Source of the DNA: Neoscytalidium dimidiatum
Lineage: Eukaryota; Ascomycota; Dothideomycetes; Botryosphaeriales; Botryosphaeriaceae
Assembly: GCA_037367355.1 (NCBI GenBank)
Contig: CM074695.1
Location: forward strand, 2,914,001 to 2,978,000
Direction: 5' to 3'
DNA: 64,000 nt
Of the stretch, positions 1-64,000 are shown piece by piece. The stretch's first letter is position 1. Every line of letters starts with the position of its first letter. Made by a program: the position numbers and the translations under genes. The notes under the pieces are model-generated. The model made no database searches. It saw only the letters and a list, made by a program, of their open reading frames with translations, and was not told the origin of the DNA.

Positions 1-407
1 ACCTTTTTCTCCATCTGCACCTCCTCCACCACTTCTTTTTTTTTTCTTCCCCCTTCGCCGCCTCTTCGCTTCACCTGCGAGACAGACCGTGCCGCCGCCT
101 ACCCGCCCACACTCTTTATAACTTTTGCGGTCCTCGCCTTGACGGCACCTTTCCTCGTCACTCCTTACCATTGAAGTAAAGCTCCTTGGCTTCTTCAACC
201 CACGTTCTTTTCCATCCCCCTGGCCTTTGGGTCTTACTTTTTCCTGGCAGTCGACCTGTCCTTTCCAGTTGTCGTCCGCGTCCGATAACAGCCTCCTGCG
301 CAGCGGCAAGTCCCTGCGTCGCCAACGACGACCACTTTTCGCTGCACATATAAGCCCGTTGATCGAGCTCCACATTTCTCCAGCATTGCAAACCGCTCTT
401 TCTCAGC
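1..407 (+). promoter_or_regulatory. 5' region of the AA9 gene
   Basis: No coding gene is supported here. The first 60 bases are a pyrimidine-rich tract, a common fungal promoter/5'UTR feature. A TATA-like box (TATAAG, 349-354) lies about 59 bp before the AA9 start codon at 408. Short open frames on both strands lack any family resemblance. Confidence 0.5.
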
Positions 408-1949
408 ATGAAGCTTTCCAGTATCACTTTGGCTCTGGCCGCGTCGGCCGTCGTCAAAGCCCACACCATCTTCACCACTCTCTGGGTCGATGGTAAGTCT
501 GTCGGCGACGGTGTCGGCGTCCGCATGGGCAAGACTCCTAAGAATGCAAGCTTCCCCATCAGCCTTGACGACGACGCTGTTGCCTGCGGCTATGATGGTA
601 CCGAGGGCAATCCACGCGTCGTCTCTGTCAATGACGGCGCTACCTTGTCATTCGAGTGGCGTGCCTATGGCAGCAACCCCGAGAAGGGTGCTATCGATCC
701 TGGCCACAAGGGCCCCTGCGCCATCTACCTGAAGAAGGTCGACTCCGCTATCAATGACCCTGGTGAGAAACCCGACCTCTGCGTGTTTGTTGGCAAGAAT
801 ATTGACACTGATGTCCGACAGGCGTCGGGGATGGCTGGTTCAAGATCTGGGACCAGGGCTATGACGAGGACAAGCAATTGTGGTGCAATCAGATGTTAGG
901 AGGAGAGAATGCCAACGGCGAATACAACCACAAACTGTCCATCAACCTGCCATCTGGTCTCGAGGGCGGATACTATCTCGCCCGCCCCGAGATCCTTGCC
1001 CTCCACTCGCCTGGGAATCCGCAATTCTACACCGGTTGCGCCCAGATCTTTCTTCAGTCGACCGGCAACAAGCGCCCTCAGGACACCGTCAGCATTCCTG
1101 GGTATGTGAAGGACAGTGACGAGAGCGTCACCTTCAATATCTACAAAGAGCCCATGGATCTGCCTTACCCCCTTCCTGGGCCTCGTGTCGCTGCTCTCGT
1201 GAGCGGTGGTGCCAGTGGCGATGCCGCCAAGAAGCTTACGCAGCAGGAAGGCTTGGAACCGAGCGGATGCATTTTGGAAATGGCTGGATTTTGCGCGTAT
1301 GAAGTGCCCTCTTACTCCGATGAAAGCGGCTGCTGGAGCGTAAGTCATTCTCCCTGATGTTTATCCGACATGTACACGGCTGACACATCTTCTAAAGTCG
1401 GGTGAGGATTGTTGGGCTCAGCACAAGAAATGCTGGGACTACTCAGACACTGTCCCCACAGGAGGCGATCCTTGGTGCACGCTTTGGGGTGATAAGTGCC
1501 AGAATATTGACGACAACTGCAACGCGAAGAACTTCAACGGCCCGCCTAACAAAGGCAAGGTCCTGACACCTCAGCTTCCAACTATGGCCAGTATCCCTAT
1601 GGCTCTCCCAACAAGCAACTTCGAATCTAGCACCGCTGCATCGGCGTCCGCTGCTGCTGTGCAGGTCGAGACAGAGGCGTCCTCGGCGGCTTCCGAGCCC
1701 ACTTATGCCGTTCCAACCACGACGCTCTTGACGCTTTCTAGCTCAAGTGTGGAGCCTGAGTCTTCTGCTACTCCTTCTACGGAGGCAGAGCCTTCGCCAA
1801 GCAAGACCACCGTCGCCACGACAGCTGCTCCCGTTGTGAAAACCTCGTATGAGACACAAATCGTCACCGAGGTAGTGTACATGACTGTTGGTGCCAAGAA
1901 CAAGAAGCGCTCAAGGCATTACGGTAGGCATGGCGTCAAGGCCTCGTAG
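408..1949 (+). CDS. AA9 lytic polysaccharide monooxygenase, secreted, with Cys-rich and Ser/Thr-rich C-terminal extension
   Basis: Three exons, 408..762, 822..1339 and 1398..1949, join in frame to 474 residues. A signal peptide (residues 1-18) precedes His19, which becomes the N-terminal copper-binding His of the mature enzyme. The second histidine-brace residue is His100 in a DPGHKGPC context. The exon 2 stretch GDGWFKIWDQGY and the QFYTGCAQI block carrying the likely axial Tyr are typical of AA9 (old GH61). These copper enzymes oxidatively cleave cellulose or related glucans outside the cell. After the catalytic domain comes a compact Cys/Trp-rich segment encoded across the exon 2/3 junction (GCWS, DCWAQ, KCWDY, PWCTLWGDKC), then a Ser/Thr/Ala-rich linker and a basic tail. 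No CBM1 is seen. Substrate cannot be read from sequence. Confidence 0.93.
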
Positions 1950-2825
1950 ATGCTGTTACGTCTTTATGAGCGGAGGTACACCCAGGGTCTAGACGGCTTC
2001 AGGACTTGATTGGTGCTTTTTCCATGGGCTTGACTGCCCGGTTGCCTTCTTGTACTCGTTTCATTCTGCCTGTCTGAGCAAACGATGCTCAGCCAGGTGC
2101 AGCATCTTCTCTTCTCCACACTGGCTTTACAGGATCGTTTGGGATCACTTCTCATTCTCTCTTCTTATCCCTGATGTCGTTGGGGCACTTCATTCACTTC
2201 TTCACACTCGTTCATCTCGACCATTTTCGATTCGCGTACTTGATCCCCCAGTACAGTTTCGGCTCTTCTCTTCTTTTTGGGACGGGGCCACTGCAGCTCC
2301 TGATTCTGGCATTTGGGTTTGGAAGGTGCGCTCCTTGCTGTAGATACCTGCATGATGGTTCATACGGCGGCAAGCGGCATATTATACGGACCATGATTAT
2401 GAATAACATGCATTCCCAGGGGACATTATAGCCCTGTAGTTGAACATAACAAGGGCTGTGAAAATACGATTGGTGCGCAGTGCAATAAGCGTGACTATCA
2501 GGTTTAATGCGGCTCGTCGGGTGGAACGGTGGCGTGGGCGTCGAAGGTTATCGAACGTCACCCGCGGCTCAGGCGCTAGCTTTGAGCCTCGCCTCCCACC
2601 GCCCGTGCGTCTACCTTCGTCGACTTTATCACTGCCCAAACGTCCCATCCGCACACCACACGCCAGTATCTAACTATACACCTTTGCTGCCGTTCACGCG
2701 CGCACTAACTACGGATATCGAAGCACCACCGTGACTGCATCCTCACCCACTCGACACGCTAGATCCACGCGACCTCTCCTACCTCCGTCAACCTTCTCCG
2801 CACTCACGAACAAACCACCACCACC
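1950..2825. other. Intergenic: AA9 3' region and DIM1 promoter
   Basis: No supported gene. Short open frames here have no recognisable domain and no consistent splice structure. The last 100 bp before 2826 are C/A-rich, as expected for a fungal 5' leader, and the DIM1 start has a good context (CCACCATGG). Confidence 0.5.
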
Positions 2826-3442
2826 ATGGGTTCTGTCGTTCTGCCGCACTTGGTCACCGGCTGGCACGTCGACCAGGCTATCATGTCCGAGGAGGAGCGT
2901 CTGGTCGTCATCCGCTTCGGTCGCGACTGGGGTGAGTCCACCCTTCCCCCTTGGCGCATCTCTTTCAACTTGCGACGCATACTGACTTGTCGATGCTCAA
3001 TAGATCCCGACTGCATGCGCCAAGACGAGGTCCTCTACCGCATCGCCGACAAGGTCAAGAACTTCGCCGTCATCTACGTCTGCGACCTCGATCAGGTGCC
3101 CGACTTCAAGCAGATGTACGAACTCTACGACCCGATGACCATCATGTTCTTCTTCCGTAACAAGCATATGATGTGCGATTTCGGTACTGGGTAAGTGGTT
3201 GCTGGTCTAGGATTTCTTGGGAAAGTGCGGAAGCTGATTTGGGGAATAGTAACAACAATAAGCTCAACTGGGTCCTCGAGGACAAGCAAGAGCTCATCGA
3301 CATCATCGAAACAATTTACCGTGGTGCGAAGAAGGGTAGGGGTTTGGTTGTCAGTCCCAAGGGTAGGTCTCTGAAAAGCATCAGCGTAGGAGTTCCAAAT
3401 GCTGACGTTTATGCAGATTACTCCACCCGCTATCGCTATTAA
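2826..3442 (+). CDS. dim1: U5 snRNP thioredoxin-like protein Dim1/Dib1 (TXNL4A family)
   Basis: Four exons, 2826..2931, 3004..3190, 3250..3362 and 3417..3442, give 143 residues, matching the near-invariant 142-residue size of this family. The start MGSVVLPHLVTGWHVDQAI, the core RDWDPDCMRQDEVLY and the segment MTIMFFFRNKHMMCDFGTG are diagnostic. The fold is thioredoxin-like but has no redox CxxC. The protein is a U4/U6.U5 tri-snRNP component needed for pre-mRNA splicing in the nucleus. Introns are 52-72 nt with clean GT-AG borders. High conservation makes this one of the safest calls in the window. Confidence 0.97.
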
Positions 3443-4125
3443 GCGTGCTGCTTGCACACGTCGTGCAAGCTCTCAATCTTTGCTTAGCAGACAGCATATT
3501 CTCTTCAACGGTGTTTCAAAGGCCATGTCTGGTCAATCAGCTCCACTGGAAGAAGCCAGGAAAGATCGACGGATTGGGTACTCAGGCGTTCGGGTTGGAT
3601 TGGTTGGTCCCACTTGTTATCGTGCGAACATTCGAACAGAGAGAATGCTAATACGATAATTCTTCAAAGACGCTTCCCTTATTCCCCGTCTGCGCGTGGT
3701 AAGTTATCATGCGCGTTTACTGACCGATTGCATCTTAGCGTCCCTGAGTCTTGCCTTTTTGCCGTCCCACCCACTTCATGAACTGCGCTGTGAAATACAA
3801 GGTGAGGTGACTGAAAGCTCTTGAAGTAAAACGTATAGCGTACATGATGCCATTGCAATGTCCTACAAAGCCTCCTATGGCGGATTCTAGAGTGGAATCG
3901 TGCAAATATGCAGAGGTCTATCGAACAGGGCACACACACGGCAGATCACGAAGAACACTACCAGCCACTTTCACGAGAGCTTTAAACGCATCGTGCTTGA
4001 GTAATGCCGTTTCCACTTCGACCATTAGGTCTTTCCTGTCTCCATATACTGCAAACTACTAGTGGAGCGACTGAGAGATTTTGACTATGTTCGTACCCGT
4101 AGCTCAACTATGCATTTCAGACCCT
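3443..4125. other. Intergenic, no gene seen
   Basis: DIM1 3' region followed by sequence that may be the decayed 5' part of the kinase relic starting near 4126. I could not align any kinase N-lobe motif here. Confidence 0.4.
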
Positions 4126-4786
4126 TAACGGCTTTTCACACGGATGTACGCCGCTCCTGAAGTCATTGATCAGGAGACGCGTAGTTTAAAAGCAGGCATT
4201 TTTTCTCGGGTGCGTGTTTGTTGAGATGCTTGCTGCCTTACACCCATGGTCCGAATCCCCCTTCCCGGAGACAACAAAGTTCCCACGACCTTCACAGCTG
4301 CCCGGATTCTCTTATCACAACGGAATGGGCCGAGTCCGCCTATGGTTGCAGAACTTGGGGAGCCAAGAGATACCCATCAACATGACGTGCTCAGGAAAGT
4401 GGCAGAAGCCTCTGGACTGCTTTCTGTCGATGTCTCCTCAGCCCGGACTTCGTCCTTCCGCTGCTCAGGTGGTTGAGACGATACGACATTCTTGTATGAA
4501 CTCCACTCTGTCCAAGTGCAGCTGCTCCTTCAAGTGGATCCCTTTCGAGTCTGACGGTATATCTTACTCAGAGATGGAATCTGATGATCAAGGTTATGAA
4601 AGCGATGCAAGCGACAACAGGGCTCGAAGATACAATCACAAGCCAACAGTGCAGGCAGGTCAGGAATTACTGCATTGCAAATGCAGAACAGGCTCTTCTA
4701 TCCGTCGCTCAACGAGAAAAAGAGAGGGAATAAGGATTCCGAGGATATGCAGGAGGACAAACAAAATCAGGCAGAAAAAATATTAA
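4126..4786 (+). pseudogene. Decayed protein-kinase C-lobe fragment
   Basis: The frame from 4126 reads RLFTRMYAAPEVIDQETRS and then KAGIFS, which matches kinase activation-segment and subdomain VIII/IX consensus (TRKYAAPEV...KADIFSLG). A stop (TAA 4126-4128) lies just upstream, and a frame change occurs near 4208. The other frame then continues with VFVEMLAAL, matching the subdomain IX helix, through to LRPSAAQVVETI, matching the subdomain XI Arg region. No ATP-binding loop, catalytic HRD or DFG is recognisable upstream. Beyond the lobe the frame runs on through acidic and basic low-complexity sequence to 4786, and another frame stays open to 4987. I read it as a fungal Ser/Thr kinase relic. 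Complex splicing of a live gene is a weaker alternative. Confidence 0.6.
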
Positions 4787-4987
4787 TGGGTGAAAATGAA
4801 GACTCTCCAAGGACAAATGGGAAAGCCGACGGACGGAACCTTGGAGACAAAAGCGAATGAAGCATCAAAGGAGCGTGACGTCGACCAGAATGATATGATG
4901 AGAGGAGATATAGCGGAAGAGCCTGCTGCAGGGGTAGATGACGAGATGTACGAGGAGGAGGGTGGTGGATTTAAGCTCGGCCTCTAA

Positions 4988-5538
4988 GCAAAGACCGCTC
5001 ATTTAAGGCTCTCATTCCTGTCAATATTGAAATTTAACTAGATATCTGCTAAATGCAGTGAACGGTGGCTGGCCATTAATAACTCTTTCGGCCCTCGCTC
5101 ATATAGCAAGTTGCTCAATTCAGATGTATCTCGCGTAGCGTCGGAGCACTCGCGTACTTCCGGATCCTTCGCCCGGGTGCCTTCGGAGGTCGTTCCTCTA
5201 CTGCTTTTCAGCGGCAATCCTTCTCGTGAACGCGCCCAGAATTTAAGCACAAGTAGCAATGGCTGCTAATGCGTAGCCAATTGCGTCCCGGTACCTGGCC
5301 CTCGGTAGGGCAACCCTTGCGAGAGCTCAATCTCAAAATGGCAAGGTTTGCGACGAAGCTTGCAGTACTTGTGCAGTATCAGCCTTACTTCTATCTAATG
5401 AGCCCCCATCTCTTTTGCTGCTGATTCACTCATTTGTGTGAGCCAATCGCACCTCCTGGAAGCGAGTTTCGTTGTCCCCCAGCAGAAAAACACCCCGCAC
5501 GAGTTCCTCTCAGCAAACACATCCTCTACACCCTCGTC
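4988..5538. other. Intergenic, promoter side of hydrolase gene
   Basis: No supported gene. Small open frames on both strands have no domain signal. Confidence 0.45.
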
Positions 5539-6863
5539 ATGGCTCATCCAGATATCCGCCTCACAACATACGAAAAAGTCCAACAGCTCTGGCTGTTGCC
5601 CATCATCCGTAAGTCCAACCCTCGCGAAGAGAGAGGGGGAAAAAAACAGCAATTCACCCGCAGCCCACAGTCCTCAAAGCCATCCTCTCAACCATCGCCG
5701 CCGTCCTCACCGACCGCACCACCCGCCACCTGCGCCGCACCTTCGGCGTGTCCTTCCTCCACCACGCCACCCGCACGCTCTCTTTCCGCCAGCAGCTCGC
5801 CCCGGACGTCCCCACCGGCGCCACCATCGCCGCCTACTGCGCCTCGCACCACCTCGCGCACACCACGCTCCCCGTCCCCGTCCCGCCCCCACCGCGCGAC
5901 ACCGCGTCCGCCTTCCACGCCGCCGCCATCCCGCCGGCCACCCTGCACCTCATCACCGTGCCCGGCCCCTCGTCTCCGGACCACCCGACCCCGGACTCGG
6001 GCACCAATCCTCCTCCTCCTCCTCCTCCTCCTCCTCCCCATCCCAACCGCACCCTCCTCTACCTCCACGGCGGCGGCTACGCCCGCCCGCTCAACGGCCT
6101 CGCCCAGCTGCCCTTCGCGCTGCGCTGCGCCGCCGCCGCCCGCGCGCCGACGCTGGCCGTGCTCGAGTACGGGCTCGCGCCGCGCCTGCGCTACCCGGCG
6201 CAGCTGGCGCAGAGCGGCGCGGCGCTCCGGGTCGTGCTGGGCGCGCTGGCGGCGCCGCCCGAGGAGGTGGTGCTGATGGGCGACTCGGCGGGCGGGAACG
6301 CGGTGCTGGGGGTTTTGGCGTGGGCGCGGGAGGGCAGGGGCCCCGGCGGGCGGGGGGGCGGACGAGGGGAGCTGGGCCTGGATGCCGCCGGCGGGGGGAG
6401 GGGGACGAGGAGGCTGCGGGCCGCGGTGGCGGTGAGTCCGTGGTGCGGGGTCTCGACCGGGAGGGCGAGCTACGAGAGGAATGAGAGGTGGGATTTTTTG
6501 GGGAGGGAGGGGATGGCGGAGTTTCAGGAGGCGGTGCGGTTGGCGGAGGGCGAGGTTTGGGCGGATATGTTGGGCGCGGCGGAGGAGGATGGGGAGAGGT
6601 GGGGGGAGCGGTTTTGGAGGGGCGTGGTCGAGGGAGAGGGGAGGGTGGTCGAGAGGGCGTTGTTGACGGTAGGGACGAGGGAGGTTTTCTTGGACGATGT
6701 TACGGAGATGGCGAGGCTGATGGGGGCAGGGGACGGAGAGGGAAACGTGCGGTTTGTGAAGTGTAAGAACGAGGTGCATGTTGGTGCGGTCGTGGATCAG
6801 GCCATGGGGATTGAGGATGGGGAGATGCTGCAGGCTGTGCTGGCTTTCCTCAAGGATTTGTAG
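5539..6863 (+). CDS. Alpha/beta hydrolase, HSL-type (alpha/beta-hydrolase fold-3) esterase/lipase-like
   Basis: Two exons, 5539..5608 and 5671..6863, encode 420 residues. The oxyanion-hole motif HGGG is at 156-159 (YLHGGGYARPL). The nucleophile elbow GDSAGG carries Ser229. A late Asp near FLDDV and His393 (EVHVGAVVD) complete a plausible triad, so all catalytic elements are present. Family members hydrolyse short-chain esters or modify secondary metabolites; the substrate is unknown. The start ATG is followed by a short exon whose frame continues cleanly (LLPII|LLKAILSTI). The protein has a run of ten prolines (near 139-148) from a CCT microsatellite. Base composition is extreme: C-rich in the first half and G-rich in the second, which produces long spurious open frames. 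Confidence 0.86.
6009..6038 (+). repeat. (CCT)n microsatellite inside hydrolase CDS
   Basis: About ten CCT/TCC units encode polyproline between the N-terminal part and the HGGG strand. The tract is in frame, so length variation would change only the proline count. Confidence 0.9.
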
Positions 6864-7742
6864 AGGTGAGTCTGCTCTTTCTGCGAGCTGCCGGCTTTGT
6901 ACCAGGGAATTGGCTTTAAGATGCCAAAGCCCCTATGTAAGGCTTGAATTGAGGTAAATCAGGCATCCTTTACAAAGAACCTCTCCCTTTATTCATTGTC
7001 TTGTTTACGCAGTCTACTTTTCGGTAACCCTGGGATCCTTTCCTTTGAATTATTTTTTTTTTTTGGGCGCGCAGACGTGACATTTTCTCTGAGATCTCAA
7101 AGCGTTTACGCGCACTCTTATAGAAGCACCGAGGTCACACTCGGCGCCATCACAGATTTTTGGCGAACCTTCTGAACAGCTGAAGCTGGACAAAAATAAA
7201 ATAAAAGGTATCGTGTCGTCAATGCGGCACTGGCAAAACTAAGTCTTGCACATGCTAAGAACTAAGGAATGGCTTTGTTTGCTGCAATTACCATTAGGTA
7301 TAAAGACAATGATAAAATTGACCTTCTGATGGCGGCTGTCAGCATAACAGGAGCTTCGACCTATATCAATTAGCTAAGAGGATGTCAAAACCGCCAATTA
7401 CTCTTAGCTTTCACATGAACAACGGCGTGTATCGCTGCAGTCATCGAGATCATAACATTGACCACACGCAAATAGACACAAATGCTTCCACGCAAATGCT
7501 GCGTTACGACTCGATGCTAGACCAGAAACATTCCTTTCTCATCGCCAACCGGTCACCGAAATGTAGCGTGCCATTCCACCCAACTCGTCAGCTTCTATTC
7601 AAACCAAAATACTCTTCCGGTATAAATTGTGTGAATGCATCGGGAGTTTATGATCCCATAGCCTCGCCATCATCAATCCAAAGCACGAAATACCGAATCA
7701 CATTCTCCAAAAAAAAAAAAAAAAGAATCACAACTCGCGAAC
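6864..7742. other. Intergenic, AT-rich
   Basis: No supported gene. A poly-T run lies near 7050 and an A15-16 run at about 7711-7726. A TATAAA at 7621-7626 could serve the small ORF at 7743. The 168-aa open frame beginning at 7382 has no recognisable domain. Confidence 0.5.
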
Positions 7743-7952
7743 ATGTGGAACTGCTGCAGATGCGGTACGCGCAACGACCACAGCACCGCTACCTGCCGTG
7801 GCATCACCGCCGGCAGCGGAGCCGGCAGTCGTTGGGACCCTGCGCCCCGCGGTGGTGGCCGCGTCTGCGGCCACAAGCGGTGTCCTAGTTGCCGCGAGCT
7901 CGTGATAGATAGCTGGGGCCGCCCTGGTGGTCGTGGGTTGGGTTATTGGTAG
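7743..7952 (+). CDS. Small Cys-rich (zinc-ribbon-like) protein, uncharacterised
   Basis: This 69-residue ORF starts MWNCCRCGTRN and later contains CGHKRCPSC. It thus has two CxxC-type pairs with an early Trp/Cys cluster, resembling the many short fungal proteins whose consensus is roughly W-x-C-x2-C then H/C-G-H-x-x-C-x-x-C. Those proteins are widespread and mostly without known function; a zinc-binding knuckle is an inference. A TATAAA lies about 120 bp upstream. The short length and absence of introns limit confidence. No partner gene is suggested by the neighbours. Confidence 0.5.
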   Translation: MWNCCRCGTRNDHSTATCRGITAGSGAGSRWDPAPRGGGRVCGHKRCPSCRELVIDSWGRPGGRGLGYW

Positions 7953-8578
7953 AAGCTTTACCCCCCAAAGCATCCTGTCGCACCATCACTTTCAAGAGAT
8001 TCATTTCACATTGCATTCGTGGCGGAGGTTTTCCCTTTTCTCGGTGTGGACCTTGTAGTGGCTGTTTATAAATGATCGTGTGAAGAAAAAGGGCTCTATC
8101 TACGTCGAGCAGCGATGCTCACCCATCCTGCCGCGAGAGTCGTATCCAGAATATGCCACAATCCAGCCCATGTGCCTTGCTGCACGTCCAGGTGAGGTCG
8201 CTCGTCGGCGGACCTGTGTGATCGTGATTGAAAAAGGGAAAACTCGTGATGGCTGAAGCTTGCCGCGTTCCGTTGTGAGAGAGGGAAAGGTTGAGAAAAG
8301 CACTGCGGGGAAATCGTGGAGTCCGTGCAAGACGGATCCAGATTGCCGATCAGACAGTTCTTTTCACGTATGCCAATGGAGAAAAAGCCGGGGGTATCGT
8401 GAGACGAAATGGAAGGTTTCCAAGTCGGGGTAGCTTGACGTCTGGTGCTTAGGGAACAGCCAGGACAACTGTGATCGAAGTAGCATCAAGGGTGTTCCAG
8501 GATGAAAAAGTCCAAGGAGAGCCAAAGCCTAGCCAGTTCAGAAAGCACGGCGCCTGGTGCGAGCCTCTTCGAAGCGGG
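7953..8578. other. Intergenic between convergent genes
   Basis: 3' flank of the small Cys-rich ORF and of the Myb-like gene on the minus strand. No gene seen. A further 3' coding exon of the Myb-like gene could hide here. Confidence 0.4.
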
Positions 8579-9755
8579 TTAGGAGTGACGTGAACTGGAG
8601 AATATGTTGGGGTTTGACTTACCCGTCAAGCTGTTGTTGATGATGCGGTTGATAGCACCCTCGCTGATGTACTTGCCGGTCTCGTCGAAGACGCGGCTGG
8701 ACAGGCGGTGGTAGTAGTTGTCATGGTCTTCGTAGAGAACCCTGGCCAAGGCAATGCACTGCAGAAGAAATAAAAATCAGCGACTATGGCGGGAATTGCC
8801 AGTAGAGGCAAAGAAACTTACCACCTCCTCGTCACACTCGTCGTTGGGGTAGAGGACGATGTACTCAGGGTTGGTGAAGCCAGCATATCCGCCGCGGTAG
8901 ATGTTGTACGGGTGTTCTTCACCAACAAGAGCACCGTCACGGGAGCCGGAAGAAGAACCTTTACCAGCCTTGTCACCGCTGGACTTGTCGGCCTTCTTGC
9001 CCTTATCCTTGGACTTGTGGCAAGAGCAGTCGCACTTTTCGTCCTCCTTGCTCTTCTGCTGGGTGCTGTTCTTGCCCTGGTTGGCGTTCTTCTGGTCATC
9101 AGTAGCGATCTCGCTGAAACGCTTCTTCAGGTCACCCTGAGGCTTCTTCAGCTGCTGTGCAATGGTCTTCCAGGTCTCGCCGTTGGCCTTCAGCTCGAGG
9201 AGCTTGTTGTCCTCGTCCTTGGTGAAGATGAAGTCGGGCTTGCTGGAGCCGCCTTTCTTGTCGTCAGCAGCGGGCTTGGAGTCCATCTTGTCCTTGTCAG
9301 CAGCGGGCTTGGAGCTCTTCTTGGCCTCTCCGTTCTCAACGATAGCCTTGTAGGCAGCAAGCTCAGCCTTGGAGGCATTAAGCTCTGCCTTAAGCTCAGC
9401 CTTAGCCTTCATAGCCTTCTGAGCGGTGAAGCTGGGCTGGCTGCAAACCCAGCGGATCTGATCCTGTTTATTCATTAGCGAACGTCGCAGGAATGGGGAG
9501 ACTGAGCGATAAGGTTTAAAACAGTATTTATTGAAGGGAAGGATCCATCATAGGGCTTGAAGAAGCTCAGACAAGACGCTTCAGACCTTCTAGAGCTGAA
9601 GCGGGTTGAAAAATATGACGCGGTTGGGCAATTTTGCAGTTTAGCAAAGAAAAGTTGCTTACACTAGTGAAGCCGGTGGACCACATGGAGAAGCGGTGGC
9701 GGCGAGCCCAATCAGGGTCGATCTCAGTGAGCTTGGTGCCCGGCCTGAGGTACAT
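8579..9755 (-). CDS. Myb/SANT-like domain protein, Lys-rich, uncharacterised
   Basis: Three exons read on the minus strand, 9755..9663, 9463..8822 and 8758..8579, join in phase to about 304 residues. Exon 1 begins MYLRPGTKLTEIDPDWARR. Residues about 110-150 (FIFTKDEDNKLLELK, then WKTIAQQLKK) match a Myb/SANT-type helical repeat, preceded by an Ala/Lys/Glu helix and Lys/Ser/Asp-rich linkers with two KPAAD segments. A CDCSCH cluster sits near 170. The end (CIALARVLYEDHDNYYHRL...) is well structured and likely conserved. A nuclear, DNA- or chromatin-binding role is inferred from the SANT-like domain only. The terminal GTAAGT at the LTG codon suggests either read-through to the stop at 8579 or one more exon, so the C-terminus is uncertain. 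Confidence 0.75.
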
Positions 9756-11406
9756 TGTGACGGAACGGCTGCAGGGTGAGGATATTGTCGATATAGGAAC
9801 GTGCCGGTGAGTAGATAGAAGATTGTGGTGACAACACACGTCAGAATATCCGGCGACAAGATTTTGTGGCACTTCAGGCGAAGTGCGGTGGTGTCGCGAG
9901 CTCGAGGTTGTGTTGTGAGGAGGGGAGGAGGATCTGGTGTAGAAGGTTGAGGGAGTTCATAAACATCAACTTGCGACGCTAGCCAAATTGGGACGGGCTG
10001 TCCACACCTGCAGCTCAGATTTGGACGTTGAATGAAAGTGAGCGGCAGCTACGGGCGCTCTAGCTGATTCTGTAGCCTGCTGGCAACGCAGCATGGTGAG
10101 CTCGCTGCATCGATCCCACACTTCATCCATAGGGCCGACCCGAAACCTAATTCCTTAGACAGCGGAATTAGATCATAGCCATAGAGATTTGTAAGATGCC
10201 CGTCTGCGGCCTCCGGTAACAAGCTCAATATCCATAGGTGATTCGGTAGCGTTCCGCTCAGAGGCAATAGTAGCTCGGGGCGACGCCCGCCTGTGCACAA
10301 GCACGCTGTGTTCACTACAGCAGAAGTGTTGGCTGACACCAGTCAGACTAGGTAAGAAGGAATATAGCATCTTACTACGTCCATAGCCCATACTGCCAGG
10401 CTGCTTGACTATACCATGTCGCACACTTGCGTTTCCTTATGCTGCTGACGCTGTAGCGAGCTGAGCGAACTATCTTCTCCTGTGTAGCTAGAATTTAGTA
10501 TGTCAGCGCTTGGCGCTTCAATCTGATACTTCCGCATTCCATCCGTTTGGTTAATGCCGTTCAAGAACTTATGCAGCGGCTACGATCCATTGCCACTCCA
10601 CAACTCGTGAAATTAAGCACCATTGATCGGCAGTATGATGACAGGCGGAGACATGGAATACGCGGGCTGTTGATCTCTCTAGGCTCTTGTAACGACTGGC
10701 TCTTGTCATCATAAGTGAACTAGATGGAGGAAAGGAGCAATTGGCGAAGTATTTTGCAGATCGTTTAGATACGGCATCGATGACAAGTATTTAGTATACA
10801 CTAAATTAAGGAGAATGTTGAGCGATCTGAAAGACATGAAAGAAATAGATCTTAACTTTTAAAATACCAAAGAAAAAGCTGAAAAATGTTGAGCAAGGAG
10901 GGATTTTGTATATCTATGAAAGTTGCCAAAACCTGTGACTTCAGGAGCAGAAGTTGGCGAGCACTTAGAAGAAACCGAAATGGCCAGTGCTGGACCCAAG
11001 TCAGAAAGTAAAACTCTGTTAGTGTAACGACTCGGTTCGCTGACGCTTGTCCTCAAAGCTGTTTTTGAAAGCTGATCTAGGATCTTGTGAATGATGCGTG
11101 TGTGGATGTTATCGAGGGGCTGATTCCCTTGATTTAATAGTGCCACAGGCTGTCTTGATATCAGGGTCAAAACAAAGGTGCGGGCGATAAATATGTCGCG
11201 ATGGTATGACGAAGGCGTATGGGGTGTTGTTCTCCTGAGGTTTGCGATCTGCAAGCAGGGTCTGGGGACGGGCCGACAGTCACTCCGAGGCAACCTGGCA
11301 GCTCTGGCAGCTCGCGATCAACACTCCCTAAGCAGCCGCTCCGGAGCTCCAACAGCAGCCCCGAACACCGTCATTTTCTCGATCGCACGCCAGGACTTCC
11401 GCCATA
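9756..11406. other. Intergenic, 1.65 kb
   Basis: 5' flank of the Myb-like gene and of EMP24 (divergent). Several 60-144 aa open frames occur on the minus strand, none with a recognisable motif or conserved-looking composition. I see no tRNA or repeat array. Confidence 0.45.
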
Positions 11407-12216
11407 ATGCTGTTTCCGTCTGCTGCCGTTATTGCCGCCTTCGGTTACTTTGTCAGCCTCGCTTCGGCCCACAATATCCAGCTCAAGGCCCACTCACGCG
11501 AGTGTTTCCATGAGCAGCTCCATGCCGACGACAAGATGACAGTTACCTTCCAGGTCGGCGATCGTGAGTTTGGTGGTAGTGGCAATCTTGAGATTGACTT
11601 CTGGGTTTGTGCATCTATCAATTGGGACATATGATACCGGAAGTGAAAGCTCACATCTGCTCCAGATCCAAAACCCGTCGAACGGCATGCAAGTCCACGA
11701 ACGCGGCGTTTCCTCTGGCGACCACTCCTTCACTGCCTCTTCAGATGGCCGGTACACCTACTGCTTCAGCAACGAACACTGGTCCGCAAATACCAAGGAG
11801 GTCTCGTTTAACGTTCACGGCATTGTCTACGTTCCTGAGTCCGAGGCGCCACAAGATCCGTTGGAAAAGGAGGGTATGTACAACTGGGTCGCTATAGTTC
11901 TGGGCTTGTCAAAAGTTCACAGGAGCCTATCGTTGACAACTTCTAGTCCGCCAACTTTCGGAGCTCATCGCTCAAGTGAAGGATGAGCAGTCATACATTG
12001 TGGTTAGGGAGAGGACGCACAGGAACACTGCTGAGAGCACCAACGCCAGAGTCAAGTGGTGGAGCATTTTCCAGCTCCTCGTGTTGATTGGCGAGGGTAT
12101 CTTTCAGGTTTGGTGGTTGAAGAGGTTCTTCGAAGTGAGTTTTTATTTTTTTTTTTTTGGCAAAGCTATTGACTTGAACACATGCTGACGGAAACTAGGT
12201 CAAGCGCGTTGTATAA
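11407..12216 (+). CDS. emp24: p24 family COPII cargo receptor Emp24 (TMED2 type)
   Basis: Four exons, 11407..11604, 11666..11873, 11947..12134 and 12199..12216, encode 203 residues. A signal peptide (about 1-21) is followed by a GOLD domain (AHNIQLKAHSRECFHEQL...GKxTYCFSNEHWS-type core), a coiled coil (VRQLSELIAQVKDEQSY, RERTHRNTAESTNARV), one transmembrane segment and a short cytosolic tail with FF and KR (RRFFEVKRVV-type; here KRFFEVKRVV). The tail motifs fit COPII and COPI binding. p24 proteins cycle between ER and Golgi and help load GPI-anchored and other cargo. Intron 3 contains a T-rich run. The length is typical. Confidence 0.95.
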
Positions 12217-12840
12217 AATGGATGTATTCTGGATTTCTGGCGACGGTCGTTAAAATGTCCTGAATGACGATGACATGTATTCACTTCCGACTTGAGCAAT
12301 TGGTGTTTGTGTCCTGCGTGGGTGACTGCCAAGTGCTGCTCATCAGGGACAGGTGGTTTCTTCGTGCATAATTCGATCAGCGGATGCGGCGATTAGCAGA
12401 AGTCGTGTTCCTTTATAGATACCCTGGTATTTCTTTCCCAGGACGAATGAATACAAAGCGAAGAATATTCTCGTGGCGTATATGTAAATTTTACCGGATG
12501 GGAAAGCAGGATGATAAATTGCGTTGGTTGCTATTTTGCCCTATATTCTGATCGGGAGCATCCATGGCCGCTTCGCGCTCGGCCCGAGCTTGGTCGCTCG
12601 CGCGCGTCACGGCCAACGCGCGGGACGCCGACGCCGACGCCGTTTACAGCTCCATCACGGCAGCCTCGCGCAAGATTCACCTCAACTCCCCGCTGTCCTT
12701 CTTCTTGCAATCCGCCAAGCTTTCCCTTCCACTTAGGCGCACCAGGATCCGTCACAAATCACTCAGGTGTCCTCGGAAATCTCATCTACTACTCCATCCG
12801 CACCGATTCACAATCGCGCACCACCAAGAGCTCTACAAAG
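12217..12840. other. Intergenic, EMP24 3' flank and LSM8 leader
   Basis: No supported gene. A 99-residue open frame at 12564 overlaps the LSM8 leader in another frame and looks like a chance GC-rich frame. It could act as an upstream ORF, but that is untested. Confidence 0.45.
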
Positions 12841-13271
12841 ATGTCGCTCAATTCCTACATTAACAGTATGTCGCCACCTCATACACGCCACAAATCCATA
12901 CAAAACAAGTTCACACATCACTGTCAACTTGCGACCATTCGGACTTTGCGCACATCCTCCATTTATCATGTGTAGAGTCGCTAACACGCCCGCGTCCAGA
13001 GAAAATCTGCATCATCACGGTCGACAGCCGGACGCTGGTCGGAACGCTGCTTTCATGCGACCAGATGACTAATCTCGTCCTAGCCAATACATGGGAGCGC
13101 ATCATCCGACCAGCCGACGATCCGGAGCCCTCGAGCGAGGTGCAGCATGGCCTCTACCTCATCCGCGGCGACAACGTCGCGCTATGCGGACTCGTGGACG
13201 AGGAGCTAGACGCGAGCATCGATTGGACTAAGGTGCGCGGCGAGGTTATCGGGACGACGAAGCACGTATGA
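12841..13271 (+). CDS. lsm8: U6 snRNA-associated Sm-like protein LSm8
   Basis: Two exons, 12841..12865 and 13000..13271, encode 98 residues. The short first exon (MSLNSYIN) joins to KKICIITVDSRTLVGTLLSCDQMTNLVLANTWERI, an Sm1 motif. An Sm2 motif follows (HGLYLIRGDNVALCGLVD). This is the LSm8 signature, and LSm8 distinguishes the nuclear LSm2-8 ring that binds the U6 snRNA 3' end. The 134-nt intron has a GTATGT donor and CAG acceptor. Length is typical. Confidence 0.95.
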
Positions 13272-13916
13272 TGGGCTCGTGTGGGACATGCATCAGGACA
13301 TTGCAAAGGTATAATGAAAGGGAAGATCGGCGACTGGGGAGGATGAAGCTGGAAATGGGTTTGAAGCTTTGCCGCACGGCCATGGCATAAGCTTTCGCAA
13401 TTGAGCAGGAGTATCCATCATTGGGGTTCATGATGGGCACCCTTCCATCTGGTCAGGCTTATTGGGGAGCATTGAATACGGCGCCATGCGAGAGAATTTG
13501 TGGAGTTTACAATATCATCCGAGTAGGTCTCCTCAATCAGTACCCTTACTTTACTGAATTAACAGCTTCTTTCTTTCTTATAGTGCTTCGACTATATCGG
13601 CTCCTCATAATTCCCTAATGTCACGTTCGAGCAGCCGTGATTGCCAAGGGTTCCGCCCCGCAAGACGATCTGGGGCAGAAATCCGGGGCCGTTTCTACAA
13701 GTTTCGAAATGTTCGAATGCAAGAGACACGTCCTAGGGAATAGCACATTACCACTCGCTCAGTTCTTTGTGAGCTTGAGACGAATATGGCTTGCTAATTA
13801 AACAGTTTGCCTGTTGGCTGATATCATTTGTCCGCATTTCCCATATGCAACCTCTCCTTGATTTAGTCTGGATCCCCTTCCTACGGGATATTTGTCGCCT
13901 ACGGTCTCAACCGCCC
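13272..13916. other. Intergenic between convergent LSM8 and PITH gene
   Basis: Shared 3' flank. No gene or repeat seen. Confidence 0.5.
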
Positions 13917-14681
13917 TTAAATTCCGTCACCACCACCCGGCCCGCCTATTCCACTGCCCATGCCTAACGCGCCTGTTCCCTTCACCTTGTGGTCTGCCGG
14001 ATTTGCCGCCGCCTCGTAGAGGAAATTGACGGGCTCCTTGTTCAACTTCATAAACTCTCCCTTGAACGCCAGATAGCTTATTCTCGTCACGTCTTCATCG
14101 CCGTCACCGAAGTTGTTTTCAAAGAAGAGCGTCAGAGAGCGAGTCGTGTTGAACAGCGCCCGCTTGACGGGGAGCTCCTGCACGTCGTTTGTCTGCGAGA
14201 GCTCGAAGGTCTGAGTGGGCTGGAGGTCTGAGGCAGTGCTGAAGTCGAGGTCGTCGCGGTTTATAAAGACCTTTAGGGTCTTGGGCGCTGAGTCGGTCGC
14301 GCTAGTGCGGAGGAGGATGGAATGTAGGCGAACTTGGCCAGTGAAGCTACAGACACAAGCATCATCAGATACCAATGTTCTCATTTTGTGGTCTTGGTGG
14401 TCGTGGAAAACTTACGGAACGAACATGAGCAGCTGCTCGTCCGCGTCGCTGGCTAGCTCCGGCTCCGGCTCTAGGCGCTGCGCCCACGTCTTCTGCAGGA
14501 TGGCGGCGCCGGCGCGAGGAGTTCTCTCGTTAAGCGTGTTCACGCTGGAGAAGTCGACCTGCTCGTACAGCAGCGATTGCAATGCTGGCGTAATGTCGTC
14601 GCTGTGATCGTGGACGTGGCCGTGGTCGCCATGTTCGTGGCCACCGTGACCGGCGTGTTCGTCGTGGCAGTGGTGTGACAT
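13917..14681 (-). CDS. PITH-domain protein (PITHD1/TXNL1 C-terminal type)
   Basis: Two exons on the minus strand, 14681..14416 and 14346..13917, give 231 residues. The N-terminus is a His-rich stretch (MSHHCHDEHAGHGGHEHG...) that is common in fungal and animal PITHD1 homologues. The PITH domain follows: LLMFVPFTGQVRLHSILLR, then KTLKVFINRDDLDF, VKRALFNTTRSLTLFFENN and ISYLAFKGEFMKL. Family members bind the proteasome 19S particle (TXNL1) or are of unclear role (PITHD1). No thioredoxin domain is present, so PITHD1-like is the better label. The tail is Gly-rich. The His-rich N-terminus might bind metal, which is an inference. Confidence 0.92.
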
Positions 14682-15287
14682 GACTTCTTCTTTTCGCGTA
14701 TGGGTGTGGCTGGGTATCTTTGGGGGGCGATTTATGGCGGGTGTATATACTGGGTTTTTGTACGTTGTGCTTTGTTGGCCAAGACGTGGGACGTACTATA
14801 GGCAGCGAATGGCGGGGGAGGGGCAAGGTCACCGCACAGAGCTCTGACGACGCGCTCGAACATCTGACCGCGCCGATGCTGTGCCCCCGCATCGGTCACT
14901 TTGCCCAGTCTACGACACCCTGGAAAGTTCTAGGTGTCATGACAATCTCAGGGCAGTAGCGATTTACTTCTCATCGCCCGATCTACAGAACTACCGCAGC
15001 CGCGTGAAGCGGTCGAAATAGTTTTTGGGAGCTCGGCCAGCTGCAAGTGAGAGGACATGGAAGCTGACGGGCTTCGACGTGGGATCGTCGTCGCATATGC
15101 ACGTAGCACGTCCGCACGTGAGAAATGCCGTTAATTTAGCACTCAGCCCTTCCCGAGTGAGCAAAGCATGCTGCGGATATCTCTATATGAAACGGAAAAA
15201 AATGCATGGACGTAACCCTGTACCAGAAATGATCCTCCAACGCCTTGCTGAAATGCATGCAGCAAACCGCCAACATGTATCGAAATG
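14682..15287. other. Intergenic
   Basis: Promoter of the PITH gene and 3' flank of VPS20. No gene seen. Confidence 0.5.
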
Positions 15288-16261
15288 TCATGCGAGCATC
15301 GGCTCTGCTTGCATCGCCGACTGTTCTCGCGCTCTTCGTTGAGCTCTTTCCCGCGCAGTCCCGCGAGATTCTACACCAGCTTCCTCCTCAACGGCCTCGG
15401 GCATCTCCGTTGGAGCATCTGGTAGCTTGTCGGGAAGCTTCGCGCCGTTCATTTCTCTCTCTAATGCGTCGAGCTCGTCTTCGACTTCGTCCTCGTCCTG
15501 ATTCGATATCCTACCAGCGAGCATCTCGCTGATTTCCTGTTTTGTATCTGATCAGCATCCGTAGATATACGTATCCGGCCAAAAGGTTCCGCTTGGAACG
15601 CATCCGGAAAAGAAGCGGTCGTCCGGACAAGAATGTCGAACGCAGGGCTGTACATTCTCGCGGGCACGACTGCTTCAATTCCGGACGCTTGCGCGATATT
15701 TTTCCGCAACTTGTGACTTGGACCGCCCATATGACGCGCTGGGGACTGACTCTTTGATATGCCTGCGCCTCTTCCGTCTCGCCCATTAGCTTCTCCACAT
15801 TCTCCAAGCCACCCATCTCCTTGTGGATCTCCTTCAAGACATTCGTGCCTTGCTGCAGACCGAACAGCACATCCTTCTGTACCAAGGCGAACTCGACATC
15901 GTTTGTCAACATTTCCAGCTGAGCGAGCTGCGCGTCCGTTTTCTGCAGCAGCGATTCTTGGTACTTCTTCCGACGTAGCGCCAGCAAGGCGCGCCGCTTA
16001 TCGCCACGTTTCAGGCACTCCTTTGCGATCTCGGTCTCGCGGGTGGTTATGACGATAATCTTCTTTTGGTACTGGTGCAGCTTGTCCCGCTGGTTCTTCA
16101 TGTCCAGGATAGCTCTGGGTAGTGGGGGCGCGGGCGTTAGCTGGGCGCGTGCGGTTGCGACTATGGGGAAAAACGCGGCAGGGAATGAAGGTAAGGTGAC
16201 TCAGTGCCATGACTCACTTATCCTGAGCGGATATCTTGTGGGTACTACCAGAGTTGCCCAT
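15288..16261 (-). CDS. vps20: ESCRT-III subunit Vps20 (CHMP6)
   Basis: Three exons on the minus strand, 16261..16218, 16114..15751 and 15536..15288, give 218 residues in frame. The start MGNSGSTHKIS offers Gly2 for N-myristoylation, a hallmark of Vps20. The Snf7 core (DMKNQRDKLHQYQKKI, then GDKRRALLALRRKKYQE) and the C-terminal acidic helix with NQDEDEVEDELDALE are typical. Vps20 links ESCRT-II to Snf7 polymerisation during multivesicular-body sorting on endosomes. Intron 2 (214 nt) has a GTCAGT donor, less common than GTRAGT but supported by exact frame and by the family junction YQ-K/R-EISEML. The gene is divergent from RIX7. Confidence 0.92.
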
Positions 16262-16558
16262 GGTTAACAGCGACTGCAGTCTTACTTCTGGTGTTGTTGT
16301 TCTTCTGGCACAGTCCGCCGGGCAGCGCATATGATGCGGTGCCAAGGCGCTTAAAGCCGGCCGGACGCTATCTTACCGCGCATCCTTGCACATGCGTCAG
16401 AGCCCTTGAGAATTTTTGTGGGGCGCCGTCCGCTCACCAGGTACCGCTCACCAAGCACACGCGCCAACTTTTCATACTCGCGACCGCCCTCTCGACAATA
16501 TTTTAGAGCCACCTTCCCCGCCAACCTATCGCCACAACTGCCTTCCTGCTCGCCCATC
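16262..16558. promoter_or_regulatory. Bidirectional VPS20/RIX7 intergenic promoter
   Basis: Only 297 bp separate the two start codons of divergent genes, so both promoters must share this stretch. An upstream ATG at 16391 opens a tiny frame that stops after a few codons, a possible uORF for RIX7. Confidence 0.6.
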
Positions 16559-18751
16559 ATGCCTTCCCGCAGCAAAAAAAGCCCCCTCCCGTGGCATGGG
16601 CTGGACAAGGAGGTTCTTCCTGTCGTCCGCAAGCTCATGACCGAACACAACAACGATAAACGCCAACTTACGAGTCATCAGCTATTCTCAATGATTTTAA
16701 GCTCGAACTCGCCGCTGGCTCGCAGACCACGTAAAGCTCTCTTGGATTCGATTGAACGCACGTACGAAGTCCTCAGGGAGGAAGAGTCCAACGTCGACAG
16801 CGATGCGGCCTCTGTCAGTGCTGACCTTGACGATGCCACTGAGAACGAACAGCAGCTTGTCTCTGAGAATGCCATGAACATCGAACTGCGGAGAACTCTC
16901 AAGAAAACGAATGAGAACCCTAGCAAGTCAGCCAAAAAGCGTCGCGCCTCGGACGACCCAGAAGAGTACCCTCCCGACAAGAGGTCGCAGCGCAAGTCAA
17001 GGAAAGAAATCAGCACGCGCCCACCCACCCATATCACTCTGCAGCAGCTAGGTGGCGTTGATCAAGTCAAGGAGCAGCTCATGGAACACCTTGTCATGCC
17101 GCTTCTCAGTCCTGAGGAATACACCAGTCGCGGCATCACCATCCCTCGCGGTATTCTTCTCTATGGCCCCCCAGGCTGCGGCAAGACTGTGATTTCTAAG
17201 GCGTTCGCCAACATGCTTGGTGTGCCCTTCATCGAGATACAGGGCCCCTCAATCGTGACTGGAATATCTGGCGACTCTGAGAAGCAAGTCCGCGAGCATT
17301 TCGAAGCAGCGCGTCAACACGCTCCCTGCCTCCTGTTCATCGATGAAATCGACGTTATTGCGCCTAAGCGTGATACATCGCAGAGCCAGATGGAGAAGCG
17401 AATCGTGGCGCAGCTACTCCTCTCGATGGACAGCTTGGCCTTGGATGCAAATGAGGGCAAGCCGGTCATCGTCCTAGCCGCTACGAACAGGCCCGACAGT
17501 CTGGATCCCGCCCTCAGGAGGGGCGGTCGCTTCGATACCGAGATCAACATGGGAGTTCCCAACGAGAAGATGAGGGAACTTATCCTCCGCGCCCAGACAC
17601 GCGACACGAACGTGGGCCCTGATGTGGATTTTGCCATGCTCGCAAAGAAAACTGGCGGCTTCGTCGGTGCGGATCTCCGCGACCTTGTCGGCAAGGCTGG
17701 CTCCTGGTCAATGGACCGTTTCAGGGAGGCACTACTCAAGCAAGCTGAAGAAATGGAGCTGGAGATGGATGTGGACAGTGGTGAAGCCGCGAACAGCAGC
17801 GAGGTAGATATGAAAATCAACCGTCTGGTGCAGCGCATCAGGCGGACCGACCTACCACGACCTACAGGTTTTGAATCAGTGGCTATCAGCATGGAAGCTT
17901 TTCTCGCTGTCCTCCCCACCATCCAGCCTTCTTCGATGCGTGAAGGATTCACCACCGTCCCAAATACTACCTGGGAGCATGTCGGCGCTCTACAGGCTAT
18001 CCGCGAGGAGTTACAGATGTCTATTGTTGAGCCAATTCAGCACCCGGAGAGATACGCCCAGGTGGGCATTACAGCGCCTTCTGGGGTTCTTCTATGGGGC
18101 CCGCCGGGATGTGGAAAGACTCTTTTGGCGAAAGCCGTGGCGAACGAATCCAAGGCCAACTTCATCAGCGTCAAGGGACCGGAACTTCTCAACAAATACG
18201 TCGGCGAGTCGGAACGTGCCGTTCGCCAGGTCTTCACCCGTGCCCGCTCTTCTGTGCCCTGTGTTATCTTCTTTGACGAGCTCGATGCCTTGGTACCCAA
18301 GCGGAACGACTCGCAGTCGGAAGCTTCCACGCGCGTCGTCAACACCCTACTCACGGAGCTTGATGGCCTCAACGCTCGCGAGGGCATCTACGTCATCGCG
18401 GCTACCAATCGCCCGGACATTATCGACGACGCCATGCTGCGACCCGGCCGCCTTGAGACGAAGCTCTATGTTGGGCTGCCCGGACCGAGTGAGCGCGTGG
18501 AGATACTGAAGGCTCTTATCAAGCACACCCCCGTCGACGAAAGTTACGCTGAGTACGCCCGCAAATGTGAAAACTACTCCGGTGCGGATCTCAGCAGCTT
18601 GCTGCGCCGTGCTGGTCAGAATGCGCTTAAGAGGAAGAGTGGGGTGATCGCTTTGGAGGACTTTGAGATGGCCCAGGAAGAGATAGTCCCTAGTGTAGAC
18701 AATATCAGAAGGTATGAGGCTTTGAGGGCCAAGATGGAATCGGGGGTTTAG
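16559..18751 (+). CDS. rix7: Tandem AAA ATPase Rix7 (NVL homologue), 60S ribosome biogenesis
   Basis: Intronless, 730 residues from the ATG at 16559 (MPSRSKKSPLPWHGL). The frame is open further upstream but without an earlier ATG. A short N-terminal domain and a Lys/Arg/Ser-rich linker (KKRRASDDPEEYPPDKRSQR, likely nuclear targeting) precede two AAA modules. D1 has Walker A GPPGCGKT at 203-210 and Walker B with Asp/Glu near 262-263 (LLFIDEID). D2 has Walker A at 514-521 and Walker B near 573 (VIFFDELD). Both have Arg-finger-type segments. D1 Thr is followed by VISKAFA and D2 by LLAKAVANES. This matches Rix7/NVL rather than Cdc48, whose N-domain is absent. Rix7 extracts Nsa1 from pre-60S particles in the nucleolus. 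Confidence 0.94.
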   Translation: MPSRSKKSPLPWHGLDKEVLPVVRKLMTEHNNDKRQLTSHQLFSMILSSNSPLARRPRKALLDSIERTYEVLREEESNVDSDAASVSADLDDATENEQQLVSENAMNIELRRTLKKTNENPSKSAKKRRASDDPEEYPPDKRSQRKSRKEISTRPPTHITLQQLGGVDQVKEQLMEHLVMPLLSPEEYTSRGITIPRGILLYGPPGCGKTVISKAFANMLGVPFIEIQGPSIVTGISGDSEKQVREHFEAARQHAPCLLFIDEIDVIAPKRDTSQSQMEKRIVAQLLLSMDSLALDANEGKPVIVLAATNRPDSLDPALRRGGRFDTEINMGVPNEKMRELILRAQTRDTNVGPDVDFAMLAKKTGGFVGADLRDLVGKAGSWSMDRFREALLKQAEEMELEMDVDSGEAANSSEVDMKINRLVQRIRRTDLPRPTGFESVAISMEAFLAVLPTIQPSSMREGFTTVPNTTWEHVGALQAIREELQMSIVEPIQHPERYAQVGITAPSGVLLWGPPGCGKTLLAKAVANESKANFISVKGPELLNKYVGESERAVRQVFTRARSSVPCVIFFDELDALVPKRNDSQSEASTRVVNTLLTELDGLNAREGIYVIAATNRPDIIDDAMLRPGRLETKLYVGLPGPSERVEILKALIKHTPVDESYAEYARKCENYSGADLSSLLRRAGQNALKRKSGVIALEDFEMAQEEIVPSVDNIRRYEALRAKMESGV

Positions 18752-20349
18752 GTGGATGATGAAGCGTCCGTTCGGGTTGAAGCTTCATCTCTTTGAAGCA
18801 TTCATTAACGGATAGGCATTGCGACTGGGGGTGATTTGGGTTGACGAGGGAGTGGAGAGAAGAGACCGGAATCGTAGTGGTATTGGGCCCGAAGTTGGGA
18901 TGTTTACCGATACGATGAGGCGTGATTACCTGTCTACCACAAGATATATGGATTTAACTCCGTAAGCCAGGATCAATATTAAGATCAATACGTCCTGGAG
19001 ATACAGTTGTGCTAACCTGCGTAAGATTCTCGTAGATAAGCGTCGTTTAGGTATTCTAACATGATATGCATCGCAAACCCACGCATCCGCTATTCCTATC
19101 GAGGAATGAAGAAGATATGCTGACTTGTCGAACAGGTAATGCATCTCAAAGATCTCAAAAGCAAACGGGTGCACGGAAAAAGACACGTACACTCATGAAA
19201 GATATGCAAATAATATACGAATAAAGATCGTGCTACATGTAAGATGTGAAAGCATCAATAAGATCGTTAATGTAAAAGCACATGTGTTGAGGATAGATAA
19301 AGCACGCATTATTCTGGGACTATATGAAGCTCTTCTCGTCGTCTTGAATGTGTTCAAAAAAAATTTTTTTTTTTTTACTTGGTCTCATCTTGAGAATACT
19401 TAGAGGCAGACAAGACCATAATTCGAAAAGCCATCAGCGTGCCATCCCAAGAGACGCACGGTCGTCGAGACACGAAATATCATCCAGGGAAGCAGGGTAT
19501 TGATGGCGATCAACCACACCCCATCAACATTCCCGGAAAGCCGTTTCATTTCACCCCAATGCCTCCCGACCGGAGAGCCGGTTCCGCTGATGCCATTGTG
19601 CCAGATAAATACGCTGTTCTATGTAAGATTCTGTCCCAGGTCCCTGGCTTTGTAGCGTAGAAAGCGTTACAATCGAGTTTGAATACTTGTGTACTCGGGA
19701 AGGGCACGAAATATGCTGTGGAAAGGTATTGGCGACTTTTATGGAAAGATGCTGGTAAAGAGAAAGGATGTGTGAGGTAGAGATGGAAGGATGAAAGTGA
19801 ATTGAAACCGGGAAAGACTAATTTTGAGCTAAACAACAATCTTGAAGAATTCCTGGAAGTATTTTCTAGAAATCGAGGAACAGAGCAAGACGGAATGAGA
19901 TTGTTGAGACTTTGCAGAAGAATAACGGCAAGATCGTGAATGCAAAGCTGTCTAAGATGTTTAACAGTGCGTGGTAACCTGCAACTTCTCAATCGCAGGA
20001 GATTCTCGGTCGAAGCTGTAGACTATTGACAAGTTCAGAATAGATCGCAACAACCAAAAGTATAAATAGAAAACTGCTGACTTGCGACGTCATCCAGACG
20101 GGGTGTGTTGAAGCTTATCGCATCGGCCACGTCAGATATTCTGATCGATTTATGTTCACAGAACATCAGAAGGCTGATGACGTGGTAGCTGGGGAACAAG
20201 ATGACAACTAACGTAATCTTCAAACAGAACTTATAGGGTATAAATAAAGGCGAACGCACATTCAACAAACAGAAAAACTAGGCGTGAGGCGGAGTTCAAA
20301 CGAATTTCTGGTAATATATTCCTTTGGGGGAACATAAGGCAGAGCAACA
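18752..20349. other. Intergenic, AT-rich, 1.6 kb
   Basis: RIX7 3' flank and promoter of the 20350 ORF. It contains an A/T homopolymer junction near 19360-19376 and no supported gene. TATAAATA at 20239-20246 lies about 110 bp before the next start codon. Confidence 0.5.
20239..20246 (+). promoter_or_regulatory. Putative TATA box
   Basis: TATAAATA about 104-111 bp upstream of the ATG at 20350. Position and sequence fit a core promoter; no experimental support. Confidence 0.4.
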
Positions 20350-20853
20350 ATGCCGCAGGCAAAATGGACCGGTTACCTGCAGGATGCCAGCGGACGTCGA
20401 TGGGGACGAAAATACGGAGGCGAAATGGCTCCTGAACTCGAAGATCCTCCGGAGACAGTGAAAAGACGATCGCTTGATACCCAGGAGATCGGACAAGGCC
20501 TGCGAATGGTTGAAACATTACGCACGGATAATATCCTTTATCGAGATGTGATGAACAACATCAGACGAATCTTTGAGGTCTGTACGGGGTCCACAGCCCC
20601 AAAGGCTGACGAGCTTGTATCGTTTGTCAAATCAACGCAGATTCCTAACCGACCATTCGCCGTTGGGAGAGCTGAGAATTACGAGCTCCTCATCAAAGAT
20701 GTCACAGAAAAACGTAGAGGTCATAGACTTAGTGTAGAGGAGATCGATCTAATCGACAGGCTCCTCCGCGTTGCTGAGTATCAATACAGTTCGGTTGGCT
20801 CTGTAGAGAGCAAGCGCAGGAAAGAGCAGGACACGACGGAGGGTACTCAATGA
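20350..20853 (+). CDS. Uncharacterised 167-residue protein
   Basis: A single ATG-initiated ORF beginning MPQAKWTGYLQDASGRRWG. It is mixed helical and hydrophilic, with no signal peptide, membrane segment, Cys cluster or family I recognise. A Lys/Arg/Glu-rich tail (SKRRKEQDTTEGTQ) closes it. Support comes from its length in an AT-rich neighbourhood, a TATA box at a suitable distance and protein-like composition. It could be a lineage-specific gene; a chance frame is not excluded. Confidence 0.5.
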   Translation: MPQAKWTGYLQDASGRRWGRKYGGEMAPELEDPPETVKRRSLDTQEIGQGLRMVETLRTDNILYRDVMNNIRRIFEVCTGSTAPKADELVSFVKSTQIPNRPFAVGRAENYELLIKDVTEKRRGHRLSVEEIDLIDRLLRVAEYQYSSVGSVESKRRKEQDTTEGTQ

Positions 20854-21469
20854 ATATGCCGTGAAGAAAGTCAGGAAAAGTGAATACTGTGTACGCATGG
20901 GAAGATTCCTTGCAGAGGCTGGTAAGGAGGGGGGATTAAGAGACGGAAATGATGAACGCCGGAATGCGGGAGGCTACCATGGTAGTAGCATTTGGCGTGC
21001 GGGGGCATCGCGAAGAGACATGATCGTAAACAGTAGGCAGCGCATAGCCAAGCAACAGGCTGAGACTGCAAAAGACCCTTCGGACGCAGCGGAAGCGCGA
21101 GCAGGCGGATGAGTCTGTTGCAGTCGAACGATTCGTCGGGGGCGGATGTCGGTGAGAAGGCGGTGATGGGAGTGGAGTGGCGCGTCGAAACAAGCTTATC
21201 AGCCGGACCCCGGTCGGGTCGCGTTGCGGCCCCGTGCACGGGCAGCAGCGACCGACGTGTTCAGGCGCGCTTTCTGTTGCGGGATGCAGCGTCGCCGCCG
21301 TTGGCGTTATTTTGCAGCTCCCGTCAACAACCACTTTACACCCCATCTAACATCGCCGCTCCCTCCGCATCCCTTCTCCGCACCATCGCTCCCTCCGTCG
21401 CCGCTGCGCGCCCGCTCTTCGCCCAAACACATGTCTTGAACCGTCCGCGTTCCCTCGCCGAATCATACC
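20854..21469. other. Intergenic, dynein promoter/5' leader
   Basis: No supported gene. The 200 bp before 21470 are C-rich (leader-like). Confidence 0.5.
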
Positions 21470-24400
21470 ATGGAGGACCCCTTGGTCACATCCCCAGGGG
21501 CCGCCAACGGCATCTCCGCCGCGAAGCAGCCCGCGCCCACCTCCACCGCCATAGATCCGCAGGTCATAGTCGACCATCTCACAAAAGTCCTGAATGTCAC
21601 GCTCGGCGCCTCGGAAGAGGACCTTGCTGCGCCTGGGAGCTTGCTGTCCGAGCCGCTGCTGGCCGATACGCTGCAGCGCTGTACGCGCTTCGCCCTCGAG
21701 TCGCAAGTGGCGCTCTATGTGCAGAGAGTCATTGGGGACCACGAGCAGACTGATGCCGCGAACGGGTCGGAAGGTTCGTCAAGCTCTCGCCTCCGCTTCA
21801 GATCGTTGCTGATCTTTCATTTCGTTTAGTCCCGCCGCTGCGCTACATCTACACGCTGACCTCCGAGCTCTCCGCCACTAATACCTACGATGCCTGTATC
21901 GCTATCTTGAAGGGTCCGCAGCCCATCAATCCCGCTGTTCCCATCAGCCAGCAGATCCAGGTGATCAATCTTCCCGGAATCGCATCGTCGGATACTGCCA
22001 CGAACGGCCCGGCCGCGCTCACCTCGCCGTTCGAGGCCCTACACTCTCTAGTTCACCTGGCGCTGGCGCCCTATTTTGATGCGTACACAAAGAGCCAGGC
22101 GGCACTCCACCCGAGCTGGAGCAAGGGAGATGTTGATGCCAGGACCGGCATTCCTGGCGCCAAGAAGAGGATCGCAGAGTTGGAGTTGAGTTTGCTTCAG
22201 TTGCAGCAGAATACTGAGATACCCGAGCTTTTGTTGGCTCAACCTGATGTAATTCAAAATGCGTTGGAGGAAGCCCAGGCCAAGGGGGTCAAGCCCACCA
22301 TCGACCTCATCCCCGCGGCCCTGTTGGACGACAGCAAGTTCCTGAACAACCTGCAGAACATTGTCAACGGGTGGATTAGGTCGATACAGACGATTACGAA
22401 GACGAACCGCGACCCGGCCAGTGGCACCGCAAATCAAGAAATCAATTTCTGGTTGAACATGGAGTCAGCCCTGGCTGGAATCGAGCAGCAGCTTCGCAGT
22501 GATGGCGTATCCTTGACTATGGATGTGCTCAGGCATGCGAAACGCTTCCAGGCTACTGTCAGTTTCAGCACAGATACTGGCTTGAAGGAGACGATGGAGA
22601 CCGTGCAAAAGTACAATCTTCTCATGCGCGATTTCCCTCTCGATGAGCTCCTGTCCGCGACCTCGCTGGAGAAAGTGCAGGACTCTATCAACATGATCTT
22701 CGGCCATTTGAATAAGAAGCTCCGTGCCTCGCCGTATCCCATCAAACGCGCTCTCGCACTCGTTGAGGCTATATCCGGTGATTTGGACGCCCGGATACAT
22801 TTCCTCCTCAATGGTCGCGAGCTCATGCATCAAGAATTTCCCGATTTTGACGCAACCATGAGACTTGCCGAGGGAGTCTGGCGCGCGTGGGATGAGAATG
22901 TGAAAGAGTTCACGAATGTTGCGCGTGAAGTCTCGAGAAGGAGGAACGAGAAGTTCATTCCTATCAAGATCCAACCCCGCCACATTCGCACTCAGGATAG
23001 GCTGAAGTACATTACAACTTTCCGGAAGAACCACGAGCAGCTTCAGCGTACTATCGTCAACGTGCTCGGCCCCAGCTCCTCAGTCAGGGAGATATCTGAC
23101 GGCGCAAAAGACGATGCTGTCATCGTTGAGGAAATTGGTGATGTCGATGCGGTTGAAGAAGTTGCCCAGGCGTACGCTGCTTTGAAGGACGTCGATGTTC
23201 TGGATGTCTCCCCCGAGGGAACTAGGATCTGGGAACAGGCCGAAATGACCTACAACGAGCGCACGTCTCGTGTAGAAAACTCCATCATTGCCAGGCTGAG
23301 AGACCGTCTGGCCACGGCCAGGAACGCCAACGAGATGTTCCGCGTCTTTTCCAAATTCAACGCTCTCTTCGTTCGCCCCAAGATTCGAGGCGCCATTTCT
23401 GAGTACCAGACTCAGCTAATTGATAATGTCAAGCAAGATATCTCCGCACTACACGAGCGCTTCAAGCAGCAGTACGGACACTCAGAAGCTCACGCTATGG
23501 CACAGCTCCGTGACCTTCCGCCCGTATCGGGTGCTGTTATCTGGGCTCGGCAAATTGAGCGCCAACTCGACGGCTACATGGGCAAGGTTGAGAATATTCT
23601 TGGCAAAGACTGGAGTCTCCACATGGAAGGCCAAAAGCTTCAGAGTGAGAGCAATATGTTCCGCAAAAAGCTCGACACGAGGCCAATCTACGAGGCTTGG
23701 TTGAAGGAGGTTCAGAGGCGCAACCTATCGATTTCGGGCCGCCTTTTCAGCGTTTCTCGCAATCGTGCTGCCGGGAACTCACTGGAACTGGGCGTTAACT
23801 TCGATCATCAGGTCATCGCTCTCTTCAAGGAAGTGCGAAACCTTCTCTGGCTCAATTATCAGGTTCCTCATGCTATCAACAACATCTCGAAGGAAGCCAA
23901 GCGTGTCTATCCCTACGCCGTGAGCATGATGGAAAGCGTCCGCACGTATTCGCAGACTACTCGCGCCATCTCTGAAATGGTCGAGGTCTCGATCCTCTTG
24001 CACGGCTACCAGAATGACGCACAGAGTTTGATTACAAAGGGTGTTCCCCTCAAATGGGAGAGTTTCGTGCACGCGTACGACTTGCACATCAGGCAGGGCC
24101 CGCATCCAGCGGCGGATCATTCCTTAGCAACTGCGAGAGGTGAAAGCAAGCACGTGCAGTTTGTTCGGGAGTTTGCCGCAGCTGTTTCGCTACTACAGAG
24201 CAAGACTGAGACTCTCAAGACCATCCACGCCAACATTCAGAAGGCTCTCTCTGATCTAGAGGCCTGTCCTTACACGTACGAGGCGTTCAGAGCCAGCTTG
24301 GATGTGATTCAACGCGCCGTTGATCAGCTGAATCTCGAGAACTATGTCAACCTTCCTTACTACGTCTCTGAGCTCAATGCTAGGATCGAAAGGATATTAC

Positions 24401-27400
24401 TGGGACGCTTGAGTACGGCAATTCAGGAATGGATTGAGGCTTTCGAGAGCGCCGACAGTTCTGGGTCTGATGGCAGACCCACCACTGCTTCCTCTGAAGG
24501 CGCAGACAAGAACCGTCCTCGCTTGTCCCACCTCATCCACGAGATTACTATGCGCAACCAAGTCATTTACCTTGATCCTCCGTTGGAGTTTGCTCGTGCT
24601 AGCTGGCTTGACCAGTTGCATGACTGGCTCGGTGTCATCTGCAGGCTTGAAAAGATCAAGTCTTCCAGGTATGACATGCGCCTCGAGGCCGTCCAAGATC
24701 CCGCTAGCCTGCGCTTCGTGGAGCTTCCCAGCCGTTGCACTGAGTCTTTAACTCGTGTATACGGTGCCATCGAAGAGAAAATTAGAGAGATCAGCGTATA
24801 CGTCGATGATTGGCTTCGGTTCCAGTCGCTCTGGGATCTGAAATCGGATCAAGTTTACGACATCCTTGGAGATGAGCTCCGGAAGTGGCTGCAGCTATTA
24901 CAGGATATCCGCAAGACTCGCTCGACATTCGATACCTCCGATGTGAGCCGCACCTTTGGTAATGTGACAATTGACTATGAGCAAGTCCAGATGAAGGTCA
25001 ATGCCAAGTATGACCAGTGGCAGCATGAGATCCTCGTCAAGTTCGCCGCTCGCCTCGGTGCACGCATGGCAGAGGTCTACGCTGAGATTGAAAAGGCACG
25101 TAAGGATCTCGAGGGCCAGTCTCTCGAGTCTTCCTCAACTGCTCAGGTTGTCCACTTCATTACCTCGGTTAAGCAGTGCAAGCAAAAGGTCAAGGTCTTA
25201 GCTCCAGAGGTCGAAGTCTTTAGGCAAGGACAAACCACACTCACCCGCCAGCGGTACCAGTTCCCTAGCGACTGGCTAGATTGCGACCAGATCGACCATG
25301 AGTGGGCCACGCTTAATGAAATCCTCAGCCGGAAGAGCAAGATCGTCAACGACCAGACCGACGCTCTTAGGGCAAGACTTACTGCGCAGGACAAGGTCAT
25401 GAACGATAAGGTCACGGAACTTGTTCAGCAGTGGAATGAGGAGAAGCCTGTCTCAGGAACCATTCCTCCTGAAGAAGCATCGGCTACGTTGCAAACTTTC
25501 GACCAGAAGCTCACCCAACTTAGCGAGGAAGCAAGGATGGTTTCGGAAGCCAAGGAGGCTCTCGATCTGCCACCAAGCGGCGAGAGCATCCTGCCGACCC
25601 TGCTTGAGGAAGTCCAGGATTTCAAGTCTGTCTGGGCCGCTCTCTCCACCATTTGGAGCAGCCTGAACGACCTGAGAGACACTCTCTGGACGAGCATCCA
25701 ACCTCGCAAGCTTCGTCAAGCCCTTGACAATTTGATTAAGATGACAAAGGAGATGCCAAGTCGTATGCGCCAATACGCAGCGTTCGAGCACGTGCAAAAT
25801 CATCTCAAGGGCCTTTTGAAGGTTAACCCTCTCCTTTCGGACATGCGTTCAGAAGCCGTTCGCGAGCGTCACTGGGTGAAGATTTTCCGGGCACTGAAGC
25901 CGACCAAAAGGTATTCCCCGCTGTCCATGACCTTGGGTGACGTCTGGGACCTCCAGCTGGCTCAGAGCGAGAATGTGATTCAGGATGTCATCGCCCAAGC
26001 TAGGGGCGAGTTGGCGCTTGAAGAGTTCTTGCGGCAAGTCCGTGAGACTTGGCAAAATTATTCCCTCGAGCTCGTTTCCTATCAGAACAAGTGTCGTTTG
26101 ATTCGCGGCTGGGATGATCTTTTTGCCAAATGCAGCGAAAATCTGAACTCTCTCCAAGCCATGAGACACTCTCCCTACTACAAGGAATTCGAGGAAGAGG
26201 CATCATCCTGGGAGGAAAAGCTGAACCGCGTTCACGTGCTTTTCGATGTTTGGATCGACGTGCAGCGTCAGTGGGTGTACTTGGAGGGTGTCTTTACCGG
26301 CAACGCTGACATCAAACACCTTCTTCCCATGGAATCTTCTCGCTTCCAGAATATCAATTCCGAGTTCCTCAACGTTATGAAAAAGGTCTCCCGTTCGCCA
26401 TTCGTCATGGACGTGTTGGCCATTCCCGGAGTGCAAAAGTCCCTAGAACGTCTAGAGGAGTTGCTCAACAAGATCCAGAAGGCCCTTGGAGAATACCTCG
26501 AGCGTGAGCGTGTTTCCTTTCCCCGTTTCTACTTCGTTGGTGATGAAGACTTGCTCGAAATTATCGGCAACAGCAATGACACTCTCAGGATTGCAAAGCA
26601 TTTGCGAAAGATGTTTGCTGGCTTGTCCGGTCTTATCACTACCGAGGATTCCGTCATCACAGGCTTTACCTCAAAGGAGGGTGAAGAGGTGCAGCTCAAG
26701 AAGGAAATTTCACTCGTCAAGACCCCCAAGATCAACGAGTGGCTCGGAGCACTGGAGCTGAACATGAAGACCACGCTTGCAGAACTACTTGCCGAGGCTA
26801 TCGAACAATTCAACAGCATTCTGCAGGCTGAGACGATCGATCGCGAAGCTTTCGAATCCTACATCGCTCAGTATCCTGCTCAGATTGTCGTCCTTGCAAC
26901 TCAAGCTTGCTGGACTACCGACGTCGACAATGCACTGCGCAATGGAGGATCAACTCTCGAGGCATTATACGAGCGCCAGGTCAACATTCTCCAACTGCTT
27001 GCTACTGCTGTTCTCGGTGACCTCAGCCCGATTCAGCGCAAGAAGTGCGAGCACCTCATCACCGAATGTGTCCACCAGCGTGATGTGATCCACAAGCTGA
27101 AAAAGATCGGTGCCGAGTCCGAGAATCACCATATGTGGCTTCTGCAGATGCGCTACGAGTACAAGCCAGAGGGCGACTTTCTCCAGCGTCTCAAAATTAA
27201 AATGGCAAATGCCGTCCTGGATTACGGTTACGAGTATCTCGGTGTTCCGGAGCGTCTCGTCCGTACTCCTCTGACGGACCGCTGTTTCTTGACTTTGACG
27301 CAGGCCCTCTCTCAGAGGCTGGGTGGTTCGCCGTATGGCCCTGCTGGTACGGGCAAAACTGAATCCGTAAAGGCTCTTGGCGTTCAGCTTGGTCGCTTCA

Positions 27401-30400
27401 CCCTCGTTTTCTGCTGTGATGACACTTTCGATTTCCAGGCCATGGGACGTATCTTCCTCGGTATTTGCCAAGTGGGCGCCTGGGGATGTTTCGACGAGTT
27501 CAACCGTTTGGAGGAGCGCATTCTGTCTGCTGTTTCGCAGCAGGTGCAGAATATTCAACTTGGCCTACGCAAGGGCGCTACGGACGAGAAGGCCCAGATC
27601 GAGCTTATTGGCCGCAACCTTCGTGTCGACCTCAATACCGGTCTTTTCATCACCATGAACCCTGGCTACGCTGGTCGTTCCAACCTTCCTGACAACTTGA
27701 AGAAGCTCTTCCGCAGCGTTGCCATGTCTAAGCCCGACAAGGAGCTCATTGCCGAAGTTATGCTTTATTCTCAAGGTTTCGCGCAAGCCAAGCCAATATC
27801 GGGCAAAATTGTGCCCTTTTTCGACCAATGCTCCAAGAACCTTTCGAAGCAAGCACATTACGACTTCGGTCTGCGTGCCCTTAAGAGTGTGCTCGTCAGT
27901 TCTGGCGGCCTGAAACGTGATCGTGTGGCGAAGGGAGATGCGTCTGAGACCGGAAATGACGAGGTCCTGGAGTCTCAGATCTTATTGCAAAGTCTACGTG
28001 AGACGGTCGCTCCCAAGCTCATCCAATCCGACGTAGAAACTATGAGGCAGATCGAGGACAATTGCTTCCCTGGCGTTGAGTATGTGCCCGCGCCTCTTGA
28101 GGAGCTTCAACAAGCAATTCGCGAAACAGCAGACGAAAAACGCCTTGTTGTCAGTGACAACTGGATGACGAAGGTTCTTCAGCTCTACCAGATCCAAAAT
28201 CTGCACCACGGTGTGATGATGGTTGGTTCGTCCGGTTCTGGCAAGTCTACAGCGTGGAGAACTCTTCTTCAGGCTCTCTACCGCGCCGAGGGTACCGAGG
28301 GTGTCTACCATGTTATCGATCCCAAAGTCATGTCGAAAGAACATCTTTACGGAAGTTTGGACAGCACTACGAGAGAGTGGACCGATGGTCTATTCACTAG
28401 CATTCTCCGTAAGATCGTAGACAACTTGCGTGGAGAAGACACCAAGCGCCACTGGATCATCTTTGATGGTGATGTCGATCCCGAGTGGGTTGAGAACTTG
28501 AACAGTGTGCTTGACGACAATAAACTGCTTACCCTTCCAAACGGTGAGCGTCTCAACCTTCCGCCGAATGTGCGCATCATGTTCGAAGTCGAGACTTTGA
28601 AATATGCTACGCTCGCCACCGTCTCCCGCTGCGGTATGGTCTGGTTCAGCGACGATACCGTTTCTACAGACATGATGATTTCCAATTACCTGGGTGATCT
28701 TCGCAACAAGCCTTTCGAGGACTTGGAAGACGACAGCGTTGCCCCCGGTGTCATGTCCCAGAAAGCGCTCCAGTTGCAGAGATCCGTCGCTGATTTGCTG
28801 GAGCACCGATTACTCAACGACGGTTTGGTTCGGAAAGCCCTCGACGGTGCGCGCAACTTCCGCCATATCATGGAGTATACCGAAATTCGTGTTCTTAACA
28901 CGTTATTTTCCCTGCTCAACAAGACTTGCCGTTCCATGCTCGAGTACAATGTCCAGCACCCCGATTTCCCGCTTGAGGAAGAGCAGATTGAAGCATTTCT
29001 GTCGAAGAAGCTGCTACTTGCACTTACCTGGTCATTAACGGGTGACTGTCCCCTGTCTGAGCGCAAAGAGTTCGGAGACATGGTCGCTGGCCTCAGCACT
29101 GTGGACACGCCTCCTCTCAGTGGTGGTACCTCGCTTATTGACTTCGATGTTGCTCTTCCCAGAGCTGAGTGGACCTTGTGGCAGAACCAGGTGCCCAACG
29201 TGGAAGTCAATACCCACTCCATCATCCAGACCGATGTTGTCATTCCGACCATAGATACCGTCCGCCATGAAGATGTTCTCTATTCTTGGCTTGCTGAGCA
29301 CAAACCGTTGCTTCTTTGTGGTCCCCCCGGTTCTGGTAAAACCATGACGCTCTTCAGTGCGCTTCGCAAACTCCCCAATATGGAGGTCGTCGGTCTCAAC
29401 TTCTCGAGTGCAACCACTCCAGACCTCCTAATCAAAACATTCGAGCAATATTGCGAGTACCGCAAGACCCTCAATGGCGTTATCCTGAGCCCCACCCAGA
29501 TTGGCCGCTGGCTTGTGATTTTCTGCGACGAGATCAACTTGCCTGCCCCGGACAACTACGGCACTCAGCGTGCCATTTCTTTCATTCGCCAACTGGTGGA
29601 ACAGAATGGTTTCTGGAGAACTTCCGATAAGAGCTGGGTCACCCTCGACCGTATCCAGTTCGTCGGTGCCTGTAACCCGCCCACCGATGCTGGACGTACC
29701 CCTATGGGTCTGCGCTTCCTCCGCCACTCACCTCTCGTCATGGTCGATTACCCCGGCGAGCTCTCTCTGCAGCAAATTTATGGCACATTCAACAACGCGG
29801 TGCTCAAGATCATCCCCTCTTTGCGTGGCTACGCGGAGCCACTTACTAAGGCCATGGTCCAGGTCTATTCTGAGTCGCAGAAGCGCTTCACGCCTGATAT
29901 TCAGCCTCATTACGTTTACTCACCCCGTGAACTCACTAGATGGGTCCGTGGTATTTATGAGGCCATTAGACCTCTTGAGAACCTCAGTGTTGAGGGACTC
30001 GTCAGGATCTGGGCCCATGAAGCTCTGCGGCTCTTCCAGGATCGTCTCATTGCCGAGGAGGAACGCAAGTGGACCGAGGAAGCTATCCACCGTGTTGCCA
30101 TGGAACATTTCCCAACTATTGAAGAGGACAAGGCGCTTGGTGGCCCAATCCTCTTCTCCAATTGGCTGTCAAAGAACTACGTACCTGTTGAGCGCGAGCA
30201 GTTGCGTGACTTCGTCAAGGCCCGTCTGAAGACTTTCTGCGAGGAAGAGGTCGACGTGCCACTTATCCTATTTAACGATGTTCTCGACCACGTCCTCCGC
30301 ATCGACCGCGTCTTCCGTCAACCTCAGGGCCACTTGATTCTCATTGGTGTCAGTGGCTCTGGTAAGACTACTCTGTCGCGCTTCGTAGCTTGGATGAACG

Positions 30401-33400
30401 GTCTCAAGGTGTACCAGATCAAGGTGCACGGCAAGTACTCGGCTGAAGACTTTGACGACGATATGAGGAACGTACTGCGCAGATGTGGTTGCAAGGGCGA
30501 GAAGATTTGTTTCATCATGGACGAATCCAACGTCCTCGATTCCGGTTTCCTTGAGCGCATGAACACGTTGCTTGCGAACGCTGAAGTCCCAGGTCTCTTC
30601 GAAGGTGACGAGTTCTCCTCGCTGATGACATCTTGCAAGGAAGGCGCACAGCGTCAAGGCTTGCTCCTGGACTCCCAGGAAGAGCTGTACAAGTGGTTCA
30701 CGCAACAGATCGTCAAGAACCTCCACGTAGTGTTCACCATGAACCCGCCTGAAGAAGGATTGTCTTCTAAGGCTGCGACATCTCCCGCCTTATTCAATCG
30801 TTGCGTTCTTAACTGGTTCGGTGACTGGTCTGATCAAGCTCTGTTCCAGGTTGGTACGGAGCTCACACAGTCAGTTGATCTTGACCGTGCAAACTTCAAG
30901 TCTCCAGACAGCATTCCCGTCGCTTACAGGGATCTCAATCTGCCACCCTCACACCGTGAAACAGTAGTCAATGCAATGGTGTACATCCACTACTCGCTGC
31001 ACAAATTCAATGGCCGTCTCAGGAAGCAACAAAACAAAGTTACGCACCTCACTCCTCGCCACTTCCTGGACTTCGTCGCTCAGTACGTCAAGCTTTACAA
31101 CGAAAAGCGTGAAGATCTCGAGGAGCAACAACGTCATTTGAACGTCGGCCTTGAGAAGCTCCGTGAGACAGTCGACAAGGTCAGCGACCTGCGGAAGAGC
31201 CTTGCGCAGAAGAAGGCCCAACTCGAGCAGAAGGATGCAGAAGCCAATGAAAAGCTCCAGCGCATGATTGCAGATCAGCGCGAGGCCGAGCAGAGGAAGA
31301 CCCATTCACTCGAAGTGCAAGCTGCCCTTGAGAAGCAAGAGAAGGAAGTTGCAGAACGAAGAGAGATTGTGCTTGGTGATTTGGCCAAGGCTGAACCCGC
31401 CGTCCTGGAGGCCCAGAAGAGTGTCAGTAACATCAAGAGGCAACATCTTACTGAAGTCCGTTCCATGCAAAATCCCCCTGCTGGTGTCAGGCTTGCTCTC
31501 GATGCTGTCTGCACACTGCTCGGACACAAGACTTCGGATTGGAAATCTATTGTCGCTATAGTGAGGAGAGACGACTTCATTACCAGCATTGTCAACTATG
31601 ACAATGAGAAGAACATGACCAAGAACCTCCGTGTCAAGATGCGTAATGAGTTCTTGAGCAAGGACGAATTCACATTCGACAAGGTCAACCGTGCCTCAAA
31701 GGCCTGTGGTCCCCTTGTGCAGTGGGTGGAGGCACAGGTCAACTACTCCGACATCCTGGACAGGGTCGGTCCGCTTCGTGAAGAGGTCGGCCAGCTCGAG
31801 GAGGCTGCTCTGCAGACCAAGGCCGAGGCACAGGCTATCTCCAAGCAGATTGAAACCTTGGAGAAGAGTATTGCCGCTTACAAGCAAGAATACGCAGCGC
31901 TCATTAGTGAAACCCAGGCCATCAAGGCTGAAATGAGCCGCGTCCAGTCCAAGGTCGACCGTAGCGTGCGCCTGCTGGACAGTTTGTCTTCCGAGCGTGG
32001 ACGTTGGGAAGAGAGCAGTAAGAGCTTCGAGACCCAGATTGATACCATCGTCGGTGACGTTCTTGTTGCGGCTGCTTTCATCGCCTACGGCGGTTACTAT
32101 GACCAACAATACCGTAAGGCCATGACGGAGGATTGGTTCCACATGATGCACATGTCTGGAATCAGCTTCAAACAGCCAAATCCCGTGACCGAGTACCTCT
32201 CCACAGCAGATGAACGTCTCAAATGGCAGGAGAACTCTCTACCAGCTGATGACCTCTGTACTGAAAACGCCATCATTCTCAAGCGGTTCAACCGCTACCC
32301 GCTCATCATCGACCCGTCTGGTCGTGTTACGGAGTTCCTGCAAAATGAGTGCCAAGATCGGAAGCTCACCGTTACGAGTTTCCTGGACGATTCGTTTACG
32401 AAACAACTCGAGTCTGCCCTACGTTTCGGCAACCCAATTCTCATTCAGGACGCAGAGCATCTCGACCCTGTCCTCAACCACGTGCTCAACAAGGAATATC
32501 AGAAGACTGGTGGTCGTGTTCTCATTCAGCTTGGCAAGCAGGAGATCGACTTCTCGCCATCCTTCAAGCTCTACCTCTCCACAAGGGACCCCTCGGCTAC
32601 TTTCGCGCCAGACATTTGCAGCAGAACCACTTTCGTCAACTTCACTGTTACGCAGAGCAGCTTACAGACCCAATCGCTTGCGGAAGTTCTCAAATCTGAG
32701 AGACCTGACGTCGACGAGCGCCGTTCCAACCTCATCAAGATGCAGGGCGAGTTCGCTGTCCACCTTCGGCAGCTCGAGAAGCGACTACTGCAGGCGCTTA
32801 ACGAGTCGCGTGGAAATATCCTCGATGATGACAACGTCATCGAGACGCTCGAAACTCTCAAGAAGGAAGCTGCCGAGATCTCAGCCAAGGTGGCAGAGAC
32901 TGAAGGTGTCATGACCGAAGTCGAGAACATCACCCTGCAATACAGGATCATTGCACGCTCTTGCTCGGCCATCTATGCTGTTCTCGAGCAGCTGAGACAC
33001 GTGAACTTCTTCTACCAGTTCTCCCTGCAATATTTCACGGACATTTTCGAGGCCGTCCTGCAGGACACGAAGAGAACTGCCAAGGACCTCAGCTACGCGG
33101 CGCGCATCGACCACATCATCAAAGAGTTGTTCATTGACACCTACCGTCGCACTTCCCTCGCCTTGCTACACAAGGACCGTGTCATGCTTGCGATGTTGTT
33201 AGCACAGGCAGCTCCTTACAAGATGGACAAATCGCTCATCGATGCTGTTCTCGACGAAGATTTAGTGCCAGTGGACGTTTCCACGGATCAAGATCGTAAG
33301 GATGAAGCAATGGCGCGTGTGGCCAAGCACAGGCTATTCAAGAATGAGCTCGAGAAGATCGATTCGGCAGCGTGGGAGACATTCTATTCAGAGGAACTCG

Positions 33401-34593
33401 CCGAGAACCACGTTCCCGCGGCCTGGCCCGAAAATACCGAGAAGTTGGATCAGCATCTGCGATCGCTCATGCTCATCAAGCTGTTCCGCGTCGATCGCTT
33501 CGTTCCGGCTGTTGAGAAATTCGTTTATGAGGTCTTTGGTAAAGACTACGCAGAGGTCACGGACGATCTGGGTGCCATTGTCAAGCAGGTTGGCGCTTTC
33601 ACTCCTGTTGCCCTCGCCTCATCTCCTGGCTTCGACGCTTCCTATAAGGTCGATAACCTCGTTGAGCGTCTGCACGTTTCGTGTACCAACATTGCCATGG
33701 GTTCGAACGAAGGTGTTTCGTCTGCAGACAAAGCCATCACCGCTGCGGCTGCGACTGGCAACTGGGTCATGGTCAAGAATGTCCACCTCGCTCCGACGTG
33801 GCTGCAGAGTCTCGAGAAACGTATCGAAAGTCTCAAGCCCCATTCCGACTTCCGCCTCTTCCTGTCCATGGAGACCAGCCCGAAGATTCCTGTCAACTTG
33901 CTCCGGGCGTCTCGTGTCCTGATGTATGAGCAGCCTGCCGGTATCAGGGCCAACATGAAGGACAGTTTGAGCCAGCTGAGCTCTCGCGCCCAGAAGCAGC
34001 CGGTCGAGCGCGCCCGTGTGTATTTGCTGCTTTGCTTCTTACACGCCGTCGTGCAGGAGCGTCTGCGGTACGCGCCCAGCCTGGGTTGGAAGGGCTTCTG
34101 GGAGTTTAACGACTCGGATTACGAGTGCTGCAGCACCATCATCGACATCTGGGTCGAGTCGGTCGCTCACGGCCGCACGAACATCGCGCCCAAGAACATC
34201 CCGTGGGATATGCTGCGCATCCTGGTCACGGAGATGTACGGCGGCAAGATCGACTCGGAGCACGACTTCCAGATCCTGACGGACCTCGTCACGAGCATCC
34301 TGGACCCGGCCGCGTTCGAGGAGGGCCACAAGATCGTCAAGCCCACGCCCGAAAACGAGAACACCAGCCTCGAGGTCCCGAGCGGAACATCGTTCAAGTC
34401 GTTCGTCGATTGGGTCAACGAGCTGCCGGAGCGCGAGCCGCCGACGTATCTGGGTCTGCCAGCCAATGCGGAGAAGTTGTTGTTGGTCGGTCAGGCTAAG
34501 ACCATGGTGGAGAATTTGAAGTTGGTGGCGGATTTATTGGATGAGGGTGAGCAGGTCATGGCGGAGGCGCAGGAGCAGAACGCGGCGGAGTAG
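21470..34593 (+). CDS. dyn1: Cytoplasmic dynein 1 heavy chain
   Basis: Two exons, 21470..21773 and 21830..34593, encode 4355 residues, close to the known size of fungal DHC1/NudA. The N-terminal half is the tail (dimerisation, intermediate-chain binding) and linker. The motor ring follows: AAA1 P-loop GPAGTGKT at about residue 1938, AAA2 GSSGSGKS at 2234, AAA3 GPPGSGKT at 2599, AAA4 GVSGSGKT at 2941. A coiled-coil stalk and microtubule-binding domain ([18 protein letters not shown] region) follow near 3170-3490, then AAA5, AAA6 and the C-terminal domain. AAA1-4 all keep intact lysines. It drives minus-end transport, nuclear migration and early-endosome motility in hyphae. The only intron is 56 nt near the 5' end (GTTCGT donor), and the frame across it reads [14 protein letters not shown]. 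No frame break is seen over 12.7 kb. Confidence 0.98.
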
Positions 34594-36181
34594 ATGGGCT
34601 GATGATGGTTACGATTGATTTCGGATATGAGAATTGGGGGTATTATGGGTGTATGAATGAAGAAGGGAAATGGATAAGGGTGTAACGATATGAGATGATG
34701 GGGAGGTTAAACGGGTTCAATGATGGAGGACAAAGGCTAGCCCGCTCTGCGGCGCACTCCAACTCTTTTTTTTCCTTACCGTCTTGCTTCCAATCTGTTT
34801 GTTTTTGCAGTATTCTTAGTTGGGTTCATAGAAAGGTTTATAGTATGGCGAGGCATAGATTGATTTTAATGTTCGTGTTTCGCTTCGTGTATAGCCTATC
34901 CATGTGCGGTATTGCGTGTGGCGTCGTGACGGCGTTGTGCCCTTATATTCCTCTCGTACGGATGTAGCTCCGGTTGTTCTGTTCCCATAAGATTAACCAT
35001 TGTACCCGAAGGGCTGGAATGGCTTAGATGTCAGAGAGTCGCAAGGAAGTAAGAATTTCCTGTATTGGGGCTATATCAAGAGGTGCTATGAGGAGTGAAG
35101 GAAGGAACGTAGAACGACGGCGTACATGTAGGTTCTTAGCTGCCACGTGACTTAATCCTTTGTACAGTTCAGTTGTGCAAGTTGGGATCGGGGGCATTTT
35201 CGTGGTGCTCTAGGTTTTATCTGTTTTTTTCATGGCCTCATCACACGCAAATCAGCTCGTCATCAGATTGCGGGAGGACAGACACTACACAAGAAATGCC
35301 ACAAATGAGAGTTCAATCCAGATACAGAGAGACGTGCATGGGCCCAGGGCCTCGGGAAGCCAGAAAGATTGATGCTCTAATAATCGTACGCAAGACACCT
35401 GTTATCCATTGACCCCATTGGTCTACGCACTCGCAGTGATAACACCAATTTTCACCTACATTTGACACTACACCAGTCCTCTTGAGCCCCTTTCAATGAG
35501 ATATTAGTCTAGTAGTCAGAAATACTAGAAGGGCGGTAGGGCTGATGCAGCAAGATGAGGAGAAAACACGAGGCCCGGCAAAAGATCCAGCATTTGCGGC
35601 CAGTCATCGGTCCCAGTGCTCGCACAGTCTATCATGACTTCGCGGTTATTTTTGCAAATAGTCCGTGAAGATCTAACGCTCTTCGGTTTACTTATCCTGG
35701 TATTGTACTGGCAAAAGTATGACGCCGCACTGACGATCAGTGCTGCTATAGCTCTTGACAGCTGGGGATTTGCCTCCGTTTGTGGATTATCCTATCGAAT
35801 TATTTCACTGGAGCATCGAGACATAAGTGATTTCCGTCCGAAAATCTGTAGGCTTTAAAAATAAGCCTCACGCTATTACCGGCTGTCAATTTGGATCTTC
35901 ACAGCTCAACTCCTCCGACCATATCTCGCGAAACCTTTGGACAGTAAGGAAAGCAAGATAATGGCGAGGGCGACAAGGCGTGAGTTCAAGACTGTGGGAC
36001 GTCTTAGTAGAAGATAGCGCAAGGGAGCCAGAATTCGTGGAGAAAGGAATCACTTGATGAAAAGAGAGTTTCAAGATAGAGTCGTCTACATGCATTTCAT
36101 GACTTCATTTGATAATTTACTGAAGGTGCTTGTGTCACCATTACTCCGCTTTACTCTTTCCAAAGATTTTCTGCGAAAACC
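34594..36181. other. Intergenic, start of accessory region
   Basis: Dynein 3' flank, then gene-poor sequence. An 80-residue open frame at 35616-35858 is hydrophobic in the middle but has no recognised motif. I make no call. Confidence 0.45.
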
Positions 36182-36712
36182 TTAGTATCGTTTAACGTCG
36201 CCGGCCACAAAGACCGATCTTCTCTCTTCTGCCTTGGTTTCATTTTCTATCACCGTCCCACCAATCGCAGGATGTCCATGCGGATAGGGTCCGAAATTGC
36301 CAGTGATCATCGAACCCTTGCCTCCGTGCTTGTTGCCCTTAATCAGCCGGTCGTTTTTGGATGGCCCCTTTCCGATACCCTTCGGGGCTTCCGTACCCTG
36401 CTGTGACGACATTGGACCGGCTGTCATAGCAACTAGAACGCCCACAGAAGCGTTTGGGCAGCTCCTGTCCAGGTTAGACACCCCACCGGCCATCTGAGAT
36501 GGCACCGGTGGCTTGTCCTGATCGGATGCCTTATCGATCGTCGGAGATGAGTTTGTCAATTGTTCTCTAGGTGGGTGTGGTATCGACTCTCTCGAAGATC
36601 GTTCGGACTGTTCCTTGTCAGACAGTTCGTCCGTCAGAGCATGAGGCGATGACGACTAATGATGTTCAGTACTTCGATGAATCATAACACTGGCACCTGC
36701 TTTACACACCAT
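36182..36712 (-). CDS. Cluster locus A: disordered protein with diverged C-terminal amyloid-like repeat pair
   Basis: Proposed structure: a first exon that is only the ATG (36712..36710), a 54-nt intron with GTGTGT donor and TAG acceptor, then 36655..36182, in phase, 158 residues. Residues 1-100 are Ser/Pro/Glu-rich and look disordered. The tail holds two repeat-like segments. One is at 109-122 (NKHGGKGSMITGNF), which fits the cluster's repeat in N, G and aromatic positions but has Met and Thr where the others have Gln and Asn. A second lies near 142-155, ending FVAGDV. The 33-residue offset matches the 31-32 of the sister loci. The tail also recalls the HET-s pattern of EER...V...G-[ND]-V, which is a resemblance only. 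No effector domain is present. The one-codon first exon is unusual and needs transcript support. Confidence 0.5.
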
Positions 36713-38189
36713 GCTTGAGAAGTAGCTTTTGTGAATTTCAGTATTCTTTCTTCCTTTTGATTCAGTCGAATACTGTGAAGAAAGGACTGATTTTCTCGTC
36801 TCTCAAGTCGCCCCGTGGTCTATTTATCACGAAGAATGACAAGAGCCGCACAAGAAACATGTAGAAATGAGCTAATGCAAAAGTATATGATGTAAGAGTG
36901 GCTTTTCGTCCATCACATTCCCTGATTACGGCAAGAGCATACGTTCAGTAAAGATAAAGTGAAAACCTATGGCGATTGGATTTCAGAAACAAGGGTTGCC
37001 GTCCGCGCAGATGCGTCGTATCACCCGCATTTGATGCTCATTGCCTTCGTGCTTCGGCGAATTTACTGTTTATAGAGTCATTAGAGGGGTCACATGCTAA
37101 TATGTAGAGCTTGTTAGTTGTGTATGGCGCTGGTGCTTCCTCAAGATTGGATGACTGCGATCCTCGGTCTGCATTCCTCACGCCGTTCAATACTTGCTCT
37201 TTCAATCCCAGCGCCCGCTGCCCGTCCCATCATGCATCGTGTCGAGTGTCGTGGCAGCTCAAGGGAGGTCGCACAGCTTTCGACATGGCTGGGGACGCAG
37301 TGGCCAGACTATGATCGAAAAAGCGACGAGACAGATCGAGTAAGGGACTGCGGGGTGAAGGGGGTGAAGTTGGCAGAGTCGAGGCTCTGCGGACGAAAGG
37401 GGGCCAAAAATCAACTGCGGATAGAGCAAGCCTTACACGTGATGCAATCGCGCCTGACTTTCTGCCTTAAGAAGGCAAAGCAGCCTTCCAGTGAAATTTG
37501 TGCACCACGCCAGCATCTTCGGAAGCTGCTGCATGAATGGCGGGTCTGTGTCCCATTTCCGCAATACCCACCAATCAGAAGGTGGCCACTGCACGGCATT
37601 CCCTGCTGCATACTTGCTGGCTGCGTTGTACAGTACATACGCATAGTTGCCCGACGATGTGCTCTGCACTCAAATTGCTCATGCTGCATGCTGCCAAACC
37701 GATATGACTCTGTGAGAAGTGTTGGTAAGGTTGTCAGGATGATTCTGACCGCGGTGGTCCATGACGTTTCGTCGTACTCGTGTCGTGCGACGTCAGATCG
37801 TATCGCGTGTCTTCGCGCCAGGCGCTCTTCCTCGGATGTTGCAGAAATCGTTCTACAATCGCTGCTCACGCGTACATCGCCAAGGCTGTGATATTCTCCT
37901 CTGCTACCGAGAGTTCCGAGAGACTGCCTGTGGGCCTCGAGTGATCAGATCGACCTTACTCATTTCAGGCCCTCTAGACCTCTTTACATCTACCCTGTAC
38001 GGATTCCGAATCTGATATTTTCTTTTTCTTTTTTCCGGTGAGAGACGAGACTTCTTGCAAAATAGCCTCAGCCTCGTTGCAGCCCTTACTCCTGTAGCCA
38101 AGCGTGCAAGAACCCAACGCTACTTACCCGAGGGACCATACTAGATCAACTTCCTACCTTGCGCTTTGCACGCTTACAAGTACATCGCC
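36713..38189. other. Intergenic with overlapping uncertain open frames
   Basis: A 257-residue plus-strand open frame (37118-37891; first ATG at 37124) overlaps a Trp/Tyr-rich minus-strand frame (37433-37669). Neither has a domain I recognise or convincing splice context, so I call no gene. Confidence 0.35.
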
Positions 38190-38864
38190 ATGAAGGTCTC
38201 TCCGAACCCTGGCAGGGGTTTGCTAGGATGCGGGCCGGGCGGCGAAAGTATCGAGAGGAGTACTGGCAGCACCATGTCCATCCGGCCGCCACCCACAGCT
38301 ACTCAAACACAGCCTCCAGCCTTTCCCTCGGACACCAGAGCTGAGAAACATGAAAAAGCTCCAGATGCACAACAGGTATATTCCGATATGAGCCTGGAGG
38401 GCTCCAAAATAAAGCCAATTCGGCGGCAACTCTATGGAAGAAACATCTATTGCTGATTGCGAAAACAGATTACTATCACATGCCCCAAAGCAACTGCGTA
38501 TGTGGACACTCTACCGACCCGGAACACCAGCAATTCAAGTTGCTCAAGCCAACAACTATTCAGCATAACTTCTCATGACGGAGCGAGGGAATTCGATTGT
38601 GAGGACGACAGCACTACATTGAATCGCAACGAGCTACGGTCCAATCATTCGTCCTTATCCGAATCCGCACCAAGCCGAGAATACACGAATAATATTGCGT
38701 CTGGGTGCGGCATCCAATTGAATGGCAATTTTGGAAGCCGCGAACCAGACGCGCCATATTTCTCACGCTCTGTATGGCGCGGCAACCATGCAGCTGGGGA
38801 AGGTCCTCAAGTCAACGGGGATGTTTTGGATACAAGCGCGTTCTGTTCTATTTTCTTGAATTAA
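38190..38864 (+). CDS. Cluster locus C: protein with C-terminal pair of Q-[ILV]-N-G repeats, no effector domain
   Basis: Two exons, 38190..38375 and 38469..38864, give 193 residues. The 93-nt intron (GTATAT donor, branch-like CTGAT, AACAG acceptor) is a multiple of three and removes an in-frame TGA at 38454-38456. Residues 1-130 are Ser/Thr/Pro-rich and disordered-looking. The tail has repeats at 137-150 (NIASGCGIQLNGNF) and 168-181 (NHAAGEGPQVNGDV), 31 residues apart. A short hydrophobic end (AFCSIFLN) follows, as in loci D and E. The pair is proposed to be an amyloid-type self-assembly motif. Lacking the SesA-type domain, this copy might act as an adaptor or inhibitor, or be a partial duplicate. 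Confidence 0.6.
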
Positions 38865-39747
38865 TGGAACATACTAAATTTCACATTTGTGAAGGGTTAG
38901 GAGTATGTTGATTAGACGGTAAGAGTTGGAGAAGTGGTGCGGATGCTAGCAATGGGTCTCAATAGCTGCCCTGTACAGAGTCCCAGTGCGGGAGAGTGGT
39001 CATCACTTGCGGCAGACACGGCTAAATTTGCTCATATTATATTGAGAATGTGTGTCATATTATAAGTGTGACGCACATATTACGTTTCTGCTGCAGATGA
39101 TTGCGTGGCCTTTTTTTTTTTAAAAAAAAAAAAGAAAAAAAAACCTCTCAGCCTTGCCGTACTGGTGCGGCCTCTCAATTTTCTGAATGCCGGACGTGAG
39201 GATAGCTCACACTGATGCAGGCGGTAGCTCTCCTTCCATGATTAGCTGCAACCGTCGTATAGGTTCATATTCCTCGTTCTTGGTATCAATCCAACACCAT
39301 GGCTCCTGGTATCGAGTATGCACTTGCCAGATCCTTTAACAAGGAGCATAGTGTGATCATGATCACACCATGCGTTATCACATGGCAGCTATGCTTATTC
39401 CCTGATCAAGCCCGTGAAGCATTATCATGTTGCCTAATACTCATCTGACCCCCCTTGTTGAAAGCCACGGACATTCTGGGTCTGGAGGACTACGCCTGAT
39501 CCCTAGGAGGCGCACAGCCAGCTCATCAGACGGATAACGCAATTTGACGCGGCAGCCTAGAGGGCTGACTCCTGCGCCCATCTACTCGCGGGCCCGCAAC
39601 TTCTGAACTTTATCTTACAATGCAAATTCGCGAGGGGATAAGTCCGCAAATATGGCCTATCCGGGAATAAATATTATCTTGAGTTCATTTTGCAACTCGT
39701 TTACCTCCCCTTTTGCACGAAGCTCTGATGCCAATTTCGATGGCCCG
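38865..39747. other. Intergenic with homopolymer and palindrome
   Basis: Contains adjoining T and A runs (about 39112-39141) and a near-perfect 28-bp palindrome at 39346-39373. No gene supported. Confidence 0.5.
39346..39373. repeat. 28-bp palindrome
   Basis: A perfect 18-bp core (GTGTGATCATGATCACAC, 39351-39368) is extended by four matching bases on each side, with one mismatched pair. It could be a dimeric-factor binding site or a chance element. Confidence 0.7.
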
Positions 39748-40859
39748 TCAAGGAACGGTAGTTCTGCGAGAGAAAAGCAAAGCTGCAAAATGCGCTTCCA
39801 GAACGTCTCCATTCACTTGGTTGCTCTCATCCTTTGCGTGATTTTGACTCCACTGGCAGTATGTAAAAGAATTTTCTACTGCATCCGCCTTTCTCCCAAC
39901 ACAGCCATTAATTTGTATGGCTCTATCGGAAGCCATGTTGTCTGACCATGAACGCTTCGGAGAGGAAGGTTCGTTTGCCAGGGTACACTCCGAAAATGTA
40001 TCGTAATCGCTATCGCTTTCTGAGTTATTACCGTTTGGGTGTGGAATAAGAACTCCAGAGTCGACAACGCCCTCGGAATACCCATCTGTGTTCGGGGTCT
40101 TAGGGCAGTTGCCGTTCGGGGCATTCTGTGATTTCTCTTGGATGGCTCTCGCTCCGAGAATCACGAGCTGTGGAAAGTTAGCGTTTGTAATTTGAATTTG
40201 AGTGAAAGCCCGAAAGAAAGGGTCATATTTAATACCTCATTGTTGCCTTTATTACTCTTGCGCATCTTGCACTTTCTATTTGAGCAGGATGTTTTGCAGA
40301 AAAAACTCGTGTTGGATCTTATTTCGCCGCCTTCTCTCACGAGTCCACTGCAGCTCTTTAAGGCGCGCTCGATGTTCTCGACCTGACCTTGAAGCTGCGG
40401 GATTCCATCCTCAAGGTTGCGGTCGATCCGACTTATAAGACTGCCGTAGGTGCCGAGAATGCATAGGGTAAGGCAGCTTTTGTTGCGCTCGAGGTCAGCA
40501 AAGCCTTTCGCGATTGCCTCCTCTGCCTTGCTCCACTGCCAGGCTTTCAGACACTTTTTCCACCTCTTCGTAATATCTCCGACGTAGCCTTCCCTCAAGG
40601 CTTCCTCAATGCTCTCAGTGGCTTTGACCAGGGCATGGATATGTGACGCCACAATTTCTGACCGCGATAGTTCGTCGACGGATTTGACTAGGCCAGCTAT
40701 CTGGAGGAGCTGGTGTATTTCGCCCTTGTATCTGCCATATTGCTCGCCGGCTTTCTCAACGTTGCGGTAGAGTTCATGTAGTTTGCAAATCAGTGTAGTG
40801 GTGTACTGAACGAGCTGCGAAACGCTGGCGATGGCCCCGATGACTTCAAGGCCGGACAT
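39748..40859 (-). CDS. Cluster locus D: SesA-type (HeLo-like-related) domain protein with C-terminal repeat pair
   Basis: Two exons on the minus strand, 40859..40236 and 40167..39748, give 347 residues. Residues 1 to about 170 (MSGLEVIGAIASVSQLVQY..., then GFADLERNKSCLTLCI and LEDGIPQLQGQVENIERAL) match the helical N-terminal domain found on fungal NACHT and P-loop NTPases (SesA family, Pfam PF17107). That domain belongs to NLR-linked immunity and cell-death architectures. An acidic linker follows, then repeats at 285-298 (NMASDRAIQINGCV) and 317-330 (NHAKDESNQVNGDV), 32 residues apart, and a hydrophobic end (HFAALLFS). No NTPase domain is present, so this looks like a stand-alone effector whose tail would be templated by a partner. 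Intron 68 nt, phase 0. This is the most complete member of the cluster. Confidence 0.78.
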
Positions 40860-42044
40860 GGCCCCCTAAGGATTTTGGAGGGTGAGAGAAAGACAAGGTA
40901 CGCGTTTTCAAATTTAGGTGGGAGGCGTCGCCACTTCAACCTTCACCTCGTTGAAATCGGCGAATCAGGGGTTTGGGATCTCGCCCGGTCTGTGAATCCA
41001 CCAGTTTCCGGGCACTCGACATCCAACGAATCAGCAAAAGTTTCTTATGCATCAGGTTACTCTTTTGTGAGGTGTAACAGTCAAGTGAGCTTCCCAAGGC
41101 GAAACGACGAGTTGCCGTGCGGGGTTTGATGCCGGACGGCCTGCAAGCGGCCCATTGTGGACAGAAACCGAGTACGCTGAGAGTTCCACTGCATGATGCT
41201 GAGCATGCGTCGTCGTGACCAGGCAGAACCCTGGGCCTTCCTACCGATTATTGGAAATCTGATCGTATCAAAGGACGAGGATGCTGTTCCTCAGCCGCAT
41301 CATATCACCCCATCGCGAGGCTGAACTTCAGCCTCGCGAGCCGAGATCGCGCCCGACATGGCTGCCTTGCCATATACTTTTGTGGGGCCTCAGGCGCCCG
41401 AAATAGGATGAAAGTGGCGTTCAATAGAAAAAGAATACAATCTTCGCCTATCTTCCTGAATTGAGGAGAATGGGTGTGCTTGAATATGTGGGTCTAGAGC
41501 ATCATGACCGAGGAGTTGAGAGTATCCGAGGAAGTGACATCCGAGAGTTTTAGACATGCATAGTGGCAAAGTGTTGACCTCCTCCTCCCCGGTAAAACAT
41601 TTGATAAAATTAACGGATGAGCAGTGTGCATGAGAGGCACGGAGATTCTGGTTGGCAACTCTAAATCTTGCCCCTGCAGCTGCAAAATCCATCTGCTACG
41701 TACCCATTTTGCCAAAATTTATCAATCCTAGATCTTGTGCCTTGCTCCGAAACTTATTGCAAAGCTCGCGAGGAATACTGTGCATCGAGTTTGTGCTCGG
41801 CCCGCATTCCTTAGGCAAAGAGAAACCGGGTGCTTGTGGCGGCCAATTACCGTCAATGCGATGCGCTGCATTACTTCCTAAGTTTAGAACTTGCAGGCCA
41901 ATATAGATTCCACAGGCGGCAAAGAAAGGAATGCAGATGTGCGCAAACGTCTGCTTGCGATCGAGATGCAGATTTCAGACAAGGGATTAAATGAATGGCG
42001 GAGTAACGTAATTTGACATTCAGCTTTTCATCGTTCGTTACGAG
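40860..42044. other. Intergenic, with a 27-bp palindrome
   Basis: 5' flank of locus D and unassigned sequence; no gene supported. A perfect inverted repeat lies at 41313-41339. Confidence 0.45.
41313..41339. repeat. Perfect 13-1-13 inverted repeat
   Basis: Arms TCGCGAGGCTGAA and TTCAGCCTCGCGA flank a single C. It is strong enough to extrude as a hairpin. A related segment with a changed centre occurs in locus F (near 45809-45831). Confidence 0.85.
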
Positions 42045-42480
42045 TTGATCTCGACGGATCCTTTTCGCAAGATTACCCAAACTTTTGGAGGGATTTCCAC
42101 TCTAGAAGGCGTAGCTAAACTTAAAGATAATCTCAACGACCTGATTGTGAGATTGCTGCGCGGATGCAGCAGACAAGAGAACACTCGACAGCGGGGCCAA
42201 TCATCTATTCAGGCACACCGCCTACCGTAGCCAACGAAAAAGCCATGTAGAAGCTAAATGTCAACAACAATACATCGCGGCAGGAGTCCTCCAGGTCAAC
42301 GGTGTCGTTACCGATTACACCAGCGAGGTATACTATTACAGCCACTGCCAATATATCAAGGGACCAATCCAGTCAGGTGAACGGTGTGGTCAGGCTCAGG
42401 AACTCACAGAATGTTGAGCCTGTCCTGTACCCCACGAGCAATCCAGGACCAAACCACTCTTCGTAGGAACCGAGTTCCAG
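42045..42480 (+). pseudogene. Cluster locus H: decayed SesA-repeat gene
   Basis: The frame at 42045 contains TLEGVAKLKDNLNDLIVRL and then LRGCS, which aligns with the end of the SesA-type domain in locus D (LEDGIPQLQGQVENIERALKSCS) and locus E. Downstream, two repeat remnants occur: one near 42269-42310, whose N-terminal half and Q-V-N-G half lie in different frames, and one at 42350-42391 (NISRDQSSQVNGVV). Multiple frame changes and the lack of a start domain indicate a pseudogene. An undetected set of introns is the less likely alternative. Confidence 0.6.
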
Positions 42481-43142
42481 TATTGAAAATCGGCAACCCA
42501 CGCAGCGGACTCGGCCGACAAAACACCAAAATTCTAGCTGGTCAACTAAAATTCGCCAGGGCCACCGTCAAAGTGCCAGGGGTTGATCACATCAGAAGGA
42601 TCCATCTCATTCGACGTCCAAGCAGCAGCACTCTAGTGTAACTTCTCTAAATCCGGAAGACCATCCTTTCGAAGATTCTAAATAGTTCAAGGATCTTATC
42701 CAAACAAAGTTCGGAGTGCATGACTCAAATGATGATGCTATGTCTTAGTCTATTAGTTATTTACATGGATCGCATTGAGACGCATTATTTACAAGTCTTC
42801 CTTTTACTGTACATATTTCGAAGCGGCCATAGCCACCTGTTTGAATCAATAGACAATTGGTTTCCAGACCCTATTCCACTGCATCGTCGGAAACGTAATA
42901 TTTACAAGTCAAGAAGAAGAAGAAGGAAAAGGGGGGGGAAAGACTTATTGCTCTTCGCTCAACCTCCGGTAGCCACCTGCACAAGCCTGTGAGTCTTCCG
43001 TAGAAGACACACTGGGTATGGGCGGCTCTGCAACACACTCATATGCCCGTGAGAGCATCTTCTAAAACCATCTGATTTACCATAATGCCGCGCAGGCTAC
43101 CGACATGATACCCGGTGCATACGAGGTACTTCTTTGCATCCT
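42481..43142. other. Intergenic
   Basis: No supported gene. A GAA-type microsatellite lies near 42912-42925. Confidence 0.45.
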
Positions 43143-43757
43143 TCAGCATAATACGACCCAGCCGGCGATGGCTGTGGCCAACACCGGCGCGAATATAAGG
43201 ATAATCGTGAGCATCCTACGTGGGCAGGCATCAAGGCTAGCCCATGAGATGCCGACGAGGTCCTCCGCCTCCCCAATGGCGGCTTTCCAGGTCTTTGAGC
43301 TTGAAGTGTTCGGGCCCGTTTTCCAACTCCTCGTCACTGTCGGACGAGGGACCTTCGTCTGTCGATGGTCTGCTTGTCGCGTCGCTCGGAGTGGGAGAAC
43401 CAGTTGCCAGAACAAAGTGTGGGACGTGCGAGACCGTCTGCCGGTACGGAGGGAAGGGCGACGTGTGGACAACGATGCGGATGATCAGGTTGATTGTGAG
43501 GTTTTGGACGTGCTGTTCGTTGTAGATGCGCTCTACGTCGCCGGTAGTGCTGGGTTGGCTTCTATCATTGGAAGGAATGTTAGGAACCAGAGGGCTGGAG
43601 GAGGGATAACCGCGTGGGAAGGCGCATGAAAAGATAGTATGGCGGCCGCTCACCCTGCATAGACATTGCCGTTGACCTGGGAAGCGTGGCCAGCGGCCTG
43701 GTTGTGGGCATTTTCCTGCCATGGTCTCGGATTGGTCGGGATGGGGTTAATGCACAT
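43143..43757 (-). CDS. Cluster locus G: single-repeat protein with C-terminal membrane segment (frame uncertain)
   Basis: Exon 1 (43757..43654) starts MCINPIPTNPRPWQ and carries one repeat at residues 19-32 (NQAAGHASQVNGNV). Exon 2 starts at 43561 (GATAG acceptor, in phase) and reads GSQPSTTGDVERIYNEQHVQ, then an acidic linker. The simple frame ends at 43237 after 142 residues. The overlapping frame from about 43300 to 43143 reads KTWKAAIGEAEDLVG and ends in a clear membrane helix (MLTIILIFAPVLATAIAGWV). That matches the layout of locus F, which has TWSG and then a membrane segment. Either an intron or a frameshift joins the two frames, and I could not resolve which. The 3' boundary given includes the membrane frame. 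Confidence 0.55.
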
Positions 43758-44743
43758 CACAGCGCAGATGTGTCTCACGACGGGGGCAATGAGCTACATA
43801 TAGGGCGGGGATCAACTACATACATCTGAGCTCCCATACGCCAGAAAGACGCCCCAGCGGTAGTTCACTCGCCGGTGCCTGGTGGTATAAAGTCAAAAAG
43901 GGCAAAGGAATGCCCAGCACCCGTTACACTCAGCCACAAGTAGCTGGAACGCCTAATTTACCATGTCGGGCAAGGACGAGGTCTGGACAGAGAGATTGGT
44001 GCTCGTGCCTCTGGCCTTTGGGCGCTTAAGATGGCCCAGCCACAACCAGAGACTGAGGCTTTTTTTTTTCCCTGATTATCAGTAAGCGCCCTGTGGACTT
44101 TCGACACTTGTGAGGTCGGAAGGAGGGGCCCGCAGAGAGCTCGCCGACGGCTCAGAGTGTGACGCTTGCAAATTTAGCCGCTCTTGACCCAGTTTTCTAC
44201 TTTAGTAGAGCCCCGAAGGATTCCGTACATATCTAGCGCGTGGGTAGCCCATCGTTCTGTAGATAGGCTGTGGCCGAAGCAAGCTGCTGCGGCGAGAAAT
44301 GATACCAGTACTTGATGATTTTGAACGCTCGCAGCCCAAGGCGTACTTTCATGAGCCACAACGGGCGGTGCAACTAAGACATTGCGCAGCCGCTGAGACT
44401 GTTGAATTCGGTTCATGTCGGAAGGACGTTGAGGTGGACCGGTGAGGGGCTACTGTGGTGGAGGACGATAGCGGGGCGGTGCACAACGCCCGACAGCGGA
44501 CGGCTAGCCAGCCTGACAAATAAACTTCGTCAACCGGAGGCCAATAAAACAGCGCAGAATGCAATAAAGTTATATGCTTGAGTCAGCTGGATGTGTCAAA
44601 TGACACGAAGGTGGATACCTTCGTACTTAACCAAACCTGATCTCAGAAAGACTTTGCCCTCCTTGCTCCTTTTTACTTGTACAAAGCACTATCAAAAGGC
44701 GCCATAAGATGCTGCTAACAATACAAGGATCCTTCGAAGCCGT
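43758..44743. other. Intergenic
   Basis: No gene supported. The 5' flank of locus G could hold an additional upstream exon. Confidence 0.4.
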
Positions 44744-45568
44744 TCATCCCCTCACGAAGAAGAGAGATACAAAGTTTGCGTCAATAATATCGCCGTTTAT
44801 CTGATTACTCTGGCCGTGGGCTTTATTGTTTCGCCAATGCGTGTAGGTAATACACCCCTCCCCGGGCGTTTGACTTCCAACACTACCATTCAACTGTATA
44901 GATTGTTCCGACGCCGTGTTGTCTGTGTATATGCGAGTGTTGTTTGATGCGACTTTGAGCATGTCGTTCTGGTTCCCGTACTGATTCGTGCGCCCGCTCA
45001 TCTCATGATAAGCGCATGCGTTCGAGGAAAGTTCCAGGTCAGATGATGTCTGCTCTTCACACGAAGTGTCCAAGTCCGAGGGCCGTACTCGCATGGGTAC
45101 GAGAGTCGAGCCATCATCGACGGCACATGCTCCTGTAATTGCAAGCTGCCATTTGGATTAGCGATATCCTCTGAGGTTTGGTGTGACGGTTGGGTTAAGG
45201 TGTTCCCCCCCCTTTTTTTTTTTGGCTTTGGAAATCCGCTAAGTCCATACCTGGTTATCTTCTCTGCTGGAATCTGATCGGAAACTCGCGGCAGTTGATC
45301 CGGAAAGCGTTCGCCTAGGCGTCTGGCTATCCGTTGAGATATCCGAGCAGGCTCGAAGACTTCTTTGGATTTTCCCGACTTGATCCTGAAGCTCTGGGAT
45401 TCCTTTTTCTAATCTCGAGTCCACCTGCTGGATTGAACTACCGAGGTTCCCTAACAAAGCAAGGGTGAGGGTGCTTTTGTGACGCTCCAAATCCTCGAAA
45501 CCCTTCAAGACTGCGGCCTCGGCGCTTGGAAATTTGATACCTTCAACACGACAAATATAGCCGCCCAT
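44744..45568 (-). CDS. Cluster locus E: 5'-truncated SesA-type domain protein with C-terminal repeat pair
   Basis: Exons 45568..45251 and 45145..44744 (minus strand) give 239 residues from the first in-frame ATG. Residues about 10-85 (AEAAVLKGFEDLERHKSTL, then LEKGIPELQDQVGKIQRSLRACS) match the C-terminal half of the SesA-type domain of locus D. The N-terminal half is missing, and upstream sequence switches abruptly to a poly-C run, a CA repeat and the very GC-rich locus F. Repeats lie at 182-195 (NTASEQSIQLNGSV) and 213-226 (NKAHGQSNQINGDI), 31 apart, followed by NFVSLFF. The gene may be a truncated, still-expressed repeat donor or a pseudogene; the chosen start is provisional. Confidence 0.55.
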
Positions 45569-45603
45569 CAAGTTCGCTCCTTTCCATTCGCCACCGCTTC
45601 CTT

Positions 45604-45634
45604 CCCCCCCCCCCCCCCCCAACGCACACACACA
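45604..45634. repeat. Poly-C (17) plus CA repeat at a composition boundary
   Basis: Seventeen C residues (45604-45620) followed by an (AC)n tract separate AT-balanced locus E from GC-rich locus F, exactly where the SesA-type domain of E is cut. It is a candidate recombination junction, or a place to suspect misassembly. Confidence 0.8.
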
Positions 45635-45637
45635 GCT

Positions 45638-46616
45638 TCAGCCGCCCGCTCCCGCCGCCCACGGATCCTGTAGGCCACCGCCGCCGCTCGCCAGAGCGGG
45701 AGCGCCACCAGAGCCGGTCGAGACCATCCGGGGTGCCCAGCTGCCGCTCCTCGGCCGATGATGATCCGCCGACCCCGGCGGTGGAGCCTCCGGCGCGTCC
45801 GCGAGGCCGCGCTTCAGCCTCGCCTCGGCGGTGAAGTACAGCGGCAGGGAGACGGCCAGGATGGCGGCGACGAGCAGCACGCCGACGATGGCGGACAGGC
45901 TGCGCGGGTGCTTGCAGTAGAAGTGCACGGCGGCGTGCTTGACGCCGGACCAGGTCGGCGCTCGTGCTACTACCGCTGCTGGCGGCGGCGGCGGCGGATG
46001 GGGTCTCGATCCGTGCTCGTCAACTGCGAGTTGGGAACGGGCCGGTGAGGGTTGCCGGTGAGGCCGGTCGTCGCTCTCCTCGTCGATCTGCTGGGCGGAG
46101 GGGGAGGAGGAGGCGCGGTTCCTGCTGCAGGCGCTGGTGCAGCGGGATGGCGGGTGCGAGGAGTCGCTGGGCAGGTACAGGAACTTGTCGATGTGGAACG
46201 TGTTGTCGTGGTGTCTGCGCTGACGCTTAGCTGCTCGGTTCTCAAAGCGAGTTTCCCGCGTGCGTGATGGTGGCCGGTTACCGAGAGTCGTAGACTTTAC
46301 CGTTGACCTGCATTGAACTATCCCGGGCCACGTTCGCGGTGTGCTGTGTCTCCTCGTGCGTGTTCATATTGGCCGCATCGGTCTCCGGGGAGTGCATGGT
46401 GCAGCCAGATCTGATCAATCGGGAAGTGCAAGAGGTCTGACAAGGCTGAGGGTGGCCGAAAAGGACCATATGCCATAAGTCATGGGCGGGTCCAGGGTAA
46501 TATGTATGCAGATCAACCACACTGCTAGAGTTCATAGACCGTGGCGGCGGCAGTGCGCTTTCTTGGGCACGCGGCTCAGCCTCGTTCCAGTCTAAACTGT
46601 TTACCCTGGACCCCAT
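45638..46616 (-). CDS. Cluster locus F: single-repeat protein with C-terminal transmembrane segment
   Basis: Exons 46616..46282 and 46214..45638 (minus strand) join in phase to 303 residues (MGSRVNSLDWNEAEPRAQ...). A single repeat sits at 95-108 (NVARDSSMQVNGKV). The following KVYDSRHHDNTFHIDKF is parallel to locus G, where NVYAG precedes its exon 2. A Pro/Ser-rich linker leads to one membrane segment at about 218-240 (SLSAIVGVLLVAAILAVSL), flanked by basic residues, then a disordered tail. Exon 2 is strikingly GC-rich compared with its neighbours. A membrane-anchored protein displaying the cluster's repeat would suit a receptor or target for the soluble C-terminal-pair proteins; this is an inference. 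An upstream exon is possible. Confidence 0.55.
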
Positions 46617-48487
46617 ATCCTTTTTGGGGAAGTATGGCTTACAGTTACATCAAGAAAAGGTAAGCTTTAGGTTCTTATTCTTCAAAGTTGGTTTGGCGTA
46701 TGGTGTATGAAAGGCATTCCTGAGCAACTCAAGCGAAGCCACTACAACGCCTGCTTATGCAGTCTATTCAAACTAAGCGCCGACCAGTCAGAGAGTCTTT
46801 TGCACTACGTTTCAATGCTATCGGCAACACCGAACTGCCATATCTTCAAGTCTTTCTCAAACATTCAAGAGCGGGACCGGATACTGAGTTATCCGCCGCA
46901 AACCTCAGAACCGCACTTTCAGAAGTGGGGATTGATCGACGAGGTGGCCCTTTTTCTGTGGCTTGGTTTGTGGAGGGGTCAAATGACAGGCACAAGACAA
47001 GGCTGAAAGATTCATCAAGGCGCTTGGGGCCGGGGCGGCGGCAGTGGCAGGATTTCTCGTAACGCCGAAGTGGATAAATATAGAGAAACATTTACGCTGC
47101 CACATGCGATCCGATTGGTAGACGAACTTGAAAGTAAGGGTAGAAGCTCGTGAATATAATCATAAGTAAATATATGTCATACGAAGGACTGTAGACAGGC
47201 CGACCGTGCTGAAGATATTATTCCAACCAGCCGGCTTCTCTGGAACCTCCTCTCCTTGTCGATTCGTCTGTCCACCCCTCTGAGCATTTCATTCCTCTGG
47301 CAAATTACTGCCTACTACTCGGTCCTCACACTACTATGTACTTTGATACGCATTGTCAAGTGCACGAGGCACCCGCGCACAGTCGCCGGTTCACTGGGTA
47401 GCCGTGATAGTAAATATTATACGTTATAATCTAGCCTCTATAAATTATAACTATTTTCATTTAAGGTAGCGAACAGATGATACGCGCCTCGACCCAAACA
47501 AGCCACAGCATTCCTGACTGGACAGTATCGGCACATCACACCGGTGATAGGAGTGTTCAGCGTATTCTGGAGACAAAGGCAGCGTCGAAAATTAATAGGC
47601 AATCATTGGCGTTGCTGCGGAAGAGAACCCAAAACGGTCTAGTTTTGCTCGAATGCGACTATTGCCATTGTCTTGCATAGAGACGGGGTTTGAGGCGAAG
47701 GGTGACACAACCATTTGCTATATGTTCATGACGGACCGCGCATTAGACGGTCAAAACGCGAAGTTGGAACCAGAAACTGCCTTTGATTACGAACAGGCGT
47801 ATGCCCACAATCGCAATGCCCGGATATATGAAAGCACCCTCCGAGCCGAGCCGAGTCGGCCGGTGACGAGGTCGCCTACCCCACAAGGGCTCCCCGCAAA
47901 TGTACTCCACCACGAACGACTAAAACCAGCAATGACAACAACCATCGCGTAGAGCCAAAGGAAGACAAACCTTCTACCAGGATTCAAAATTGGTCAGACT
48001 TAGACGTTGAGTGGTCGCTGTGCGAGAGGGAGAAAAATACATCTCCTAAAATCGTATTGGAGGGTTGTGTCTACGTTGGGGAAGACTGCATGTCAATTTT
48101 AAGTTTTGGAGTAGAATGCATCATAGATCAAGATCCAGTGCCAGATTTCGATATATGTCTCTCGGCTACACGTCCCCAATCACCGTCGCTTTCTAGTAGT
48201 AGCTGCCGGGGCGAATCGCGAGTCCCAAGTGGGGAAGCATGTTGGAGAAGCCAATGTGGGGCAGCGGCAAAGACGCTCCAGCCAGCGACCCCAGATCTTG
48301 GGAGGGTTTAGTGCGACACCGTACCTGCCGCAGATTCGCACCCCATGCCTGGCGCCAGGTGGGGCGGCAGAGGGCGAAAGGGTCCGGTTGAATAAAAATG
48401 AGGTTCACGGTGCTCCTGTCCATGACCTGACGAAGACCACGATTCTTCATACCCTCCAACATCCTGAGAAGGAGAAAGGCTGTAAAC
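46617..48487. other. Intergenic with one long open frame of unknown status
   Basis: Includes a very AT-rich patch (about 47405-47465). From about 47838 to 48311 one plus-strand frame is open for roughly 158 codons (ATG only at 48057; contains IQNWSDLDVEWSL and then KIVLEGCVYVGED). I do not recognise it and make no CDS call. Confidence 0.4.
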
Positions 48488-50517
48488 ATGGCAGAAACGC
48501 GCTTCCCGGAACGGTATCATGACCCGGAATACCAGTCGACGCATCGGGCCCTCCATTCAAATTCCCTGACACGCCCGCTCGAAGCGGTGCTTCCGCCCGG
48601 CGTGAGCCAGGCTGATTTCGACCGTGCAATTGAGGAATACGCGGGCGTAGTTGGACAAGACGGCGTGTTCACTGGCCAAGCGCTGGAGGACTACATTGAT
48701 CCTTACGAGCTGTGGGAAACCGAGGGCAAGAGGAGAATGCCGAGTGGTGCGGTCTGGTGAGCACCAACAACAGTCTGTCTCCGCCTCCGCTCCGCTTTCC
48801 GCTGACCGCGACGTAGCCCTCGGTCGATTGAAGAGCTGAAGGGCGTGCTACGGATCTCAAACAAATATGGAATCCCGGTCTGGACATTTTCGCGCGGCAA
48901 GAATCTTGGGTACGCGTAAACGAGTCTTCCTCATGACAACGATTCCCCCATTCACGCCTGATGCAGATACGGCGGCCCGGCTCCCAGATTGAACGGCTCG
49001 CTCTGCCTCGACCTCCACCGGATGAACAAGGTCATCGAAGTGAACGAGAAGTTCTCCTACGCCGTAGTCGAGCCTGGAGTGACGTTCACCGACCTGTACG
49101 ACTACTGCGCAAAGCACAAGCTCAAGGTCTGGCCAAGCGTGCCGTCCCTGGGATGGGGAAGCGTAGTCGGAAACGTATGCACCGTACAACCCGCACGAAC
49201 GCTCAAGCTTTCCTCGCAATGACGACGCTGACCCAGAGCCGTTCCTAGACCGTCGACCGCGGCACCGGCTTCACGCCCACCGCGACGCACCACCAGCACA
49301 TCTGCGGCCTGGAGGTGATGCTCGCCGACGGCGACCTGGTGCGCAGCGGCCAGTTCGCCGTCTCGACCTCGCCCTCGGCGCACCTGTCCAAGTTCACCTT
49401 CGGCCCGTCCATCGAGGGCCTCTTCCTGCAGAGCAACCTCGGCATCGTCACCAAGATGGGCATCTGGCTGACCCCGCAGCCCGAGGCCTTCATGTCCTGC
49501 GCCTTCGACGTGCCCGACTTCGACGACATCGCCGCCGTCGTCGACACCTTCGGCGAGCTGCGCCGCGACGGCCTGCTGCCCAGCACCGTCTACGTGTCCG
49601 GCCTGGTCGAGTGGGCCGCCATGCTCGGCCGCCGCAGCGACGTCTGGAAGGGCCGGGGCCCCATCCCGGACTGGCGCCTGAGGGAGCTGCAGGCCGAGCT
49701 GGACATCGGCGTCTGGAACGCCAAGTTCGGCCTGTACGGCCGCAGGGACGTCGTGCAGGCCCAGTTCGACGCGCTGAAGCGGGTCGTCGCGGAGAAGGCG
49801 CCCCAGGGCCGGCTGACGGGCACGCTGTTCGCCGGCGAGGCCGGGCGGACGCTGGACCCGCTGAGCGTGCCCGAGCCGCACGGCGGCTTCTTCGTCGGCG
49901 TGCCCAGCCTGTGGAGCTTGCCGATGGTGAAGTTCAGGCTGCCCGAGGACGGCTCCGGCATCGCGGCGCACATCGACTACTCGCCCATCATCCCCTCGTC
50001 CGGGGAGGTCGTCCTGGACTGGGTCAAGACGGCGAAGAGGGTGTGCGAGGCCGAGGGCTTCGACCTCTTCTGCGACTTCTTCATGCACGAGAGGCACGTC
50101 ATCTTTGTGAACATGATGACCTTTGACAAGACCAATCCGGAGCACAGGCGCGCTGTGGAGACTATCTTCCAGAATCTGCTCAAGGAGGGCAGGAAGAGGG
50201 GGTTCAGCAAGTACCGGTCTCACGTGAACTACATGGGTGAGTTGAATCCTTCGGGCTCTGCACGAGGTATTCCAGTTTTACTGACAGGGTGAACAGATCA
50301 GGTTGCTGATCTGTATGACTTCAACGACCATGCCTACCGGAGGTTTGTAGAGAGGTTGAAGGTGAGTTTCTTCCAATGTCCTCGCAGTTTCGAAGAGTTC
50401 TGACGTCGTAATCTGCAGGACTCACTGGACCCCAACGGTATATTATCTCCCGGAAAGCAAGGAATTTGGCCACAGCGGTTCCGTGAGAACAAAGAGACCC
50501 TGAAGTCGCATCTGTAG
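48488..50517 (+). CDS. FAD-linked oxidase of the vanillyl-alcohol oxidase family
   Basis: Six exons, 48488..48756, 48817..48909, 48967..49174, 49249..50236, 50297..50361 and 50419..50517, give 573 residues, close to the 560 of VAO. The FAD-binding PCMH domain is seen as AVCPRSIEELKGVLRISNKYGI, then FSRGKNLGYGG and YAVVEPGVTFTDLYDY. The cap and substrate domain follows, with HERHVIFVNMMTFD, and the C-terminal signature DPNGILSPGKQGIWP is typical of the VAO/4-cresol dehydrogenase group. Such enzymes oxidise para-substituted phenols using FAD and often oxygen. Exon 4 is very GC-rich. All six junctions keep frame with GT-AG borders. The substrate is unproven; a phenolic or lignin-derived compound is likely. 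Confidence 0.92.
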
Positions 50518-51063
50518 AATACAAGTGGAGAGAGATAAAGCATCCATCGCTAGTGCCAAATGCTCTAAAATTGTGACCCAGAAAATTTAATATCCAATTC
50601 CACCAGACCATGTAATCTCTCACTTGATAGCGGAAATTATCATAGAAGAGTTGCCTTTTTAATATTTATGCAGCAACTCCCTTCTGCCACGGCCAAGGCA
50701 CTATTTAAGAATCTCAAATCGCCGTCTCCATCCAGATTCTCCAGGCTCGCAAAGCGCCTTCATCCCAACAGCTCCTCCATCATGCCGCCTTTCCCCGATA
50801 CCTCGATAAAATCTCGCCTCGTAGTGCACCATATAATGGGTGAGCCACCATCGCCCAATATGAATTGAGTCTTAGGAGGAGCCCTGCTCAGAGCTGCTAC
50901 GTCTGCCAACAACCTCTTCATCGCTCTCGCTCACCCGAGATTTCCTTTTCTTCTTCTTGGACATTTGACCCTCTGAGCCATAATCTGTAAAGTAATCATT
51001 CCTTCGCCGCTTACGCCTCACGCCTCATCCTCTCTCGGCAGTCAGTGTCGGTTCCCTGGCCGT
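50518..51063. other. Intergenic between convergent genes
   Basis: A 66-residue ATG frame at 50668 has basic, Ser-rich composition but no motif; no gene called. Confidence 0.45.
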
Positions 51064-52935
51064 CTACTCGCTGTCATCAGCGTCACTGTCGTCTCCGATC
51101 TCCACCGGTTCGGAAGCGGAGCTGCCCACCCGTGTCGTTGCCGATTCCTTGGGTTTGTTCCTTCTTCCGAGCGACCGTCCGCGCTTCTTGCCGGCACTAG
51201 CTCCTCGGGTAGTACGGCTGCCGCTGGTTGCCCGGCGGCATGTACCCTCCAACGGCATATCATCCCGGGCTGGGGCAGCTCCTACCTTCCTCCGCTTTGG
51301 CGGAGACGGTTGGCTGCTGGGCTCAAGGGTTAGTGATCCGGACCTCTGATTGACCAAGACCATGTTCCGGGCGTGGGCCTTCGGGATCATGACTTCTCCG
51401 CTTTCTCCATCGATTCTATACACTATCCCCATTGATACCTCATCGTCTGGTGATGACCGCCTTGTCAAGCTTGTTGCTGCGACCTTTACAATAGGTAGAG
51501 CGCCATTTCGGTGATGAAGAAGAGCCATGTTCGCGACCTGAGAGGCGGGAATCATGACCTCTTTAGTCAGTCGGTCAATGCGGTATTCAACACCAAAGGA
51601 TAGTTCGTTGACAGAGGATGGAGTGGAAGGTGCGGGGCAGTCGGCATTCACGCGACTGGGGGGATGCGAAGGCGCCGGCATGTCTTCTTCGGTATGACTC
51701 CGACTCCTACGCACGCCACTGGCTGCAGCTGAATTGAAATTCGTAGAACCCATGTCCTGACTGGCTGTGGTGGATGATTTGTTAAGGGTTATTGGGACCC
51801 TCGAAAACATTCCGTACTGCTGCCCTGTAGAGGGATGCGGCGGTTGCGTAGGGGTCGTCGAGGGCGGAGGCGGATTCTGCTGCACATTCTTCCCATTTCC
51901 ACTTCCGACTCGCACATGGCTGCCTTGAGAGCGTCCGCTTGGTTTGTTTCCGAACATTCCATAGCGTTTATTTCCCATAATTGGAGTTGTTTCTCTGCGA
52001 GATTGCTCTCTACGCTCTGTCCTAAGATCTTCCAACCTCTTTTTCTCGTTTTCTTCCAGCCCTGAGATCCAAACAAAATCCTCATGTGTTGCTTGGCCGT
52101 TAGCAACCTTGCGTTCATAAAAGGCCTTCGATCTGGCAAAATCCACTGCTGCCGTCTCGCTACCCTCATCTTCGTCACTGAAGAGAAGCTCTGATAATTT
52201 CCTGCCTTGCGTTGAAGCGGGCGATCCGGCACTCTTTCTGATCTCTGCTGGCCTCGGCTTTGTTCGATCCGGTATCGCAGCTCCACCAGCTGTACCTGAG
52301 GGTCTTGTAGCTCCGTTGAGCCGTTGATGGGCATGCCGCTTCTGCTGCCCTTGTCGCAGCTCCTCGTCCTCACTGTCAGAGCACCATATGCCCCCTCCTT
52401 CCGCTTCTTCATCGACGTCCGGGTAGACTCCAAAGCAATCTTCGTAATAGCCGTAGCGTGCAACCCGTTGGATGAAAGGGCGATCTTTGCTTTTATCTCC
52501 GGGACGCGTGGAGCGAATAGGGCGATTGGCAGGGGTGACTGGACTCGAGTTGCTAAAGGCTGGCCGGGGTCCGACCCGCTCGGGGGTGACGAAGAGACCA
52601 TCATCATCATCACCACCGCTAATGACGGATGTTGATTGATTCCGGCGCTGATGGCTAAGTGAGCTCTGAGCGGCCCCTATTACCCTAGGTGACGTCGGGG
52701 TATGGCTTCTCGAGTGTAAGTTGATGTTAGCGGGAGATCCGGCGATGTCTTTACAAGAAGTCTGACCACTGCTTGGTAGAGTTGCACCAGCTGTGGTGTC
52801 AGACGACTCTTGCTGAAGTGAGAAGTGGGGAGTAGAGGGGCCGACGCCAGTAGATATGGATGATGATCCAGACTTGTTGGGCGTGGATGGTATAGCGTGT
52901 CTTGAGGCTGGGGTGGAGGATTTTATGTTGCACAT
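51064..52935 (-). CDS. Uncharacterised 623-residue disordered protein with duplicated YRID...EVMIP module
   Basis: An intronless ATG-initiated ORF. Residues 1-440 are mostly Ser/Thr/Pro-rich, with a conserved-looking patch FIQRVARYGYYEDCFGVYPDVDEEAEGG near 155-181 and a helical region AFYERKVANGQATHEDFVWI near 271-290. Two homologous modules follow at 446-480 and 500-535, sharing FG/MG-[VI]-x-YRID, EVMIP, NM-x-L and R-x-G-x-L. A shorter pair, YGMF, occurs near 325 and 374. Basic clusters (PKRRKVG at 546, KKRGRSLGRRNK at 583) suggest nuclear import, and the tail is acidic with a SUMO-interacting-like VEIGDDSD. I recognise no named family. Confidence 0.75.
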   Translation of the reverse strand: MCNIKSSTPASRHAIPSTPNKSGSSSISTGVGPSTPHFSLQQESSDTTAGATLPSSGQTSCKDIAGSPANINLHSRSHTPTSPRVIGAAQSSLSHQRRNQSTSVISGGDDDDGLFVTPERVGPRPAFSNSSPVTPANRPIRSTRPGDKSKDRPFIQRVARYGYYEDCFGVYPDVDEEAEGGGIWCSDSEDEELRQGQQKRHAHQRLNGATRPSGTAGGAAIPDRTKPRPAEIRKSAGSPASTQGRKLSELLFSDEDEGSETAAVDFARSKAFYERKVANGQATHEDFVWISGLEENEKKRLEDLRTERREQSRRETTPIMGNKRYGMFGNKPSGRSQGSHVRVGSGNGKNVQQNPPPPSTTPTQPPHPSTGQQYGMFSRVPITLNKSSTTASQDMGSTNFNSAAASGVRRSRSHTEEDMPAPSHPPSRVNADCPAPSTPSSVNELSFGVEYRIDRLTKEVMIPASQVANMALLHHRNGALPIVKVAATSLTRRSSPDDEVSMGIVYRIDGESGEVMIPKAHARNMVLVNQRSGSLTLEPSSQPSPPKRRKVGAAPARDDMPLEGTCRRATSGSRTTRGASAGKKRGRSLGRRNKPKESATTRVGSSASEPVEIGDDSDADDSE

Positions 52936-53501
52936 TGTTTAGGTGGAAAGCTATAAGGTTTGGGTTGGTGGACGGTGAAAAGAAAGATAAGACGCCCGCA
53001 AGTATCTGATTTCATTGATTGAGCGAGAAACATAACCTGATTCAGATTTGGAAAGCGCCGTATGAGGAAGGAACGGCTTCCGCCGGGACTCACGAACGAT
53101 GAATGCCCCATAAGCCTACGTGACAGGCGGTGGCCGTAATTTACACAAATTTCCATCAAAGTAAATAGGCTGGCACTGAATTTCTTACCTGCAAGTCAAA
53201 TGGACAGCTCATCTTGCGGAAATAGTTACCATCTGCTTATGTAGACAGAAGAGGAGAAAAGGCGATTATCTTAGTACCTATCACTTGGACGAAAGCGTTG
53301 TAGCTGTAGCCACAGTACACGGATGAGAGGTAATGAACCTGTGATAGTGCCATTTAGCCGCTCGTTTGTTTTAGCTAAGTCATGAGAAAACGTATGCACC
53401 TGGATATCCCGTCCCAGACCTATCCCGAATCCCAGAACGCCTTGCAATGCTATGCTCCACTTTCAGTGCCATAACGCCCATCTGTCATGAAGAAGGCTCT
53501 T
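52936..53501. other. Intergenic
   Basis: 5' flank of the 623-aa gene and 3' flank of NBP35. No gene seen. Confidence 0.5.
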
Positions 53502-54548
53502 TTATTCTTCGTCATCCGGTGGCAGGACCTCATCAGCACCTAGCCCCATCTCACACCCCACCCTCCTCACCACCTCCTTAATCCCCTTGCACGCCGGACT
53601 ATCCGGATACGCATCCAAGAAGCTCTCGCCATAGTCGCATGCCATTCCGATCCTCGGGTCCAGCGGCACGGCTCCCAAAAACGGAATGCCCTGCTCCTCG
53701 GCCAGCTTCCTCGCACCACCGGTCGTCGGCCTGAAGATCTGGCTCTGATGCGCGCACTTCGGACACACGAACCCGCTCATGTTCTCCACGATCCCCAGCA
53801 CCCTGATCCCGGCCTTCCGACAGAAATCCACCTCCTTCCGCACATCCAGCAAGCTGACCTCCTGCGGCGTGCTCACCAGCACGGCCCCGTCCACCCCGGC
53901 CTCCTTGAGGAACGAATTCACGCTCAGGTGCTCGTCGCTCGTGCCCGGCGGGGTGTCCACGACCAGGAAGTCCAGCTCGCCCCACTCGACGTCCTTCAGG
54001 AACGTCTTGATCAGCCCGTTCTTCTTCGGCCCGCGCCAGATGACCGCGTCGTCGCGGTTCGGCAGCATGAACTGCACGCTCATGACGCCCAGGTTGTCGC
54101 TCACCCACACGGGCTCCATGCCCGAGCCCGTCACGTGGATCGTCTCCTCCTCGACGCCCATCATCTTCGGCACGCTCGGCCCGCAGATGTCCGTGTCCAT
54201 CAGGCCCACGCTGCTGTCCGCGTCGGCCGCGAACGCGTGCGCCAGCATCACGCTCAGCGTGCTCTTGCCCACGCCCCCTTTGCCCGACAGCACCAGGATC
54301 TTGTGCTTCACGCCCGCCAGCCGCGCCGCGATCAGCGGGATGTCCGGGTCGGGGCCCTTCGGCGCGGACGCGCAGATGGCCTGGTTGGGGCAGCCCGCGC
54401 ACGAGTCGGCCTTGCCCGCCTCCTGCGATTCCGGGCCCGGGCAGTGTTCGGGCTCCGGGGCGACGAGCTTGGGGGCGGCTTTGAGCGGCGCGTCGAGCGC
54501 GGCGGCGCCCTCGTTGGCGGTGGTGGGTTCTTCGAGGGACGGCGCCAT
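53502..54548 (-). CDS. nbp35: Cytosolic Fe-S cluster assembly P-loop ATPase Nbp35
   Basis: 348 residues from the ATG at 54548 ([14 protein letters not shown]); the frame is open upstream but I prefer this methionine. The N-terminal ferredoxin-like motif C36-x13-C50-x2-C53-x5-C59 distinguishes Nbp35 from Cfd1. The Mrp-type P-loop GKGGVGKST is at 89-97. [13 protein letters not shown] follows, and CPKC at 262-265 binds the bridging 4Fe-4S cluster. Nbp35 with Cfd1 forms the scaffold of the CIA machinery in the cytosol. The gene is intronless and GC-rich, which gives long antisense frames. Confidence 0.95.
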
Positions 54549-54978
54549 GGGCGTGGCGGTGGGGGGAAGCGGCGGGCTGCGACGACGGTGGAGGTGGAGA
54601 TGCACGTTTCTGAAGTTGGAGATTCGCTTCCAGCGGAGGGTGGCAGATGAGTTAGAGCTGTCGACGTTGAGATAGGACGTCCTGGCTCGCAGCAATTGCT
54701 TTGGTATGTGTGTGTGTGTGTTTCGCGGAATTCTTGCGGGTGGCGGATGCGGCGTCAATGTCCCACCACTGCTTGGTAATGCGATCCGATGCCGCTCTCA
54801 TAGGGCTCAGACGGGAACCCTGCCCCGCATCACGTGCTTTAGGTCGATCACTAATTTGCTCATGTTCAAATCAGGCATTTGGCCTTCTTCATTGGTATTC
54901 TACGCGGAATGGTCTCTATGGACGCCTGTAGCTAAAACAAAGAATATTGTTTCCCGTGAATGTCGTCAATCGTCCAGG
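54549..54978. other. Intergenic, NBP35 promoter and UBA1 3' end
   Basis: Contains a short GT repeat (about 54709-54721). No gene seen. Confidence 0.5.
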
Positions 54979-57900
54979 CTACTTGCGCAGCTTGAGCATC
55001 ACATACGGCACCTCGACGTCTTCCTCCGTCTTATCCTCCGCCGTGATCTCGAAGATGACGTTCTTTTGGTGCTCTGGGATCTTCTTCCTGGAAATAGTCT
55101 CGACGAGCTCGCTCAACCTGTGGAGAAGCAAAGTTAGTCCTCACTTGCATGAGCTCTGTTAAATGTACTTACTTAAGAGGTAGCCTGTCCTTCAGCTTGC
55201 TGGGGGGGTAGAAGCTGGCGTACAGCAAGCTAACACCAGAGCTAATCATCGTGATGCTCAGGCCCTTCTTCTCGAAGTCGGCCAGGAAATCCTTCAGCGG
55301 CACGTCTTCCACCTCGAATCGGTCCCAGAGCTTGTCGATCGTAACCTCGCCGTCATGGCCCTGGTACTTGCCCTTAGGGCTGGCGATCGGTTCACTGAAG
55401 CCGAAGAATGGAAGTGCAAGGTTAACGAAACCATTCTTGTACTGCTCGATGTCCGTCTTGCCATCAAGGATCTTGTACAGCTCCAGATTGACAAGACCAG
55501 TGACAAGTGCAGTAGTCGTTGCGATCGCGGGAATGATCTTTCCAGCAATGAACTTCGTCTTGTGGCGATCAGCCGGCTGGATCTTGTAGTTCTCTGCACG
55601 GAGGTTGCTAGCAGCCGTGATGAAGTCGATGTGGAAGTTAGTGTCATCATCTTTCTCGAACTCCACAGGCTCAAGCTTGAAGCCCGCAAGCGACTTCGGA
55701 GCCGGAAGCGACTCAACAATCTTCGAAAGCTCTGAATCGTCACCCGAGCTGCTGTTGGCGTTCGGGTCAGGGTCGTTGTCGCTGGCCTGGATCTTGACGC
55801 CAGGGTCAGGCTTGAAATCAGGGACGATCATGTTATCTAGGACTTTCAGGTACTGCTCCCTGGTAACACCCTTAGTGCTGATCTTGTAGTTGAAGGCGTG
55901 CAAGTTGGCGGCGGCCTCGATGAACTTGAAGTGAGTAGGATTATTCGGGTCGAACTTCAACGGATCAGGCGCACGCTTCGGACCGGACCAGAAAGGCTGG
56001 CCACTTGACGTCTTGGAATCCTTCGGGAAGTTGTACAGCAGTTGGGCAATGTTGTTGTTGTACTGCTTCTCAAACTGGTGCCTCGCCCAGACAATGCAGT
56101 CCTCAAAGGTAAGGGGCTTGTCCGTGACCAGGAAGTCACGAAGAGTCTCCAGAGTCTGCTTCTCATTGCCCGACTGCTTAAGCGCACTGCCCAGGTAGTT
56201 CGGCTGAGAGAGGTACATGTTAACCACCTCTGCCGGCTGCGCGAAGTAGCTGTGGAAAAGGTCCTTGGCCCAAGCGATTGTGTGCTCGATCCTGTTCGGG
56301 AAGCTCTTGAGCGTGCACATGGGAAACGACTGCTCTGGGGGATCCTGAGAGCTCGAGTACGATTCAGTGATGTGCGGGAGAACGACCTGGGTGTTACCCT
56401 TGGTTCCGAGAGTGCCGCTATCCAACAGAGGCTTGCGGAAGAACACGCAGCGACGGTCAACGTAGGTGCGAGCTTCCACATTGTCCAAAGCGTTCGTCAC
56501 CGCGGTCAAATTGTTCCAGAAGTCTTCGTTGAAGATCTCCTCAGTGTCAGGACCGACTCTCTCCCTCATTGTAACAATATGACCCTTCAGATCGGGGTTC
56601 ATTGCCTGAACAGCTTCCGCCGCACAGTCGCTCTTCAATTTTCCAACGTCCTTAGGTCTGAAAAGAAACTGGCGGTTGAGGTTGCTCTTTTCAATCTGAT
56701 CCATGTCCGTCACCCAGATCTTGCCCTCCGGACCAGTTGCTACACCCATCATCGCCCAGTTCTTAAGCATCTCGCAACCGATAGCGCCAGCACCAACCAA
56801 GAATTCCTTGACATTAGAAATCTTTTCCTGGAACTCCTTTCCGAATACGGCAATTTGCCCATCGTAACGGGTGCCAAGGGGCTTGCACAGCTCCTCTGAA
56901 CGCTTTGTCGATGCGGGAAGAGACTCGAGTGAGTCAAAGTACAGCCACTGGACAATGGGGTGGAACTTTCCGGAGACCGACTTCAACACCTCCTGCGCTG
57001 CCAGGCCACCATAGAAAGCAGCAATAGGGCTGATATCACCACGTGCCTGGTAGCTGAGCTCCCTGATGATCTTCTCATCCAGCTCCACTTGCTCTTCACT
57101 CTGAGAAGCAAGACTTTGAGCGATCTTAAAGACCTCGGCAGCATCAGCATCGTTGTGCGGCCTGGGAAATTCGCCATTGTGTTGCTCCGCGAACGCATGG
57201 AGAGCTTGGATTCCCACGTGGAGCTGCGCCGGGCGGTCAAACTTGGCGAAGTCGGAAATCAACAGAGTTGGCTTCTTCAATTGCTGGCTGAACGGTTCAA
57301 AGTCCAGGATCTTAGGCATCTTGACCTGGTGATACAACCCTCCACGCTGGTATTGACCCAAGCCAGAAACGTCACCGATATTAAAGGTGTATGGGCCCGT
57401 CACTTTGATCTTGCGGGGAGCGCAGTCATTCAGACCCTCCATACCCTCGATCTCAGAGAAAGTGACAAAGTCGCCGTCCTCGAGACCGTGCCGTGTCTCA
57501 TCCAGAGCGGATACGTTGCCTTCGTCGTCGATGCCTGCCACAATGCCGCTGACGGCGTTCTCACCATTAGGGTCTCCGCAAGTGAAGTTCTTTCCAAAGT
57601 CCGTGAAGATGGTACCAAACAGACCGTATGTATCAGTGATGACGACATAGATGCCGTTATTGTGGCAGTAGTCGGCGATGACGAGTTGGTCGCGTAGCGG
57701 CGTGTCGGTCAGGACGACACACTGGAACTGCTTTAACTGAGATAGGTCCGAGGTCAAGTCCTTGCCGAGGAACTCGTTGACAGGTACGTAAGGGTTTAGT
57801 TCGGAAACGCGAGGGACCGTGACGGCGGCACGCGGCTTGCCGACGTCCTCGGGGTGCAGGAAGAATTGGGCGGATAGGTCTTGAATCGTGGCGGGCTTGG

Positions 57901-58120
57901 GATCGTAAAGCGTGAGAGATTTGACACCAGCAAGGGCAATGTTCTTTGCGATCTCGACGCCGAGGCCGCGCAGGCCGACGATGAGGATGTTAGAAGAGCC
58001 CATGCGCTTCATAGCCTCATGGCCAAGCACGTAGAGCTGCCTGCTATACAGCGACTCGTCGATCTCACCGGCGGCATCCTTGAGCTGCTCCGCAGCTGCA
58101 GACGGGTTGTCAATCTGCAT
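54979..58120 (-). CDS. uba1: Ubiquitin-activating enzyme E1, Uba1
   Basis: Exons 58120..55173 and 55117..54979 (minus strand) give 1028 residues starting [12 protein letters not shown]. The inactive adenylation half begins at [21 protein letters not shown]; the active half has [19 protein letters not shown]. The catalytic Cys is at about residue 602 in [12 protein letters not shown]. The ubiquitin-fold domain ends [10 protein letters not shown], encoded by the last exon after a 55-nt intron. Uba1 activates ubiquitin for E2 enzymes. An alternative 5' structure is attractive: ATG ACG at 58252..58247, a 120-nt intron with GTAAGC, then entry at 58126, giving an N-terminus MTDKMQIDN. An in-frame basic, non-AUG extension lies further upstream (see findings). 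Confidence 0.96.
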
Positions 58121-58126
58121 CTTATC

Positions 58127-60231
58127 CTTAAACAAACGTGTGAGCAGTGAGTTGACATAGCACTACAGAAAGAGTCAAGTATAGGCGGCTTTGCAAACAG
58201 CAGCGAGGTTTGCTGCGCGGGGCAGCAGTCCGGATAGCTAGCTTACCGTCATGACTTTCTTGACTGGACTCCCAAGGTCCTCGATGGATGGCTTTCTTTT
58301 CCCCAGCTTGACCGCTCCGTTGGTGTTGGTGTCCAGCGTCGCGGGGTGTGGCGATGAGGACGATGACGTTGTGTCGCGGTGGGGCGGAATCGTGACGTGC
58401 AGCGCGGTATTTAGGACGGAAGCAGGGTGAAGTGCGGACGAGGAGTGGTATCGTCCGGGCAAGCGTTGTGTAGAGAGCGTGGGGAGGGGGTGTTGATGTT
58501 GAGAGAGGAGCAGAAGAGCTGCGGCGAGCGTCACAGCAGCAGCCGACAGGCAGGGCTGGGAAGCTGCAGCGATTACACAATCAGCCCCACCTCATCGCTG
58601 CCTGGGGCATCAAAACCGGCAACCACCAAAGCATTTGTCAAATGACACCGTCGACCGTCATCATTCACTCGACCTTCGATACTGTTCCACAGCGTTGAGA
58701 ATTATTTTATTACCAGTGTCTCCCCATCTACCACAGAATCCACCTTGGTTATTACTCATGAATCTTGTCTCTGTAGCTGTATCTGCCTCAGGAATCGCGA
58801 ATGCCGTCAGTGATGCTTTCAAATCTGCCTTGCGCTGAGTCTCATACGCGATCAGGACGCTCTGACAAATTCGAACGTCAAAAATAAAACTTGTGTGAGT
58901 GCTCGGGCGACCGTCGCAGAAACGGAATCCGAGTTTTCACACACATTTCGGCCACCACATATTCATAGTCCGCCTAGTTTCTCCATAAAATAGTTCAAGT
59001 GTAGTATTCACGAGGTTAGATCGAGAGTAGTGATAAGAGAAGTGATGTTGCGCTGCGGCACGCCCAGTTTGAGACGGCTGGAACGCGGCATGTGACGCAG
59101 AGGTCTGCTGGGTCAGCTCCTGAAATTTCATAGTGCCGATTGATATCGCGACAGATAAGAAATGCGTTCATACAGAAATCTCGTCAGGCATGGTTGTTAT
59201 ACAGTTGAGCAACACAGACGTGTGGCTCAGACGATTTTGTCGGAATCACAGCAAGGCATCAGACCGTAGCAGGCTGCATCAACTCATCCTGAGGAGCACT
59301 CGGCCCATTGCTGCATCTCAACAGATCCACTGAGTGGGTAAAAAATCAGCAGAGCGTGAGAGCGCGCTGGCGGACAGGTGACGGATGGCCAGTGCCGAAG
59401 CGCAGTGCAGACTTGAGACACGATGGCCGAAACGGCGCACCTGCCAACTCGTAGATACGAGGAAATTGCAGCTCGTCGGTGTTGAGGTTGAGGTAGAGGT
59501 ACAAGGCCGAAGACACGGGCAGGATGGTGGCGCAGGTGCACTGGCCTAGCGAGATCGGAGGTCAGCGTCTGTCTTTAGGAGTAGCGGAATAGTGTGGAAG
59601 AACACAGAGAGTGGTGAGAGCGGGCTTGGAGAGGGCTGAGAAGCGGGCCGGGAGGGGGCCCAGCCAAGGATCAGCAAGGCGACTTAGCGACGGCGGGCGG
59701 CAAGCATAGGCCACCAGCTTCCCCAAAGCAGCAGGGGCGGCCATCACGCCCGGCGGACATATGCCCCGCTATCTCCTTCCCTGACGCCGACACTCGCCGC
59801 TGGCTCCCTCGCCTTGCCTATATCCTTCAAGTCTTGCCTGGCCTGCAAGCTGTTCCGCTGACCTGCCCGCTCGTTCGCTAAGGACCGACCCCGTTCCACG
59901 GTTCCGCCGACCCTGCAGCGCACGGATCTTCAGCCGCCGCCGCAATCACATGCTTGGATTTGAGCCCCTCTGACGGCCCTCTCCTATACGCCGCATCACT
60001 CCAGCTTCACTCGACATATCCTCCTCAGCCTCATTGACGGGCCACCCGTACTTCAACGTGAGTAGTCTTTGCAAGCCAGCACTTTCACCAACCGACCCGC
60101 CTCTACGCCTCCTGAGGCCTTGGCTTGGTAGCTCCCGAGAACGGCCTCCGAAATTTCATACCCATGTCTAAAACCCACTACGTCTTTCGTCATCTCGCGG
60201 CAGCTTCCAGAGCTAACCCAAGTTAAAGGAA
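58127..60231. other. Intergenic, UBA1 5' region and F-box gene promoter
   Basis: Up to about 58250 this includes the probable UBA1 5' intron, with 5'UTR or N-terminal extension beyond. The rest has short open frames without motifs. The last 450 bp before 60232 are C-rich and leader-like, with possible 5'UTR introns. Confidence 0.45.
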
Positions 60232-61962
60232 ATGCCTTCTTTTCTTGACTTATCGAACGAGCTTCTACATGAAATTCTGTTCAAGGTCGATCCTGGAGAC
60301 CTTAGCCGTGTGTCGCAATGCTGCCGTTCCTTGCACACCTTCATAAGCGACAATGAACTCCTCTGGAAAGAGCAATACCTCGCGTATTTCGTCAGTGTTG
60401 TCTAACGTGTCATGTCGCTCATCCAACTGACCATTGACGAAGGATGATCCACGTGAGCAACAGCCAGACCCCAAAGTATCTTGGCAAGGCGAGCTTTCCA
60501 GAATGTGGAAGCTGAACTTGCTGCTTACTTCACAAAATTCCGATGTCAAAGTAATTACAGCAACAACGTTGTGTGTCCGTAAGCTGACTATTTTCAGAAA
60601 ACAAATTTCCCCTTCATTGCTTCCGCAATAGACGATCTGCTAGCTACATCAGCCTCTGGTCAACCTTCTTCAACTGCCGACTTCTTGCGGCGGCATTTTG
60701 ACGAGTCTCGCTCAGCAAACAGGGATACCATTCTGTGTGGTTCCTCTCTATTCAATCGGGCTGGCAGCGAGGATCAGCAACCTTACCTTGATGAGCATGA
60801 CCGTCAGATGAGTGCCAAGCTCCATGTACTCCACGGTGTGCCCATGGAGCCTTCGAGAAGAGGAGCAAACCCTATACACAGCTATGCCAGGTCCCGAGTC
60901 TATGATCTCCGCCGATACACGGATGACACCTTGTGGGGCCCTTTCATGGATGATGGTTCCCAGAGAGTAGACTGGGAAAACTTGGAGAGCATCATGATCG
61001 TCCTGTCTCACAACATTCATCGTTTCTGTGAGCGAACTTACGGTCGATTTCGCCCGATTTGGAATGTACCTTTTGCCGGAGTCTCTACGAACAGCTTCCG
61101 AAGCAAGCCTCCCTTTAGACTGGATGACGACGAGGACAGTGATTCCGGCCTCTGGGAAGCCATGCACATCATCACTCCGGCAACCTCGAGCGATTCACCC
61201 AGCTTTCAACGCGTGGACTCGCTGCTAAACCATTCCGGTACGAGTTTGGAAGATCAGGATCCGTATGGTGTCACTGGCACATGGGCAAGAATTGTCTGCT
61301 TCCTTGACTATACTGATCTTTATCAATTCAACTTCGAGAACGAATCCATTCCGCACGACCAACCTAGGGAACCAATTGCCACTCAAGAAGCCATTCGTTT
61401 TATCACTCTCAACCTCCGTGTCAGAAGAATCGAGCCGCCTGGCCCTGGAGATGGGCAGGCGCTTCCGGTAGTGCATTTCACCGGCACTTCCCGTTCCATG
61501 CATGCCTCGTGGGATCCCAATGCCAATTCTAAGATCAGAGGTGTGTAGAGAGGTCGTGTCGCAGTTCGTGCACGACTAACAAGTACAACAGGCACTGTGA
61601 GGTTGACGCCTGAAGGACACGTCCGATGGACATCATTCTCCATTTTCCACGGGTAGGGTCCTCAAGCTTTGTTGAGGGTCGCTCAAAACGATTGGACGGC
61701 TAACTGGTAGGCAACAGTGAGGAACGTTGGCGAAGCGAGTGCATACAGATAGGGGGGCTACGATCCGCACGAGGAATGCTCGGGACGTGGTTCGACAAGT
61801 ATGTTATTTGCCATCTACTGCACTGTCAGCACTTTGACGACACGCTGAACAATTTCCAGGGACTACAGTCCTGAGGGACCCGCTGGCCCCACGGCTTTCT
61901 GGAAAATATCTGACAGTCTTATCAAAAGCGATCATCATCCGCCGCTCCTCCCCTTGTCCTGA
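60232..61962 (+). CDS. F-box domain protein
   Basis: Six exons, 60232..60390, 60443..60550, 60598..61540, 61592..61652, 61718..61798 and 61860..61962, give 484 residues in continuous frame. The F-box is residues about 1-45 (MPSFLDLSNELLHEILFKV, then LSRVSQCCRSLHTFISDNELLWK). The remainder resembles a fungal F-box group ending in FHGEERWRSE-type, GSARGxLGxWFDKDY-type and PAGPTAFWK segments; here GEERWRSECIQIGGL, RSARGMLGTWFDKDYSPEG and PAGPTAFWKISD. As an SCF substrate receptor it would bind Skp1 through the F-box and recruit targets for ubiquitination. Intron 1 has a GTCAGT donor. The target is unknown. Confidence 0.9.
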
Positions 61963-62646
61963 TGAGTCTTCAAGTAAGTCAAATGGTGCGTTGTGTAACG
62001 GGTCGAAGTGTGGTCGGCAATTGCGGAGGCCCCAGAGAGAAGATTTTCGCCTGTGTCGGTTGACTTGCAAGGGGATTCGATGAACGAGATCGGGTCGCGA
62101 AAGCAGCACGAGCGCTGTCCGTCGGTCCATTGGAAATAGGCGCGTGATTTGACGGAATCTCAAGGTTTTCAATGGAACTGGCGTCAATCCGGCTTTCGAT
62201 TAGCAGTCGGACGGCGATGGCTTGGGGATGAAGGCGGGGCTCCGGCGTAGTCAGATGCAAAGCTGAGATTTTCGACCCATGCAAGAGAAGACAGTAGAGA
62301 AAGCAGCACCCTCTACAACCAACAATGAGCATGAAGATCCTGCAACAGAGCTGTTGGCTTTTAGCTTGCAAAGGAAAGATACGAGTGAGCCCATTCACGT
62401 TTGAGACCAAGATCGTCTAGCGCGCAGCCACTAGGATGGCACGGTAGCATCATCAACCGACCGGGCCCCGGCCGCCGCACATCAGCACCAAGTCTACACC
62501 GAATGCGGCAATCCGACTAAGGCTTTCCACTGGCGGTTACAGTTAACTAAAGGCAACCTCTTCGAGCATCTAACGGTCTGTCCGTCGCGTACATTCGCCT
62601 CGTAGCCGAGGACGGCCCCCCCGAGGACGCGTACACCGGTCAATCA
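61963..62646. other. Intergenic, promoter of the Zn2Cys6 gene
   Basis: No gene supported; minus-strand open frames have no motif. Confidence 0.5.
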
Positions 62647-64000
62647 ATGGCGAGCACCGCGGGCATGCCGCCTAAACGGCCCCGTATCAGCGCCGCTAAG
62701 AGCCGGACGGGCTGTATCACCTGCAAGTAAGTGTCCTCGTACTCTTCCAATGTCAACCTGGATCATGCCTGATGCAGTAGCTGACATTTAGCCAAGAAAC
62801 CGCCGCGTCAAGTGCGACGAGCAGAGGCCTGAGTGCGATAGGTAAGGCCGGATCCTTTCCGGAATCAGGATTGCCATGGGGGATGGGCAACATCATAAGA
62901 GCGTGACCGCGGCCGCGGCCGCATAGGGAGTTCCGAACGGCTCCGTTCTGCTCTCCGTCCCTGAACTCACCCGGTCCCAAGTGCTCACCCGTCTTCACTT
63001 CACAGATGCATCAGCAGCGGCCGGATATGCTTTGGCTACGCGACGGGCCCGAAAAGGCCAGCCGAGCCGGAGGCTGCTTCCTCAGGGCGCTCGGCTAATG
63101 CGACTTTCGAACCCATCACCCGGCAGCTCTTTGATTCCTGCGGCACTCCCGAGGAAAGGCGGGCCCTGGACTTCTTCTTTTCGCGCACTGCACCTCAGCT
63201 CTCGGGATACTTCGATGCGACCTTCTGGAGCCGGCTTGTGTTACAGTTCGGCAAATGCGAGCCCGCCGTGCGGCATGCTCTGATGGCTGTCAGCTCGGCC
63301 CACGAGCAGGCTGAGGTAGCAGCTCGGGGGCTAGAGGTATCAGACGGCTCTCGAGGGCGCTTCACGCTGAAGCAGTACAACAAAGCAATCGCTCGCCTAT
63401 CCGAGCAGGCACACGGTGGACCCCAGCCGAGCCGCACGCTACTGCTGACGTGCGTCCTTTTCGTGTGTCTAGAATTCCTGCGCGGCGACACTCACATGGC
63501 CATGACACACACGCTCAATGGACTCAACATCCTGAATTCCTGGCAGGCTGACGTGGCGAAACAGAAGCAAAGGGGCTACTCAGACTACCAGAGGAAGGAG
63601 GAGGACTTTGTGAACGAAAACTTGACCCCGATCTTCTGCCGGCTCAGCGTCATCTCCACTCTTTTAGGAAAACCCACCCCAATCGTCCACTCGCGCTCTC
63701 CGTCAATGGATGGCAGCGAATCGCCGTCCCTGGTGGCTGCGAGCTCTTTCAAGACCCTCAACGAGGCCAGGAATGCGCTCATTGACATTCAGAATTCGAG
63801 TCTGCGTTTCATGTGGGCGACCATGGAGAAGAAGTACAAGGGCACCATTGCCATGACCGAGATACTCGAACAGGTCCGCCTGGAGATGAGACTAGCAGAG
63901 TGGTATCGCGCGCTGGAAGAGTTGGAGAGGCAGTACGAAAAGCGACCGCAAGGTCAGACCAGCGCGCAGGCAAGGCAGGCAGAAGAGGACGGCCTGATTA
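62647..64000 (+). CDS. Zn(II)2Cys6 transcription factor (partial, runs off window)
   Basis: Exons 62647..62726, 62797..62841 and 63006 to the window edge, all in frame with no stop in the visible 994 bases of exon 3. The DNA-binding domain spans the three exons: C-IT-C-KNRRVK-C-DEQRPE-C-DR-C-ISSGRI-C, a perfect Cx2Cx6Cx6Cx2Cx6C cluster, preceded by a basic PPKRPRISAAKSR. The following region (FEPITRQLFDSCGTPEERRALDF, FDATFWSRLVLQF, AVRHALMAVSSAHE, then LLTCVLFVCLEFLRGD) is the usual middle homology region of fungal Zn2Cys6 regulators. The splice sites in the zinc cluster are at conserved-looking positions. Intron 2 is 164 nt and carries a GC-rich NotI-like repeat. Regulated genes are unknown. 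Confidence 0.92.

Follow-up and report, generated by a model that had tools for sequence, protein, structure and literature searches.

As far as the sources cited here describe it, amyloid signalling in fungi is a relay that runs from NLRs to effectors. HRAM is defined as a C-terminal pair of pseudo-repeats on a small HeLo, HeLo-like or sesA protein, with a loop of 6–18 residues after a 21-residue motif that has hydrophobic residues at positions 5, 8, 10, 16 and 18, glycine at 19, a preference for R/K at 15 and charge complementarity between r1 and r2; just 38 of 155 published HRAM pairs match PF11558 (PMC4518210). The sigma and GDQN motifs are described, in the parts of the papers drawn on here, as paired with an NLR or a probable NLR (PMC3321046, PMC12261475).

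We analysed a 64,000-nt stretch of the Neoscytalidium dimidiatum genome (the window), in which the original prediction had placed a multi-copy cluster of SesA/amyloid-like genes with ten copies of a 14-residue repeat, one of them only across a frame change, and with intact pairs 31–32 residues apart. A six-frame scan with N-x-[AS]-x5-Q-[ILV]-N-G-x-[VIF] gives nine gapless matches in the window, all within 38691–46334, whereas 30 order-2 Markov shuffles of the same sequence yield none; the tenth copy (42-kb locus, core 42292–42309) fits across a frame change only. Both the count and the clustering, at 38.7–46.3 kb with a SesA-like partner, thus hold, as does the spacing of the pairs, measured at 32 residues in the 40-kb gene, 31 in the 45-kb gene and 31 in the 38-kb gene. 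The motif-carrying genes are interleaved across 38–46 kb, and the motif has an extended form, aromatic-x2-N-x-A-x5-Q-[ILV]-N-G-x-[VIF]. An independent test used a profile of 8 tail repeats from four SesA-like homologues, none from the N. dimidiatum genome (the outside profile), with two nulls: a best domain per shuffle of 4.8–10.3 bits (15 window shuffles) and a best score of 9.8 bits across 76 loci around NLR genes.

SesA is a family linked to cell death. One intact SesA-like gene lies in the cluster:

39748..40859, minus strand: 40-kb SesA-like gene, intact; same layout in homologues P0002, P0005, P0006 and P0008
39898..39939, minus strand: repeat r1 of the 40-kb gene, NMASDRAIQINGCV; matches the pattern and the outside profile
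39802..39843, minus strand: repeat r2 of the 40-kb gene, NHAKDESNQVNGDV; matches the pattern and the outside profile

Its model (exons 40236–40859 and 39748–40167, 68-nt intron) encodes 347 amino acids plus stop, in the order SesA-like domain, linker and two tail repeats. Both repeats are kept in all four full-length homologues. Across the five proteins, mean pair identity is 54% for r1, 57% for r2 and 55% for the SesA-like domain, against 26% in the linker, 22% in the spacer, 29% in the post-domain stretch and 32% at the end; repeat conservation above background, on which the earlier reading depended, is therefore found in the homologues (about 55% versus about 26% for the linker). The effector domain is at most 'SesA-like', the label being below the Pfam cut-off: PF17107, PF17111 and HeLo give nothing above it for the window ORF or P0001–P0008 (the only such effector-domain match listed is PF17111 at E 0.3), and hhalign pairs residues 1–33 with residues 1–33 of an NLR domain assigned to SesA by Pfam (E 6.8e-4, probability just 27%) and a D-L-E-x-x-K-S block with a PigL_N-like NLR domain (E 1e-3, probability just 21%). 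For the tail, AlphaFold2 places strands at 11–14, 17–18, 23–30 and at 43–46, 49–50, 55–58, 61–62, the second set largely equal to the first shifted by 32 residues, with block pLDDT of 78–82 over most of both repeats, a model that predicts two equivalent beta rungs with moderate confidence. Foldseek with this model returns HET-s amyloid entries as the best two of five matches, at E values of only 2.1 and 4.3.

The most interesting part of the cluster, absent from the original prediction, is a set of small proteins that have a predicted membrane helix and carry the motif once, at the N terminus:

45638..46397, minus strand: 46-kb membrane gene; same layout in annotated Botryosphaeria dothidea P0009
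46293..46334, minus strand: single N-terminal repeat r0 of the 46-kb gene, NVARDSSMQVNGKV; matches the pattern and the outside profile
45845..45901, minus strand: predicted membrane helix of the 46-kb gene, SLSAIVGVLLVAAILAVSL; Kyte–Doolittle mean 2.59
43237..43757, minus strand: 44-kb gene, exons 43654–43757 and 43237–43561 modelled; one N-terminal motif copy
43662..43703, minus strand: single N-terminal repeat of the 44-kb gene, NQAAGHASQVNGNV; matches the pattern and the outside profile
43146–43214, minus strand: hydrophobic stretch of the 44-kb locus, downstream of the modelled gene, in another frame

The 46-kb gene model (exons 46282–46397 and 45638–46214, 67-nt phase-2 intron) encodes 230 amino acids plus stop, with the hydrophobic helix at residues 144–162 and some 68 residues beyond it; the helix exon behind this copy had gone unremarked in the earlier note. 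The model is supported because P0009 is annotated as a single protein spanning motif to helix. Identity between the two is 74% in the motif exon and 60% in the helix exon, and the best-conserved stretch of the family is the helix region, with 42 of 52 residues shared by the 46-kb gene and P0009. Contig C4 carries a paralogue with this layout (N-terminal motif, predicted membrane helix), whose first exon is, as in the 46-kb gene, 116 nt long and ends in the same phase. A profile built with the window copies but without C4 itself gives the C4 copy 18.4 bits (17.7 as a domain score in the spliced protein); the outside profile scores it at 9.8 bits, which is within the null range. The 44-kb gene has a phase-2 intron directly after the motif, and its layout suggests that it is related to the 46-kb gene; a sequence search for a paralogue linking the two returned no significant match.

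The remaining copies lie in three further loci:

44744..45547, minus strand: 45-kb SesA-like gene, truncated; intron position and both tail repeats kept
44879..44920, minus strand: repeat r1 of the 45-kb gene, NTASEQSIQLNGSV; matches the pattern and the outside profile
44786..44827, minus strand: repeat r2 of the 45-kb gene, NKAHGQSNQINGDI; matches the pattern and the outside profile
42269..42391, plus strand: 42-kb remnant with two motif copies, of which the first needs a frame change to fit
42350–42391, plus strand: second copy of the 42-kb remnant, NISRDQSSQVNGVV; matches the pattern and the outside profile
38190..38864, plus strand: 38-kb tail gene, exons 38190–38375 and 38469–38864 modelled
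38691..38732, plus strand: repeat r1 of the 38-kb gene, NIASGCGIQLNGNF; matches the pattern, outside profile 6.1 bits, within the null
38784..38825, plus strand: repeat r2 of the 38-kb gene, NHAAGEGPQVNGDV; matches the pattern and the outside profile

The 45-kb gene is missing roughly 103 residues from the start of the SesA-like domain. In the 38-kb gene, the second exon corresponds by homology to exon 2 of the SesA-like genes, but we found no such domain; an intact SesA-like domain is kept at the 40-kb locus alone. The 'diverged pair' proposed for locus A (36182–36655, minus strand) is not supported, giving no match at E up to 5 even when the window copies are part of the profile.

With the outside profile the tail pairs score 31.1/36.8 bits (40-kb gene), 17.8/27.2 (45-kb) and 6.1/18.4 (38-kb), the second 42-kb copy 15.6, and the single N-terminal copies 21.0 (46-kb), 20.2 (44-kb) and 16.6 (P0009); at only 6.1 bits the first 38-kb repeat falls within the null, its pattern fit still being gapless. 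The motif is thus common to two unrelated protein types, in the tails of the SesA-like proteins and in the N-terminal exons of the small ones. In the searches made, matches to it came only from Botryosphaeriaceae and from sequences without a taxonomic name.

As far as the two sources describe them, HET-S/NWD2 and HRAM1–5 resemble this cluster in having two C-terminal repeats on a small effector with a period of about 31, a third-arch glycine, a single N-terminal copy on the partner and clustered genes, and HRAM also in the predicted strand order of each repeat (PMC4518210, PMC5485727). Here the two C-terminal repeats follow a period of 30–32 residues in all seven tails (9–11 residues beyond the 21-residue motif, which falls inside the 6–18 published for the loop of HET-s-type pairs), on a protein whose domain is only SesA-like. 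Unlike HRAM1–5 as described there, the core hydrophobics lie at 5, 10, 17 and 21, and Q16 and N18 are constant. Anchoring 14 tail repeats with G as position 19 gives a hydrophobic residue at position 5 in 14/14, at 8 in 1/14, at 10 in 13/14 and at 16 and 18 in 0/14, where Q and N, respectively, are always found; R/K occupies 15 in three of the 14. Other differences from HET-S/NWD2 and HRAM are the NLR partner, which was found at none of the 54 loci examined out of at least 58, the charges between r1 and r2, which in register are opposite in two cases and like in four, and PF11558, which matches neither the 9 window ORFs (E up to 1) nor P0001–P0010 (E up to 10 and up to 1; HMMER filters on). 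Compared one residue out of register, the r1 and r2 charges are opposite in eight cases and like in two.

The repeat shares the Q-hydrophobic-x-G core of the PP consensus (HELLP, SBP and their NLR), but the flanking glycines and asparagines of that pseudopalindrome are mostly missing and the tails have two copies (PMC3321046, PMC5485727, as far as these describe it); against the single-copy NxGxQxGxN core, G stands two before Q in 2/14 and N four before Q in 1/14 tail repeats. A C-terminal amyloid-type motif on SesA-domain proteins is also known from sigma (sesA/sesB/het-eN) and Fusarium GDQN, with different consensus patterns in the sections we cite: GSGxQF and GGTQN for sigma (PMC3321046) and NxxxGxQYxxxGxGDQNxVSxxxxQxN for GDQN (PMC12261475). 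Compared by eye, the repeat fits no published consensus of sigma, PUASM or GDQN. The suggestion that the motif is new or poorly described is borne out to the extent that it lies outside the published definitions of HRAM, PP and, by eye, these three.

Both protein types share the motif, at the effector C terminus (40-kb and 45-kb genes) and at the partner N terminus (46-kb and 44-kb genes) within one cluster, as in fungal signalling pairs. We give about even chances to a HET-S/NWD2-type amyloid relay whose SesA-like effector is seeded by a membrane protein rather than an NLR; the sharing of the motif is shown, and amyloid formation and signalling are inferred from it. The membrane protein would sit in a membrane of the cell and expose its N-terminal motif to the cytosol, the helix being predicted and the topology presumed. 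A trigger may gather such proteins, so that their single motifs stack into a beta-arch or beta-solenoid seed, which could template the two tail repeats into the same fold, the two-rung fold itself being an AlphaFold2 prediction. Judging from the family, tail conversion may then switch on the helical SesA-like domain, in the manner of HET-S and related HeLo-type proteins, with membrane damage and cell death as the probable outcome, for example after non-self fusion or on infection. A single copy on the seeder and a double one on the effector would repeat the r0 versus r1–r2 arrangement of the HET-s family. More tentatively, and with somewhat less than even chances, the pair may be an NLR-free immune or allorecognition relay, in which the cytosolic N-terminal seed of a single-pass membrane protein converts a two-repeat SesA-like killer, the signal starts at a membrane, as with PGRP-LC in flies, and the motif represents a further fungal amyloid signalling family. 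The likeness to the Drosophila PGRP-LC/IMD cRHIM lies in the proposed mechanism, a cell-membrane receptor whose cytosolic amyloid motif seeds a soluble partner; that system, as described, belongs to an animal NF-kappaB pathway, where no sequence relation is expected, and PGRP-LC binds peptidoglycan through an ectodomain, unlike the 46-kb protein with its short stretch beyond the helix (PMC9496462).

It is unlikely, though the strongest of the competing explanations, that a classic motif-bearing NLR exists and escaped view, through an unexamined or undetected locus, a far upstream exon, an assembly gap or loss in this strain, the membrane proteins being side components such as decoys or scaffolds. 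Published fungal amyloid relays, as cited, pair the effector with an NLR, and such a partner was expected for this motif; 54 of the at least 58 NLR loci in the genome were examined, 16 of them with less than 1.4 kb upstream, and a SesA-domain NLR is found some 3.2 kb beyond the end of the window. Against this, none of these 54 loci carries the motif, their best score of 9.8 bits being no higher than the null; the SesA-domain NLR outside the window has that domain fused to it and lacks the motif; and whole-genome protein searches queried with the tail or with the N-terminal exon recover cluster genes only, short queries being insensitive (the exon query missed the C4 copy). Two PP-family motif matches on contig C9 of the same genome lie near none of the listed NLR loci, which would suit an incomplete view of the NLRs. 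Slightly less probable still is that short strand pairing or a folded interface recruits the SesA-like protein to the membrane protein by homotypic binding, with no polymerisation. Amyloid is here a prediction with weak fold evidence, in-register charge complementarity is missing and many conserved residues are polar (N8, Q16, N18), but two in-line copies of near-fixed period, a Q/N core, an arch-type glycine and the two equivalent rungs of the tail model fit beta-arch motifs.

We doubt that the roles are reversed, with the small membrane protein as executioner and the SesA-like protein as sensor or trigger. The strong conservation of the helix region would suit this, as would bacterial BELL proteins, possible executioners described as combining a predicted membrane helix with an amyloid motif; the BELL motif is reported as C-terminal, however, and that of the membrane proteins here is N-terminal, and in HET-S/NWD2 the described executioner has the C-terminal double copy and the trigger the N-terminal single one (PMC4518210). 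Least probable is that the cluster consists mostly of decayed duplicates, the remainder having no present function in the strain. The truncation at 45 kb, the missing domain at 38 kb, the frame change in the first 42-kb copy and the out-of-frame hydrophobic stretch at 44 kb speak for it, but the models of the 40-kb, 46-kb and C4 genes have uninterrupted reading frames and ordinary introns, and the motif is kept elsewhere in both families.

If the motif does link a SesA-like effector to a membrane protein, the seeding half of such relays would be exchangeable, and with seeding by a membrane protein the relay would begin at a membrane. Profile searches that start from NLRs or Pfam effector domains could miss such systems, and the two-gene system is ready for testing. 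The 45-kb, 42-kb and 38-kb loci look like duplicates at various stages of decay and, because intact, truncated and orphan copies coexist in one cluster, the locus also bears on the origin and death of amyloid motifs. A faint further copy, absent from the earlier note, lies outside the main group:

35280..35324, plus strand: possible relic copy, RHYTRNATNESSIQI

With the outside profile it stays within the null (7.3 bits); once the window copies are included in the profile, its ORF matches at E 0.0096.

One conserved motif (14 residues, N-x-[AS]-x5-Q-[ILV]-N-G-x-[VIF]) is common to two types of protein encoded in the cluster, a solid result at the level of sequence: one type carries it twice, at the C terminus, versus once, at the N terminus, in the other, and both layouts recur in other genomes. 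Matches to the 14-residue repeat number nine without gaps, every one at 38691-46334, against 0 in 30 order-2 shuffles; as first described, a tenth copy fits only with a frame change, and paired repeats (r1 and r2) are 31–32 residues apart. Locus A (36182-36655, minus strand), which the original prediction read as a diverged pair, is not supported, a profile that includes the window copies giving 0 matches there at E up to 5. We found no charge complementarity between r1 and r2 in register. At the DNA level, a pattern of the core alone is no commoner genome-wide than its reversed control (632 versus 629 matches), and is uninformative because of these near-equal frequencies.

Because the first profile combined window copies with repeats of homologues, we made a second free of window copies, built from the eight tail repeats of four homologues from other genomes. 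This outside profile also guards against a circularity in the repeat alignments, which are anchored on Q-[ILV]-N-G, so that the invariance of these four residues partly reflects the choice of anchor. It scores the copy in the 46-kb gene at 21.0 bits, that in the 44-kb gene at 20.2, that in the Botryosphaeria dothidea homologue P0009 at 16.6 and the second copy of the 42-kb remnant at 15.6, against maxima of 10.3 in 15 window shuffles and 9.8 in 76 loci around NLR genes (257,532 bases). The copy on contig C4 (9.8 bits) and the first repeat of the 38-kb gene (6.1 bits) both score within the null. A faint motif-like stretch at 35280-35324 (plus strand; RHYTRNATNESSIQI) is at null level with the strict outside profile and is possibly a relic copy.

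Gene models central to the comparison of the two protein types
40236-40859 joined to 39748-40167, minus strand: 40-kb SesA-like gene, modelled as intact, two exons, 347 residues
C4:3523656-3524220 (locus L090), minus strand: paralogue of the 46-kb membrane gene, unlinked, with its own N-terminal motif copy

To obtain the proteins of the 46-kb, C4, 44-kb, 40-kb and 38-kb genes, exons were joined across the predicted introns without altering any base; for the 45-kb and 42-kb copies the pieces were analysed separately, with the exception of a tblastn alignment that spans the 45-kb intron. The 40-kb model is consistent with full-length homologues. Eight SesA-like homologues were found, of which four (P0002, P0005, P0006 and P0008; 340–355 residues) have the tail and share the architecture of the 40-kb protein: SesA-like domain, variable linker and both repeats. 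Two of these tailed proteins are from Lasiodiplodia theobromae and Diplodia corticola and the other two from the source 'lgn', as are the remaining four homologues (212–224 residues), which, judged from protein sequence only, stop near the exon-1 boundary. Across the five tailed proteins (the 40-kb protein and its four homologues), mean pair identity is 55% for the SesA-like domain, 54% for r1 and 57% for r2, and 29% for the post-domain stretch, 26% for the linker, 22% for the spacer and 32% for the end. Conservation of the repeats is thus close to that of the SesA-like domain itself, which answers the concern, raised with the original prediction, that they might show no conservation in related loci. 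When the P0005 tail was searched for in 21 candidates, it turned up in P0005 and P0006 alone; the search is insensitive, since it missed P0002 and P0008.

The other tail genes of the cluster are less complete. In the 45-kb gene the SesA-like domain lacks roughly its first 103 residues; the intron position is retained, as are both repeats. At 45593-45640, where the first half of this gene is lost, a long C/G homopolymer run adjoins the 46-kb gene at its 3′ end; a breakpoint or a weak spot in the assembly could be located here. The 38-kb gene consists of the second exon only and may be broken. We label the domain 'SesA-like' rather than SesA because Pfam does not call SesA for it and because profile comparison with SesA-type NLR domains of the same genome yields short, in-register but weak alignments. 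A full-length model of the SesA-like protein was poor and gave no PDB match for the fold; a PDB sequence search yielded nothing but three designed helical proteins, none better than E 0.14.

In the 46-kb gene, the single motif copy lies within a 116-nt first exon and the second exon encodes a predicted hydrophobic helix (Kyte–Doolittle mean of 2.59 across 19 residues). This helix exon identifies the C4 paralogue (E 3e-12), upstream of whose own helix exon a motif copy scores 18.4 bits with the profile that includes the window copies but not this one. The C4 first exon is likewise modelled at 116 nt, its phase also identical to that of the 46-kb first exon, and this unlinked gene may pair across contigs with the SesA-like genes of the cluster. 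Two homologues of the membrane protein were found. P0009, an NCBI protein of B. dothidea, runs from motif through helix in one piece, with 74% identity to the 46-kb protein over the motif exon and 60% over the helix exon; P0010 (source 'lgn'), as a predicted protein, has the helix and lacks the motif. All starts and introns are predicted; of the gene models, that of the 46-kb gene alone has an outside check, namely P0009. The 44-kb gene has an N-terminal motif followed by a phase-2 intron, as at 46 kb, with its hydrophobic stretch in another frame, and may be broken. Weak membrane-family matches with internal stops at C3:877717-878007 (plus strand, E 0.012) and C10:1417450-1417848 (minus strand, E 0.034) are perhaps decayed copies; as relics of the family they were set aside, the matches being too weak.

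Matches to NLR ATPase families number at least 84, at no fewer than 58 loci of the genome.

NLR ATPase matches by family (lower bounds)
NACHT (PF05729): at least 20
NPHP3_N (PF24883): at least 63
NB-ARC (PF00931): at least 1

A place for the motif at NLRs, where the original prediction would have it sought, was not borne out: it occurs at 0 of the 54 loci examined from these at least 58, each with 900 bases or more upstream (38 of the 54 with at least 1400). The four loci left out are C12:1142675, C4:2908949, C9:855571 and C12:1601981. The strict pattern has no match in the 61 loci scanned with it, and the best profile scores on 76 loci around NLR genes are at null level. The nearest NLR match lies about 3.2 kb beyond the window end. 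It belongs to a 961-residue NLR frame at C1:2979719-2982604 (minus strand; L032:2219-5104), some 19 kb from the cluster, which has its own fused SesA domain, matches NPHP3_N/NACHT and ankyrin, and contains no motif copy. Two matches to the PP family (PF17046), at C9:2836078-2836149 (minus strand) and C9:2837498-2837557 (plus strand), lie 1.4 kb apart and show that a known amyloid motif is detectable in this genome. They have no neighbour among the 58 NLR loci: at this site an NLR may have been missed, or the pair may stand without an NLR of the families searched, and our confidence is slightly lowered for this reason.

In layout, the cluster motif follows HRAM. With the glycine set as HET-s position 19, the 14 tail repeats have an aromatic residue at position 5 in every case, N at position 8 in 12 and A or V at position 10 in 13; Q16, I/L/V17, N18 and V/I/F21 are each present in 14 of 14, positions 16–19 being partly set by the anchor. 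HRAM motifs, as set out in the text of PMC4518210, have hydrophobic residues at positions 5, 8, 10, 16 and 18. The layouts are alike, but in the cluster motif the third strand has its hydrophobic face shifted, and for this reason we did not assign the motif to HRAM. The PP motif has Q-hydrophobic-x-G in common with it and, going by the pattern in the text of PMC3321046, little else. The recent GDQN motif, as described in PMC12261475, is likewise carried by a SesA protein, but its pattern differs. Compared by consensus, GDQN, PP and sigma were set aside as the identity of the cluster motif. Neither the motif nor a membrane partner was found in searches of the running text of an open-access library; motif logos usually appear in figures and supplements.

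The cluster motif is likely a new family within a known kind of signalling, with a membrane-anchored partner, unexpectedly, in place of the NLR. The gene models, membrane helix and two-rung tail are predicted. The motif copies would form amyloid, the membrane protein would seed the SesA-like protein, and its putatively helical domain would thereby be activated, with cell death as the proposed outcome. HeLo-type domains kill via membrane damage, according to published work (PMC4518210, PMC9815663, PMC12261475, PMC5485727, PMC3321046, PMC12881547, PMC7889193, PMC9496462, PMC4986451). For seeding by a membrane protein, the nearest functional parallel is fly PGRP-LC; according to a review (PMC9496462), its cytosolic cRHIM is believed to act as the seed for IMD amyloid. 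We infer, as a testable proposition, signalling between the membrane and SesA-like proteins.

The window (C1:2914001-2978000) belongs to a genome of 43.76 Mb in 40 contigs. It is identified as fungal by the short introns of its genes, by a 4279-residue open reading frame at 21754-34593 that we take to be a dynein heavy chain, and by those homologues of the cluster proteins that have species names. Identity to these homologues is about 57–60%, which means either that the fungus differs from all three species concerned or that the genes in question evolve fast. The species are L. theobromae and D. corticola, both Botryosphaeriaceae, and B. dothidea, placed in the same family by its database lineage.
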